Below, piece by piece: positions 1 to 64,000 of a stretch of 64,000 bases of DNA; the stretch's first letter is position 1; each line of letters opens with the position of its first letter. The notes below the pieces were generated by a model, which was not told the origin of the DNA, did no database searches, and saw nothing but the letters and a program-made list of their open reading frames with translations. The translations under genes were made by a program, and so were the position numbers. The stretch covers positions 186,001 to 250,000 of the forward strand of contig JAODTK010005869.1 of the NCBI GenBank assembly GCA_026419785.1. The letters are read 5' to 3'. The DNA comes from Sclerodactyla briareus (Eukaryota > Echinodermata > Holothuroidea > Dendrochirotida > Sclerodactylidae).

Positions 1-218
1 TAGGAGACAATTGGGCAGTGGTTGAGGCAAATTTCAGTATTTTTGACCGAGCGGAGAAAAAACTGCTGCATGCTTCGCGCGCAACACGGTCGAATGTGTC
101 CCAGCACATATATGATCTAGATAATAGGAAAAACGTTTTACTTTGAATACGAATATTGATGAAGAGAGAAAGTTGATAAAGCAATCGCGGAACTCAATGG
201 AGGGGTCAGCTGACTCAA
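1..218. other. No recognisable feature (left edge)
   Basis: I see no conserved frame, RNA-like fold or repeat terminus here. The sequence is ordinary mixed-composition DNA that leads into a TTG-rich microsatellite. It has no detected counterpart in the later duplicated copy, whose match begins near 417. Confidence 0.5.
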
Positions 219-345
219 CTGTTGTCGCTGTCATTCTTGTTGTTATTGTTTTCGTTTTTGTTGTTGTTGTCTGTTCGGGGTGCTGTTGTTCTTGTTGTTC
301 ATGTTCTTGTTGTTGTTCTTGTTGTTCTTGTTGTTGTTGTTATTA
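219..345. repeat. Degenerate (TTG)n/(TTC)n microsatellite
   Basis: This is an imperfect run of TGT and TTG triplets with TTC interruptions, strongly G/T biased on the plus strand. Open frames across it would be polymers of cysteine, valine or leucine and are not credible genes. The B copy of the downstream duplication has no matching tract, so it lies just outside the shared segment. Confidence 0.85.
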
Positions 346-529
346 AAGTGTATATAAGTATAATATATTTTACCTGTATACGACGGAGGCCATCAATTCA
401 TCACTGAGTTTAATCAAGTCAATGAACCAATAAATGCTCCATCAACTCGGTGAGGACGTCACTTAGGTCGTGTCTCAATTTAATTTGTTTCGACTATGAC
501 CCCCCCCACCTGCATCCTCCCGGTACGCT

Positions 530-1490
530 ATGTCACGTGAGGTGTTCCATGCTAACCTCGGGGTATTGAATATTCATCTTCAGACTGATATTCATGAGGT
601 ACGACTTTTTTTGTCACATGTCCATTAATATCATACATTTTATTGATTGCCAGTTGCAACATCGTGTTACGTAAATAGAATGTCAAATCCCGGTGCAGGG
701 TTAATGTGCTACTTGTATTGTAGTAGTTTAGGGCCATGTTTGTATTGTGTTGTGTTGATTCGCTATTGTTGAAGACTTTGAGCTAGAGTTGTAGTGCGGC
801 AGGAGTAGATTCTAATAACCTCCTGACTCTTGCAACGATACATAGTGAACTGTTTTGTAAGTTTTTTATTGTGCGAGGGAAAGTTGAAGAACCGTGAAGA
901 GAGACTTACAGGTGTAAAAGGTGAGACGTTGAGCTGTGACACAATGTGTGAAAGATACCCGTGAGTAACGTTGATTGTTTGGTGTTTTCCCAAAAATTAT
1001 GAAATGATATAAACAAAATGATATAATTGCAAAGAATATGACTTAGACATGTATCCATAGAACGACTAAAACCAAACTAGTAAACTGATTTATTTTTGTT
1101 TAAACATTTTAGATGGTCAGAGAGAAGTAGAGGCCTAATGCATGACACCGGCGGATGAAGGCGTTATTGCAAGATGTTCAATGTAGACTTGTGAGAGACG
1201 CCGCAGAAAGGAACTTTGAACTATGACGATGAGTGGAAGAGGAATCACAAAATAATAATGAACAATTGAATGACGGATTTGGAAATTGAACGTTAAGAGA
1301 GAAAGAGAATATGATATCGAACTTATTTTTCCTGTTCAAATGGTTGAATGTTCAATTAATGATTATTGGTTTTGTTGATAATATCGTCATTTTCGTAATG
1401 TTAATTGTTCAATGTCGGTGTGATATCTGAGAGCGGGTCTTGGTCGATGGTAGTTGAGTCTAATGTTGGTAAAATTGCAAAATAAAAATA
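530..1490. other. Copy A-specific block with no gene seen
   Basis: Copy B passes from the motif at 21387-21470 almost directly to the one at 21507, while in copy A the same two motifs (417-500 and 1508) are about 1 kb apart. The block is therefore inserted in A or deleted in B. It is A/T rich, with many ATTG/GTTG words in its second half. I see no clear terminal repeats, RT motif or long frame, so the element type is unknown. Confidence 0.55.
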
Positions 1491-1495
1491 TGTAA

Positions 1496-1934
1496 CTATT
1501 CAGTTAGAACACCCATTCCTGAATGACTGTTGCAATGAGATTTTCGGTAATAATTCCGATTCTCCAATTGTAAACATGTGTAAACGTTATGTCTTCTTCT
1601 GTATGCTAATTGATCCAACGAACTACGACGTAATCCATTAGTATATTTAGGCGGAACAATCAATTCCTTAATGTTCATTACTGTTAAGGAAATACAGGTT
1701 CTATTCGCAATCGTTTGCAAATTCCTTTTGCGCTAATCACGGAAAAGGTGATGGTCGTGATGTGGTTCAACGACATGTGCATACATTTCGCGTTTCCTGT
1801 ATTACTGCATGACAAAAGTGGCTGACTATCATGAAAATTGGGTTACTTCCGGCCCTTAAGATGAGTCAATTAGTCGTATGTGTGTACGTACATTTTGTAT
1901 GTGTGTGTGTGAGTGAGTCGTATGTGCCCTGAGT
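1496..1934. other. Duplicated non-coding stretch
   Basis: This stretch aligns with 21507-21900 in copy B. It includes the shared words CCTGAATGACTGTTGCAA and CTACGACGTAATCCATTAG. No frame is preserved between the copies, which argues against a host exon. A short GTAT/TGTG-rich tract at 1875-1925 precedes the SINE. Confidence 0.55.
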
Positions 1935-2195
1935 AACGATGCAGGGGTGCGACCGTCTCCATCGCGAGTGTGTAGTTTTACTCGTCTGCTTCGTTGCAGC
2001 CCCCTTTTCCTACCTGAGAAGGAGCGGGGTTGACGTTGTGGCTATGACGACAACGGGGTTCGACACCATGGACCTCAGGCATCTCACCGCCCTGGTAGCT
2101 AACCGGGGAGCATCTCGCCTCTGATAGGACTCGAACCTCACGCTTCCGCTGCTCGCTGAGTGGCCAACCCTTGCTGGGTGCACGCCTGCAGAGGT
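1935..2195 (-). mobile_element. tRNA-derived SINE, minus strand (copy A)
   Basis: Read on the minus strand, 2137-2127 gives the RNA polymerase III B-box GGTTCGAGTCC, with an A-box-like TGGCCACTCAGCG upstream of it at about 2166-2154. A second tRNA-like head follows near 2110-2060: TTAGCTACCAGGGCGGTGAG, then a B-box-like GTGTCGAACCCC. The head therefore looks like two tRNA-like modules in series. The tRNA-unrelated body runs towards about 1935. Copy B carries the same element at 22190-22470, so it predates the duplication. The 3' limit is uncertain because no clear tail is visible. Confidence 0.65.
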
Positions 2196-2212
2196 ATGGC
2201 ATATTGTATGAA

Positions 2213-2390
2213 CACTCTTAAAAATGTTGTGCAACTACCACACCTATTATGGTGTTTTGTAACCAATTACACAATCATGTGTATAAACTGCATATTCGTG
2301 TATTTTGTTACACAACCTTCTCGATGTTGTAAATTTCTTACACAATTTGGGATGTGGTATGCAAATTCTAACACAACATTTTTAAGAGTG
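2213..2390. mobile_element. MITE with TIR CACTCTTAAAAATGTTGTG
   Basis: The element is 178 bp with perfect 19-bp terminal inverted repeats: CACTCTTAAAAATGTTGTG at the left and its exact reverse complement at the right. The interior is full of GTGTAA/TTACAC words in both orientations and could fold along much of its length. No open frame exists, so it is a non-autonomous DNA transposon. No target duplication could be fixed. It is the best preserved of at least six family members here (also 6684, 7027, 12651, 22491 and 24260). Copy B has its counterpart at 22491-22695. Confidence 0.85.
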
Positions 2391-2440
2391 TGTGTATGTA
2401 CGTATGTATGTATGTCTGGAAAGGTATGTATGTATGTACG
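2391..2440. repeat. TATG-rich microsatellite, 5' flank of the LINE
   Basis: Degenerate GTAT/TATG units lie between the MITE and the 5' end of the R2-type LINE. The same tetranucleotide resumes directly after the LINE at 5717. In copy B the MITE runs straight into one uninterrupted TATG tract (22696-22775). This is the left half of a microsatellite split by the LINE. Confidence 0.8.
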
Positions 2441-2945
2441 TCAGTTCATGTTGCTATGAGCACGTATATGGCAAGTTGAAGGAACAGACAAGGAAGCCCT
2501 GAAAACTGAAAATCAGAAGAAATGTAGATGGCGCCTTAACTGGTCGACCTCGACCATCGTGTCGCAACTCGATAATTCTCGGGAATGGGACCAGTCGTTC
2601 TGATGCTGCAACGAAGACGAATGGCATGCTATGGCTATCCTCCCAATTACTACATCACTTTACAATGAAAACCAACTTTCAGTTTATAACCGGAGAGATG
2701 GATCTGACTACAGTCTTGTCGAATTGAAGTTCACGAGAAAGATCCTCAGAATCCCCTATTGACGTGCCGGAATTGAAAATTGTTTTTGATTTGATGAAAG
2801 GCAGCTTTGTGGGATTACATCACTTGTCTATAAGATATGTTGGTAAGAGACCTATCCAGACCCGGCCTTTTGAAAGACACTGACAAGTCCAGGACTATGG
2901 AGGTGACCGTCCCGGTAACGGATTTACAAGGAGAAGCTGACCTAT

Positions 2946-3480
2946 TTGTGGAGGGCGAATCAGCGAAAGCTGTCGACCATGTTAAAGAGGTTTGATGATC
3001 GAGCTACCAACGCGTTGCACTACGCCAGAGAAACTATACGTTACTGTATGAATAATACTCAAACGCGTGCTGACCGATCCGATTGGCTCGAACAACCATG
3101 GTCCTCCGATGCTACCTATGGACCCCCTGGAACTCCCATGAACACTGATTTATCCACCAGTGATGCAGTTTTTGGCATGCTTGTGTAGACCGTTGAAAAT
3201 AAAACTGCCCCGGGGTTCGACGGGGTGGAATACATCACTCTTAAGAGAAATAAGGAGTGTGGTTGAGCTTACTGACAAAGATTTTCAATGTGTGCTGGAT
3301 TAACCGTAAAGTCCCCCCGATTGGAAACATCGCCTTGTATTACAAATCCCTAGAAAGGGCGGTGATCCACAGGTCCCAGACAATTGGCGTACACATTTCG
3401 ATACTATTATCGTCATACAAATTGTACATGAAAGTGTCCGAGCGCGTACTACCCCCGTTGATTGGTAGATACTAAGGGAT
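2946..3480 (+). pseudogene. LINE RT, N-terminal part
   Basis: A frame opening at 2946 reads through a basic stretch ending near FGMLV at 3185. Downstream of the stop, another register gives VENKTAPGFDGVEY, which fits the conserved first RT block (xKAPGxDGV) of non-LTR retrotransposons. The next register (from 3257) reads IFNVCWINRKVPP, then ISILLSSYKLYMKV and SERVLPPLIGRY. This matches the block that normally reads PDNWRPISLL...YK; the PDNWR part appears in a neighbouring register near 3375. At least three frame changes occur in about 500 bp, so the copy cannot encode a working enzyme as written. Confidence 0.8.
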
Positions 3481-4520
3481 GTCAAGTAAACCAGAAGGAT
3501 TCCCTTCCCCGTATGGGTTACAGGAACATGTCTTCTGTTTGAAGTCAGGGAAGGCGTAGATAACCTAAAACACGAGTCCTGCAAAATGGGGTGTATTCTG
3601 GTTCCTTTTCATTATAATTAAGGATGCCTTTCGGGATGGGCCCTAGATCATAGGGGTTAGGTGGATAACTGCTATGAAGACGCTGGGTATCCTGATCAGT
3701 TCGTTGAGTGACAAGTGACCTATATACGGGTTAACTCATTCACTGGTCACTTTGGGTGGCTTAACTGAGCCGTTGTGCCGTCATAAGGGTAAATCAAGGG
3801 TGCCCATGGAGCGCCAGTTGAGCTTTCATCCAAGGGATTGATGCCTGGTTCGTTGGGGGGTTTGCTTCCAACCCATACACCGACCTATACTTGCCTAACC
3901 CCTGTCAAAGATATGTTGGCGATGTTGACCAATGTTGCGGTAGTGGAGGCGGAAATTAGTCAGATGCTTAGGAAGACTGAGGCTTTCTAAACTATACTGG
4001 AATAGAGGCAAAACACAGAAAGGTGCTCTTGTGCATGGACAAGATCGGGAAACTTGGTATAAAAAAAAATATGAAAACACTGACCTAACTCCTCTCCAGC
4101 AAGGCGATTCAATACCACGTTGAATCAAAGATGAGGCATATTCCTATCTTGGCCACTCTGTCAATATGAACGGCGATGCTGGTCAATTTACAGGTCAAGG
4201 AGGTGATTGCTGAATTTTCTGATATTCGCAGAACTAAGCAATGCCCCTCTCCCCGATTGTGGCAAAATTGGCAGCAATTAACTCCATACTGATGTCTAAA
4301 TTGAATTGTTATTTTTGTAATCTTCAAGTTTGCCGACTCTCAGCTCAAAACAATGGGAACCCTTGTAACCACTAATTTCAGATCTTTTGGCTGACTTTAA
4401 TTCGTCATCAACCGATCGCCTCATGTTCACTTCAAGGAACGTGGGTGGTTTGGATTGCTCAAACCCTCCCCAATGTTTTGCTCAAACTTCCTCCTCTGCT
4501 GGCCTGCCTGAACTCTGATG
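3480..4520 (+). pseudogene. LINE RT, palm and thumb remnants
   Basis: Pieces of conserved sequence persist across several registers. VNQKD near 3490 is followed by an LxxKDAF-like segment at about 3620. Near 3910-3970 MLTNVAVVEAEISQMLRKTE sits where the catalytic YADD loop and the following helix are expected; the YADD itself is not readable. TGIEAKHRKCALVHGQ-like words can be pieced out near 3990-4040. YLGHSVNMNGDAGQ (4138-4185), VAKLAAINS...SKLN (4258-4310) and MFTSRNVGGLD (about 4420-4455) are typical of the RT-proximal thumb. Many stops and shifts separate these blocks. Confidence 0.75.
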
Positions 4521-5060
4521 ACGAACAGTTCGCCATACTGCTCGTCAGTCATTTGACAGACATTGACTAAGTCATACGGTCCATAGTCATAAGGTTCAAC
4601 CGTCGGTGGTGCCCACCGAATTTTGGCGGCTATGAACACTGATATTAACGACGAAACGGACCTCTAATTAGAGCATCCAAGGTAAATTGGGACCAGTCGA
4701 TTTATGTTTATTTATTCGTCTGAGTTGTGCAGCAGGTAAGACAAGTTCGAGTCTGTTTGGATGATATGGTTCCAGATGTTTCACATCACCCGTCGAGGAT
4801 GAAATATCATTGCGCTCCAAATCATGGTCAGTTTCTACACGGACGCAAAAGAATTGGTGTTACAAAAAACGGTCACACATTGGTACAGCTTGAAAAATCA
4901 ATGACGTTTAAGTAAGAGAAGCGTATGAACAACACGCCGACTCGTCACCAGCATCAACATTTGTCAAAGTTGGACATCAACGATAAGCTGTGCAGTTTGT
5001 TCTAAAGGGCCGTCTACAATATTTAGAAACCCAAACCAAGTTAAATATCATTACCCCCCC
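4521..5060. other. LINE inter-domain region, weakly readable
   Basis: This joins the RT thumb to the endonuclease. A short frame from 4727 contains LEKSMTFK. Further on, QFVLKGRLQYLETQTKLN (about 4993-5047) is readable and fits the linker that precedes the CCHC region in this LINE group. Between these pieces little can be assigned. Confidence 0.55.
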
Positions 5061-5620
5061 CACTATCCATGACACCGTGTCTAATGTGTGAGTTTATTGC
5101 CGCACTACTAACCATTCCTCAGCAGTTGTTTCCTCGTTCAAGCATATGTATATTGGAAGACATGATCGCTCTGTTGACCATATATATGGTCAGGTAAAAG
5201 GACACTGTCGGTCAATGAGAACGAGTGCTTAATCCTCGAAAATAATCTGGTGACCCCTCAGTTGTATGGTTGTGAGGCCTTCAATGTGAATGTGGGTCAC
5301 AATAAACCTGATGTCTTTATTTTAGACGAGCAGGACCACCATGCTTATATCATTGAAGTTTCACACCCATTCGATGCTTTCATACAAACTTGTATGACCA
5401 TAAATTCAACAAGTACATGCCTCTGTGTTTAGCTGTTCATATCGATGCAATATAATCGTGTTAGTGATCGGTGCATTGGGTATAGTACACAAGAATTTTG
5501 TTCCTCTGGTCCGGCCGAAAACTTGGCATACCCAAATCCGCTGCAAAATCCATGCTATATACCTAAGTATTTCCAGTATGATTGGCTCAAGACGAGTCTG
5601 GGGGAAACGCATTCGGTAAT
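5061..5620 (+). pseudogene. LINE C-terminal restriction-like endonuclease
   Basis: The block begins with a cysteine pair, CLMCEF (about 5078-5095). In a neighbouring register it reads FKHMYIGRHDRSVDHIYGQV (about 5138-5197), where the CCHC-type knuckle leads into the nuclease in RLE LINEs. The nuclease core is intact in one frame (5250-5400): KPDVFILDE, then AYIIEVSHPFD. This matches the PD...(D/E)xK fold, with D in KPDV and E in IIEV as candidate metal ligands. The basic position is occupied by S or H here, so activity is doubtful. Downstream frames give IIVLVIGALGIVHKNFVPL (about 5447-5503) and SSMIGSRRVWGKR (about 5572-5613), the conserved tail of the family. Confidence 0.8.
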
Positions 5621-5716
5621 ATGCTATTGTTCCTTATGTTATTATTAGTTGCCTAAAGGATTATAATGTTTAATATAATTCTGTACTCATGGTATATTAT
5701 GCAATAAAACGAGTCA

Positions 5717-5825
5717 ATATGTATGTATGTATGTATGTCTGTATGTATGTATGTATGTATTATGTATGTATGTATGTATGTATTATGTATGTATGTATTA
5801 TGTATGTATGTATGTATGTATGTAT
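5717..5825. repeat. (TATG)n microsatellite, 3' flank of the LINE
   Basis: About 26 TATG units, with occasional TATTATG junctions and one TCTG variant, directly follow the LINE 3' end. Together with 2391-2440 the tract brackets the LINE. The sequence that follows (GATCGTTCCGCAAGCTG) matches what follows the single TATG tract of copy B (22776 onward), which confirms that the LINE interrupts an older microsatellite. Open frames on both strands here are TYV/MYVC polymers and are not genes. Confidence 0.9.
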
Positions 5826-6297
5826 GATCGTTCCGCAAGCTGGCACATTATATTCGAGGGAAGTAGGAAAACAGGATCGGATGCTAGTTTCCAGAATATG
5901 ATCCAAATTTGTGAATTCGTACTCTGGAGAACTGAAAATAAAGTTTCCGTCTTTCCCATTCAGCAATTACCGGCAGTCCCCAGCCACTGGCTAGTTGCCA
6001 TTAATTTCGAGACATTAAATTCGATACTTCGAATGAAATGTGAGGCCGTCTCTACTTCGAAACAGTTTCATACTTCGGAGCGAGTATAGTTACAGACGAA
6101 ACTAGTCTCTTCAACTAACATGTGCCATAATTTTGCCTAATCTCGCAATAGCCTAGAGGCCGTCACGCATTACTTGTTATGTGGAGCCTATTTTTTTTTT
6201 CATGAAACTAGGCAGGGCTGCCGAATCGGGCTTACTGTGACGCACGGAGACAGGCAACAACAAAGTTTCGCGAACTACGTAGAAGAACACGAAAATT
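5826..6297. other. Duplicated non-coding stretch
   Basis: It aligns with 22776-23250 of copy B, including GTAGGAAAACAGGATCG and CGCAATAGCCTAGAGGC. Frames differ between the copies, so I see no evidence of coding. Confidence 0.55.
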
Positions 6298-6880
6298 AGG
6301 ACAATATTACCAGCTATCTTCTTAAATATATCATATATTCTCGAAATTCATGATTTCCTCGTGATTACCTTATCTGTGGATTCAAAATACAGAATATTAT
6401 TTTGTCGATGTACTGAATTTATTAAATATTTAACGCAATTCTATGTACCCGAACCCGTATAAGCTTCGTATAATATTATGTTTATACCTTGTATTCATGG
6501 CACAATGTTTTAGAACATCTGAAGTGTTGAGAATCGTTTCGCTCAGACTATACGTAATATGTTTTCTTCTGGATCTGTTTTGATTAAAAACACTTGATCG
6601 ATATTTCTTGCACTTCCCTTCCATAGGGCCTTTTTTCTTGTGTAAATAACAGAATCTTACCAATTGTGGCTGCTTTAATAGCGCACTGGGGGGCCACAAA
6701 TGTTGTGTATAATTTCCACAACATTGTAACTAGCACACCTATCCCCGTGTGTTGTGTAAGAAATGTGTAAACGATATGCAACAATACACTCAATTTGCAG
6801 AAGATACACAATGATTTGTACAATTTCTTACCAACACCAGGATAGATGTGTCAGTTATACACCAACATTTGTAGAGTGCG
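6298..6880. other. Copy A-specific insertion that carries a MITE
   Basis: In copy B the words ACACGAAAATT and GAACAGTTCTTACATG lie next to each other near 23250-23280. In copy A they are separated by about 580 bp (6287-6297 and 6884-6900). The right third of the extra block is a member of the TTACAC-rich MITE family (6684-6878). The left part is A/T-rich, without identified termini. Confidence 0.6.
6684..6878. mobile_element. MITE, CACTCT...TTGTG family, diverged copy
   Basis: The left end contains CACAAATGTTGTGTATAA and the right end CACCAACATTTGTAGAGTG, whose reverse complement CACTCTACAAATGTTGGTG matches the family terminus of 2213-2390. The interior again holds GTGTAA/TTACAC words. It lies wholly in the copy A-specific block, so this insertion may be younger than the A/B duplication. 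Confidence 0.7.
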
Positions 6881-7026
6881 TTGAACAGTTCTAACATGAA
6901 TTTGGTGATTACTATGTGTAATTATTATGTAATTGCGGGAATTGGTCTGGAAGACATATTTTTAGTTTAACAGTAATACTCATACTGCATGCTTCCTAAC
7001 GCGTTTATCGGGCGTATCCAACCAAG

Positions 7027-7197
7027 ACCTCTATAAAAATAGTTGTGTAACCATAACACCAACATTGTGTATAATTCTCCCCCAATTTTGTCTTTTTTTC
7101 ACACGACCTTACAGAAGGTTGTGTAATATCTTACACCATTCGGGATAGGGTGCTAGTTACATAGTGTTGTCGGAATTACACAACATTTTTAGGGGTG
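7027..7197. mobile_element. MITE, same family, shared with copy B
   Basis: It begins with a degraded CCTCTATAAAAATAGTTGTG and ends with ACACAACATTTTTAGGGGTG, the inverted family terminus. Copy B holds the same insertion at the same place, but there its left terminus is split by another element (23414-23420 and 24261-24440). The MITE is therefore older than the duplication. Confidence 0.75.
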
Positions 7198-8474
7198 TCT
7201 TAAATCCGCGCCAAAACGTTTTACTCACGGTTTGTCTTCTTACGGTGTGCTCTGTTTTCGGCAATGCGTGGATACACTCTTGACGGCCGTTTTCTACCCA
7301 TCTACTCCTCTTACCTTTCAAATATTTCTAACCACTTCCTTACTCTCCTAGGGCGTATTTGCAGCCTCGCCACACTGTTTTAAGCATATATTGCAAGGAA
7401 GAGATTTTTCCGTAACTCGATAAAAATGGATATTGATCATAATTACAGTTACCAACGATTCGATCTTCAACGGCTTCGCAATATTTTTTATTCACTGTCT
7501 AAAACGACTTAAATTAATTTGTATAACCTAATTCCTTGACAGAAGTCATCGTCAAGTTCCATTCGCTATTTGGAATCATCCACTGAGAGTGATTTATATT
7601 AAAACCCGAAAATAGCATGCAAGTGAATTATGAGAAAAAAAACACCGATGAGACTGTGATTTGTCCAAGATTTAATGAACATCAATATCACATTCGTGTA
7701 TTATTCGATGGCTGGAGCTTTGTCTTCGTCCTGGACAGTACATGATCAAATGAATTTCTTCAAAGTCGTGGTTCCGCTTGCAGTATTTCCCGCCGCGCCC
7801 GATCATTCAAGAGTAAAATGTTCCCGTTTTCATTCCCTTGCTACGTAATTCCAACGCAATGACACGCCAAACATAGTGTGTTTCTACTATAGCCAGAGCC
7901 ACGTTACTGACAGTTATGCTTCGGAGAGGTGGAAGTGTTGGTGCATTCTTTTTTGGGGGGATGGATATTCCGATTTTTGGTTACACAAAATGGCGACACT
8001 GTCTAAACAAGCACGACCATAGTTGGTGCGTTGTTTGCAAAGACACCATCCACGACCTGTCTATAGGTTTTTGCAACCCGCCCGCGCATCTATCTTAGCG
8101 GTGCGCCACTATGTGCGCCTCGGAAAAGGGTTTCGGAACCCCAAATTATTAAAAATCCCTGAAATAGCATTCCGTCGGCCTGCGAAATGGCTAACGATCA
8201 GCCTGAAGGCCGGATGAGATATTGTAGTCAGTTTTCCATCTCAACCTATAGTTGGTTCTGGTTGCCATAGGCAATGGTTGCCAAAGGTTATGTATCGCAA
8301 ATGCCTTTTACATGTCTCTTCCATTTTTCCGGAGGTGCAGGTGAGTAATATGCGGAGCGCTACTATGAGGCAGCGAGTCACTCACAGGGGGTGTCTTGGG
8401 TTTCAACCCCCGCCCCCAAGGACCCGAATTGCCCCCAATTGTACACACAGTTTTTTACTGACGCTGAGACAGCA
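7198..8474. other. Duplicated non-coding stretch, no gene
   Basis: It aligns with about 24441-25690 of copy B through words such as GATCATAATTACAGTTACCAACG, AAACACCGATGAG and CACGCCAAACATA. A frame of 165 codons in copy B (25023-25520) is broken throughout here, which argues that it is accidental. A short region near 8010-8180 diverges strongly between the copies. Confidence 0.55.
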
Positions 8475-8998
8475 CATGTATTGCTACATGTGTATCTAGG
8501 ACGCATAATTGGTTATATTTTACCACAGATGGGCAGGCTATTCATAGGAGCTTCATTTGCATAGGCCATTACCTTACCCCCCCCCCCCCCCCCTAATATT
8601 CTCCGGAAGTGACGTGAAGAGTACAAGAGTTATATCGTCAACCACCCCTCAATTTCGCACCTGTTCCCATACCTAGCTACGCTAAATTCGTACCTAAGCT
8701 GGTAGCCTAACTCCGAAAAAATCTGCAAATTGTTTGTCAGTCTTTGTGACCGTTTTCCATCGTTCTTTATAGTCAAATCGCAATTTTCAGTAGCAATTGA
8801 TTATCTTCTTGTACCTGTTATTATTCCTGATAATAAAGTCGAATTTATGGGCAGGGTCCAGACCCTTTCCAAATGCTCATATTGAGTGGGGTTCAATACA
8901 ATTACCTATTTTTGTTTGTTCTTCCATAGTTTCCGAGTCATGTAAAGGAAAATTATTGCAGTCAGAGTGCTAGGTGCGCAATTGATGATGACGATGCT
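8475..8998. other. Two small copy A-specific insertions with poly-C
   Basis: Copy B reads GACAGCACTCAGGAAGTGACGTGAAAGTACACGAAATATATTCTTAATTT almost without a break near 25710-25760 (given here only as the A/B anchor). In copy A this string is interrupted twice: by about 130 bp (8475-8605), which ends in a 17-base C run at 8577-8593, and by about 360 bp (8637-8998). I recognise no termini or coding content in either block. Confidence 0.55.
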
Positions 8999-9124
8999 AT
9001 TCTTAATTTCCCGACGCCTAGATACAATGAAAGCCCTTCGCCTACTCAGCCGACAATGACAACAAACCTTTGTCTGAAAAGGAGTGATATATTTGCGTCA
9101 ATGAGTAACGTCGCCTACCGTAAC

Positions 9125-9290
9125 GTCGCCCTCCTGTTTCTCTTGTTTTCCTCTATCGGTTGCCCCCACCTCACCCTTTCTCCCTCACTTCCTCCCCTTC
9201 TCCCTTTCTCCTGCTCCTGACCTCCCCTCCTTTTCCTCTTGTCTTCTCTTCCCCCTTTTCTTCTTTTCTTCCCCCCAAACCCCACCCTTC
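9125..9290. repeat. Polypyrimidine tract (copy A)
   Basis: The plus strand is almost purely C and T for about 165 bases (CTCC, TTTC, CCCTT mixtures). Copy B has the matching tract at 25873-26040. Such long purine/pyrimidine asymmetric tracts can form triplex DNA; no function is visible here. Confidence 0.8.
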
Positions 9291-9696
9291 CCTAACCAGA
9301 TATCCGCGCCTGTACCAAGTGGCATCTCGTCAAACATAACTATTTAATTGAATAAAATTTAACCAAGGTAATGAGCCATCTCCACGAACTTGTATCCCGA
9401 TGAAAATTTACTCGTGGGGTGGCTTGCACCGTGACCCACCGGTCATAATAGTGAGTTCTCTATGAAACTGTCGGCGGGAGTTCCAACGTCGCTATCCAGT
9501 GTGAGATTGTGATGCTGCGGATAACTGTACGATGCTTCCCATACGACACTATGGACCACGGTAAATCGAACGTTCGACGGAAGGCCTCCTACCCATATAG
9601 TATGGACGGGTAGTAGTAGTGAAGCCAGAATGTCAGTATATCGACACATATGGCAGAACCCGCCCCAAACTGATAACCTAACATACGTTCTAGCTT

Positions 9697-11234
9697 CAGG
9701 GGCGTATATACATTAAATTCCAGGGGGTGTGAAACATTTTTGAGACCGACCAAGAGTTTTCGTGATTTGAGGACGATTTCTAGTATCGGTTTGTTACAGA
9801 GGCGGCGCCGTTGCGGTCGTGGAGGGTTATCCATTGGGTGACCACAATCGTTTCTCCCCCTCCCCTTTGGAAATTTTTGGAAACCTGACACCCTCAGGAC
9901 GCAAAATGGTGCGATCATAGTAACGAAACTCTATCATGAATCCGCTGGATTATGACGCGTGACACGTGACTTTTCGAAGTGCTGGGACCTAATTTCACAT
10001 AATGATGACTGGTACATTGAGAAGACTGAGGAGAATCACCATTCACATCACGGTCTTGCATAAGACCATCAGAGCTGATTACCGATATTTAATACTTGTC
10101 CGATGGGGCTGCTGAGGGCTGACACGTGGCCACACAGGCCATCATAGTTAAATTAAATTTCCTCACCAATGGCGTCACCCAGGGACTTTTCAAACTAGGG
10201 AGGACAAGGGGGCCCAGGCATTTTGTGGGGTGGGCACGAGAAACTATCTGAGCGTAGCGCCAACCATAGGTTGGCGGGAGCGTACAAAAAAATTTGGTTG
10301 CGCAAAAGCCCCCCCAGATGGCCGGAAAATGGACCTCTCCCGAGCTTTGAGGGGTGCAATGTACAAGCTTCAAAAAGCTGGGCATTTGTGATCAATCAAG
10401 ATTCTATAATCGGTGTGAAAAATTTTCATATTTTGTTAGACCTCGCGTCTTTAGTGATGCCCCGACTTTTGGCAGAATGGTCCAATAATTGTGCTCCACA
10501 TACTGTCACCAGTGTGCGCGAGCGCCGTAATTTTTTCTGGGTTTCCCCGGCACATCTGGGAAAAGAGGATCTCACCAGAAAATTGGGGACATTCAACTAT
10601 CTTCAGCTGACTGTAACAACCATGATAGACGTCAGTATAGCAGTTACCTTGAAGAAAGAAAACATGCGTTGAAAAATTGATGAGTCTGTTAGCCTAAGCA
10701 ACTTGCAGTTCACCAAATCGCGCGGGTGCGAAGGGGGGGGGGAAACGGACCGGAGGCTAAAGGGTTTAGTAATCAAACAAGAGGGGAACTGTAGTTTTTC
10801 AAGGTCAAGATAAGTTGTTGTATAATTCCAGTATTTCACCTCACAGATATATATGAGTTGGGGCCAATGCGGTGAAAACCCCATAGAGTGGATGCGGAGA
10901 TGCACGGGAAAAGCGCCGGAACAAATCCACCACTAGTACACGCGCGAAGCGCGAATTTGTTCCACTTGTTTATCGCATCGAGCGAATTTGGCACAATTAC
11001 TGCCTTTCTATGATATTTTTTGTGTGTTTTTGCCAGATCTATTTCAAACTGGTAGTCGAATACTTGCTACATAATTTTATTATATAGTAGGTCATGGCTA
11101 TAATTCCATCAATTTTTCACCTAACTCGAGAGACCGACTTTTTGTCGCCAGAGACGCGACTCCTGAGTTTTCCAGGGGTGTCACACACCCCCCCCCCCAC
11201 CCCCCCCCCCCCCTCCCCCGTATTTACGCCCCTG
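9697..11234. mobile_element. hAT-like non-autonomous DNA transposon
   Basis: The element is 1,538 bp. The left end reads CAGGGGCGTATATAC and the right end GTATTTACGCCCCTG, a 15-bp terminal inverted repeat with one mismatch. The flanks GTTCTAGCT (9687-9695) and GTTCTAGCT (11235-11243) are a target duplication of about 8-9 bp, as expected for hAT; one extra T precedes the left end. In copy B the site is empty (CGGTCTAGCC at 26421-26430, flanked by the same sequence on both sides). No transposase motif is readable. The frame at 10223-10672 and those on the minus strand here are unsupported. The interior contains CGCGCGAAGCGCG near 10940 and a mixed poly-C run at 11188-11219. Confidence 0.85.
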
Positions 11235-11642
11235 GTTCTAGCTCTTCCATTTTTTCCTGGATAGTGTTTTGGTTTCCATTTCCACCTCTGTACGAGAATT
11301 TGCCTTAGATTAATGGCAAACCTTGATTTACTCGTCAGAGAACGACTCTATCATTACCATATCGTCTGATTGTATATGTTCGAGCGTGTTCTTGCTAGAG
11401 TAATTGGGTGTTTTTAAGAGCAATACGACACTAACAAATCAGAAGCAATTGTTTGAAGCTTATTAGCTTATTAGCCGGGCTTATACCCGTGTGTGTGTTG
11501 TTTAAAACTTTGTTTTATAAACCATCCAATGCCATTGTTCCCTCCACCGGAAAATCGCTTTAAACACACAATAGTCACATGGGAGACTCAGTAAGATACA
11601 AAACTCTTAAAGCTCGTTATCTCAGAAGAAATTTGAAAGCCA
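11235..11642. other. Duplicated non-coding stretch
   Basis: It aligns with about 26427-26820 of copy B. Shared words include TTTGGTTTCCATTTCCACCTC and ACGAGAATTTGCC. No frame is conserved and no other element is seen. Confidence 0.5.
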
Positions 11643-11889
11643 TTAAACATTTATGGCAATTACCAAATGACAGCTTTTCCCGGAAAAATTGGGAATGACG
11701 TCTAAACTTCCAGGATTAGAGCAAAAAATCAAATTCCTCCACGTTTGCCATCTGGAACAGTTTTCGCTCGCGTGGGGATGTGTAAACTCTACCGAAGAAG
11801 CTTGTAACAATCAAATGTTTTATGACGATCCCATGTTTGTTTTTTTGCATCGCAATGCATTTTTTAGAAAATTCTAGTCATAATTTTCA

Positions 11890-13025
11890 TTTCCTGGCAG
11901 TGCGGGAGCTAGGCCATAAACGGGTGAAGGTTGGAATTCACCCGAAGGGTGAAAACCTATGGTAATTAGTCTGCTACGCGCCACTGTGCGAACAGCTGCA
12001 GCACAGTCGTTTCAACACCTGCGAACATCTATATTATATTTTTTTCTTCTCTCTTTTTTCTTCTACTCCGGTCTTCATTATTCTCCATACGTACCAACTC
12101 TGTTACTGTTCGGTTTGTGACCCAAAACAATACGTCTACCAATCCTATTCACCTTGATAACCGATTTATTATGCTTGCCATCTTCACATGGCCATTTATT
12201 TGGACTTAACTTGCATGAGTCGTGAAGATCCTATCTTCAATGCAGCAAATTCATGCTGTGTATCAAAGGAGGGGCATTTGAGGTGTTTAGCTGTAATTTA
12301 TTGTACAAAAAATTAGGTTTAAATTATGACATAGTAATTAATTAAAATTCCCAATAATAAATCACACACAATATGCGAGATCCGTATAACTGAACGCGGC
12401 ATGAGGAAGAACAGCATAACCAACAGCCCGTCCAAGATGAGTGTCTAATAACTTCCTCTCGTTTTGTAACGCCATCGGAGCTGTTCTTGCCCACTTGAAA
12501 CAATAAGTGCCTTTGGAAGGGTGAAGCCTCTCCATCATCCACGACAGAACATGACACAAACAGCAGCGTATAATATACCCGTTACCCTCCACCCAGTTGG
12601 AGTAGGTATGGCACAGGACAATTTTGCATTACGTGAATATAGCTGCGCCACACTCTTGAAATGTTTGTGTAACTACCACACCTATCGGCAAATTACTAAT
12701 CATGTGTATAACCTGCCCAAATTGTGGGGTTTTGCAACATATAGGGTTTCGATATTAGGCTAACCCTCAGAACAACTCAATTTGCGACGTTTGTAATTCA
12801 GTAAAGATACCAGACAGAAGTTCCGAAAATACGAATATAGCTACCTAGGCCTACGTGACCTTCGCGTAATAGTCGGCCAGCTAGACCAAGTTCACTGACC
12901 ACGGAGTGGGAAAACACTCAAACAACGGCCTAAAACAACCGTGACGGCAACTCACACTCAATAGCATGCCGCAGGCCTGCAAGTGCGTATTACCGTAATT
13001 TCACATATCCCACGGTGCCAGTTCC
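11890..13025. other. A1-specific block of unknown origin, with a MITE fragment
   Basis: This sequence replaces the middle of the unit seen in A2 and B. Its left edge has a short inverted motif around GGGTGAAGGTTGGAATTCACCC (11930-11952). Short minus-strand frames at 12342-12592 resemble no family I know. A truncated TTACAC-type MITE begins at 12651. It could be an unclassified transposon or sequence carried in by the rearrangement. Confidence 0.5.
12651..12755. mobile_element. Truncated MITE (left half)
   Basis: CACTCTTGAAATGTTTGTG matches the left terminus of the 2213-2390 MITE and is followed by the family interior (CTACCACACCTAT, CATGTGTATAAC). The right half is missing. Confidence 0.65.
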
Positions 13026-15422
13026 AATACCCGCGGCAAACCGCTGTGATACATAGTCATATCAGGTATGATAAAACAAATATTAAGTTCCTATATTATC
13101 ACACAGTTCCTTCTTGCGTGATGAAACATTGAGTTGCTGGTAACTATCGACCAGTTTGATTTGGTAATCTCATGTTCGTTTCCCCGAATTTCGTCAAATT
13201 TTAGTAAGTTGTATCTGCTCGGATTTCGTTGACACCGGGAATGATCATAATTCCGAGGATTGAAGCTGGCGAACCACGATGTGAGCTCTTCGGGACGTGA
13301 TCTCATGATATTATACCCAATATAATGCCGTTGCGTTTCCCACCTACCACCGCTGATAATGAACGGTTACTTTTCATATGGAGAGGCGGCACGCACAGCT
13401 AGTGAGAGAACCCTGTTGAATGCTATCGATATACAAGGCCACCTTACATGCCTTCCCACAGAGGGTTGCTTGGGCGAACCTTCCTGCGGACGTGACCAGT
13501 GAAACGATTTACACGGCTTTACTGAGGGAACCCAGGTATAAAAGATGAGACCCAGGAGGATAGATAGAAGATGATGGAGAAATTTGACTGACAGATCTAT
13601 AGCGGCTAGTTATTGTTGTAAACTATCACCCAGTTTAAACTCGTCCTTGAGCGTTTTGGAGGTAGAAAAACCAAGAACTATGTTCCAACTTATCCATTAC
13701 TGGTAGCTTGTAGCTAGCGCGACGAATAGGGGGGTAATATGCAACGGTATAGACCAAGGAATAACCGCGGGCGATGTCAACATGAATGTTTCGCGAGGAA
13801 ACCCCTGATTACTCAGAGGCAGGGGAAGGTATGTCAACGAGGTGTCTGATTAATGACAGAGGTGGCGTCGGTTGCAGCCACCAATGATGAAATTACTTCC
13901 GCGGCGCCCCACGACATGGAAAACGGTAACTTTGAATCTCGGAGAGGTCGCTCTGGCAGTCTGGAAGGGAAATGGTCAAAGTTGAATATATGCACCAGTG
14001 CTTTTGTCAAGGATAAGCTGGTGGTTCAAAAATTAAAGGCACGCGCAAGGTTACCTACTCGAAATAGAAGGGCTATCTCGTTTTTCCAAGCATTGTTGAT
14101 CGAGGTAGGATACTGACAGCCGTTTCTGGCTGCGCTTTCTGAGGATCCAGGGTTGTGCATTGTGTCATTAAGGTACGTTTTTCGTCTGTAAAATCAAATT
14201 AAGTTGAAGTCAAGTTTGCTACAGCCGTAAAATGTTGCTTTCATGATATTTTTCTTCAGTGGCGAACTGATTTTAAATATCGGGTATCCATCAATCACAG
14301 CTGGAAGGGTGTTTCAGCCGAGGTTAGTTTCACTTGCATTCGTATTGTACCAGTAATTTTTACGGATCGCTTTTCGGTAGGGGCTGGGTGGCACTTAGTT
14401 TAGTAGCGTTACTTCTACCTGTCGTACCCTATCGTAGGAAAAAAGACTCGAACTATTTTGAATATTTCAATTATGTTTTGTATTGAACATTTATGGCAAT
14501 TACCAAATGACAGCTTTCCGGAAATTGGGGAATGACGTCATAAAATTCAGGATTAGAGCAAAACCATATTCCTCACGTTTGCCATCTTGGAACAGTTCTC
14601 TCGCGTGTGGATGTGTAAACTCTACAAAGAAGCTGTGGTATCAAGCAAATTTTTTATTACTATCCCATGTGTTGTTGTTTTTTTGGCTCGACAATGCCTT
14701 TTTAGAAAATTCTAGTCATAATTTTCATGTCTGGGGGTATTTAGTTCAGCTGTGGTGACAGTCCCACCCCCCCCCCACCAAAACCCCTCCCCCCTCGGCG
14801 ATATATGGCCAGTTTTTGGAGGTTATTTGTTTCTTCTCAATACACATGCGAGAGCTGATTATGTCTACGGGAGTCCGCGGCAGTACTAGTGTATGTTTGT
14901 CTCGAGCGTTTAAACTCGTTTGTGGCAATCACCTCACGGCTTGAATATTATAAAGATTTCTCATCATTTTAATTCATCCAGAATGACAACCAAAGAGTGG
15001 GTAGATACGGTTTCCCATGGCCAACTTGGTTCCGAGCGCAATGAATGATTTCTAGTAAATATCGTATCCTGGACGTCACTAAAGGCGTATTGTGGTCGTG
15101 GAGGGAAGCCCGCGATTCCCGGCCTCCTCTTAAGAAATTTTCATTGAAAAAAAACAAACATTCTTCTAAATGTTTGTGCGGGAGTTGACGCGTTCATTAT
15201 CATCTCACAGGAATTATTACAGTAAGAAGTTAGGTGGTAAAATTTGAGTGGGGGTCAGGCTATGAATCCTGACGTCTTACCAACATGCAAGCTAGTCTCC
15301 GATGGTCCCCATATGCCAGACGTGAACTTTTCCCTACAAGCACTCAAGATAAGGTTATACAAGCCACGTATGGTAACCGTTTTACTTCTTTTCGCTACAT
15401 TATGTTATCACCCATTTTCGAT

Positions 15423-15665
15423 GATATCAGTTTGTTTAATAGGTGATACCACCGAATCTTTGCAATGATATTATCAAATATCAGTGATATCGCCGTGTAT
15501 AGGATGATATCCTATTCTTTCAAGATTATCACGAATGCTCATTATTGATATCACCAATCCAATTACTGAATATCATCAAATATTACGATATCATCATATC
15601 ATTGTTGATATCATCAATCCAATTAATGATATCGTCGATAATTTGTGATATCATCAAATAGCGAA
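15423..15665. repeat. Array of GATATC palindromes (copy A2)
   Basis: Eight exact GATATC sites lie within about 240 bp, most of them inside the self-complementary octamer TGATATCA or one-base variants (TGATATCG, TGATACC). They are separated by AT-rich spacers such as CAATCCAATTAATGA. The spacing often falls near 20-25 or 45-50 bp. The array is also present at 27820-28060 in copy B. It is not a simple tandem repeat, because the palindrome is better kept than the spacers. Confidence 0.75.
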
Positions 15666-16758
15666 TAAAAAGTCAAACGGCTCGCCATACAACGTGCTGA
15701 CAGTCGAATGCTGAACCGATATCATTAGAGCGTCGCATCACCCGCCTTCAATGTACAAGTTCATGGTGGCAGTGACCTTCGTACCTGTAGGCAAACCAGA
15801 AGGTAACGCGTGACCGAATTGCTCGTTTGTGATGTTCATTATCATAGTGCACCTTCTCCAAGATGCTATTGATATCACTCCAAATAGTCATCGCCACATG
15901 AGGTAGAGCAGACATACCATAAATATACCGGCTGCACATTAATAAATCCAACACCTCGTGTTTAATGATTTCTCCTTGGGGATTGGTGATACCTGATTCC
16001 ACGCCATGTGGCAATGAGGGAAAGAAGGTTTGGAGGGAAAGGGGTACATGAGTATGCTGAACCGACTTGAGTGTGTATGTTGTTTGTGGTGAACTATCGG
16101 ACAGGTACAAATTCTGAGCAAATTACTTCACACGCCCTCAGGAACCGCACTCATAGTTCCGGTCGGAGCTTCCCAGCAGTATTATATGTTTGGATGACTG
16201 AAATCGTAGGTCTTGTAGACACCAAGCCAATGTTCCTAGAAAAAAATTGTATTCCTATCTTCATGTTCGATACCAATTAATTATTAGTTTCCGGCAAAAA
16301 ACGACCGTATCGCTCACCCGCAATCATACTCTACGTTTCTAGAGAACACACAAAACGGCTGTGATACATAGTCATATCAGGGATGATAAAACAATATTAA
16401 TTTCATATTATCACCACTTCCTTATTTGTCCTAAAACAGCGTTGCGGAACTATCGACAGTCATTGATTTGGTAATCTCATGGTCGTTGGGTTCCCGAATC
16501 GTCAAATTTAGTATTGTATCTGCTCGATTTCGTTGACACCGGGAATGATCATAATTTCCGAGGAATTACTGGCTGCGAACCACGTTGTGAGCTCTTCGAC
16601 GTGATCTCATGTATAACCATATAAGGCCGTTTCGTATTCCCTACCTACCACCGCTGATTAATAGAAACGGTTACTTTTCATATTTAGAGGCGGCGCGGTA
16701 AACAACGGGTTAATAACTTACAGAAATTGAGGCAATGATTTTTTTGCCGAAATGTCAG
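15666..16758. other. Duplicated non-coding stretch
   Basis: It aligns with about 28061-29140 of copy B. A minus-strand frame at 15748-16110 (120 codons) is not kept in copy B at 28120-28450, so I do not call a gene. Confidence 0.5.
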
Positions 16759-16794
<36 letters not shown>

Positions 16795-16812
16795 AAAAAA
16801 AAAAAAAAAAAA
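16759..16812. repeat. Long poly-A run
   Basis: The run is about 54 A bases, interrupted by one C. Copy B has only eight A bases at the same point (about 29140-29147) between identical flanks (GCAATGTC... and ...GTTAATCATTCTCGACC-like). This is an expanded homopolymer, not a retrotransposon tail, because no extra element accompanies it. Confidence 0.8.
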
Positions 16813-19800
16813 TGAGTTAATCAATCTTCGACCAGATGTTTTACCATATAAATGGAAGAGGAAATTGCTTAACTGGGTAATAGGGGTTGGTTCCGACTAA
16901 ACATGTAGACCCATGCCAGGAGGACAGTTTTTCCAATGTTTGCATTATTCCTGCCTGGACCCAAAAAATGTCTCCGCAAATTGAGCATTGTTCACTTGTG
17001 CCATCATCTGTACGACGAGGCTTCGCGGTAGAATCCAGGAGATTTCTTCGGCGGAACAACACTCGCCTGGAGAGTTAGTATCCCGTTGTCAATGATCACC
17101 CTGCCGCTGGATTAACGTTCTACTAGATAAATGCAAATACAATTAGCCGCTCTTGCTGTAAAGCTTAGACTGTTTCAGGCCGCTACGGACGGTGAGATTG
17201 CACCCTAGCGCATTACCCTGGAATATGGAAACTCGATATAACAAACTTGAAGTACACGAATACTCGAGCTTCATGAGATACGAGATTGACGCACAGCTAG
17301 GAGAGACCTGTTGAATGCTATCGGAATACATGCACCTACATGCCTTCCCACATAGTGTTGCCTTGGGCGAACCTTCCTGCCGGACGTTGACGCAGGGAAC
17401 AAGAATTCACATCGGCTTCACTGAGTGAACCCGGTATAAAAGATGAGACCCAGGAGGATAGAAGTATGATGAGAAATTTGACTACAGTATTCTATACGAT
17501 AGTATTGTTTAACTATCACTTCCAGTTGAAAAACTCGTCCTTGAAGCGTTTTGGAGGTAGAAAAACCAAGACTATGTTCCCACTTATCCCTACTGTAGCT
17601 TGTAGATACGCGAGATAGGGGTAATATGCAACGGTATAGAAAAAGAATAACCGCGGCGATGTCAACATGACTGGTTTCTCGAGAAACTGATTACTCAGAG
17701 GCAGGGGAAGGTATGTCAACGAGGTGTCTGATTAATGACAGAGTTGCTTGCGTTAGCAGCCAATGAAATTACCTCCGCGGGGCCTCGACCTGGAAAACGG
17801 TAACTTGAATCTCGGAAGGTCTCTACTGGCAGTCCGAAGGGAAATGTTCAATGGTTTGAATATATGCACAGTGCTTTTGTCAGAAAGCTGGTGTTCAAAA
17901 TTAAGGCACGCGCAGTCACCTACTCGAAATAAAAGGGCTATCCGCTTTTTTCCAAGCTTGTTTGATCGAGGTAGGATACTTGACAGCCGTTTCCTGGCTG
18001 CGCTCTGAGGATCCAGGGTTGTGCATTGTGTCATTAAGGCACGTTTTTCGTCTGTAAAATCACTTAAGTTGAGCTCCAAAGTTTGCTACAAAAGCCGGTC
18101 AAATTGTTGCTTTCATGATTATTTTTCTTTTAGTGGCGAACTGATTTACATATCGGTATCCATCAATCACAGCTGGAAGGGCTGTTCAGCCGGGGGGAGG
18201 TTAGTCCACTTTCCATCGTCTTACCATAATTTTTAGCGGATCGCTTTCGGTAGGGGCTGGGTGGCACTTAGTTTAGTAGCGTTACTTCTACCTTTCGTAC
18301 CCTATCGTCGGAAAAAAGACTCGAACATATTGTATTTTCAATATTTTTGTATTGAGATGTCCTTGATGAACTTACTATTTCCTTAGACGTCAAACTCTGC
18401 GATATGTTTACCCTAATCCGTGTTTAAATCATGGACACGGTTCGAGATGGGATGCAAATGTTGGGACGCTCTTCGCACCTAGTGGCCAGATTGCGTGACG
18501 TGTTTTCAGCATCTATGTTTAACCTAGATGGGGCCTCTCCGGGAGAATCACTTGACGCTACACTGCCCTGACGTATTAAGCAGCAATTAGGGGCCTATAT
18601 GTTTATATGCGGGTGTTTTTACCAGCGTTAAAAGCTAAAAGTGAACTTTTGCACCGCCAGGCTCTTGTCCCAATTCTGTAGTCGGCATATACCGAACCCA
18701 GTATATAAACTCCACACGCATTGCAGTTACGTTTTTCTCCACCATGATTTACACAGACTTTTCATCCACATTTTTCTAATGATCAAGGAAATCTTCGCGC
18801 TGTTAATCAATAAGTTTACCCGAGAGTATTGACGAGATTGATTGTCGCCAGTTGAAACAAGCCCTCACGGCATTTATTCATTCAAATTACTGCAATGTAC
18901 ACTCACCCAACATTCAACCTTTTAAAGTAACTCTCTCTTTATTACCGACCATACCAGGCCGATGTCGTCGTCTGTTAACGACTCCAAAAGTCGTTATTTT
19001 ATTAACCCACGTGATGAATATTCAGAAGGATTTTTGGGAACCAGGGGTTCATATTTTCGCGGATTATCATATCATAAAAATATTAAAAGTATAGGCTTCT
19101 TCTTACCACCGCCATTGGGTGAAAGTCCGTCAGTGAAATTGGAGTTCACTCAAGCTGACAAGCAGAACGACACCGAAATGGTCAATCGAGTTTCGTTCCA
19201 TTCTGTTAGCAGAAGCAGGACCACACGAATTCGTCTATACTATCACACTGTTACTCGTTTACCCACATTTTTTTCCCACAAAACAAAACACTTTTTATGT
19301 AATAAAAAGGCACTGTTTACGGGAACATTGATGAGATTTCATGCTATTGTGATTTGACCGGACGTCATTGGGGTATCACTGGTTGTTCGACGTTGAACGT
19401 ACAGTGTGCAAAACAATTTCCGACCACCTCTGCGGGAACGACAAATACTAACAACAGAAAACTTTACAGATCCTTCCAAATTATACAATCCCAATATAAC
19501 ATTCGACTGAAAGTTGAGAATAATTAGTTGGCGATCCATAAAGTGTTGACAGTTTTAAAATGGTTGAGGGGGGTAATGATGGATATATGGGGAAGAATAT
19601 ATACCTCGAGCTGTTTTGTGGGAGCATGAGTACCCACACAGTGATGGGCTCATTGAACAATGGGCGAGAAAGAAAAAAACTCGCTGTAAGATTTCAGAGC
19701 AATGTGAGGAGGACAATATCATTTATTATGTACAATTAGCTCATGACGGGCGATTGCTCTTATCACCCCGAAACGGAAGGGCGAGAGTTGACCGGCCAAC

Positions 19801-20190
19801 ACTCATGTGAAGTTATTTATATTGATTATCTACGATAATGATCAGGCCCGTCCCACCGCTACAGTAAGTACGGTATCTACCGTACCACCTGTAGTTATGA
19901 AAGAGAGAGATAATAAGAGTGGGGAGAAAGAAGAAAAGGGGTAGGGCAGTGGGAAAATACAGTTTGAATCAATAGAAACACCTGTGTCACGGATGATTTA
20001 TTCACAATATCGACGAACGATCATCATCATAGCAGGGGCCTACGCTTCGAGCTTCCCGAAATCAAGGGAAGGTTGCGCGTTCATTGCAGCTTCTGAATTA
20101 ATACTTATGGAGCTCCGCACGCTTCCCGCCGTGAGCGTCGCCGGATTTATTTAATTTCATCCTGTTTACTGATCATAATCATTAAACTGT
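16813..20190. other. Duplicated non-coding stretch to the end of copy A
   Basis: It aligns with 29148-32575 of copy B through anchors such as ACCCAGGAGGATAGA, AACCGCGGCGATGTCAAC, AGGCAGGGGAAGGTATGTC, AAAGTGAACTTTTGCACCGCC and TTTGAATCAATAGAAACACC. The strongest shared blocks at 17400-18350 also occur in A1. Several frames of 60-130 codons are present, but none keeps its register in the paralogue. Confidence 0.55.
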
Positions 20191-21385
20191 CATTGGTTTT
20201 TTTTTAGTCAAACCGATTGCAAAGCTCACCCGCTTCCTTCGTGTTTATCGATGGTGCCACCCGTGGCAACATTGGCCAGAAGTTCTTCGTGTGCGATCCC
20301 GGTCCTGCCTCGTTACTTTGCGGTACTATACAAGAAGAGAGTGCGAGATTCGCCGGTTCCTTTCACGCACAACGGCCGATCTTCAATATTTCTGACTGTG
20401 GAAATCCTACAACCTACATCACGAGGCGTCAGACCTCAAGAGATTAAAAAGAAAAAAGAATGCCACAACTCACATGACTGAAAAAACTGAAGCCCCTCAT
20501 GAAGATTCTCAGCGCTCACCTGTGTAAGGTGTACGTTATTCAGTTAGTTCAATTACATTAATGTGCCTAATTCTATTATTAGCATTACAGTTAGTGATGG
20601 CGGTCCAACTGTGTACTCCGCGACCCGGTATAGTAACATTGTCATTGCATGTATATTTAGACCTACTTCTAGATATTCGAATACACTCGGAGAAATCCTA
20701 CACAGGAGAGTATCACAGGTAATCAACGTGCCCTACAGGAGCCTCAAGCAGCATTGAAATTCCTGTAACATGTCACCGTAAATGACAGCATGAACGCACC
20801 GCCAGCTATATCTCAGTTCACTTAGAACAGGTTTGTCACTATGATTTCAGGCGTACTCCCACACTGGTAAATACATGTTACCGATTAAAAGAAACGTAGG
20901 GCCACTCTGGTTAATAAAATGAGGCTACACATGTTTATAATTTTTCGCCTACAGTAAGAGGCGACTGAAGGCGACTTTATCCACATTGTTTAGAACCTTC
21001 AATAGACTATATCACATGCATGTGCTGGTTCGTCGTTGTAATATCCAGGTTATCTTCTCATCGGGACGTAAATATCCCACCACGGATCTCATACATGAAG
21101 GTCACCCTTAACCTACACAGGGTTTCATAATCACCTGACCCCCAAAAATGGGTGTCATTTACCTGAATAGAGAAGTTCCATCCGAAGTATGAGCTTGATC
21201 CATCAGGTGGTGATATGTTGTCGTGTTCACAAGTCAAATTGACCAAATATCAATTTTTACTAGCATTTCCCCCTTTTTACAGAAGTTGCCCCAAATCCAC
21301 CCCAATGTATTTCTCATTACAACGCTAAAAATAAGTGATATAATAACCCATTTAGACATCCATTCCTGAATAACTGTTGCATGTC
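20191..21385. other. Linker between copies A and B
   Basis: Copy A/B homology stops just before CATTGGTTTTTTTTTAG at 20191 and resumes near 21386. The linker is unique in the window. It begins with a polypyrimidine-AG and an open frame (20211-20447), described separately. The rest, including 20940-21250, shows no recognisable gene or terminal repeats. Confidence 0.55.
20208..20447 (+). other. Possible exon or unassigned frame after a polypyrimidine-AG
   Basis: A run of T bases ending in TTTAG at about 20207 resembles a splice acceptor. It is followed by an open frame that begins SNRLQSSPASFVFIDGATRG and runs to a stop near 20447. A second register (20251-20481) is also open. The reading contains FFVCDPGPASLLCG and FNISDCGNPTTY. 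I recognise no family. No donor site or partner exon could be placed, so this is a weak exon candidate only. Confidence 0.2.
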
Positions 21386-21989
21386 AATGAACCAATGAAT
21401 TCTTCATCAACCCTGTGAGGAAGTCACAAGGTCGTGGTCTCTAATTTGTTTAAACTTATGACCGCTATGCTATGCTTGGCTACTGGTTGTCATCAGTTAT
21501 TCTATTAGTTCGGTTAGACATCCATTCCTGAATGACTGTTGCAAGGCGATTTTCGTTGATAATTCCGAAACTGCAATTGTAGCTATTACCTGTTCTCAGT
21601 GTAAGTTTCATATCTTCCTCTGTAAGCCAATTGATCCAACAAACTACGACGTAATCCATTAGTAAATGTTGCGGAATGCCAGGTAAGAAAATACATACAC
21701 TCCAGGTTATATTCTCAGCAATTGCAGAATTGAAGAAAGGAATCATTTGCAAATTCTTTGTGCTATGTTCGCGTGTACAACGACATGTGCATACATTTCA
21801 CGTCCCGTTATTACCTCACAAAAGTGTGAAATACCCTGCACGGAAAATGGAGTAATTACTTTCCTCAAATGAGTCAATTTGTCCCTGTCCTTATATGTCA
21901 TTGTATGTATATGTGTGTGCGCCGTGTGGTGTGTTGTGTTCGTCTGTATGTATGTGTTTAATGTAGTATTCATTTTGCGACTACCATAT

Positions 21990-22470
21990 CGTGTACCAGC
22001 CGAGCCTGACCCCGCCGCCCTCTCGGCTCCACGGATACGCCCTCGTGTTATTCTTCCACCTGAAGGTGCTTCAGCTAACTCAGGAATTCCTTAGTCGGAA
22101 ATTGTTGAAGCTCCAGTTTGGAAGGGTATGGAAGGACACTGAATATCAAATCTCGTCTACTCTTTTCGACGAGTCCCTAAGTAACGACGGCAGGGGTGAG
22201 AAATCCTGCTCCCTGGATTCTTTTTTCAACGTCTCCATCCGACAGACGAGAGTGTAGCTTACTCGTGCGTCCCCTTCCTACATGAGGAAGGAGCGTGGGT
22301 GAAAGTTGGTGTCTGTGACGACAACGGGGCTTGAACCAGGACCTCAGGCATCTCACCGCCTTAGCAGGAGGCTACCTAGAGCATCTCTTATAAAAAAAAA
22401 AAAAAAAAAAAATCGGCTGTCACGCTCCGCTGCTCGCTGGGTGCCCACCCTTGCTGGGCGCACGTCTGCA
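21990..22470 (-). mobile_element. tRNA-derived SINE, minus strand (copy B)
   Basis: It matches the copy A SINE (1935-2195). On the minus strand the inner tRNA-like head reads GGTAGCCTCCTGCTAAGGCG (about 22368-22349) followed by GGTCCTGGTTCAAGCCCC, a good B-box (GGTTCAAGCCC). The outer B-box seen in copy A is lost here and its place is taken by a run of about 20 A bases at 22390-22410. Copy B extends further left (21990-22190) than the clear copy A match, so the SINE body may reach about 21990. Confidence 0.6.
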
Positions 22471-22490
22471 GAGCATGCCCTTACGTATTG

Positions 22491-22695
22491 CACTAATGTT
22501 GCCCTAATGTTGTGTAACTAGCACACCTATTATGGTGTTTCATAACCAATTACACATGTGATTATTGTGTATAATCTGCACAATTTGTTTTATTTTCACA
22601 ACCTTTACACAATGTTGTGTTTCATTACCAACTCGGGATCAACATTGTGTAACGTTACACATTGTTGTGCAAACCGTACACAACATTTCCAAGAT
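22491..22695. mobile_element. MITE, TTACAC-rich family (copy B)
   Basis: This is the counterpart of 2213-2390, lying directly before the TATG tract in both copies. The termini are eroded: the left is CACTAATGTTGCCCTAATGT and the right ACACAACATTTCCAAGATG. The interior is slightly longer, with an extra CATTGTGTAACGTTACAC palindromic segment. Confidence 0.75.
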
Positions 22696-22775
22696 GTATG
22701 TATGTATGTATGTATGTATGTAGTATGTATGTATGTATGTATGTATGTATGTATTATGTATGTATGTATGTATGA
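22696..22775. repeat. (TATG)n microsatellite, unoccupied LINE site
   Basis: This is a single continuous TATG tract with two irregular junctions. It lies between the MITE and the GATCGTTATGCAAGCTG sequence, exactly where copy A is split by the R2-type LINE. It is the empty site. Confidence 0.9.
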
Positions 22776-23413
22776 TCGTTATGCAAGCTGTCACGTGTAT
22801 AATGTATTCCGAGGAAAGTAAGAAAACAGGATCGAATGCCAGTCTACAGAATATGTCCATCTTTTTGAACGTAGAAAACAAAAATAATTGTTCCGTCTAC
22901 CTCTTCCAGCAAGTACCGGTAGCCAAAGCCCTAGCTAGTTATCTATGCTAGAATCGCCATTAATTCAGAGACGTTAAATTCGACTACTCAAATAAAATGT
23001 GTAGGCCTCCCTACTTTGTACAGTTTCATAATTTGACGAGTATATAGAGACGACACTAGTCTCTTCAACTAAAATGTGCCATAATATTGCTTAATCTCGC
23101 AATAGCCTAGAGGCCTCACGCATTCATTGCTGGTGGGGGACTCCTATTTTTGTTTCAAGCAACACAGGCGGGGCTGCCGATTCTGGCTTACTGTGTAAAC
23201 GAAGACGATGACAACAGCAAAGTTCCGACTACACATCAAAAAAAACACGAAAATTGCGCGCGTGAACAGTTCTTACATGCAAGTTGAAGTGATTACCATG
23301 TATAACTAGATATATTGCGGAAACATAATTGTCTGAAAACATATTCTAGTTTAACATTAATACTCATACTGCATGGGCTTTCTAACGCGTTATAAGGTCT
23401 TATCTAACCAATA
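22776..23413. other. Duplicated non-coding stretch (copy B)
   Basis: It aligns with 5826-6297 and 6880-7026 of copy A and lacks the 580-bp block found there. No gene is seen. Confidence 0.5.
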
Positions 23414-23420
23414 CACTCCT

Positions 23421-24260
23421 AACAAGTGCAGTCGAACGTCTTGGTAGCTGTCGGACAGCAAAACTCTCGTGGCAAATACACTGCAGGTTTTTTCGCCATT
23501 TCACATTTATCGTTTGTTCACATTCAACTAGACCTCTACTTAATCTGTCATGACCATGGATGACTTTGAATCATGTCTACCACATTAGCCTAATTTTTCC
23601 TATCAGTGCCCATTCCTAAGCCTGTTGCAGTGAACAGTGGAAAACCACTTCCAAGAAATGAATATCTAACATTTTTACACTCATAGTTAAGTGAACCACT
23701 CCACAAGTTTCCATCAAACCGCATTTAGGTGGGGGGGGGAGGCGCAAGCCCCCATTTCTAGGTCACCACTCAGGAACTGGACCGAGATGTAATGTAAACA
23801 AAATCCTGTGGAGCAGGGTCTAATGTAAACTAGGGCGATATGCGATAAAGACAAATCAACACCCCTGGACAATAGGTTTTATTGTCAACTATTCTGGCAG
23901 AAGTCTGGAACTTCTGATAGATAAGGTAAACACTGCTCAGCAGAGGATGGAGGGATGTAAAAAAACTTGTTGGCAGCAGAGAGCCAAAATAAAGTTGGAA
24001 AATTGGGATAATTCATTGGATTTATTTAAAATCTAATAACACTAATCGAACATAAATGTAGCTAGGCTATCCAAGTACAACTTCATCCACCCACCAAGTT
24101 TCAACCTGATCGCATGTATGGTTTAGTTTAGAAGTTATGAATGAACGTGACGAACAGAAGGGAGGAACTAACTAACGGACGAACGAACGAACGAACGAAC
24201 GAACGAACGCACGAACGAACGAGGAGACATGATGACTTGTTAGAGCTGCTCTCCCGCAGC
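23421..24260. mobile_element. Insertion of about 840 bp splitting a MITE
   Basis: The left MITE end CACTCCT (23414-23420) is separated from its continuation TAAAATGTTGTG (24261 on) by this block. In copy A the MITE is unsplit (7027-7197). The block starts AACAAGTGCAGTCGAACGTC. It ends with a CGAA tract (24178-24222) and a terminal hairpin, AGCTGC-TCTCCC-GCAGC(T), at 24245-24261. There are no terminal inverted repeats and no evident target duplication beyond one or two bases. A 3' hairpin, a tetranucleotide tract and absence of TIRs fit a non-autonomous Helitron/Helentron-type element, but the usual 5' TC and 3' CTRR ends are not clear. A related end occurs inverted at 52745-52905. Confidence 0.5.
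24178..24230. repeat. (CGAA)n microsatellite
   Basis: About eleven CGAA units with a few substitutions lie near the right end of the 23421-24260 insertion. An inverted TTCG-rich equivalent lies at about 52785-52820 in the related sequence. Confidence 0.85.
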
Positions 24261-24440
24261 TAAAATGTTGTGTCCCTAACACACCATTTAATGGTGTGTG
24301 TAACCAATTACACTATCATTGTGATAACCTCCACAATTTGTGTAATATTTTCGACAACCTTTACAGAATGTTTAATCTCTACACATATGGGATATGATAT
24401 TTACATAGTGTTGTTGAATCCCACACAGCATTTTTGAGTG
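24261..24440. mobile_element. Right part of the split MITE (copy B)
   Basis: It continues the MITE interrupted at 23420. It shows CACACCATTTAATGGTGTGTG near its left side and ends in CACAGCATTTTTGAGTG, the eroded inverted terminus of the family. Confidence 0.7.
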
Positions 24441-27400
24441 TAGTAATCCTCGCCCAACATGTTACAGGTCACGGGTTGCTCTTTTAACTGTTGGGTTCTG
24501 TTTCGACAATGCGTGAGATTCCACTCTTGCCGCGTTTCAAAACATCTAATCCTGTTACCTTTTAAAATATTCCAACCCACTTCTTATCTACGTCCAGGGC
24601 TAGTTGGCTCCTCCGCCACACTGTTTTTAGCATTATTTCTAAAGAAAAACTGTTTCGTACCTCGATAAAATGGATTTTGATCATAATTACCGTTACCAAC
24701 GATTTCGATTCTTCAATGTTTGCTTTTAACGAATTGGTCAATATGTTTTGTTCCACGTGTATAAAACAGACCTAACTATATAATTTTAAATTCTGATCCT
24801 TGACAAACGTCATCGTTAAGTTCTAGGTCACAGTTGGAATCCTCCACTGACAGTATTATTATTTAAATCTCGTCGGAACTAGCATGCAAGTGAAATTATG
24901 AGAAAAAACACCGATGAGGATGTGATTTGTCAAGATTTAAGGAAAAGCAACTTCCCGGGACATTGTGATATGTATTCTAATGGCATTGGGAGCTTTGGTC
25001 TCCGGTTCATGGACAAGTAACAATGATTAAATACATGTATTCAATCGTGTGTCCGCTTGCAGTCTCCCCCGGCCGATTATTCAGAGAATTTTTCCCGTTT
25101 CAATTCTCTCGCTACTCAAGTACCGAAACACCAATAACACGCCAAACATATTGTTTTTTATCTAGCCACGTACCAATGACAGTTCTGCTTCTGAGAGGTG
25201 TTTTGGTGTATTCTGCTTTTTTGTTGTTTGAAGTGTGCATATCTTCTCTTTTTTTGTTGAAGGGTGGGGGGAATATCCCGATTTTGTTACAATCAAAAAT
25301 GGCGACTCTCGAAGGCACAGGCACGACCAATAGTTTGAAATGGCAATTCCCCGGCCTGAGGATGGCTAACGAACACCTCGGGTCACGATCGCTTGTTAAA
25401 CATACATGGCAGGCGTTGGCTGAGGGGCTCTGTTCTGAGACAGCTTCTTATCCCCTTCGCCGGGTGAGAATTGTAGTCAGTTTTGCCATCTCCCGTATTT
25501 TATGGGCTGGTTGGCCATAGCACTTGTTGCACAAGTTTAATGTATCGCAAATTCTTTTACCTGTCTCTTCATTCCGGAGGTGCGGGTGGGTAACATACAG
25601 GCGGAGCGCTTACTATGAGCAGCGGATTACTCACGGGAGTGTCTTGAGGGGGCAACCCCTCCCCCATGACCCGTGGCCCCCAAATTGAACACACATTTTT
25701 TACTGACCTTTGACAGCACTCAGGAAGTGACGTGAAAGTACACGAAATATATTCTTAATTTGCCGACGCCTAGATCAATGGTAGCCATCGCCTACTCAGC
25801 CTGAAAATGAGCAACGAACATTTGTCTGAAAAGGAGTGATATATTTGGCGTAATGAGTAACCGTAGCCTACAGTACGTCTCCTCCGTTTCTCTCGTTTCC
25901 TCTTCGGTTCCCCCCCCCTCCCTCTCTCCCTCACTTCACTTTCTCCCTTTCTCCCTGCTCCTGTCTCCCCTCCTTCCTTTCTTGTCTTGCTCCCCCCCTC
26001 TTTTCTTCATTTTCGTTTTGTCCCAACCCTCACCTTCCCTAACCCCATGTAGGCGCCTTGGTAAACCAGTGGCACCTCGTCAACCTAAATAATTAAATTG
26101 AATGAAAACTACAATTAGTAATGAACCCATCTACACTGAACCCTATGGTTTGACCCAAATGACCATTTCCCCGGTGGTGGGTGTCGTGAGCCGGGACCAC
26201 CTGGTATAGGTGAGTTTCTATGAAAACTGTCGGAGAGATCTCAACGTCGCTATCCAGTGGAGATACAATGCTGCGGTGATACGTACGATGCTTCCCATAC
26301 ACCTATGGCACGTAAATCGAACGTTCGTCGTAGGCCCTACCCAGTATAGTATACGTCGTAGTGAAACCGGATTCATATATCAAGCCTATGGCAAAACCCT
26401 GGACATTGTAGCCTAACATACGGTCTAGCCATTTCATTTTGGGTCCTGTATAATGTTTGGTTTCATTTCCACCTCAATACGAGAATTTGCCCTAAGGTCT
26501 TGGCAACCCTAATAACTCCAAGCAAAGAACACGTTCTATCATATACAATCGTCTGATTATATATGAATAAAGTGTTGTTCTATGCTAGAGTATTAGTGTT
26601 TTTTAGGAGTCAATACCAACAATAAGAATCAGAATACAAGTTGTTTGAAGATGCTTATTACCGGGCTAATACCCGTACCTGTGTGTTGCTTGATGTGATT
26701 TTACCATTCATCCATTTGTTACCTCACAGGACTCGCTCAAACACAACTTAGGAACATGGGGAGACTTCGGTAAGATACAAAACCGCTTTACAGCTCAATA
26801 CCACGAAGATCATTTCGAAACCCATTAAACATTTTATGGCAATTTACCCAACTGACAGTTTTTCCGGGAAAATGGGGGAAATGACGTCATGAAATTCAGG
26901 ATTAGAGCAAAATCCTTATTCCTCCTCCACGTTTGCCGTCTGGAACAGTTCCCTCGCGTGTGGATGTGGGGGGTATACTCACAGGAGAAGCAGTTATACA
27001 ACAAACGTTTTAAGACGATCACATGTGGTTTTTTTGCTCGAAAGCGTGAAAAACCTGCATGTCACCCGCACCAAACAAGGATTTATATCATTGAAGGTTT
27101 GATTCATTTTGGAATCATTCTAGTTATAATTTTGAATGTCGGGGTCCCTTTAGCTGTGGGTCAGATGGTGACAGTTTCAAAAACATCGCGCAGTCTCTTC
27201 GAATACACTCTGCTATATAAGGGCAGGTTATATGGTTAATTTTAATTGCCGAGAGCTGATTCTGTTACGTGATCCGGCCGCACATGTAATTTTGTTTTCG
27301 AGCGTTTTCAACACGTTTTTGGCGTCACTCATGACTTGATTAATCATATTTTAAGATTTGGCCATCAGTTAATTCATCCAAGAATGACAACCATAAAGGG

Positions 27401-27819
27401 ACAGATACGGTTTCCCAAGACTACTTGGTCCACTTGGTCCGAGCGCAATGAATGATTTCTATTGAATATCGTACATGAACGTCACTCAAGGCGTATTGTG
27501 GTCGTGGAGGGACGCGCGCGATTAACCGGCTTCTCTTGAAAAACTTCATAAAAACAAAACAAACATCTTCCATTGTTGCGGGAAGTTGACCCGTTGTATG
27601 TATCAGCTCACAGGAGGTTACAACAGTAATAATTAGGTGTACTCTGAGTGTGGGTCATGCTATGAATTCTATGATACGTTTACTCAAATGCAACTATTCC
27701 TCCGTGGTCCCCATATGCCGGCGTGAATTCTTCCTACCAGCACGCAAGGTTAAGATTATACGAGCGAACGTATGGTAAGCCGTTTTTCCTCTTATTCGCT
27801 CATGATGTTTACACCAATT
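24441..27819. other. Duplicated non-coding stretch (copy B)
   Basis: It is collinear with copy A 7198-9696, 11235-11890 and 14486-15420. It includes a polypyrimidine tract at 25873-26040. The 165-codon frame at 25023-25520 and the 116-codon frame at 26889-27239 are not preserved in copy A and are not called as genes. Confidence 0.55.
25873..26040. repeat. Polypyrimidine tract (copy B)
   Basis: Counterpart of 9125-9290. The strand asymmetry is kept although the exact C and T order is not. Confidence 0.75.
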
Positions 27820-28060
27820 ATTTGTGATATCAGTTGTTTTAATAGGTGATATCACCGAATATCTGATGATATAATCAAATTATCGGTGATATCCCGATAT
27901 TGATGATCATCACTAATTCATTTATAGATATCACGAATGCTATTATTGATATCACCATCCAATTAATGATATCATCAAATATTATTGGAAATAATCAGAT
28001 ATTTGTTGATTCATCAATCCAATTAATATATCGTCGCATAATTTTATAGCATCAAATAGC
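27820..28060. repeat. Array of GATATC palindromes (copy B)
   Basis: Six exact GATATC sites, plus several near matches, lie within 240 bp with the same AT-rich spacers as the A2 array (15423-15665), for example ATTGATATCACC and TCCAATTAATGATATCATC. The array predates the A/B duplication. Confidence 0.7.
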
Positions 28061-31000
28061 GAATAAAAAGTAAAACGACTGGCCCTACGAACGTGTTGAA
28101 AGTCGATGGATTGACTGACATGAGAACGTCGCATCACCCGCCGTCAATGGACAAGCTCATGGTGGCAGTGACTTCGTCCCTGTAGACAACACCAGAAGGT
28201 ACGGTGCCCGAATTGCTTGTTGAAGATGTTCATATATCAGATGCAGCCCCTTCTCCAAGAGTAGCATTAAGAAAAGGTTATCGCTCCAGAGTCATTACGC
28301 CTCATGAGGTATGAGCAGACGACCATGAATATACTGATGCACAATAATACTCCAACCCTCGTTAGTTAATGGATTCTCTTGGGTGTGCTAACCTGATTCA
28401 CGCATGTTGAAAGAAAGGGGTATCATGGTTTTGGAGGGGAAAGGGGGTACATGAGTATGCTGAACTCTGCTTGAGTGGTTTGGTTGTGTGAACTATCGGA
28501 CAGTACATTTCTGAGCATTACTTTAACAAGCCCTCAGCAACAGCCAACTCATAGTACCGGTCAGAGCTTCCTAACAGTAATATATGTTTGGATGCCTGAA
28601 ATCTTAGTGTCTTGTAGACACTCAGCCAATGTTTCTCGAAAAAATTGTATTCCTATATTGAATGTTCATTACCAATTTATTATTAGCTTGCAGGCAAACA
28701 ACAACCGATCGCTTCATCCGTAATTATCCTCTACGTTTCTCGAGACACACAATAACGGCTATGATGCATATTTCATATCAGAGTAACAGGGTATGATAAA
28801 ACAAATATTCAGTTTCTATATTATCACGCAGTTCTTATTGCCCAAAAACATGCGTTGCGGTACTATCGACAGTCACGACTTGAAATCTTATGTTAGCGTT
28901 TCCAGAAATCGTGAACTTAGTAAGTGTATTGTTCGCAAAACGATTTTACTGACACCGGAAATGATCATAATTCCGTGATTTGATAATGCGCACCAACCAG
29001 CTGTAACCAATATGTGGTTTGTTGTCCCTACCTACCAACGCTGATTAATGAACGGTTACTTTTCATAGGCGGTGCGGGTGTAAACGGCTTCATAATAAAA
29101 CAACAGAAATTTGAGGTTAATGATCTTCTTCCGCAATGTCAAAAAAAAGTTAATCATTCTCGACCAGATGTTTCACCAGATAATGGAAGAGGAATTGCCT
29201 TAAAACCTGGCAATAGGGGTGGTCGAAGTAAACAAGTAAAGCATGCCAAGAGGTCAGTTTTCCAAGGTTTTAGAGATACCCTGAGCCCGAAAAATTATCT
29301 CGGCAATTAGAAACATGTTATCTGCGCCATAATCCGAACGATTGTTCAGGCAGAATCGCAGGGTATTTATTCGGTCAGAAACAATACTCCGACTGACTCT
29401 GAAAGAGTCCTGGTATCCGGTGCAAACGATGCCCTGCCGGCTTGTAACGTTCCTAGATAGATGCAAAATGGCAGGTAGCCGCTCTGTCTTTTACGCAAAC
29501 TTAGACTGTTTCAGGCAGCTACGGACGGTGGAGGCTCCCTAGCTCATTACCCTGGAATATGGAAACATCGATTGCAACAAACTCGAAGTAACACGAATGG
29601 CTCGAGCTTAGAGATTACGAGATTGAAACGCACGCTAAGGAGAGACGTATCGAAATTTCATGTTACCTTAACTGCCTCCCACAGAGGTTGTTGGGCGAAG
29701 CTTCCTGAGTGCGGACGGTGACCAGAGAACAGATTCACATCGGCTTCACTGAGTGAACCCAGGTATAAAAGATGAGGACCCAGGAGGATTGACGTATGAT
29801 ATGACCAGAAATTTGACTACAGTATTCTATAGCGTAGTATTGTTTAACTATCACTTCCAGTTTAAAATCGCTTGACGCATTTTGGAGGTAGGAAAACCAA
29901 GAACTATGTTTCCCATTATCCACTGTAGCCTTGAGCTTGCGAATAGGAGTAATATGCAACGGTATAGAAAAAAGGAATAACCGCGGCGATGTCAACATGA
30001 ATGTTTCCCGGAGAAACCTGATTACTTCAGAGGCAGGGGAAGGTATGTCAACGAGGTGTCTGATTAATGACAGAGTTGCGTCGGGTAGCAACCAAATGAA
30101 ATTACCTCCGCGGGGCCTCGACCTGGAAGGAAAAACGGATAAACTTTGACTTTCGGAGAGGTCTCTCTGGCAGTCTGTAAGGGAAAGGTTTCAAGGGTTT
30201 GAATATATGCATCAGTGCTTTGCAAAATAAGCTTTTGGGTCAATAATCATAGGCACGCACAAGGTAACCCATTCAAAAAAGCGCTATCGGAGTCTTTCTA
30301 CCACGCGTGTTGATCGAGGTGGGATACCATAGCGGTTCAGGCTGCGCTCTGATGATTCCAGGGTCATGCAATGTGTCATTCGGCAGGTTTTTCGTATGTT
30401 ACAAAATCAATTACTTGGGTCAAGTTTACTAGAGCCGTAAAATGTTGCTTCCATGTTTTTTTTTTTTTTTTTGTTTTAGTGGCGAACTGATTTAAATATC
30501 GGTTTTCATTAATCACAGCTAGAGGGGCCTGTTTCGCCGAGGTTAGTCACGCGCCATTGTATATACCAGTATTTTTACGAATCGCTTCTCGGTTGGGGCT
30601 TGGGGGGGGAACTTAGTTTAGTAACTTCATTTCCACCTGCCGACCCCAGCGTAGGAGGAAAGAACGCGACCATATGTTAAGTTTTCACTATTGCAAGGTT
30701 TGTATGAGATGTCGATTGAGGAACTTACTATTATCGATCGACAAACGCTCGAGATGTTTTTACCCCATCCTTGTTTAATTAGGGACACGATCAAGATGGA
30801 TGCAAATTGGGAAGCATTTCGCACCTCGTGCCAGATGGCGTGCGTGTTTTCAGCATCTAATGTTAACCTAGATGGGGCCTCTCAGGAGATCACTTGACGA
30901 TAAACTGCCCTGACGTATGAGGCATGAAATGAGGGGGCCTATATGTTATTATGGGTGTTTACCAGCGTTAAGAGCTAAAAGTGAACTTTTGCACCGCCAA

Positions 31001-32575
31001 GGCATCTTGTCGCAATTCTTTAGTGCATATACCAAACCATTAATGAAGAAAGTTAGGGCTAAATAAAAATTTGGGGGCTGGAATGTTCATCCGAGGTGAA
31101 GATTTGGTATGTTCATTCGCGATTAGGCGATTTTCAAGTGTGGGGGAGGATAAAACTCCACGAGCTTGCCAGTTACCGGTGTCTTACCAGATTTTAAACG
31201 AGAATACTTCATCCACATTTTTCTAATGATATTTTTTTTTTCTAAAAAATTCGCGCGGATTAATCAGTAAAAAAAAGTTACTGAGAGTAGTTGACAGATT
31301 GGGTGTCGCCAGTTGAAACAAAGCACATAACGGCATTTTCATTCAAATTACTTGCAAGGTAACACTCACACACAGTCAACAATTTAAAGAAACTCCTCTC
31401 TCTATACCGACCTACGGGCCGATGTCGTTGTTAATGACTTCGAAAGTGGTAATTTATCACCCAAAGTGATGAAATTCAGAAGGATGTCTGGAAACCAAGG
31501 AGATTCATATTTGCGCGGGATTGGTGATACAGAAATATCAAAAATATAGGCTATTTCTTACGCAACCGCCACATAGGGTGAAAGTCGTCGATTAATTATA
31601 TATAAAATAGGATAACGACACGGAATGGTCAATCGAGTTCGTTCATTACTATCAGCAGGAAGCAGGACCAAACCAAGTCGCTAATTGATATCACGAAGTT
31701 TGTTCACGACAAAACACTCTTAATGTGATGAAAAAAAAACCTGTTAACGTAACAGTCAATGAGATTACAATGATATTATACCGAGGTTATAGGGTACAAC
31801 TGGTTGTTCGAAGTTAATGTATACAGTGTGCAAAACAATCTCTCGAAACTTCCCGACGAAGCTACACATCCTACCAACACTAACCTTTACAGATTTCTCC
31901 CCATAATCATCAACAATAACACCCGAAAAGATGAGATGAATTGCGATTTCGAAGAGTGTGACAGTTTTGAAATGGGGGTAATGATGGAGATATGGGGAGA
32001 ATACATACCTCGAGCTTTCATGGGGTGCATGAGCACCCACGACCGTGATAGGCTTACTGAGTGATGGGCGAAAAGAAAAGGTCTCGCGGTGGATTTTAAG
32101 AGCAAATGTGAGGAGAACAATATCATTTATTATATACAGTTGGCTCATGACGGGGGTTGCTATTAATTACCCCCAAAAAAGTAGGGTGAGAGTTGACCGG
32201 CAAACTCTCATGTGAACGTTAATTGTACGATTATCAAGACAATGAGAAAGGGCCCGTCGCAATTACCGCTACGGTAAGTACGGTATCTACCATACCACTT
32301 TCAGCTATAAAAAGAGAGGGGGAGTAGGAGAAGGAAAGGGATAGGGCAGTGGGGAAAATACAGTTTGAATCAATAGAAACACCACGTGTCCCGGCATGAT
32401 TTATTCAACAAATCTCAAGTTATAACTGGGGACGATCATCATCATAGCAGCTTCCCGGAACCATAGGGAAAGGTTGCGTTTATTGCAGCTACTTGAATTA
32501 ATAAAACTGTGAGCCCCGCACAGCTTCTAGGATTTATTTGATTTCATCCTATTACTGATCATATTCTAACCTTTT
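28061..32575. other. Duplicated non-coding stretch to the end of copy B
   Basis: It aligns with 15666-20190 of copy A. A T-run of about 17 bases precedes GTTTTAGTGGCG near 30459-30476, where copy A has fewer T bases. Near 31045-31150 copy B has a short block with AAAATTTGGGGGCTGG that is absent from copy A. No gene is recognised. Confidence 0.55.
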
Positions 32576-33539
32576 TCGTAGTCATGTGTTTCAGAATAGT
32601 TTCTAACGTGACAACCCACCACCTCCCAGAGCTGATTTGCCTATTTGACAGAGGAAAGGATAAGCTTCAATTTGAGCTATGGTTTGTGGGGTTGGGGGTT
32701 GAGGATCATCTTCCCTTTTTTTTTACCTTCGGTGACCTTTGGCTTGGCCGCAACTGACCTAACCCTTTGTACGTAAATCAGTAAAATAAATATTCCACTT
32801 GTATTACCTCTCCATGGAATTTGAAATATGAAATTTCATTTTTCGAATTCCAAGAGCTTCAAGGGGGCTACGCTCCCTTGAACGCCTACGAGGGGCTCTG
32901 CCCCTTCGACAAGGGCAAAAATCGCAAGAACTTCCCAGTGGAGAAGAACTTCTAACTCTTCTCTTCTAACTTTTCTAACTTTTGCTTAGTGCCCATCCGT
33001 TTATTGAAGAGACGCTTTTCTTACCATATGCTAGAGTGCACCAATTGCATTTCAGGACCTTTGTAATTCAAGACCCCTTCCCCAAGCCGCTCATCGAAAA
33101 ATGGCCAGGTGCGTATCCAGGGTGGGGCATTGGGGGAAAGTTAATCTGGGGTGTATAACAAATCTCGTTCGTCCACGCCAAACCTATAGTGGACTATCTG
33201 GCATAAGACTCACTGCGTAGGAAGACTATTGCCCATGAGAGTGGTGATGATACATAAACTTCAAAAATGTGGATGGAAGGGGAGAAAACTACTGGGAAAC
33301 ACTTGGTTCTCGGAGAAAGTGTGAAACTAGTTGGTCATTTTCAAGCCCGGTAAGTGCCATTCCCAGCGACCTAGGCGGTTATCAAAACCGACAATTTTCA
33401 AACCACGCTTGCGACAACCAATGGTGGCACTACGTTTAGACGGTAACTTTGGCCTGGAACCGTACCACTCTTAAATGCCTTCCGACGGGTCTGCAATAGA
33501 TATTAATACCGAAATAATGATATGATACCTAACCAGCAA
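32576..33539. other. Linker between the A/B and C/D blocks, with small hairpins
   Basis: The sequence is unique in the window. Two short GC-rich palindromes lie close together: AAGGGGGCTACGCTCCCTT (32861-32879) and GAGGGGCTCTGCCCCTTC (32890-32907). Such motifs often mark sub-terminal parts of DNA transposons, but no terminal repeats were found. The remainder holds no recognisable gene. Confidence 0.55.
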
Positions 33540-34620
33540 GCCAAGAAGCTCGGTGGTTCTTTGACTGATTCTGAGCATTCTGCACTTGTTCGTGTGCACA
33601 GGCATGCCATTCTTTGACCTCTATCACCTCAGATAACCTTTGACGTGACCCTAAAACAATAAGGTTCATCTGTAGAATACGGTACATAAAGCATGTATGA
33701 GCATGGTCCATCTAGGTAAGAGTCGACTTATACTGTTCAATCATCTGAACACCTCTTGTCTTTAACTGAAAATTATACCCAACTTCCACCAAAGACACAG
33801 TTTTTGTACTCTCCATAAGGAAGCTACTCCCTGCCGAATTTCAGCTATGTCAGCCCAAGCATTCTGAACTTCTATATCATGTACAAAGTTCACCTCTGAC
33901 GTTCAACTCTGTCGACCTTCGACCTGGTCCACAAGAATGGTTCATAAACTCATCATGGGAAACCCACATGGTAACTATAAACTGGATCCATCAAGGTAAG
34001 GCTGAGTTATCGTTTTCACGAGCCAAAATTGGCCTATCAGTTTTTCACAATATTCGTATCACTCAATATGACCCCCATCTATACTAAAATGAATAGGGTC
34101 CATGTACTACTCATAGAAAAGCTGCATACAAATTTTTATTTTGACCTCCATTGACCTCAGATGACTTTTGACCTGACCTCTGAACTATAGAATTCATGTA
34201 CTCCTTGTGAGAAGCGGCACCGCCCAAGTATGAGTTATATCCATCTAGGTGAAGTCAAGTCATTGTGTTCACAAGCCAGTACATTTGCCAGAATATCTGT
34301 ATTCCACAATTCCACGATTTTTCACCCGAAGTGACCCCATCCACACCAAAAGCAATAAGTTTTATGTACTTCCCATAGAACAAGCGACTACCAAAATTTC
34401 AGTTCGTTTGGACAAAGCCTTCTGGACTGTTCACAAGGTATCCAGACTTTGATCACTTCTACCTGACCCCAAAACACAGGAAATCATGTACTATTGCACT
34501 CATCATGGGAAACCCATATACCGAGTATTAGCTCCATCCACCGGTGCATCGAGTTGTCTGGTTCCCAAGTCACATGAATACACACAACATCACACATACT
34601 GCCAGGACTGCATATATTCC
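33540..34620. repeat. Tandem repeat of about 250-290 bp with TGACCT words (copy C)
   Basis: About four diverged units are marked by recurring phrases: a (T)GACCTC..TGACCTTTGACCTGACCC core followed by TTCATGTACTCATCATGGGAA and CTGGATCCATCTAGGTAAG. The phrase positions near 33661, 33938, 34190 and 34480 give unit lengths of roughly 277, 252 and 290 bp. The TGACCT words are often arranged as direct repeats one base apart. The same array is shorter in copy D (43405-44110). Confidence 0.7.
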
Positions 34621-35410
34621 TTTGACTTCCGTTAGAAGAATTCCGTTAAGGAATCAAAATGGCATGTAAATATCAGGTCGTCATTTTCATAACAATCGCG
34701 ATACAAATATGATATATGTATTCGAAAGTAACTGGTCATTACACAACGAACAGCAGGAGGAAATCGCCCGAGGCACTGATTGCTACTCGTCAGTTATCTA
34801 GTGCACTACTCAGCCCTGTTATAAATATTGATGACTCTAGGAAATACGGGAGACACAGTGCGCTGGTTAAAGAAAAAGTAGAGGCCATTCAGTTAAATTA
34901 TGCGCTTCTACTAGCACGTTTTTCCGGCACTAAATGGATCCACTTCATTTGAAATGGCCAAGAGGACACATTAGGAAGTATGATTAGAAATTGAAATTTG
35001 TCATTCAGGACAAGAATGCTAATTTGAATGTCATAATCACTAAAAAGTACATATTCCCCTAAGTAATTTATTTCTAGTATATGTTGTAATGTTTTGCTGC
35101 GCACCTAACTTCAGCACGGCAAGGCGATAAACCATTTTGAACTCTCGACTAGTCGCGAGTGAGGCCAACGGGAATCCTGAGAACGTTTGACAAACAAAAT
35201 GCACTCACAGAGAACATTTGTTCCTGCATGTTGATGCTTGATAATTGATTGATTCGTGGCTGAGTTGTGAAATTGTTAATTGACTAAACACGTTTGTCAC
35301 CACTGCGCAACAGTTGCGTAATAGCGCTACCAACCAACATATGCCAATGTTCACTTAGAGAGACTATTAACTTTGCAAGGAGCTGAGTTTCGGTAAATAG
35401 TTCTTTAGTT
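34621..35410. other. Duplicated non-coding stretch (copy C)
   Basis: It aligns with about 44110-44850 of copy D. No gene or terminal repeats are seen. Confidence 0.5.
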
Positions 35411-35629
35411 CTACACTGTAAACAATTTCTGTAGAATTTACAATAAATTTCTGGCCAACCTCGTGTGTCAGTAATTACTGTAAATTTCACCGTAAACTAC
35501 TGTCAACTTCACAGTAAAATTACAGTCATATCATTTACTGTAAATTTCACAGTAATTAATTGTAAAATTTACAATAGGAATACTTGCCAGTATTTCTGTA
35601 AATTCTACAACAAAAGAAATACAGTGTAG
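35411..35629. mobile_element. MITE with TIR CTACACTGTA
   Basis: The element is 219 bp. The left end is CTACACTGTAAACAATTTCT then GTAGAATTTAC. The right end, read in reverse complement, is CTACACTGTATTTCTTTTG then TTGTAGAATTTAC, so the TIR is about 30 bp and imperfect. The interior repeats TTACTGTAAATTTCACAGTA words in both orientations. Copy D lacks it at the matching place (about 44850), and so does the second C unit (about 37495). A diverged relative lies at 59746-59973. The target duplication is uncertain; TTAG-like flanks are seen. Confidence 0.8.
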
Positions 35630-35879
35630 CTTAGAGCAATGAGGCATGTGCTACCTCAACTTTTTATAAACAGTGAAAAAAACTCGAAGGAAGAAAATGG
35701 AAAATGACTGAAAACATAAAACAATAGGAATTCAAACAAAGAGGAAGCCAAGCGACAAAAAATACAGGATCATTTTCGACTGTTTCGCGTGAAGGATCAG
35801 ATGCTCAAACCACACACTCTTTTTAGGGAGTTCTACGGTCTCTACGAAGGCGACCGCTCTAGGCTTACTTAGATGGACA

Positions 35880-37260
35880 TATTGCAGAACGTATAGAAGA
35901 TAGACTAAATTCAAATCTGCTGTGCTTTCTCACAGCTTTCCCTGGAATTCGCATCAGGTGAACCGACTAACCTTTTCGCAGGCTATCAACTGACCCTGGT
36001 GGAAACTGAAGCCTACGTTTACTATGCTACCGCATCGATTATTTCCACTCTGAAGCGTTATCTGTGATGGAACGTCGGTTTAGTTCTTTTTTTTATTTAT
36101 ATGATAAAGGAAGAAGAAACATGAGTGGAAAAGAGAGAGACCGTCTGAAGTATGGGAAATACGGAACATTTCGAGTGTAAACTTTGGGCCAGATCCAGTG
36201 AGTGACCAATATTACCCTGCCAAACAAGAGTGTTTAATTTTTGGGGACTCTCGATATACTGGCAAGTCAATTATATGGATAACTACATTTCCCATTCAGT
36301 TACCTAAGTGGGCTACTCAGTTGGAGTATATTCATTACTCGTCCACTCTGCTTCATGTATTGTAAAACAAAAAGAGATCGACTGCCAGATTCGACGGACT
36401 CTCTTAAAGGGGCTACAAGAGTTCCGTACATTGACACACATCTTTCATAAACTAAAATTAGGTTGTTCCTCGGGGCTTGGAAGCCCCTTCAAGTGGTGGC
36501 CTACATGAAGGATACCGTAGACATCGCATGCTAGCGGGGGCAACTACTGAAGCCAAACTCACAAAAACTTCGTAAAACATACCGTAGGGTGCAGATAGCG
36601 ATTCTGGTCATGAAGCCCCAACTTAACTGCTAGGGCTCCCACGCTTTTGCGTGGTATGGAATATATTATTGGGAAGCCTAGAAAAGGCTGCCTACTGAAA
36701 GGTCCTCGCTATGACGATTTCAACGGAAAAGAAACCCTTTTTTATTATGGCTTTGTGAATCCGTACCGGAGTGACTGTTTTTTATGTGGAGAGGACATGT
36801 TTTCTCATCGAGAGATCTTCAGACCGGACCTGGTGGGTTCTCAACAACAAGTCCCAATGCTTAGGATTCACACGAGTAATGCCTCTTTGGTCATCACCTT
36901 GACCTATTCCTGCTTTGGCATGGCAGCACCGTGGGTGGTTAGAGTTTTGACCCGTCCTGATAGTAAGATATCCCCCATCAGTCATAAGACAGAGCGTTCG
37001 AGGCACAGCAAATACCCACCCGTATTTTACACATTCGTTTGCACGCATTTACTAATATGAAAATGGATTCCACTTCATTGTCATCGGTGGCGAAATAACC
37101 AGGGAATACCAGGTAGCCAGTACATTTGTTATCTACCGTCGTGCTCTCTGCTCTCAATTCATGCAGCACTTGCGGTTGTGTGGAACCTCATCTGACATCG
37201 TACTCCGGAAAATTGACCTAGACCTTGATTGAACTGCGCGGACGAACAACCCCCCCCCCT
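35880..37260 (+). repeat. Inner unit C1
   Basis: This unit begins near the phrase AATCTGCTGTGCTTTCTCACAGC and shares order with C2 (37680-39600) and with copy D. Shared landmarks are TGATGGAAACTGAAG, CTTCATGTATTG and TTGACACA, and the block ending at the CATTTTCAT-like sequence near 37060. The 137-codon frame at 36647-37060 has no register-conserved equivalent in C2 or D. Confidence 0.65.
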
Positions 37261-37679
37261 CTCCCATGGAATTACATACGTCAAATGAAAGCATTACCTT
37301 TCCCCCACTTAAATGCCATAATTTTGCAAAACTATGAGATGCATACTGTCGAGATATGAATTCATGAATGAGAACGAAAAAACAAAGGGAACTTTTCCAG
37401 TTCCCTCCAGCTCATCAACTAACTGGCATAATTTCCATCAGGAGACGTTGTCTCGGTGAAGAGCTGATTTTCGGTGAATAGGTCCTTTCAGTTCTAACTT
37501 CTCTGCCATAATTTACCTCAAACATAGATTTTTTCATAGTTATAGAATAATGGAACACGCTTGGCAGGACAACTGCAGAGACCGCAAAAACAAGCAACAA
37601 AAATGGGTCAATCGTTTTGCGATGCTTCGCGAAAGCAGCAATAAGCCCTCGAACTCAATCTTTCGAGCACAACGGCTAA

Positions 37680-39600
37680 ACAGCTAGCAGAATTGGATTT
37701 AGATCTGCTATGTCTTCTCACAAACTTTCTCAGAATTCGCTTCAAATTGCTCCGCCTAACCTTCTCCACGTGAATAATCAAACAACGTCAGCCCTGATGG
37801 AAACTGAAGTCAAGTTAGTCAACTGAAGTCATCTCCCCTAGAAGCTGTGATCTGAGATGAAACGTCCATTTATGTTTTCGAGTGGATTGCTTAAAAAAAA
37901 AAAACGGAATGCATCCATCTAGAGCGGCAAAGGGTTGAGGCTGGAATATGAGAGAGAAGAAACGTGAGCAATCGAGTGTAAAATTCTGAGCTAAAAACTG
38001 TAAAATTTCCACTCCCAATCCAGAGTGTTATCCCTCGACCTCTCGATCTCTTGACACGTCCAAATTAAAGGGGTGACTCATCATTTCTCTCTAACATCGA
38101 AATTTTCACCACTCGTCGCACATTTCTTCATGTATTGGAAAAGAGAGTCACAATCGACTTCCAGAAGGCGCTTCAAGCGTTTCGGTACATTGACCTTACC
38201 CTCTTTCGAGCTAATTAGCTTGTTCCTCCTCGAGGGCCTGGAGGGCCCTTACAAGTGCAAGGTTACATGCAGTATCCCGCTCACATCGTCATGCCTAGCC
38301 TGCAGAAAAACCACTGAATCATAACCTCACCAAAACTTCTTTTTAAACCTAGTTGGCAATGACGATTCGAGTCATAAACCCCAATATATCTGCACTGGGC
38401 TTTCAGTATTGCCCGTGACGTCCGAATATATTAACTCGCTCGGAAAGCTACAGAACCAGACTGCCTATATATAGACGGGGTCCTCTCGACTCTAGGTCAT
38501 CTCGTCATGTGGTTCACTGAACTTATTTTTATCGGATAGAAGTATGGCCTAAAGATTCGGTACTGGAGGCGGAGTGATGAGCCTCTTTTGTCGAGGAGAG
38601 ACATTCTTCTCATAGGAGTTTCTTCAGACAGCGAGTTGGGAATTATTGGTTCTAAGTCAACAATTCTCTAATGGATCCTATACAAACTGCCCTGTGCGGA
38701 TACCTGGGTGCGTGTTCTAGAGTTTCTCATAATGATTTTTACGAATAATGCCCTTCTTACCACCAAATGGATCCTATTCCTTATTTGGCATGTCCCAAGT
38801 AACTCCTGCTCCCCAACCTATCCTGATTTCAACCACATTGTCCAATTCATAAAAAAAGGTTGGCCTGAACCATTTGAAAATACAACTGGAGTGTCCGGGC
38901 CATTCGCGGGTGGTAGAGTTGACTCGGAGTATATTCCCCATCTGCCATGAAACTGTAAGAAAGGAGGTTCGAAGGAACGCAAATACATCCTGTATTTACA
39001 GATTTGTTGCACGCATTCACTATATTAAAATGAAATGACTAGATATCACATTATAGTGGCGGAAATAACCAGGAAAAAGCTAGCGGGGAGCAGTACATTT
39101 GGTTTGTTATACATATGTTCTCTGCCTCTCAATTCAACTCACTGCCTGACGGCGGTGACCTCATCTTACATACTTCTCTCTCATCACTCAAACGAATCAA
39201 GCATGACCATCATCATGACATTTACGAGGTTTCACCGAAAAGCAGTTACCGGGGAATTCCCAGGGCGGATGATACGGTGTGGAGACGCGGCGGGAGGGAG
39301 TGGGGGCGATGGTATAATAATGATATGGGGAGTATTTTGACCACATTTCTTCGTTATACCGTTTTTGCGGAATCTGCAAATCGCAGCCTGGGTTGTGTCA
39401 TAATACTACCTCCAAGATAAGGAAAAACACCTTCTTTTCTTTTGCATGGTGATATGGTGAGCAGAAAATGCTTGATATAGAGTATTTGCTTACTGGGAGA
39501 TGCGGGGTTAGTATCATATTTGCAGAATGACCCCCCCAAACTGACCAGAAAGAAGGTGTGTAAAATGAACGCGAAGTTCAATGTAGTTACTATTTGACAC
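37680..39600 (+). repeat. Inner unit C2
   Basis: This is the second version of the C1 unit and the closer match to copy D from about 45760 onward (for example GGAGTGTCCGGGCCATTCGCG at about 38888 against GGAGCGTCCAGGCGATTCGCG at 46614). A short poly-A lies at 37891-37902. No gene is recognised. Confidence 0.65.
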
Positions 39601-39897
39601 CTACATTATAGGCAAGAGAACTGGAAAATTATGAAAAATGACCTTTGAATGACCAGTTTAGATTTATCGGCACTTTTTAGCTTACCGCATCACGTAGTAA
39701 GCATGTTCAATGGGTGATCGAATAAACACTCGTTCCTCTCTGTTCTATAGAGCTGAGGAATAGGGGTCAGTTCCCAAAGCTAGTAGGTGAGATCAGATGG
39801 CTCATCTCACGGATTGTAGGAGTACCGTACGTAATAGTGCCTATGATCAGGGAAATATCTGTGAAGCGCTTGAACAACTTGGTGGCAGGCGCTATAC
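39601..39897. other. Short non-coding stretch before the ATT array
   Basis: It aligns loosely with 47520-47750 of copy D. Nothing else is seen. Confidence 0.45.
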
Positions 39898-39992
39898 TAT
39901 ATTATGATTATTATTATTATTCTTATTATATTATTATTATATTATTATTATATATTATTATTATTATTATAGTATTATTATTATTATTATAT
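39898..39992. repeat. (ATT)n microsatellite (copy C)
   Basis: About 95 bases of TTA/ATT units with a few ATA junctions. Copy D has the matching array at 47750-47852, followed there by a 2.2 kb insertion. Confidence 0.9.
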
Positions 39993-42366
39993 TCACATTT
40001 CCGTAGTAGGAGGGCTGTTCACATTCTCCCAGGTGACAAATGCATTTCCTCCGTCTTCACCCATGCCACTCCTTTGTGTTCGATTGATTCAACACTCTGC
40101 CATGCTAATTCTCTAGAGTTGTAAATACATATTCTATGTATTTTTCATTCAGGTCTTCTCTCCCTCTCGTGAATATTTTCACTATTTATCCAATGTTGGT
40201 TGTCCAAAGTTCTAACTGCGCATTACGGTATATTCGGACTCTGATCGCCAATGGCCTCCGTTCCAGAGGATTTTCTGAATGAGTCAGGATTATTAGTTCC
40301 CCGTCGTCTTTGGCGCTCTAGTCTGTCTGACATGAGCAATTCATCGAAGCAAAGACGGATACACGCAATCCTTTGCAAGTTTAATTCATGTCCGTGCCCA
40401 GTTTACTCAGACAAGTATCTCCCTCCGGTAAAATTCGGGCTATCGGGCAATCGTTCGAATACCTTTAACTGTCCTACATACCAAGTAATTCCCATCCTAT
40501 CTTCTCAAAGCAATACCAAGCAATGTTTTAAGGTCAGCGCGGTGCTATTTAGACCTTGTTATCCGCGTACACTAATAACGTTTTTGTGTTGTTCCAGGTC
40601 TCGGTAGTGCCACGACTGATCCTAAGACGCCGTAGAGACATAACGAAAATACCTGCTTAAACTATCTAAATTTACCCTGATTTCCAGTTGATACTACCTG
40701 AATGGATCGGAGATGATTGTGGGCCTTGGAGTCGTGATCAGCGAAGGTAATCTATACTATATATACTATAGATAATATTTATACTCAAATTTCTTCATCC
40801 TGCTCCTCGTCACCAGCTGATGTGCATACGGGACGTGCTGAAATCGGAAAACTACAAGTCCCAAGATTAATCACGCGTGTTCTCTTGAGAGCAATCGTTT
40901 TGTAAGGAGCCAGACATATTTGCTATAACACCGCGCACACTTAAGTGAGTTGGGCTCAACTGCTGGGATAGGGGGAGTGGGGTTGGACCCACAACCTCTG
41001 CGATTGCACTCTGATGTTCGAATGAGAAATCGTTTTCTTGATTTTTATTTTTATTTTATGTTTATGTTGAGTTTTTCTGACGAAGGGGAACCCAAAAGTT
41101 CTTAGGGCATCCACATCTAATTTTCTGAGGGCATACAAATTTTTGAATGAATTTCATGCAGTTTAACACATATGAAAACAAACCATGAAACGATTCTGCC
41201 CGCAGTTTACGTTTCTCTCAGGCTTAAGGCGTTTGATTGAAAATCTGGCACTCAGCGAGAGGAACTGGCAATCGATTCAATTTTGCATCGTTACCCGAAT
41301 TCATCAATTCCACACGAGTGTCGTCGTTTCAAGCCGAATTTTCCGGTTAAAATGTCACCAAAAAAAATACCAAAACATCGTTTCAGGTAACACTTCAAAT
41401 CAACCAAAATACCAAAAAACAGCTAGTTTTTGACATAAACACGCAGAGGAAAAATTATTATCCTCTTGAACAAACGTTATAAAAACATAAAACAGTTAAA
41501 CATATTCATGTAATATACGCAGTATTTTTTTGCCTTCATGTTTCCTTCCGTCCGAAAGGTTTCTCTCCTACTTCAACAGGCTTAAAAATACTTCAGATGT
41601 GCTGCTCGAAATCCAATGATCTCATTGTATAACGTATATGACGACTTGGTGACATTTCACGAGGTTACCTTCTATAAAACAACGGACAGTCCAGAGAGAT
41701 ATTGAAAAAAAAAATGTTCGGAATGACGCGGTAGGCTATTTCCAAGTATGGATATAAATGGGTATTACCGTATCGTTATTTATTACCTTTCTACGCTTCT
41801 CCTGTGTGATCATACCACAGGTTACTAGGCAGTTGAAGACGTTTGTGATAGAGTGTGTGCTTCCACCATAGGCTAGTTTTCACGTTTCCAACAAATGAAT
41901 TCGATGTTTGGAGATTCCTACGGTTTGTAGTTGACGTTCGAGTGTGCAATTTTATTAAACATATAAGGTGGATTTATAAAGGAATTATAAAGTACAGTTT
42001 CCGGCATGATTTTGCGTTATTGTGTCGATTCCTGAGGGTCATCAGGCCAACGCCGAGTAATTTTACCGTGCAATATATTCACTAAAGGACAACCAGTATT
42101 GTTTTGTTTGTTGGCAATCAAAACACAAATGACAAACAGGGTGAAATATATCAGAATTAGTTCAATGACTCAGACTCTATTAACCAAGTAAAAATTACAC
42201 AAATAATACAAATTGGCCTATGGGTAAAGTAATGTGACAGCCATCGCATTAGCAATAGTTTTTTGCTTGCCTTCTAAGATTCCATCGTCGGCCCATCCCC
42301 TCATGAATAAGTCACCAAAATCAAGCTGGTCGTCGCTTCTGACCAGTGATTTCAACACAGTGATCG
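39993..42366. other. Duplicated non-coding stretch, end of copy C
   Basis: It aligns with about 50085-52300 of copy D as far as about 42090. The 118-codon frame at 40251-40607 corresponds to several broken registers in D (50309-50593 and others), so the frame is not conserved. The motif CGACTAGAGACC or GCCGTAGAGACA after GTCTCGGTAG is shared, but I cannot assign it. Confidence 0.5.
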
Positions 42367-42480
42367 TAATAATAATAATAATCATAAAATAAAATAATAA
42401 TAATATACTAATAATAATAATAATAACAATAATAATAAGAATAATAATAATAATATAATATAATAATAATTAATAATATA
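42367..42480. repeat. (AAT)n microsatellite
   Basis: AATAATAAT units with interruptions, just outside the end of copy C. A second short run, CTAATAATAATAATG, lies at 42640-42653. Confidence 0.9.
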
Positions 42481-43404
42481 ACGAATTCACAGACAGTGTA
42501 TCCTTGTGGAATGTAGGGCTGTGGTTAGGCTTCGCCCGGCAAATGTATGCGTTGCCTTTCGCGATCACGATCTGAGTCGCAGACGGAGCTCTAGAAGAGC
42601 GAAAAGGAGTGGACTTGACAGGTCGAATCAATAGTGATCTAATAATAATAATGAGCAAACTCTATGGTGAGTGTTAGTTGGGGCGAAGTGGACTATGGAA
42701 CGACAGAGCCGGGGTTGGAATCCCAGCGGAAGCCTACAGACACATTTATCCACCTAAAACAATTCTTCTCCACACAGCTCGAAAACCACCAGTGACTGAC
42801 AGAGGGATAGACGAAGTGAAGTTCTCATTAATTCTTGCCTCCCAACCCAATATACGGATGAGAGTGGAGAGTATTCAAAGAACAACATACCGGCTCAGAC
42901 GTCGCCGGGGAACAAGTCTGCGCCAGGCGTCGCGCCCTCCGGACGAGCCTGGCGGAGAAGTGGGACTGGCAGGAACAACAAGGAGAACAGAAGCAGCAAC
43001 CAAGAGATGAAGATGGTGATGACGTGCTACTCTGAGTGAACCTCAAAAACGTGGGTACAGGAGGAAGCGTACTGCAAAATCTGGGAAACAAAACGCAGCC
43101 CAACAGCCCCCAGCCGATAACCGAAACACGAAAGGAGTTGCCAATAAAAATGGCGGGGATTCTAACTAAAGCCGAAAGTTAATAAACATCGGGACACCTG
43201 GGTTCGAGACAACCAGGCAGGACAAGATCCACTCTCAACACCAACAACCCCACCGCAGCATAAGACGCAACCGGCTCAGGTCCATAGACCCAAGAGTTAC
43301 ACTAGATGGACAATTGCTCGAGAGATTACGGATGAGATGATAGCAGTGGAAGGGGAGGATTCCCAAACACCATCCGAACACCCTAAAATTCTAGTTATTA
43401 AAAA
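42481..43404. other. Linker between C and D, possible LINE 5' fragment
   Basis: The linker is richer in G+C than its surroundings. A plus frame at 42678-43010 is arginine-rich (YRLRRRRGTSLRQ). A second readable run near 43298-43395 contains SYTRWTIAREITDEM, which loosely recalls the basic/Myb-like N-terminal part of some RLE LINE ORFs. No RT motif follows, because copy D begins. I cannot name it with confidence. Confidence 0.25.
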
Positions 43405-44110
43405 TATTGATTTTCCACTATTTCCCAATCGAACCAAGTAGGATGATACACCCAACCTACATCAAACACAGAGGTTTTGTACTCCCGATAAGAAAGCTAC
43501 ACGCCAAATTTCAGCGAATCAGCGCCAAGCGTTTCTGCTCTGAATTCTATATCAGTTTCGAAGTTTTAAAGACTATCTCTCTTTTGACCTTCGACCTGGC
43601 CCACAAAAAAGGTTCTGGACTCAGCAATCGGAAAACCCACATGTTAAACTATGAACTGGATCCATCATATGACCCCACGTCCACACTAAATGGATTGGTT
43701 CCATGTACTACCCATTGAAAAGCTGCATACACAGTTCACTTCATTGACCTCAGTGGCCGTTGGCCTCCTTTGACTTTCAAAACTATGGATTCATGTACTC
43801 ATTTTGAGGGAAGTCGCACACAACCAAGTTTGAGTTTCATATTCACAATTTCACGATTTCCACCCGGAGTGACCCCATCCACCCAAAGAATCGGTTCAGT
43901 ACTTCTCATAAGAAAGCGGCATGCCAAATTTCAGTTTGTTGGACAAAGTTCTGGAACGTGAAGTGTCACAAGGATCCAGACTTTGATACTTGACTACCAT
44001 CAAAACAAGGAGCGGATCATGGACTATTGTCTCTTTATGCGGAACCCATATATCAAGTATGGGCTTTTTATCCATGCCAATGCAGTCGAGTTGTCGGGTC
44101 ACAAGTAAGG
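43405..44110. repeat. Tandem repeat with TGACCT words (copy D)
   Basis: This is the shorter and more decayed counterpart of 33540-34620. Recurring phrases are CTCCCGATAAGAAAGCTACAC, CCATGTACTACCCATTGAAA and CATTTTGAGGGAAGTCGCAC. The array has about three unit remnants. Confidence 0.65.
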
Positions 44111-45410
44111 CAGTCGCATACACACAAGCACCACACAGGACATAGACACATACTGTCAGGACTGATTATATTCTCTGACCTCCGTCAAGGAATTAAGGAA
44201 TCAAAATGGTATGCTAAAAAGGATGGTCATTCGACATAACAATCGCGAACAAATAGATATATGTATTTCGAAAGTAACTGTTATTACACAACGAAAGCAG
44301 GCGGAAATCGCCCAAGGCACTGATCAGCACACGTCAGTTATCTAGTGCACTACTCACGCCTGGTTATAAATATTCATAAACCTAGGAAATACGGGAGACA
44401 CAGTAAGTTTGTTGAAGAAAAAGTAGAGGCCATTTCGGTTAGAATTATGCGCTTCTCCTAGTAGGTGTTTTCCTGGCACTAAATGGATTCCACTTCATCT
44501 GAAAATGGTCAAGAGGACACATTGGAAAGTATCATTAGAAATTGAAATTTGTCGGAACACCGTTTGTAACACGTTACATTCAGGACAGATGCTAAATTGG
44601 AGTCGTACCAAACTAGAAAAAGTACATATGATTAGAAAAGTAATGATTTCGGTATATGCAGTATTGTTTTGCTGCGAACCAAACGTTCAGCAACGCAGCG
44701 GATATATAACAATTGTGACAACGTTGACAAAACAACATGCACTCACAGAGAACATTTGTCCTGCATGTTTAATGCTTGTTGATTGATTGATTCGTTGGAT
44801 GAGTTGGGCATTTGGTAATTGGATAAACACATTTGTCACCACTGACTAGGCTTTACTTTTGTTGACATTTGCAGACGTAAAGAAGAAGACTTAATTGAAT
44901 CTGCTGTGCTTTCTCACAGCTTCCTGGAACTCGCTTCTGATAGCCACTAACCTTTCGCAACCTCTCAACGGCCACCCCTGATGGAAACTGAAGCCTACGT
45001 TGTACACGCTACCTCATCGATTAATTCCTCGAGCGTGATCTGTGATAGAAACGTCTGTTTTAGGTTTTGTATTGGTTTGCTTGGGAGAAAGAATGTTAGC
45101 ATTGGATAAACTCAACATGTGTGGAGAGAGAGAGAGAGCCCTTAATAGTGACAAAACGTCAGCATGAAACTCTTGGCAAATCCTGTGAAATATTGTCCTG
45201 CCCCAACAGGAGAGTGTTATTCCGAGACACTCGAATCTTGGCGAGTCAATTAAGGGTAACCTCTATCGTTTCCTACTCGCACCTAAGTTAGCTATTGAGT
45301 GGAAAATATGCATACTCGTTCGACCCTGCTTCATGTATTGGAAAAGAAAAATCACGAGTTTGATGACAGATCGCGACTGAAGGGTGCTTGAAATTATGAG
45401 AGAAATAAAA
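44111..45410. other. Duplicated non-coding stretch (copy D)
   Basis: It aligns with 34621-35380 and the first 500 bases of C1. It ends where the SINE is inserted, at about 45400, in the phrase GGGTGCTTGAAATT. A GAGA run lies at 45125-45138. No gene is seen. Confidence 0.5.
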
Positions 45411-45755
45411 GATCGGATTAAGCTCAGTCGGTTTAGAGATTAGGACTTGGTTGGATCGAAGGTTCGAGTTCGAATCCAGTCGGTTGGCCTTCCGGTGCGT
45501 CCTTGGGGAAGGAAGCTTTTAGCTCAGTTGGCAGTCGCCTACCCAGGGCATTATTGGGGAACCCTTGAGAGGTTACTTGTAATCACAAGTGCGCTGATTA
45601 CGGCGCCCATGTGATGAAATGTCCCCGGGGACATGCTGTGGGCGCAAAATCCATTGCAGTTTGTTAGGGGTTGTATAGCTCGATGTGTGCACTATATGGG
45701 GGGGCCCGAAACAAGTTACCATTGACCTTATAAATAACGGTGCATTATAGTATAA
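45411..45755 (+). mobile_element. tRNA-derived SINE with two tRNA-like heads
   Basis: The first head has A-box TTAAGCTCAGTCGG (45418-45431) and B-box GTTCGAATCC (45468-45477) at normal pol III spacing. A second A-box-like TTTAGCTCAGTTGGCAGTCG follows at 45518-45537, suggesting a dimeric head. The body contains GTCCCCGGGGACATGCTGTG. The element ends near CCATTGACCTTATAAATAAC and a short A/T tail. C1 and C2 both lack it. It sits at the junction between a D1 remnant and the D2 unit. It is not a functional tRNA gene: no anticodon arm with paired acceptor stem could be drawn. Confidence 0.75.
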
Positions 45756-47749
45756 AAAGCGAGAGCTTAAAATTCGAGTGTGAAATTCTTGGGCTAAAAT
45801 CCGTTAAAATATTCCCCTGCCCCACAAAAGTTTTTATTCCTCGACTTCTCGATCTCTTGACACGTCAATTAGAGCTAACTCATATTCATTGCTCTCTTAT
45901 TATGAGAATATTCACACTCGTCCCACGCTTGCTTCATGTTTTGGGAGTGTAGAGGAGTCTCGATCGACGGCCCAAGTCGCGACTATGAGGTGCTTCAAGC
46001 GTTTCCTACATCACGTTTACCCATCTTCATAGCTAAATTAGTTCCTCGAAGGTTGGTGGGCCCTTACCAAGTACCAGACCTACATGCAGAATACGACTCG
46101 GAATCGTCATGTAGCCAGAAACATACTAAAATCCAAACGTTAACCTAGTGTGCAAATGCCGATTCGATCATAAACCCCAACTTATCTGCCTAGTGATCCA
46201 AAGTATGCCGTGGTCGGAATATATTAATGGGGAGCTTCAGAACAGAAGCCTATAGATAGACGAGTCACTCTCGGAATCTATGTCCTCTCTCATGTGGTTC
46301 ATCGAACTATTTCACGAAAGAATATGTGAGATTAAAGAGTACCGAAGGCGGACTCGAGACTTCCTTCAGAACGACCTAATGGCGATGCGTCCTCGATGCT
46401 GCCTATACAAACTGCCCGATAATGGGTGCGTTTTTTTTCTCACAATGATTTACAATCAATGCCCTGTACCATCACATTGGATCCTATCCCTTCTTTGGCA
46501 GTCAGTACTCCATTGATCCTCACCATATTCTAATTTCAATCACATTTTCAGATTCTTAAAAAATAAAAACACACATCCCACAGTTTGGCCTGGACCGTTG
46601 TGAAAATACAAATGGAGCGTCCAGGCGATTCGCGGGGTTAAGTTGACTCGGAGTATATGTCCATCTACCATAAGACTGTGAGACAAGCGATTCAAAGGCA
46701 CCGGAAATTTCCCACCCATATTTACATATTTGTTTGCACGCATTCATGATATTAAGATGTAATTCCATGTATTACATTCTATTTGCGGATTAATGACAGG
46801 GTAGCAGTTCTTCTGTTTGCCTGCGTTTGTCATGCTCTCAATTCATACATCACTCGGTGAAACCTCATCTTACATCTCTTAACACCAAGCGATCAAAACG
46901 CATGACCATCATCACGGAAATTTAACAGAGTTTCCCCGGAAAAACGCGCGTACCTGGGAATGCCTCAAGGGGCGATGAAACGAGCCTGAAGACGAAGGAG
47001 AGCGACGGAGAGGAGTGTGACGATGCTTAAGGCCATAATGATGATGGGGAAGATGTGAAAATATTTTTGTGACTCTATAGAGAGTTTGTAAAATATCAAG
47101 TCACCCCACAGTGCCTGTACATACCTTCACGCAATGAAGAAACATCTTTTTTTTTCTTTTGCATGCTGATGTGATGAACAGAAAATGCTTGTACTTCGAT
47201 CAACGTCACATACCATACAAGAGTGGGGGTTTAATAAAAGAGAATACCCGGGTTATTACCGGCGTAGTCGTAGACGAAACTGTCAGCTCGGGAACTCTTA
47301 TTGTGTATTCTCGTGGGTTCTTTGCGTGATAGGAGATGTAATCCACAAAAAAAACAAGTCCGCGGCGTACCGCGTGATATATAGATGTGCTTACGTGGAG
47401 ATGCGAATTCGGTCTAACAATATCATGGATGACCCACCAAGCTCCCCCAAAAAGACGGTGTGTAAGATGAACGCCAATGTTTCAATGTATTTTACTATTT
47501 ACACCTAAAAACATAGGCAATGGAAATAGAAATCGTTACATGAAAAATAGCATTCGTTTCGATTCGACGTGAAGGCAAATGGGCTAACAAATGTTTATTA
47601 ACCGATATTGTGTGCAAATTGTAATTCGAATACAGTTTATATTCATCGGCACTTTTAAACTCACCGCATCCCGTAGTAACCCCACTAAATGGTTTTTGAT
47701 CAAGAAACACGTCTCTATATAGAGCTCATGAAAAGGTTCAGTTTCATTT
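45756..47749. other. Duplicated non-coding stretch (D2 unit)
   Basis: It aligns with about 37960-39890 of copy C. The 107-codon frame at 47185-47508 is not kept in C. No gene is seen. Confidence 0.5.
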
Positions 47750-47852
47750 TATTTATTATTATTTATTATGATTATTATATTATTATTATTATATTATTAT
47801 TATTATTATTAATATATATATTATTATTATTATATTATATTTATTATTATAT
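47750..47852. repeat. (ATT)n microsatellite (copy D)
   Basis: Counterpart of 39898-39992. It forms the left edge of a D-specific insertion. Confidence 0.9.
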
Positions 47853-50085
47853 GATGCGCTGTTGTTCTAAATGGAACACGATTTCTGCGGAGAATAGTTC
47901 GATTAGGCGAAAAATTTCTGAATTTGTTTTTAGTATTAGGACTTTAAAATTCGATAACTTTCAATATAATTCATTCATAGTATCCTGTTCCACGAATAGA
48001 TTCTAGCTACGATTATGTATCAGACGATCCGATTGTTAACTTTCTTCGTCGGAGTCAGCGAAATCGTATAACACATTTCTTCTGGCACTGCAGAGGATAT
48101 TACACGAATGTGGAGAGTTATGCAATGAACTGTTCATCCTGATATTATTTTTAGAATATGAAATGTTCGCAAACTTACCATATTTTAATATCAAAGTATT
48201 TCATACACAATTGCAGCCTTTATCCAAATGACACCAGAATATGAGGTTTTTCAGCATAAAGGTCTGCCGAGTTATAATGTGTTGATCAGTAACATAACGT
48301 CATTGACTCAAGGACTCGCTGTTGATATGTATTGTGTAAAAACTAGTCAAGACTTCCCCTCCCCGATCATTCTCAACAATCGACAAGGAATAGCTCTACC
48401 ACTGAGCATAAATCAGGTTGGCGCCATGTGAACATGCCGCCCACACCCAGTTCGCCAATTTGTCGGTGACAGCCATGAACCAATATACACACCCCTCATC
48501 ACTTTTGAAATAAATGTCTAAAGGATTGAGAAACCCTGCGAGGATGCAGACTGCCTGGCAAAGTAAATCAATTGCCACTGCGAACTGCCCAGGATATCCC
48601 CCCCCCCCCCACCTCTTCACTTGGTCTATACCTCTTTGCCTAACCGCATTCTTTCTCTGCTCGGCATCCTTCCTGCACAGCATTCAAAACTACGGCTCCC
48701 TAACCCAGGAAATAATTGATCATCTCTCTGTGAATTGCAAATAAGCTTCTTCGAGTCGTAACCCCCCCCACCCTTCCATGACTCCCGCTTTCCCTTATGT
48801 GACAAGTTGGGAGCACTATGATGTGTCTCCATCCATGGCCCGCCATTAGCTTTTGTCCTAGGTGTTCAAGGTGAAGTCCTTGCAACTGTGATAAAACGAT
48901 GCACAATGAGAATTCGTGTCTAAGGCCAGGATTCTACTTGTGAAACCATTTTCAAAAATACCAATCCAGTTCACATCTATTGACTTATGGGACAGGGAAC
49001 TGCATTCTGAGAGTTTGAGGTGGTCATTATCCAACTAATCAACAACTAGCACATACCCCCTGGAAAAAATGCACCACTTGGGGCTAGTACTAGTAGTGTT
49101 GTAAGGCCACTAAGCCTGAATCGCATCAATTCTTTGAAAATACTCTCATGGATTGACATACTACATAACATGCATAACTACTACACTACTTCATGACAAA
49201 GTACCAATGAGCATCCAAGGTAGGCCTGCCATGTAAATATGTTGTATCGAGAACAATTCCTCATTCAGGGACTGGGTAGTCAATGTCACATAAAAGCATT
49301 TCGCGAAACTGGTACCAAAGCCATAAGGGTCGGTCCCATCTGAAAAGATCGCAACATTCATGTTCATCGGATTCAAAATATCTATTTGATGTCGTTTAGG
49401 CTACTGCACTACCTAACTCTATAATTAACAATTCCTTCCCCCCCTCCCAACTAAATTAGTAAGTGAAATCATAAATATTCCCCTCCTTCTCTACCTATCA
49501 CAGTACAGCATCTGGTGTGTGGAGTGTTGTCTATTGGGTAGCAAACGTAACAGGTTCCCTGCTATAGCCCTGGTTCTGTTTGGGGATTATTCATAATTAT
49601 TCATGGTCAGGATTCAATATATTAGGGTTGGGATCAAAATTAGGGTTTGCTGATAGACCTCACATTCAGCTCAGGCTCTCTGAAAATTTTGGAAGCCCAC
49701 AGATACTCTTCAAGGTTCGCAACGGACACGTAAAATCTTTGGGGCAATTTGATTGGCTAATGCCTAGTATATTCCTGTCAAATACAGCAGTCTTGGAAGT
49801 GAACAACACAAATGAACTAGTTCCAGGCTTCTTTCATGACTCCCATAAACCTATTATTTGGTGCTGACTTCCTTGCCCTAATGTACTGCGCCACCATATT
49901 TTTGCTGGTCTTGAAGCGAACCCGGAAGATTTTCGATACCAGAACGGGTGCGAGATCGAGACCGAGACCAGCAAACAACTGGTCTCTAACAACTACAACA
50001 CTGGTATTTACTCACTATATTATGTACTTTTTTTGTATATATTGCTGTGTTGCATATGTGATAAAAATAAAAATGTGATTTTTTT
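47853..50085. mobile_element. Insertion of about 2.2 kb specific to copy D
   Basis: In copy C the ATT array runs into sequence that copy D resumes only at about 50095 (TTATTATATTACAGTG onward). The extra 2.2 kb has several short minus-strand frames: 48396-48683 (LLCQAVCILAGFLNPLDIYF, then CVYWFMAVTDK) and 49191-49376 (VAIFSDGTDPYGFGTSF). The second faintly recalls the SDG...P segment of CACTA/EnSpm-type transposases, but I would not assign it on that alone. No terminal inverted repeats are visible, and the left flank is a microsatellite so a target duplication cannot be read. It may be a decayed DNA transposon or captured gene sequence. Confidence 0.45.
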
Positions 50086-51894
50086 TTATTATATTACAGT
50101 GTTCGCTGCTCTCCTGCTGGCTCCCAGTGTGACCGCCATTGGTGACTTGCATGAAATTTCACAGTCCGCCACCCCCTGCCAGTCCTTTCGTCGATTATTC
50201 AAACGCTCGCATGTCTAATACAATACTGGGAGTTTTCAATATCATATTCTATGTATATTTTTCATTTAGGTCTCTCTCCTCCATGGGAAATTCTTACTAT
50301 TTATCCAATTGTTGGTTCCTCCAGGTCTCACTTCGCAATGCGGTATATTCGGACCCAGAATCGCCAATTGGCCCCTCCTCCAGAAGGATTTCTTAATCGA
50401 GTCAATTTATCAGGCCACGTCCGTCTTGGCGCTCAGTCTTTCTGACATGAGCAACTCATCGAGCAATGACAGCTACACGCGGAACGTCGCCCAGTTATTT
50501 CCTATCCGTGCCCCATTTCTGAAAATCCTCCCCTTTGGTAAAATCGAGACTCCCGGTCCCGGGCAATCGGTCGAATACACCTTAACATCCTAGGATACCA
50601 GTATTACCCCTCTTCCCTCTTCTCAAGCAATACCGAACAATTTTTTTTTAAAGGGCATGCGCGGTGCTATTTTAGCTTTTTCCGCCATGCTACACTAATA
50701 ACGCTAATGTGTTGTTCCAGGTCTCGGTAGTTTCCATCGACTGAACAAGACGACTAGAGACCACAAAATCCTTCTATAAACTATCTAATCAACCCTGGCT
50801 TTCCAGTTGAGTAAAATGCACCTAGCATAGATCGAGAAGGTTGCGGGGCCTTGGAGCCGTGATCATCCGAAGGTACTCTTTGTTTATTTAAAAAAAAAGA
50901 TATATTTATATTCGAGTTTCTTCTTCAACTCACTCCGCTCCTCGCCAGGCTTATGTGCACCGACGGACAGACGTGCTAGAATAGAAAACTAATAGTCCCC
51001 AATATTAGTCACGCGTTCCTCTTGAGTAGCAATCGCGTTTTGGAACCAGCCACTCAATATTTTGCTATAACAACACCGACATCATCTAGTATTTCGTATC
51101 ATTGAGTGCTCAACGGGGGTAAAGGGGAGAGGGGTTGGACCCGCCCCAAACTCTGGCGATCGGCGATCCTGATCGAGTGCGAAAAAGTTTTCATTATATT
51201 TCATTTTTATTTGCTGTTTCTTGTTGTTGTTTTTTCTTTCTTCCCGAATTCTTAGTGCATCCACATTAATTTTCTGAGGGCATAACATTTGTAATGATCT
51301 CATTGCGGTTCCGTGCTACTGTAAACAAATCCATGAAACGATTCTGCGCCATTTTCTTTCTTCTCTGAGGCTTTTGATGGAGAAATCTGGCACTCAGCAG
51401 GAAATCCGCAATCGATTCAATTTGCATCATCATCACCGTTTCTTTTTTCTGCCCGGAAGTTTTTTTTCGCTTCAAGCCCGAATTTTCCGTTTGCACATGT
51501 TTACAAAAAATATACCAAAACGTCGTTTCATTGTAACACTTTCATACAGCTTTCATAGATATTAAAAAGGCACAAATCACTGTGGAATATCATATTTACT
51601 TATCCATACATTATAAGAAAACATTAACACGTTAAAACACTACACCCATATTACCAATGGGATGTCTCTCCTTCCTCCGAAAAAGTGATATCTTGAAATC
51701 CCACTCTTTTTTCCAGCTTCACCGGGCTAAAACATGATCAGATGTGCTGCTCGAGTCTCCATGACATGTCCAATTGCATAACGTAAGAAAACCTCGTTGA
51801 CATTCACCGAAATTCTTAGTTCCCATAAACAAAACGAAAATTTTTCCATAGAAATATTTAAAAATGGAAACTCCTTTGAATGACGCACTAGCGC
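50086..51894. other. Duplicated non-coding stretch (copy D)
   Basis: It aligns with 39993-41740 of copy C. Several short frames are open, but none matches the register of copy C. Confidence 0.5.
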
Positions 51895-52690
51895 CTAAAA
51901 TATGGATATAAATTGTGGTTACCGTCATCGTTGTTACATTTGCTATTTTCGCTTTCCCCTGTTCGATCATGCAGTACTATACATTTAACCCTTTTTTTTA
52001 GTGAGTAGTTCAGTGTATGCTCTTAACCATAATCCTATGTTTTCTGTTTCCAATGCCAGTTGCCGTGTTCGCATTCCAAACAAATGTATTCGACGTTTTT
52101 CGGGCTCCATACTTATGTAGTTGACGTTTCGCGTTCATTCACATATCAAACAGGGTTAGTGGCCTCAACCCAAATGCTAATCCACCAATGATAAAATAAC
52201 TAAGAAATTATGAAGTATATTTCCGGTGATTTTGAAGGCCATTCAAGCCATCGGTATTGTTGCCTTGTTTGTTAACTCTGAGGTAGCCAAAAAATTTGGA
52301 TAAAATTGGTGTTTACCCCGTCATGTATATATAATTGTGATTTTTCCCGCTTCCTCCCCTGTTTTGATCATTCCCATGTACTAATACAATTGAGGACTTT
52401 TTTTAGTGAGGCAGTACAGTGTATGCTTACCATAGGCTATTGGTTTTCATGTTTCCAAATGCATTGCCGTGTGTCGCATTCCCAACGAATGTATTCGACG
52501 TTTTTCGGGTCACATACGAATGTAGTTGACGTTGAGTGTCTCACCCAACATGGCATCACCATGATAATATAACTAAGAAATATGAAGTGGCATTTCCGGT
52601 TGGATTTTGGAAGCCATTCAAGGCCATCGCGGTTATTGTGGCTTGTTGTCGATTTGATGGTCATTTAGGCATCCCAACCTACAATCGGGG
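51895..52690 (+). repeat. Tandem duplication of about 390 bp at the end of copy D
   Basis: Two units are seen, about 51895-52285 and 52290-52680. Both run ATGGATATAAATTG/ATGTATATATAATTG, CCTGTTTTGATCAT, AGTGTATGCTTACCATA, GTATTCGACGTTTTTCGGG, GTAGTTGACGTT, then GAAGTATATTTCCGG/GAAGTGGCATTTCCGG. Copy C has a single unit (41750-42090). Confidence 0.7.
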
Positions 52691-52744
52691 TCGTGAGCAG
52701 AATTTTACGTGAAATTATTCATTCAAGGACACCAGTCTTCTTTT

Positions 52745-52905
52745 CAGAGCGGTGAGCATTTCTACAAAGAAGCCATCATGTGTCTCTCCGTCCGTTCGTT
52801 CGCCAGTTCGTTCGTCCGATCTGTTCCTCACATTCACTCATACCTTCTAAACTAACATTGCATCAGGTTAAGACTCGTGGTGTATGCAGGTCGCCGCTGG
52901 CTAAG
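52745..52905 (-). mobile_element. Inverted end related to the 23421-24260 element
   Basis: Read on the minus strand, this gives TTAACCTGATGCAATGTTAG, TTTAGAAGGTATGAGTGAAT, GAGGAACAG, then CGAACGAAC units and ACACATGATGGCTTCTTTGT. The 24105-24245 stretch of copy B shows the same order: CAACCTGATCGCATG, TTTAGAAGTTATGAATGAA, GACGAACAG, the CGAA tract, ACATGATGACTTGTTA. This is a second member of that repeat family. Its other end is not identified. Confidence 0.6.
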
Positions 52906-54193
52906 GCTGGACTTAATTTTCCGTTTACATCATATTGGGTTAATTCACTTGAATCCCATTAATTCCCCAGTCCCCCATTAAGTCTCCCACGCATTCATTC
53001 TCTGTCAGATCTGTTGTTTACATTTGTGCCCAACCTTCACACAATCCATAGGAAGAAGGGGGATATCTTTCATCACCTTCTCATTGTGTAGGTTCTGCAC
53101 TGTAGCCTTGTGTGGACCATGAGAGGTATGCCATCCACTTTCTCATCATGTTGGCAGCTGTACAAGTCTGCATACCAGACCATTGGTGATGTAGTTAAAC
53201 CTACAAGTAGAAGAGTTGAAGAGAAATGCTATTTGGGTGGGCGAGTTGTGCTGGGTCCATAGGAATATTAGGCCTAATGGTAGCATCAATAAAAAGTCAT
53301 TAACTAATCATAATATTTTAAATCATAAAATGAGGGAATGTCCAAGGTTCCATATTCATATATAATATATCAAATACTATGATAATATAATGAATATAAT
53401 AATAATCATAATAGTAATGCTTAATTGCCGTAGATGAGAATTTTTTTGTGGGGGAAGATTTTTTGTGGGGGAAGAAGGCATATTGTTTTCGCGGAACTTT
53501 CACTCATTGTGTTCAATTCCCCGTAAATCATATCGAATTACATTCAAACGGTTTTCATTGTGACGCTAGCAAACTTCGCCGTCGCTTTTTCCCGCCCCTT
53601 TCTACAAGACGACATGCCTCTTGACAATCGCTTGTTTATTTAGTATCCAGTGTGAGTTATCCTTTTGATAATGACTTTTGCTTGCTTAGGCTTGGTTTGT
53701 TTTCGTTTTTTCATCAGTTGGTATATGTTTATAATTCCCCAAGGGGGGGGGGGCGGACGGGTAGTGTAACCTACACACGGATAATGTTTGGAATGTTTCA
53801 ATTAACATTGATTCGGGCAGATAAACCTTGTTTTGTTATTCACAGTCACTGTATTATATGCGTGTTGTAAAATTTTCCAATTTCGCCTCTTTTATAGAAA
53901 AAATATACACATACACGGTCGCGATTATCCATTCTCTGGGCTGTGGTCGATTGGAATCAATGATAATCAGTAATATCTTTATCCGCATTCGTTTCTTATT
54001 TAACAAATGGTACCGTTATGCATCACATCTACCACATATGCATTCACCAATCATTATAGCACTCAGTTTACAATTTAAACACCCATTACCTGTTTTCAAT
54101 TTCCAAGTTCTATTTTCCATGAAAGGTTACGAAGCCCATTAAAAGCCTAAAGAATTTTAGTTGACTATTATGTAACCTGGTGGAAATTAAGCG
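52906..54193. other. Unassigned stretch with an AT-rich core
   Basis: Near 53310-53430 the sequence is mainly ATAATA/TATAAT. A duplicated phrase TTTTTTGTGGGGGAAGA occurs twice in a row at 53442-53475. A G-run of eleven lies at about 53742-53752. Short frames at 53652-54142 (72 and 104 codons) have no recognisable motifs. Confidence 0.45.
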
Positions 54194-56380
54194 GAAACGA
54201 TCCGAAAAATATCAAGCTAGATAAAAGCAACATTTCAGTGCATACGGGTTTCCCCCTTGAAACACGGAAGTTCCGATTTGATGACCCACCGTCTATGATT
54301 TGAATTATCATGATTTGCTTACGTGATTCGCGATGTTATTTTTCATTATCCGATTGATGAAATCACTCCTCCCGGCGAATTTATTACCCTCGGGTGGAGT
54401 GAACCCTAGTATTAGGATTGTCTATATATCCAACATAGTATTTGTCATAAACGCTACCTTAAACTCTTTCGAGAGGACATTTTCTTTTCTCGCTAACCTG
54501 ATGCGGGGGGGCGCTGTTAATAGCAAGATATAGGCACATACAATCGACACAGCTCACCAACATCGTCAAAATGATTTTTTTTATTATGAAACGATCCGAA
54601 AAATATCAGCTAGATAAACGCACATTTCAGTGCATACGGTTTTCCTTGAACACGGCAGTTCCGATTTGATGACCAGGCTGCTGATTTGAATTATCAATGT
54701 ATTGCTTACGTGATTCGCGATGTTATTTTTCATTATCCGATGGATGAACTCACTCCCCGAATTTACCTCGGTGGAGTGACCCAGTATTTGGATTTCTATA
54801 TTCCAACATGTATTGTCATAAACGTATACCGTAACTCTTCGAGGGATATTTTCTTCGCTAAACATGAGGCCCCGCTGTAATAGCAAGATATAGGACATAC
54901 AAATCGACACATCGTCAAAATGATTTTTTTATTAGGAAAACGATCCGAAAAATCAAGCAGATAAAAGGCAACATTCAGTGCATACGTTTTCTTTAAACAC
55001 GGAGTTCCGAGTTGATGACCAGGCTGAGATTTGAATTATCAATGTAGTGCTTACTGATTCGTGCGATGTTATTTTTCATTATCCGATTATGCATCACTCC
55101 CGAATTTTACCCTCGGTGGAGTGAACCCTAGTATTTAGGAGGTCTATATTCCAACTAGTTTTTGTCATAAACGTATACCGTAAACTCCTCCTCTTTCGAG
55201 AGGGATATTTTCTCTTCCTAAACTGAAGGCGCCGCTGTTATAGCAAGATATAGGCACATACAACGACACTCGTCCAAAATGATTTTTTTATTAGGAACGC
55301 TCCTTAACATACCAAGCTAGAATAAAAGCAACATTTCGTGCATTCGGTTTCTTGACAACACGGAAGTTCGATTTGATGACCACGGCTGATGATTTGAATT
55401 ATCAATGTATTGCTTACGTGATATTCGCGTGTTTATTTTTCATTATCCGCTGATGACATCACTCAGCACTTCACCCGAATTTACCTCTTGTGGAGTGAAC
55501 CCTAGTATTTTAGATTGTCATATTCCAACCTAGTATTTGTCTAAAAGTATACCGTAAACTCTTTTTCGAGAGGGAGATTTTCTTCGCTAAACAGTGAAGG
55601 CGGGCGCCGCTGTTAATATCAAGATATAGGCCATCAAATCGACACATCGTCAAAATGATTTTTTTTATTATGAAACGATCCGAAAAATATCAAGCTAGAT
55701 AAAAGCAACATTTCAGTGCATACGGTTCTTGAAACACGGATTCCGATTTGATGACCACGGGCTGATATTGAATTATCATGTATGTGCTTACGTGATTCGC
55801 GATGTTATTTTTCATTATCCGATGATGAAATCACTCCCCGATTTTACCCTCGGTGAGTGAACCTAGATTTAGGATTGTCATATATCCAACATAGTATGTC
55901 ATAAACTTTAATACCGTAACTCTTCGAGAGGGATTTTTCTTCGCTAACAACCATGAGAGCGCCGCTGTTAATAGCAAGATATAGCACTCCAAATCGACAA
56001 CAGGATCGGGTCCGTCAAATGATTTTTTTTTATAGGAAACGAAATCCGAAAAATATCAAGCTAGATAAAAGCAACATTTCAGTGCATACGGTTTCTTGAA
56101 ACCCGGAAGTCGATTTGATGACCACGCTGATGATTTAATTATCAATGTGTGCTTACGTGATCGCGATGTTATTTTCTTATCCGTGATGAAATCACTCCCC
56201 GACCTTACCCTCGGGTGGAGTGAACCCTAGTATTTAGGATTGTCTATATAATCCAACATAGTAATTTGTCATAACCGTAAATACCGTAACTCTTTCGGAG
56301 GGATATTTTTTCTTCGCTAAACTGAGGGCGCCGCTGTTAATAGCAAGATATAGGCACATCACCGTCAAAATGATTTTTTT
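54194..56380 (+). repeat. Satellite of about 360 bp, six tandem copies
   Basis: Six head-to-tail units start with GAAACGATCCGAAAAATATC or a variant at 54194, 54588, 54936, 55295, 55672 and 56036. The unit lengths are therefore about 394, 348, 359, 377, 364 and 345 bp. Each unit contains TTTCAGTGCATACGGTTTC, GATGTTATTTTTCATTATCC, CGGTGGAGTGAACCCTAGTA and GCGCCGCTGTTAATAGC, and ends in CGTCAAAATGATTTTTTTAT. Units differ mainly by one-base insertions and deletions. No unit keeps an open frame, so the short frames here are not genes. Confidence 0.9.
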
Positions 56381-56738
56381 TTTCTTATTATATAATCAGA
56401 CCTGGTCTTATAAGCCGTGGCGTAGACAGTTTTAACGCTCCCTCTCCCGTTTGTTTTCCTGGATCTTTTTTACTACTGTCTGTTTCTTTGCTTCTTCATC
56501 GTGTGCGTCTAATGCACTTAGGGTTAATTACAGTTTCATCACGCGGACCAGGAGGAAATGGAAACACTTTCTTTCTGCCCACTGACCACTACCATACCCC
56601 CCCCACACGACGGAGTTCCTACAAATTCGTTCACTCGTGATGAGTCTGCACATGTTTGTGTACATATTTGGGGTACGTTTCTCTTACGTTCCGACTGGAA
56701 TTTGAGCATTATAATATGAAATTCTAAAAAATACTAGT
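56381..56738. other. No recognisable feature
   Basis: A/T-rich sequence after the satellite. Nothing could be assigned. Confidence 0.45.
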
Positions 56739-56999
56739 TCATCTTTCCCTTTTCTCCGGCAAATTGAGGCTATTCTCTTTTCCAAAATTGTGATCATTTC
56801 GAGGTTCACACATCATCTGGATTTTGAAAGTTTGGGGGAACATCTGAGGCTTGCAGCCCGATATCCGGTACGAGTCCTCGAAGAACCCAGACATAGCGAG
56901 CCTTTCCTCATCAGTCAAGACCTTGCCATCACTTGTCTCAATATCCTGGCAATCAGCAATACTCCACGAGGCAATCCCCCGACATGCTGCCCTGAGCAC
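56739..56999 (-). other. Unassigned 86-codon frame, possible exon
   Basis: This minus-strand frame has a protein-like composition: DCQDIETSDGKVLTDEERLA, then MSGFFEDSYRISGCKPQMFP and ending NLPEKRER. It has balanced charged and hydrophobic residues and six cysteines or methionine-rich spots. It continues open upstream of the ATG to about 57015. I recognise no domain. Lying next to a LINE remnant, it could be an element-derived fragment or one exon of a host gene; splice sites were not convincing. Confidence 0.25.
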
Positions 57000-57279
57000 C
57001 GTGCAGACAAGTCATTGTGAAGCCTTGTTGCTAATGCCCCAAACCAACAAAACACCGCCCCCATTTCATTATGTATAATGACATGTATTTGGGGGCGACA
57101 TGATTCGCATTTTGATAGAAAATATAATATGCTCCGTTTTGACAGACTCCTCTAATTTGAGCTTCACAATAATTAGCCCAAGTTCGCTCCGTGATGTTAT
57201 AATTCACATCTAGATTGTGTTCCTGCCAAACGCGATCGGCTTGTATTTTGGAAATGATTGTCGTTTTTAGGCTCCTGTA

Positions 57280-57953
57280 ATATTAAGCTGAGCAAGCGAG
57301 TGTGGGAGAACAAGCAGCAAACTTTGAACACCAAACTCAGGTTATCAGGCCATGCATCCTCAGCACCCTGTTGTCCGGCATTGAACTCTTACCAGCTAAC
57401 CCAGACAGGAGAACCGCTTGGAAAGTTTCCATCTTCGCTGCCTCGATCCGGCGCATCATGGACATAACATGGCAGGACAAAGTCACCAACACTGCTGCAT
57501 AAATGAGGGACAAGCATGCTCCCTCCTCATGCATCTCATGCTCTGTCAACGTCAGCTCCGGTGGCTCGTCCAGTTACACCGCTGGGGACTGTCGCATCCT
57601 AATGACCTCTGTATGGCGAACTGGCTACAGGATGCCGCCCAACGGGTCGCCGAGCACTGCGCTACAAGGACGTCTGCAAGCGCGACCTTAAACTCATGGG
57701 CAATCGACACTCCAAATGGGAGCAACGTGCGATGATCGTGACGGATGGCGCCATGCTGGCCGGGCTGGCATCAAGAGGTGAGAATGAGAAAAGGACCCTA
57801 CAGCTAGTAGAAAGGATCACGAGGAAAGCAGACAACAGAGCGTTCACTACACCCACCCCACATTCTCAGTTTGTGTGCAACAAATGCGGCAGAGACTGTC
57901 ACGCCAGGATTGGACTGTTGAGCCAAACCAGACGCTGCTCTCAACAAGTCTGA
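57280..57953 (+). pseudogene. LINE ORF, C-terminal end with zinc finger
   Basis: This is the post-RT tail of a non-LTR retrotransposon ORF, read in at least three registers. In order: LSKRVWENKQQTLNTKLR (57290-57343), CILSTLLSGIELLP and SIRRIMDITWQDKVTN (57350-57497), RQLRWLVQLHRW (about 57555-57590), then one long register from about 57618 with ELATGCRPTGR, RYKDVCKRDLK, KWEQRA and the end FVCNKCGRDCHARIGLLSQT (57870-57929), stopping at 57953. The RRI..I.W.D.v.N, LRWL.h..R and RPtGRp...KDvckrDlK blocks and the final CxxC...H/C finger (CGRxCxxRIGLxSHxR type) are characteristic of a widespread LINE tail. The 5' part of the element is absent. Confidence 0.85.
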
Positions 57954-58835
57954 TTTGACTTTCCATGGTGCACACCATTGTCCTCTCGAGACCGAAGTAT
58001 GTCTCTACTCACTAAATCATCTACTGACTGAATATATTTCCAGTGTTCTTGAGCAGGTTAACCCTCACTGAAGTGTTCAATAATCCTCACATTTTAATAT
58101 TGTACACTCACGCACTGAGGCCAATTTACAGGGCCCCACTGGCCTGCAAGCCGGCTGTGAGGGCTCACGGCCACATATGCCAAGCGCCGTTCCGCCGACC
58201 GGCAGAGAAGCTAGCATACTAGACCTCTACTTTCCAGTCACGACTCCACGCTTTCGAGCAGTACGCTTAGGATCTCTCAAAAGCTTCAACCATTGATCTA
58301 TACCTCCCCGCCTAAAGTGTTGGAACAAAGCTTCATGTAATACCAAATCTGGAGCTAGGACGGTCAATTTGGCCGGGAGCCATGCAACAGACCCCCCCCC
58401 CCCCCCCCCCCCACCCCAACCGCCGTTCAATGTTGAGAAAATATATTCTCATGATGGAATACACTACTAACATTCAACTTGAATCGGGGCGCGGGTTTTT
58501 TTTGCAATACGTTTAGTTTTGTTCCAACTACTTCTGGCAGGGATTGTAGCCCGTCTTTCTACGTAAAGGACTTCCTCTTATTGAAAGCAACGAACTCGGA
58601 GACGATGTAGGTCATATTTATGTCGGTCGATTCCAGCTGGGAAAATTGACTATGGAAATAAAAGCTATTTCCTTTCTCTTCAGGGGGTATATGCATGCCA
58701 ATTATTCAAACCCTCACGAGGAAGTCGATCGAATTGTTGGTTATATCTTGCAGCTATACATAGCCGTCCTCCGCGTTATAGGAGACAGTAGGCTAAAAAT
58801 ACAAAAAAATGGGCATTCAATTTGATTTCAAATTA
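57954..58835. other. Unassigned stretch with poly-C
   Basis: It probably includes the 3' UTR of the LINE fragment just upstream. A run of 21 C bases lies at 58392-58412. No gene or repeat end is recognised further right. Confidence 0.45.
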
Positions 58836-59115
58836 ATAATAATAATAATAGTGACATTTGTATAGCGCCTTTTCGAAAAGATACAAAACGCTTGTGACCA
58901 ACTTAAGAAAAACAAGAGAAAGAATATAACACACAAATACATTCACATACACAATTACACAAATAAATGTCTCTTGAGGTGACGCTTGAAGACGGTGGTG
59001 GAAGGAGCTGTCACATCGCTAAGGAGACGATTCCACAGCTCCATTGTTTGAGTTCTTTGCGAACGGTAATGTGAGAGTTTTGAAGCAGATGCGCTGGGGG
59101 ATGCGAAGCCAGTGA
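58836..59115 (-). mobile_element. LINE 3' end, minus strand (L2/CR1-like)
   Basis: On the minus strand a frame reads SKLSHYRSQRTQ, MELWNRLLSDVTAPSTTVFK and RHLKRHLFV with a stop near 58957. This matches the LWNxLPxxv...S...FKxxLKxHLF terminus shared by many LINE ORFs. After the stop the 3' UTR ends in AAAAGGCGCTATACAAATGT followed by (ATT)n, the typical tail of this group, at 58836-58870. The AAT run at 58835-58850 is thus the element's own tail. It is heavily 5' truncated. Confidence 0.85.
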
Positions 59116-59745
59116 AGCTACTGTATCAGGGGCGTTGTAGGTGTGAATTTCGGTTGCTGATAAATTAACTGGCAGCTTTGATTCTGAAGAGTTGAAGACG
59201 ATGAATGTTGCTCACCAGAGGTATTGTCTGAAGAAGAAATATACAGAAGTCCAGACGAGATGTTATCAATGACTGACTGCACTGTGACAAGTGTCAGTGT
59301 CAATATATTTGCGAATCTGACCCAAGTTACGAAGATGAAAGTTTATAAGACCTTGACCTTGATTTATTTTAAATACTTTCACAAGCTATGGTACGAGGTT
59401 CTAGTTCGGAATACTATTATTTTCGTCAACAATTTTGGTGTAGTTGAGCCGGTTAGTAAGTGAAAATGCCATTGAAATTATGACGATGATAATATGACGT
59501 TGCCAATTTTTGTGCAGGGATACGTGGCATATCTCTCCATGGTTCGTGCATAACTGCATATACAAGTACTGAGGCTGAGTTTACCTAATTGTTGCAGACC
59601 TATACTGAGTTTGTGAAGAGATCCGTCGAAACTGTAGCGAAATTTTAGCTGGAATTTTCTATACATATTTGAATTCGAGAAACTTGTTGCCCGGCCTTCA
59701 ATCTACCCTAAATTGATCTATATCCTATGGTGTATCCGCCAGAAT
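59116..59745. other. No recognisable feature
   Basis: Short frames (59118-59303 minus and 59224-59463 plus) lack motifs. No repeat termini were seen. Confidence 0.45.
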
Positions 59746-59973
59746 TTAAACTGTGAACAATCTATCGTAGAATTCACAGCAAGGATACATGACAGCAGAG
59801 TTGCCACTGCTGAATCTTCTGTGAATTATACTGTAAACTACTGTAAAATTCTGTGTAAACATAAACTGAATACTAAGCAGCTAAAGTAGTCTATATATTG
59901 TCAGATTCAGTACATTGCAACTATGCTGCCAGTAAGGTACTGTAAATACTACAAACAGTTGTTTTACAGTGTA
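59746..59973. mobile_element. Diverged MITE of the CTACACTGTA family
   Basis: The right end in reverse complement reads TACACTGTAAAACAAC, then TTTGTAGTATTTACAG. The left end reads TTAAACTGTGAACAATCTAT, then GTAGAATTCACAG. Both match the TIR order of the 35411-35629 element, and the interior contains TACTGTAAACTACTGTAAAA words. The left terminus is eroded. Confidence 0.65.
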
Positions 59974-59999
59974 CGAAGACGTTGGCGCCGAGTGCACTT

Positions 60000-60023
60000 G
60001 TTCGTTTGTTTGTTTGTTTGTTT
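60000..60023. repeat. (GTTT)n microsatellite
   Basis: Five to six GTTT/GTTC units on the plus strand. Confidence 0.8.
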
Positions 60024-60227
60024 CCACACTATGGGTATAGGGGTCAGTAGAGTTCGACATCGCCACATTTCACTACAACCCCATGTAGTTAGTCCAGCAC
60101 CTTCAACCTCCGTGAAAATTGGCTTGTCACACTTATAGCTTCCGGAGTGAAAATATCCTAACTTTTTATTTGCTGCTGCCTACGTGCTAATTCGTGTGAT
60201 AAGCTACATCTGAATTTACCAGCTTAC

Positions 60228-60770
60228 ATAATAATAATATAATAACACTAATAATAATAATATAATATAAGGACATTTGATATAGCCCCCTTCCACAAGC
60301 GTGCTCAAAAGCGCTCTACAAGTTTACAACAAAGTAAACTCATTACCCTAACTATAGACAGTAATGTGAAAGAAAAAGCGATAGAAGAGACGCCCCCGTT
60401 TTCGTATGAGTTTTCATGGCACCCGCAATCAGGTTCGATGTTCCCGGGGTTCGATGTTCCCGAGGTTCGATATTCCCGGTGTTGAACATCGGGAGCTTCG
60501 AACCTCGGGACGGGAACATCGAACCTCGTAAATTCGGGTGTCATTAAAACTTATACAAAAAAAACATAATTGGAAAATCGGGGAAAAAGCCCGGGATTGA
60601 CGAACCCCAGGAACATTGACATAGCCCCGAAGAGATAATACATGAGGTTGTGAACCATAATAATGTTTGAACAAATGAGTCTTTAGTTCAGATTTGAAAA
60701 TGATAACACTGTTACAGTCGTTGAGGTCACATGGTACCTTGTTCCAAACCAATGGACGTAGACTGAGGAA
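60228..60770 (-). mobile_element. Second LINE 3' end, minus strand (L2/CR1-like)
   Basis: On the minus strand LSLRPLVWNKVPCDLN (about 60765-60718) is followed by SVIIFKSELKTHLFKHYY. This is the same WNxvP...FKxxLKtHLF terminus as at 58836-59115 but a different sequence. The 3' end shows AGAGCGCTTTTGAGCACGCT, GGGGGCTATATCAAATGTCC, then a TATTATTAT tail at 60225-60265. Its 3' UTR is enlarged by an inverted 16-bp repeat cluster (60432-60526). It is 5' truncated, with fewer than 40 codons of recognisable coding sequence left. Confidence 0.8.
60432..60526. repeat. 16-bp minisatellite with inverted half
   Basis: Three direct units in exact 16-bp phase: GGTTCGATGTTCCCGG (60432-60447), GGTTCGATGTTCCCGA (60448-60463) and GGTTCGATATTCCCGG (60464-60479). 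From 60480 the same word runs in reverse complement, for example CGGGAACATCGAACC (about 60512-60526). The whole is an inverted repeat with arms of about 47 bp that could form a cruciform or a hairpin in RNA. Confidence 0.85.
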
Positions 60771-61559
60771 GCACGGTGACGGTCACCGACATGCTCGAGT
60801 CTGGACCTGGGGAACAACCAATCTACCACTCGACGTAGACAGTAGCTTGCATAAAGATAATTCTAACAACCTGACAATCTACCTAAATAATGTCAGTAAG
60901 GTTTATTTATGTCTTCATCTTCCTGTTACCAACCAACCTTCAAACCGCTGTCTATTAACGGCGCCGATTTTCCTCTTGAGGTTTTCCCATTTTGGGCCAT
61001 TGATACGGTCGCCTTGGAGACGAGTCACATTATAGCTCCTTTTATAGACTTCTCTAACTTTCATAACAACATATTCGACTGCACTTAACGATAAGAGGAA
61101 TGTTTTGTTTTTCAATATTATCCGAAATCATTCACCGTAAAGTTCGGAAAGGAGTCGCCGAATCAGTGGCTAATACATAGCTTCACTCGCACGCAAGGTC
61201 ATAACGTTCCGACGTGCGGCAGACGTCGGTATAATATGCATGAAGGGGGTCAGTTGAAAGAAGCACCATCAAGTTAACTCCGCTTGTTCTCAGTGCTGGA
61301 AGACCCCGATTACGCGTCGCCTATCTCGCCGTGGGGCGAAAGCAATTATACTATTGTAATTGTTAATTGTAAATGTTAAACTTTATTTGATTTGATTTCT
61401 GAAACGATACTCGCCTTCCTTCTCGACTATGCTTCAGATGATATCGAGGCCGGGTGTAACCAATCCCAACCTGCTACCGGGACCGTCATTTTACGTCCCC
61501 ACCCGAAAAGACTATCGGTGAAATCCGGACCCGACCACTTTTTTCGGAACCTGGAGGAG
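60771..61559. other. No recognisable gene
   Basis: Short frames at 60694-61115 are unsupported. AATTGTTAATTGTAAATG at 61357-61376 may belong to the tail of a minus-strand element (possibly the SINE to the right), but this is not certain. Confidence 0.4.
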
Positions 61560-61808
61560 CGGAATTCAAATTCAACATGACTACTCACGGCCGACAGACG
61601 AGACTTTTGCAACTATCCCGTACAAAGCCCATACACCCAGAAAATCCACTGCATCACAGCGGAACTCATGAGTGAAGACCAAGACCTCGCCCATCGCAAC
61701 TGCCAGTGCAGCCACCTAGGGAAAATCGTCCGATGACCGCTGGAATTCGACCCGGGAATATTGTGGTTGTAAAGTGTCATTGATACCACGCTACCATTCT
61801 TCCGCCCC
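61560..61808 (-). mobile_element. tRNA-Val-like SINE, minus strand
   Basis: On the minus strand the head reads GGTAGCGTGGTATCA (61795-61781, A-box), an anticodon-loop-like CTTTACAAC, and GGGTCGAATTCC (61753-61742, B-box), in normal tRNA spacing. The TAC in the loop and the overall word order resemble tRNA-Val. The body continues GTGGCTGCACTGGCAGTTGC and GATGCAGTGGATTTTCTGGG. The 3' end is not fixed; it may be near 61560 or run on to about 61360. The folded acceptor stem cannot be drawn, so it is a SINE and not a tRNA gene. Confidence 0.65.
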
Positions 61809-62497
61809 AATGTTCCACTGCATTATAGTCGGCGCCCTTTGCATGACGTCACGACGTGAAATCCTCTAAGGTATTCCGAGTATTTCGATATCGATAGAAG
61901 GTACCGGTACATCGTGACCCCAATCAAAGAAAATTATTCCGATACCGTGAGGCGATTTTTGTAACGTCATGTGAATGGTTCGTAAGTATTTTTCCCAGGT
62001 GCAGCCATACATAGCCTCTTTGAATGATTTCTCCAGAGAATCTTTTCAAGAGCATGGCATCTTAGCTAGACAGCATATATGTTCATAGTTGTTGCCCGTA
62101 ATGTCATACGAGAGGTGTTCCTCTTTGTGTCATCTTTTCAATTTTCAATGGTACTAGAACAAGAGATCAGTGGCTTACAACATTTTATTCTTGAAAAATA
62201 TCACCGAATGGAGAGAACTCGGAATCACAATTGAAATATCGCAATCGACACTCTGGAAGCCCCGTCACGCCTCTGAGATATTCAAAAAATAAAACATCGC
62301 TGATATCGAAAATAACGTATCATCGACACTCATTAATCCCTGGGACAAGTAGTGTCCAGGGGGTATCATGGGTTGGCTGCACCGTCGTCGACTAAACGAA
62401 ATGTATTCTCGTGTGGCGCTCCTAGCTCTCCAACGCAGTGTCCGATTTACTTGAAACTGGCACCCAGTTGTCATGTGAAATCTTGAACAAGTTCGAA
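61809..62497. other. Lead-in to the 240-bp array
   Basis: No gene is seen. The phrase GTCCGATTTACTTGAAACTG at 62440-62459 resembles the GTGACTTGAATTTGG part of the repeat units, so the array may begin with a degraded partial unit near 62430. Confidence 0.45.
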
Positions 62498-63510
62498 GTG
62501 GGCGTGGCCAAACCCTCCAACGGCAGCCATCGTGATTTAGACGAAACTTACTTTTTTGCTAGGAATGCACGTTCGGACCATGGCGATCGTTTTGGGACCA
62601 ACGTAAATTTTCGACCCCATTGAACCCCACATGGCGGCCATTTGATTTTGTTCGCAAAAATAACGCTTGATCCGAGTGACTTGAATTTGGCGTACAGGTC
62701 CGTCATGAACCGAAATATTAGCCGATGCGAAAGTGGGTCATGGCCACACCCTCCAACGGCGGTCATCTTGGATTTTTTGACGAATGACCTTTTGCAGATA
62801 TGCACGTTTCGGAACATGGCGATCGTTTTGGGACCAACTTCAATTTTCGCCCAATGGACCCCACATGCGCGCCATTTTGGCCTTTTTTCGCAAACTAACG
62901 ATTTATACGATTGAATTGAAATTGGTGGTGCAGGTCCCGCCATGAAGAAATATTAGAACGACTATTGCGAAAAGTGGTCATGGCCACCCCCAACGGCGGC
63001 CATCTCGCATTTTTTTGACGACGCTGATTTTTTTGGCAGATATGCACTTTCGAACCTGCGATCGTTTTTGGACCAAACTTCATTTTCGCCCCATTGGACC
63101 CCACGTGTCGGGCCATTTTGAATTTTTTTTTTGCAAAATACGCTTTAATAATTATCCGATTGAATTGAAATTTGATGTGGCAGGTCCGCCATGAAAAATA
63201 TTAGACGATGCGAAATTGGCTCTGGCCACACCCTCCAACGCGGCCTCTTGAATTTTTTGACGAACTGATTTTTTGCAGATTCACACGTTTCGGAACATGG
63301 CGATCGTTTGGGACCAACTTCAAGTTTGCGCCGGCCCATTGGACCACCCACGGTGGGCGCCATTTTTGATTTTTTTGCAAAAAAACGCTTTAATCCGATT
63401 AAGTTGAATTTTGGTGTACAGGTCCGCCATGAAGTAATATTAGACGATTGCCGAAAATGTGGCAGTGTCAGGCAGGGGGCCCTCCAACGGCGGCCATCTT
63501 GGATTTACCC
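62498..63510 (+). repeat. Tandem repeat of about 240 bp, four full units and one partial
   Basis: Unit starts (GTGGnCATGGCC or variant, then CACCCTCCAACGGCGGCCAT) lie near 62498, 62733, 62974, 63216 and 63459, giving periods of about 235, 241, 242 and 243 bp. Each unit contains TGGATTTTTTGACGAACTGA, GCACGTTTCGGAACATGGCG, GATCGTTTTGGGACCAAC, CCCATTGGACCCCACATG and CAGGTCCGCCATGAA. Open frames of up to 131 codons on either strand here (for example 62548-62943 minus) span several units and come from the repeat. No function is evident. Confidence 0.9.
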
Positions 63511-64000
63511 GTCTGAACATGTCTAGTTTACAAGAGTACTTTAAGAAGAACTAAAGGCACTTGAAGAAGAATGATGACCAAGAATTAGCTCCCCCGCGAA
63601 AGATGTAGACTATGTGTTTTACCTATGCACAGATTTCACACGAAATTTTGTTATTTCGGCTCAGATTTTCCTTTTAAACATATTTATTTTGTTTTTACCC
63701 TTTTTCATGGGGCGTTCTGCTCACGTGTCCGCTTTGTTCACCTGCTGGTGGAAGAACGAATCAGACTTTCTAGGTTATCAGGCCTCCAGTGGAAAATTGG
63801 GGTAGCGTGACTGGAGCGACGTCATACCCACGGCGAGGTTAGGGTTGCCTTAGGCTGGGATTCCATAGATGCGTATGCGTGTTCGGGCTGGTGGTGAAAA
63901 TCGCATATTCACGAAAACGAACGTCGTTACAGAAGAGAAAACAATGGTCAGTTCATGCGAAAAAACATACAACTATGGCGCAGCCCATGCATGTTGTCGT
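63511..64000. other. No recognisable gene (right edge)
   Basis: Two overlapping frames at 63614-63810 lack motifs. The last 150 bases contain the phrase AGGCTGGGATTCCATAGATG, which may be a transposon terminus running off the window, but no partner end is present. Confidence 0.4.

Follow-up and report, generated by a model that had tools for sequence, protein, structure and literature searches.

Layout of the locus

The DNA analysed, referred to here as the window, is a stretch of 64,000 nucleotides that corresponds to positions 186001-250000 of contig C3112 in an assembly of 319 Mb and 3171 contigs. Across positions 2392-5826 there are, in order and all read on the forward strand, an imperfect TATG stretch (2392-2441) which on parsing into units is found to contain TACG, TCTG and GAAAGG, a decayed LINE, presumably of the RLE type, that is ~3.28 kb in length (2442-5717), and a TATG tract of 109 bp and 28 copies that was delimited by TRF (5718-5826). 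A LINE lying between the same tetranucleotide on both sides was what the first-pass annotation had described, and this is borne out. The extent of the LINE is given by the lack of a match in the paralogous copy discussed below and by 41 matches in its own genome, with the 5' boundary uncertain by ~25 bp. A CAATAAA box (5702-5708) is found 9 bp 5' of the 3' junction, a similar box being present in copies and distant relatives of the element. The left TATG stretch is directly adjoined by a MITE (2212-2391, no strand assigned) with 20-bp perfect terminal inverted repeats, the arms of which (2212-2231 and 2372-2391) are 100% complementary in a repeat search, and by alignment a homologous region also lies to the left of the tract in the paralogous copy. 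TATG runs of at least three units occur in the window only at 2402-2438 and in the two tracts found by TRF, 5718-5826 and 22694-22774. Perfect TATG runs make up 174 of the 64,000 bases with both tracts of the locus combined, so a single landing of a LINE in one of them by chance is conceivable.

The first 20 kb of the window recur, in diverged form, at 21380-32566, and the site that corresponds to the LINE locus (A) is present in this second copy (B). Positions 1499-2441 of A align piecewise to 21509-22748 of B, and 5747-6297, 6882-7028 and 7044-7954 of A align to 22694-23255, 23263-23414 and 24297-25221 of B, in each case with 71-80% identity. In B the left flank, a single TATG tract of 20.8 copies (22694-22774, forward strand, from TRF and the flank alignments) and the right flank follow in sequence without a LINE. 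Comparison of the window with itself gave no match to the LINE body, whether in B or at any other place, and tblastn gave no convincing second LINE copy within the window, the best outside match having an E-value of 0.25. The earlier description of a paralogue with shared flanks, one TATG tract and no LINE is thus upheld, the paralogue being a diverged one; the accompanying claim, of junctions made exact by the empty site, has to be given up, because the TATG repeat and ~25% divergence blur the ends. A candidate target-site duplication, 20-44 bp long and recognised by its TCTG unit, was considered and rejected: 559 of 2000 shuffles of the units reach its score, as do 454 of 2000 in a narrower test, hence the candidate is no better than shuffled units.

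As the tract is present in B and the element is not, the former would predate the insertion, unless B once carried the LINE and lost it by recombination between the two TATG tracts, in which case B would not be a primitive empty site. The presence of two like repeats around the element, together with the single tract retained by B, fits such a loss, yet it needs an extra event whereas elements of this family often insert beside TATG, and we consider it unlikely. B is the one empty site obtained for the lineage; the flank of another locus, L038, was also used as a probe and is an abundant repeat. Six other segments that are private to A or to B have no microsatellite at their junctions by eye, the ends in question being alignment ends only.

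Coding content of the element

The reading frames of the LINE change often and it can be read in pieces only. Pieces of a reverse transcriptase (RT) are found in changing frames, chosen by eye, at 3189-4070 on the forward strand, and the 809-aa read-through of 24 such pieces in order matches Pfam RVT_1 with 30.9 bits against a cut-off of 29.6 (E 2.9e-7), an E-value that is flattered by the picking of frames by eye, since the RT part of the forward strand obtained by automatic joining of open frames (474 aa) has no Pfam match. The part of the reverse strand joined in the same way (644 aa) has no match either. The copies elsewhere in the genome are firmer evidence for the identity of the LINE than the RVT_1 score. 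An unbroken 81-aa frame in a relative on contig C11, which involves no choice of frame, matches RVT_1 with an E-value of 0.0072, below the cut-off.

Further towards the 3' end, at 5098-5452 on the forward strand, a CCHC-like stretch and a putative endonuclease block were recognised by alignment with pieces of distant relatives. The block reads HNKPDVFILD...IIEVSHPFDAF, and a block of the form HRKPD...CPFDAF located 3' of the RT is common to eight aligned pieces. Between the RT and the endonuclease a candidate CCHC knuckle reads CYFCNNSSDTVSHAMISC in locus L077, where Pfam zf-RVT gives an E-value of 0.022, below the cut-off. The names given here to the RT-like motifs, the CCHC-like stretch and the endonuclease block are presumptive. 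After the endonuclease block there is a C-terminal piece (5464-5616, forward strand; VIGALGIVHK...IGSRRVW) with a similar block in loci L064 and L087, this part being in appearance what we take to be HERO-like. The endonuclease block itself had no match in Pfam, a profile made from the block had no match, the PDB row obtained with it was at chance level only, and no match to R2 was found in the PDB searches. Pfam searches with short pieces of the element gave nothing relevant, and a single-sequence fold of the endonuclease piece had a pLDDT of 44, which is too low for use. No relative was found among genome contigs, nor among viral contigs, where five pattern matches were by eye not RTs, and a plasmid search gave no match.

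Close copies in the same genome

A DNA search of the genome with the LINE gave 41 matches at 24 places, the window included, with 68-93% identity to the window copy, a place being the match pieces merged within ~5 kb on a contig. Of these, 23 were examined and the one on C1435 was left out. Perfect coding-strand runs of TATG, 16 bp or longer and no more than 200 bp from the end of the match, were present on the 5' side at 7 of the 23 places, on the 3' side at 10 and on either side at 12, and on the opposite strand at none of the 23. Raising the minimum length to 20 bp leaves 6 places on the 5' side, 7 on the 3' side and 11 on either. If imperfect tracts are admitted from 12 bp upwards, over the same 200 bp, the 5' side has one at 10 places and the 3' side at 11, and a single locus, L044, has a short imperfect tract on the other strand. 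The first-pass annotation had proposed a check on the 5' flanks of other copies, and TATG is present there at the places counted above. Across 38 loci a TATG microsatellite is found at 25 and any other unit at no more than 2. A rough bound on chance occurrence is ~0.006 per place for both ends and one strand, from 7930 overlapping perfect 20-mers in 319 Mb, and the binomial probability for the close places is then 2.5e-21, a figure good for its order of smallness only as it mixes the 16-bp observation with the 20-bp density and assumes independence.

Eleven of the 23 places have no 16-bp run (C836, C2788, C2031, C2432, C463, C2545, C948, C879, C1016, C1499 and C3143); shorter or imperfect tracts are present in C836, C879 and C3143, and many of the matches at these eleven places end inside the element. 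The 3' end, taken as a match that extends to element position 3250 or beyond, is reached at nine places, namely the window, C784, C2432, two in C2276, C2869, C3102, C2872 and C3143, and it is followed by TATG at seven of them, the exceptions being C3102 and C2432, the latter with no tract near either end of the match. At the other end the matches begin at element positions 69, 2287, 2358, 2571 (two places) and 2844 with TATG 1-18 bp upstream, and at 2872 with TATG 91 bp upstream. The upstream flanks of these seven places and of the window show no mutual similarity at an E-value of 1e-3, and with unrelated flanks and differing starts the copies look like separate insertions.

It might be supposed that the copies spread mainly by duplication or by unequal exchange between TATG arrays, with few primary insertions among them. 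Such events do seem to have occurred, as two neighbouring copies, C2127a and C2127b (L081 and L078), begin with identical 5' bases, which points to duplication, and beside the arrays of L024 (C2276) and L031 (C2869) there are endonuclease pieces of another family that are ~50% identical to the distant relatives. Pieces shortened at the 3' side also meet TATG, the one on C1919 (L021) stopping at element position 3139 and that on C3153 (L038) at 2743, each with TATG on both sides, and as plain target-primed insertion does not predict short 3' ends at TATG these two are suggestive of array exchange. As the main source of the family this process is improbable, given that the upstream flanks of the eight close places are unrelated, that the starts of the matches vary and that identity to the window copy spans the whole of the range given above.

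Distant relatives

When the endonuclease part was used as a protein query, 20 more places that do not belong to the close family came up; 13 of them were cut out, and these 13 loci lie on 10 contigs and include three neighbouring pairs (on C2761, C2127 and C2311). These relatives are 34-48% identical in the endonuclease part. Within each of the 13 loci (~3.2 kb) the coding strand has a TATG run that is 20 bp or longer, and on the other strand none of the 13 has one. Two contigs, C9 and C11, were sampled from the list of TATG runs in the genome, and one of the two has such an RT beside the tract; the TATG of this C11 relative is not independent evidence because it was found through the TATG search itself. 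Elements of the same or of different families are seen in series between TATG tracts at L078/L081 (C2127), L072/L075 (C2761), L024 and L031.

That one LINE landed in a microsatellite by chance, which the composition of the window allows for a single event, can hardly be the explanation when the association is seen at 12 of the 23 close places and at all 13 distant loci cut out, every time on the coding strand. We regard it as extremely improbable.

The 3' junction

Where the 3' ends of the distant relatives are visible they mostly read TACTGTGG...CAATAAA and then TATG. The motif TACTGTGGTN{4,14}CAATAAA occurs 46 times in the genome and its backward control 7 times, and with TATGTATG following 2-14 nt on, the same motif gives 32 rows at 26 distinct places where the control gives none. 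At 15 of 16 distinct 3' ends that have a CAATAAA-like box near the tract (18 rows, two of them repeated) the tract opens with TATG. Exceptions to this register are L056 and L083 and, by eye, 6 of the 26 places with the motif. The 5' junctions have no fixed register by eye. The fixed 3' register could be the result either of a nick in one register or of UAUG units in the RNA annealing to the CATA strand.

A near-constant register at the 3' side is also what would be expected of a tail, and the element might carry a (TATG)n tail of its own and insert anywhere, in which case most of the adjoining TATG would be part of the element. RTE elements often have simple repeats at the 3' end, according to the excerpted text of PMC2887409. 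Such an account fails as the only one, because matches with different start positions have TATG immediately 5' of them and because B has the tract alone, and we hold it to be very unlikely. The first-pass annotation had suggested that the 3' TATG may be partly the element's own tail; as a full account this falls to the 5' TATG of truncated copies and to the empty site, whilst the more limited form, in which part of the TATG came with the transcript, is possible.

Probable targeting of TATG microsatellites

The window element is very probably an old, decayed copy from a lineage of RLE non-LTR elements whose insertion sites are (TATG)n microsatellites, entered in a single orientation. Such targeting had been raised as a possibility from the window sequence, and it is supported by the TATG on the coding strand at 12 of the 23 close places and at the 13 distant loci cut out, by its presence at both ends and at differing 5' starts, and by the empty site. 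Against it stand the eleven close places that have no 16-bp run, the two 3' ends that no tract follows, the pieces that meet TATG short of the 3' end and the exceptions to the register. The way in which this might come about can be outlined from the general biology of such LINEs. The endonuclease would nick the CATA strand of an array, and the nicked 3' end would prime reverse transcription of the element RNA, the 3' end of which would bear the CAATAAA-like box, 8-13 nt short of the junction. Copying would often halt early, and 5'-truncated copies joined to TATG would be the product.

A wider reading, which is possible but which we would put at somewhat under even, is that of a long-lived radiation of several divergent RLE LINE families for which a single tetranucleotide microsatellite is a safe haven. 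The families would insert side by side in shared TATG arrays, with a common orientation and for the most part a common register, and base pairing between UAUG units in the transcript and the nicked CATA strand might be what guides them.

Relation to known elements

Targeting of microsatellites by RLE LINEs is already known and the TATG lineage would be a further case of it. Most RLE LINEs are target-specific, the Togen families being specific for (TG)n and some HERO families for microsatellites (PMC4640811, in excerpt), with the statement on HERO referring to work on the Californian leech (same excerpt). In the excerpted part of PMC3636483 DongAg and DongBg are inserted in microsatellite repeats, and several HERO elements are not site-specific; the target of Dong is given as (TAA)n in that of PMC2887409. 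The window element resembles Dong in being a probable RLE LINE in a microsatellite, although the unit here is TATG as opposed to (TAA)n (PMC3636483 and PMC2887409, in excerpt). It also resembles Togen of fish, a microsatellite-specific RLE LINE related to NeSL with (TG)n as its unit, and its lineage is like the HERO clade in that some families of the latter are microsatellite-specific (PMC4640811, in excerpt).

R2 and R2-like elements are treated in PMC5035012 and PMC7650587 (both in excerpt), and the target of R2 is the 28S rDNA (PMC4640811, in excerpt). As far as the pieces show, the order of parts is the same as in R2, with an RT, a CCHC-like stretch and a putative C-terminal endonuclease block, but R2 is found at its 28S rDNA site whereas the window copy sits in a TATG tract. 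The 64-kb window has no Rfam match, so for the window copy the 28S insertion that marks the R2 clade is absent. In the literature searched, most of it outside subscription journals, no report of a TATG target for such a LINE was found, the single paper that came up being on a shrimp genome.

With this lineage a tetranucleotide would join the microsatellites that retrotransposons use as targets, with divergent relatives in one genome that share the orientation and mostly the register. It may thus offer a testable system for the way in which the endonuclease, the target repeat and the 3' end of the RNA determine where insertion takes place, and for the question of whether arrays of microsatellites act as havens.

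Other features of the window

The window contains old segmental duplications in blocks of ~70-80% identity, which pair 1-20180 with 21380-32566, 33774-39276 with 43447-46982 and 40060-41395 with 50173-51541. They run collinearly apart from several segments that one side has and the other lacks, such as 23415-24296 of B, which is absent from A and includes a GAAC tetranucleotide tract at 24165-24222. There are two satellite-like arrays, at 54196-56359 with a unit of ~360 bp and at 62496-63448 with a unit of ~236 bp. Between the two arrays, at 57400-57953, open pieces resemble the tail of another LINE, of which 57400-57732 has 23 matches in its own genome, itself included.
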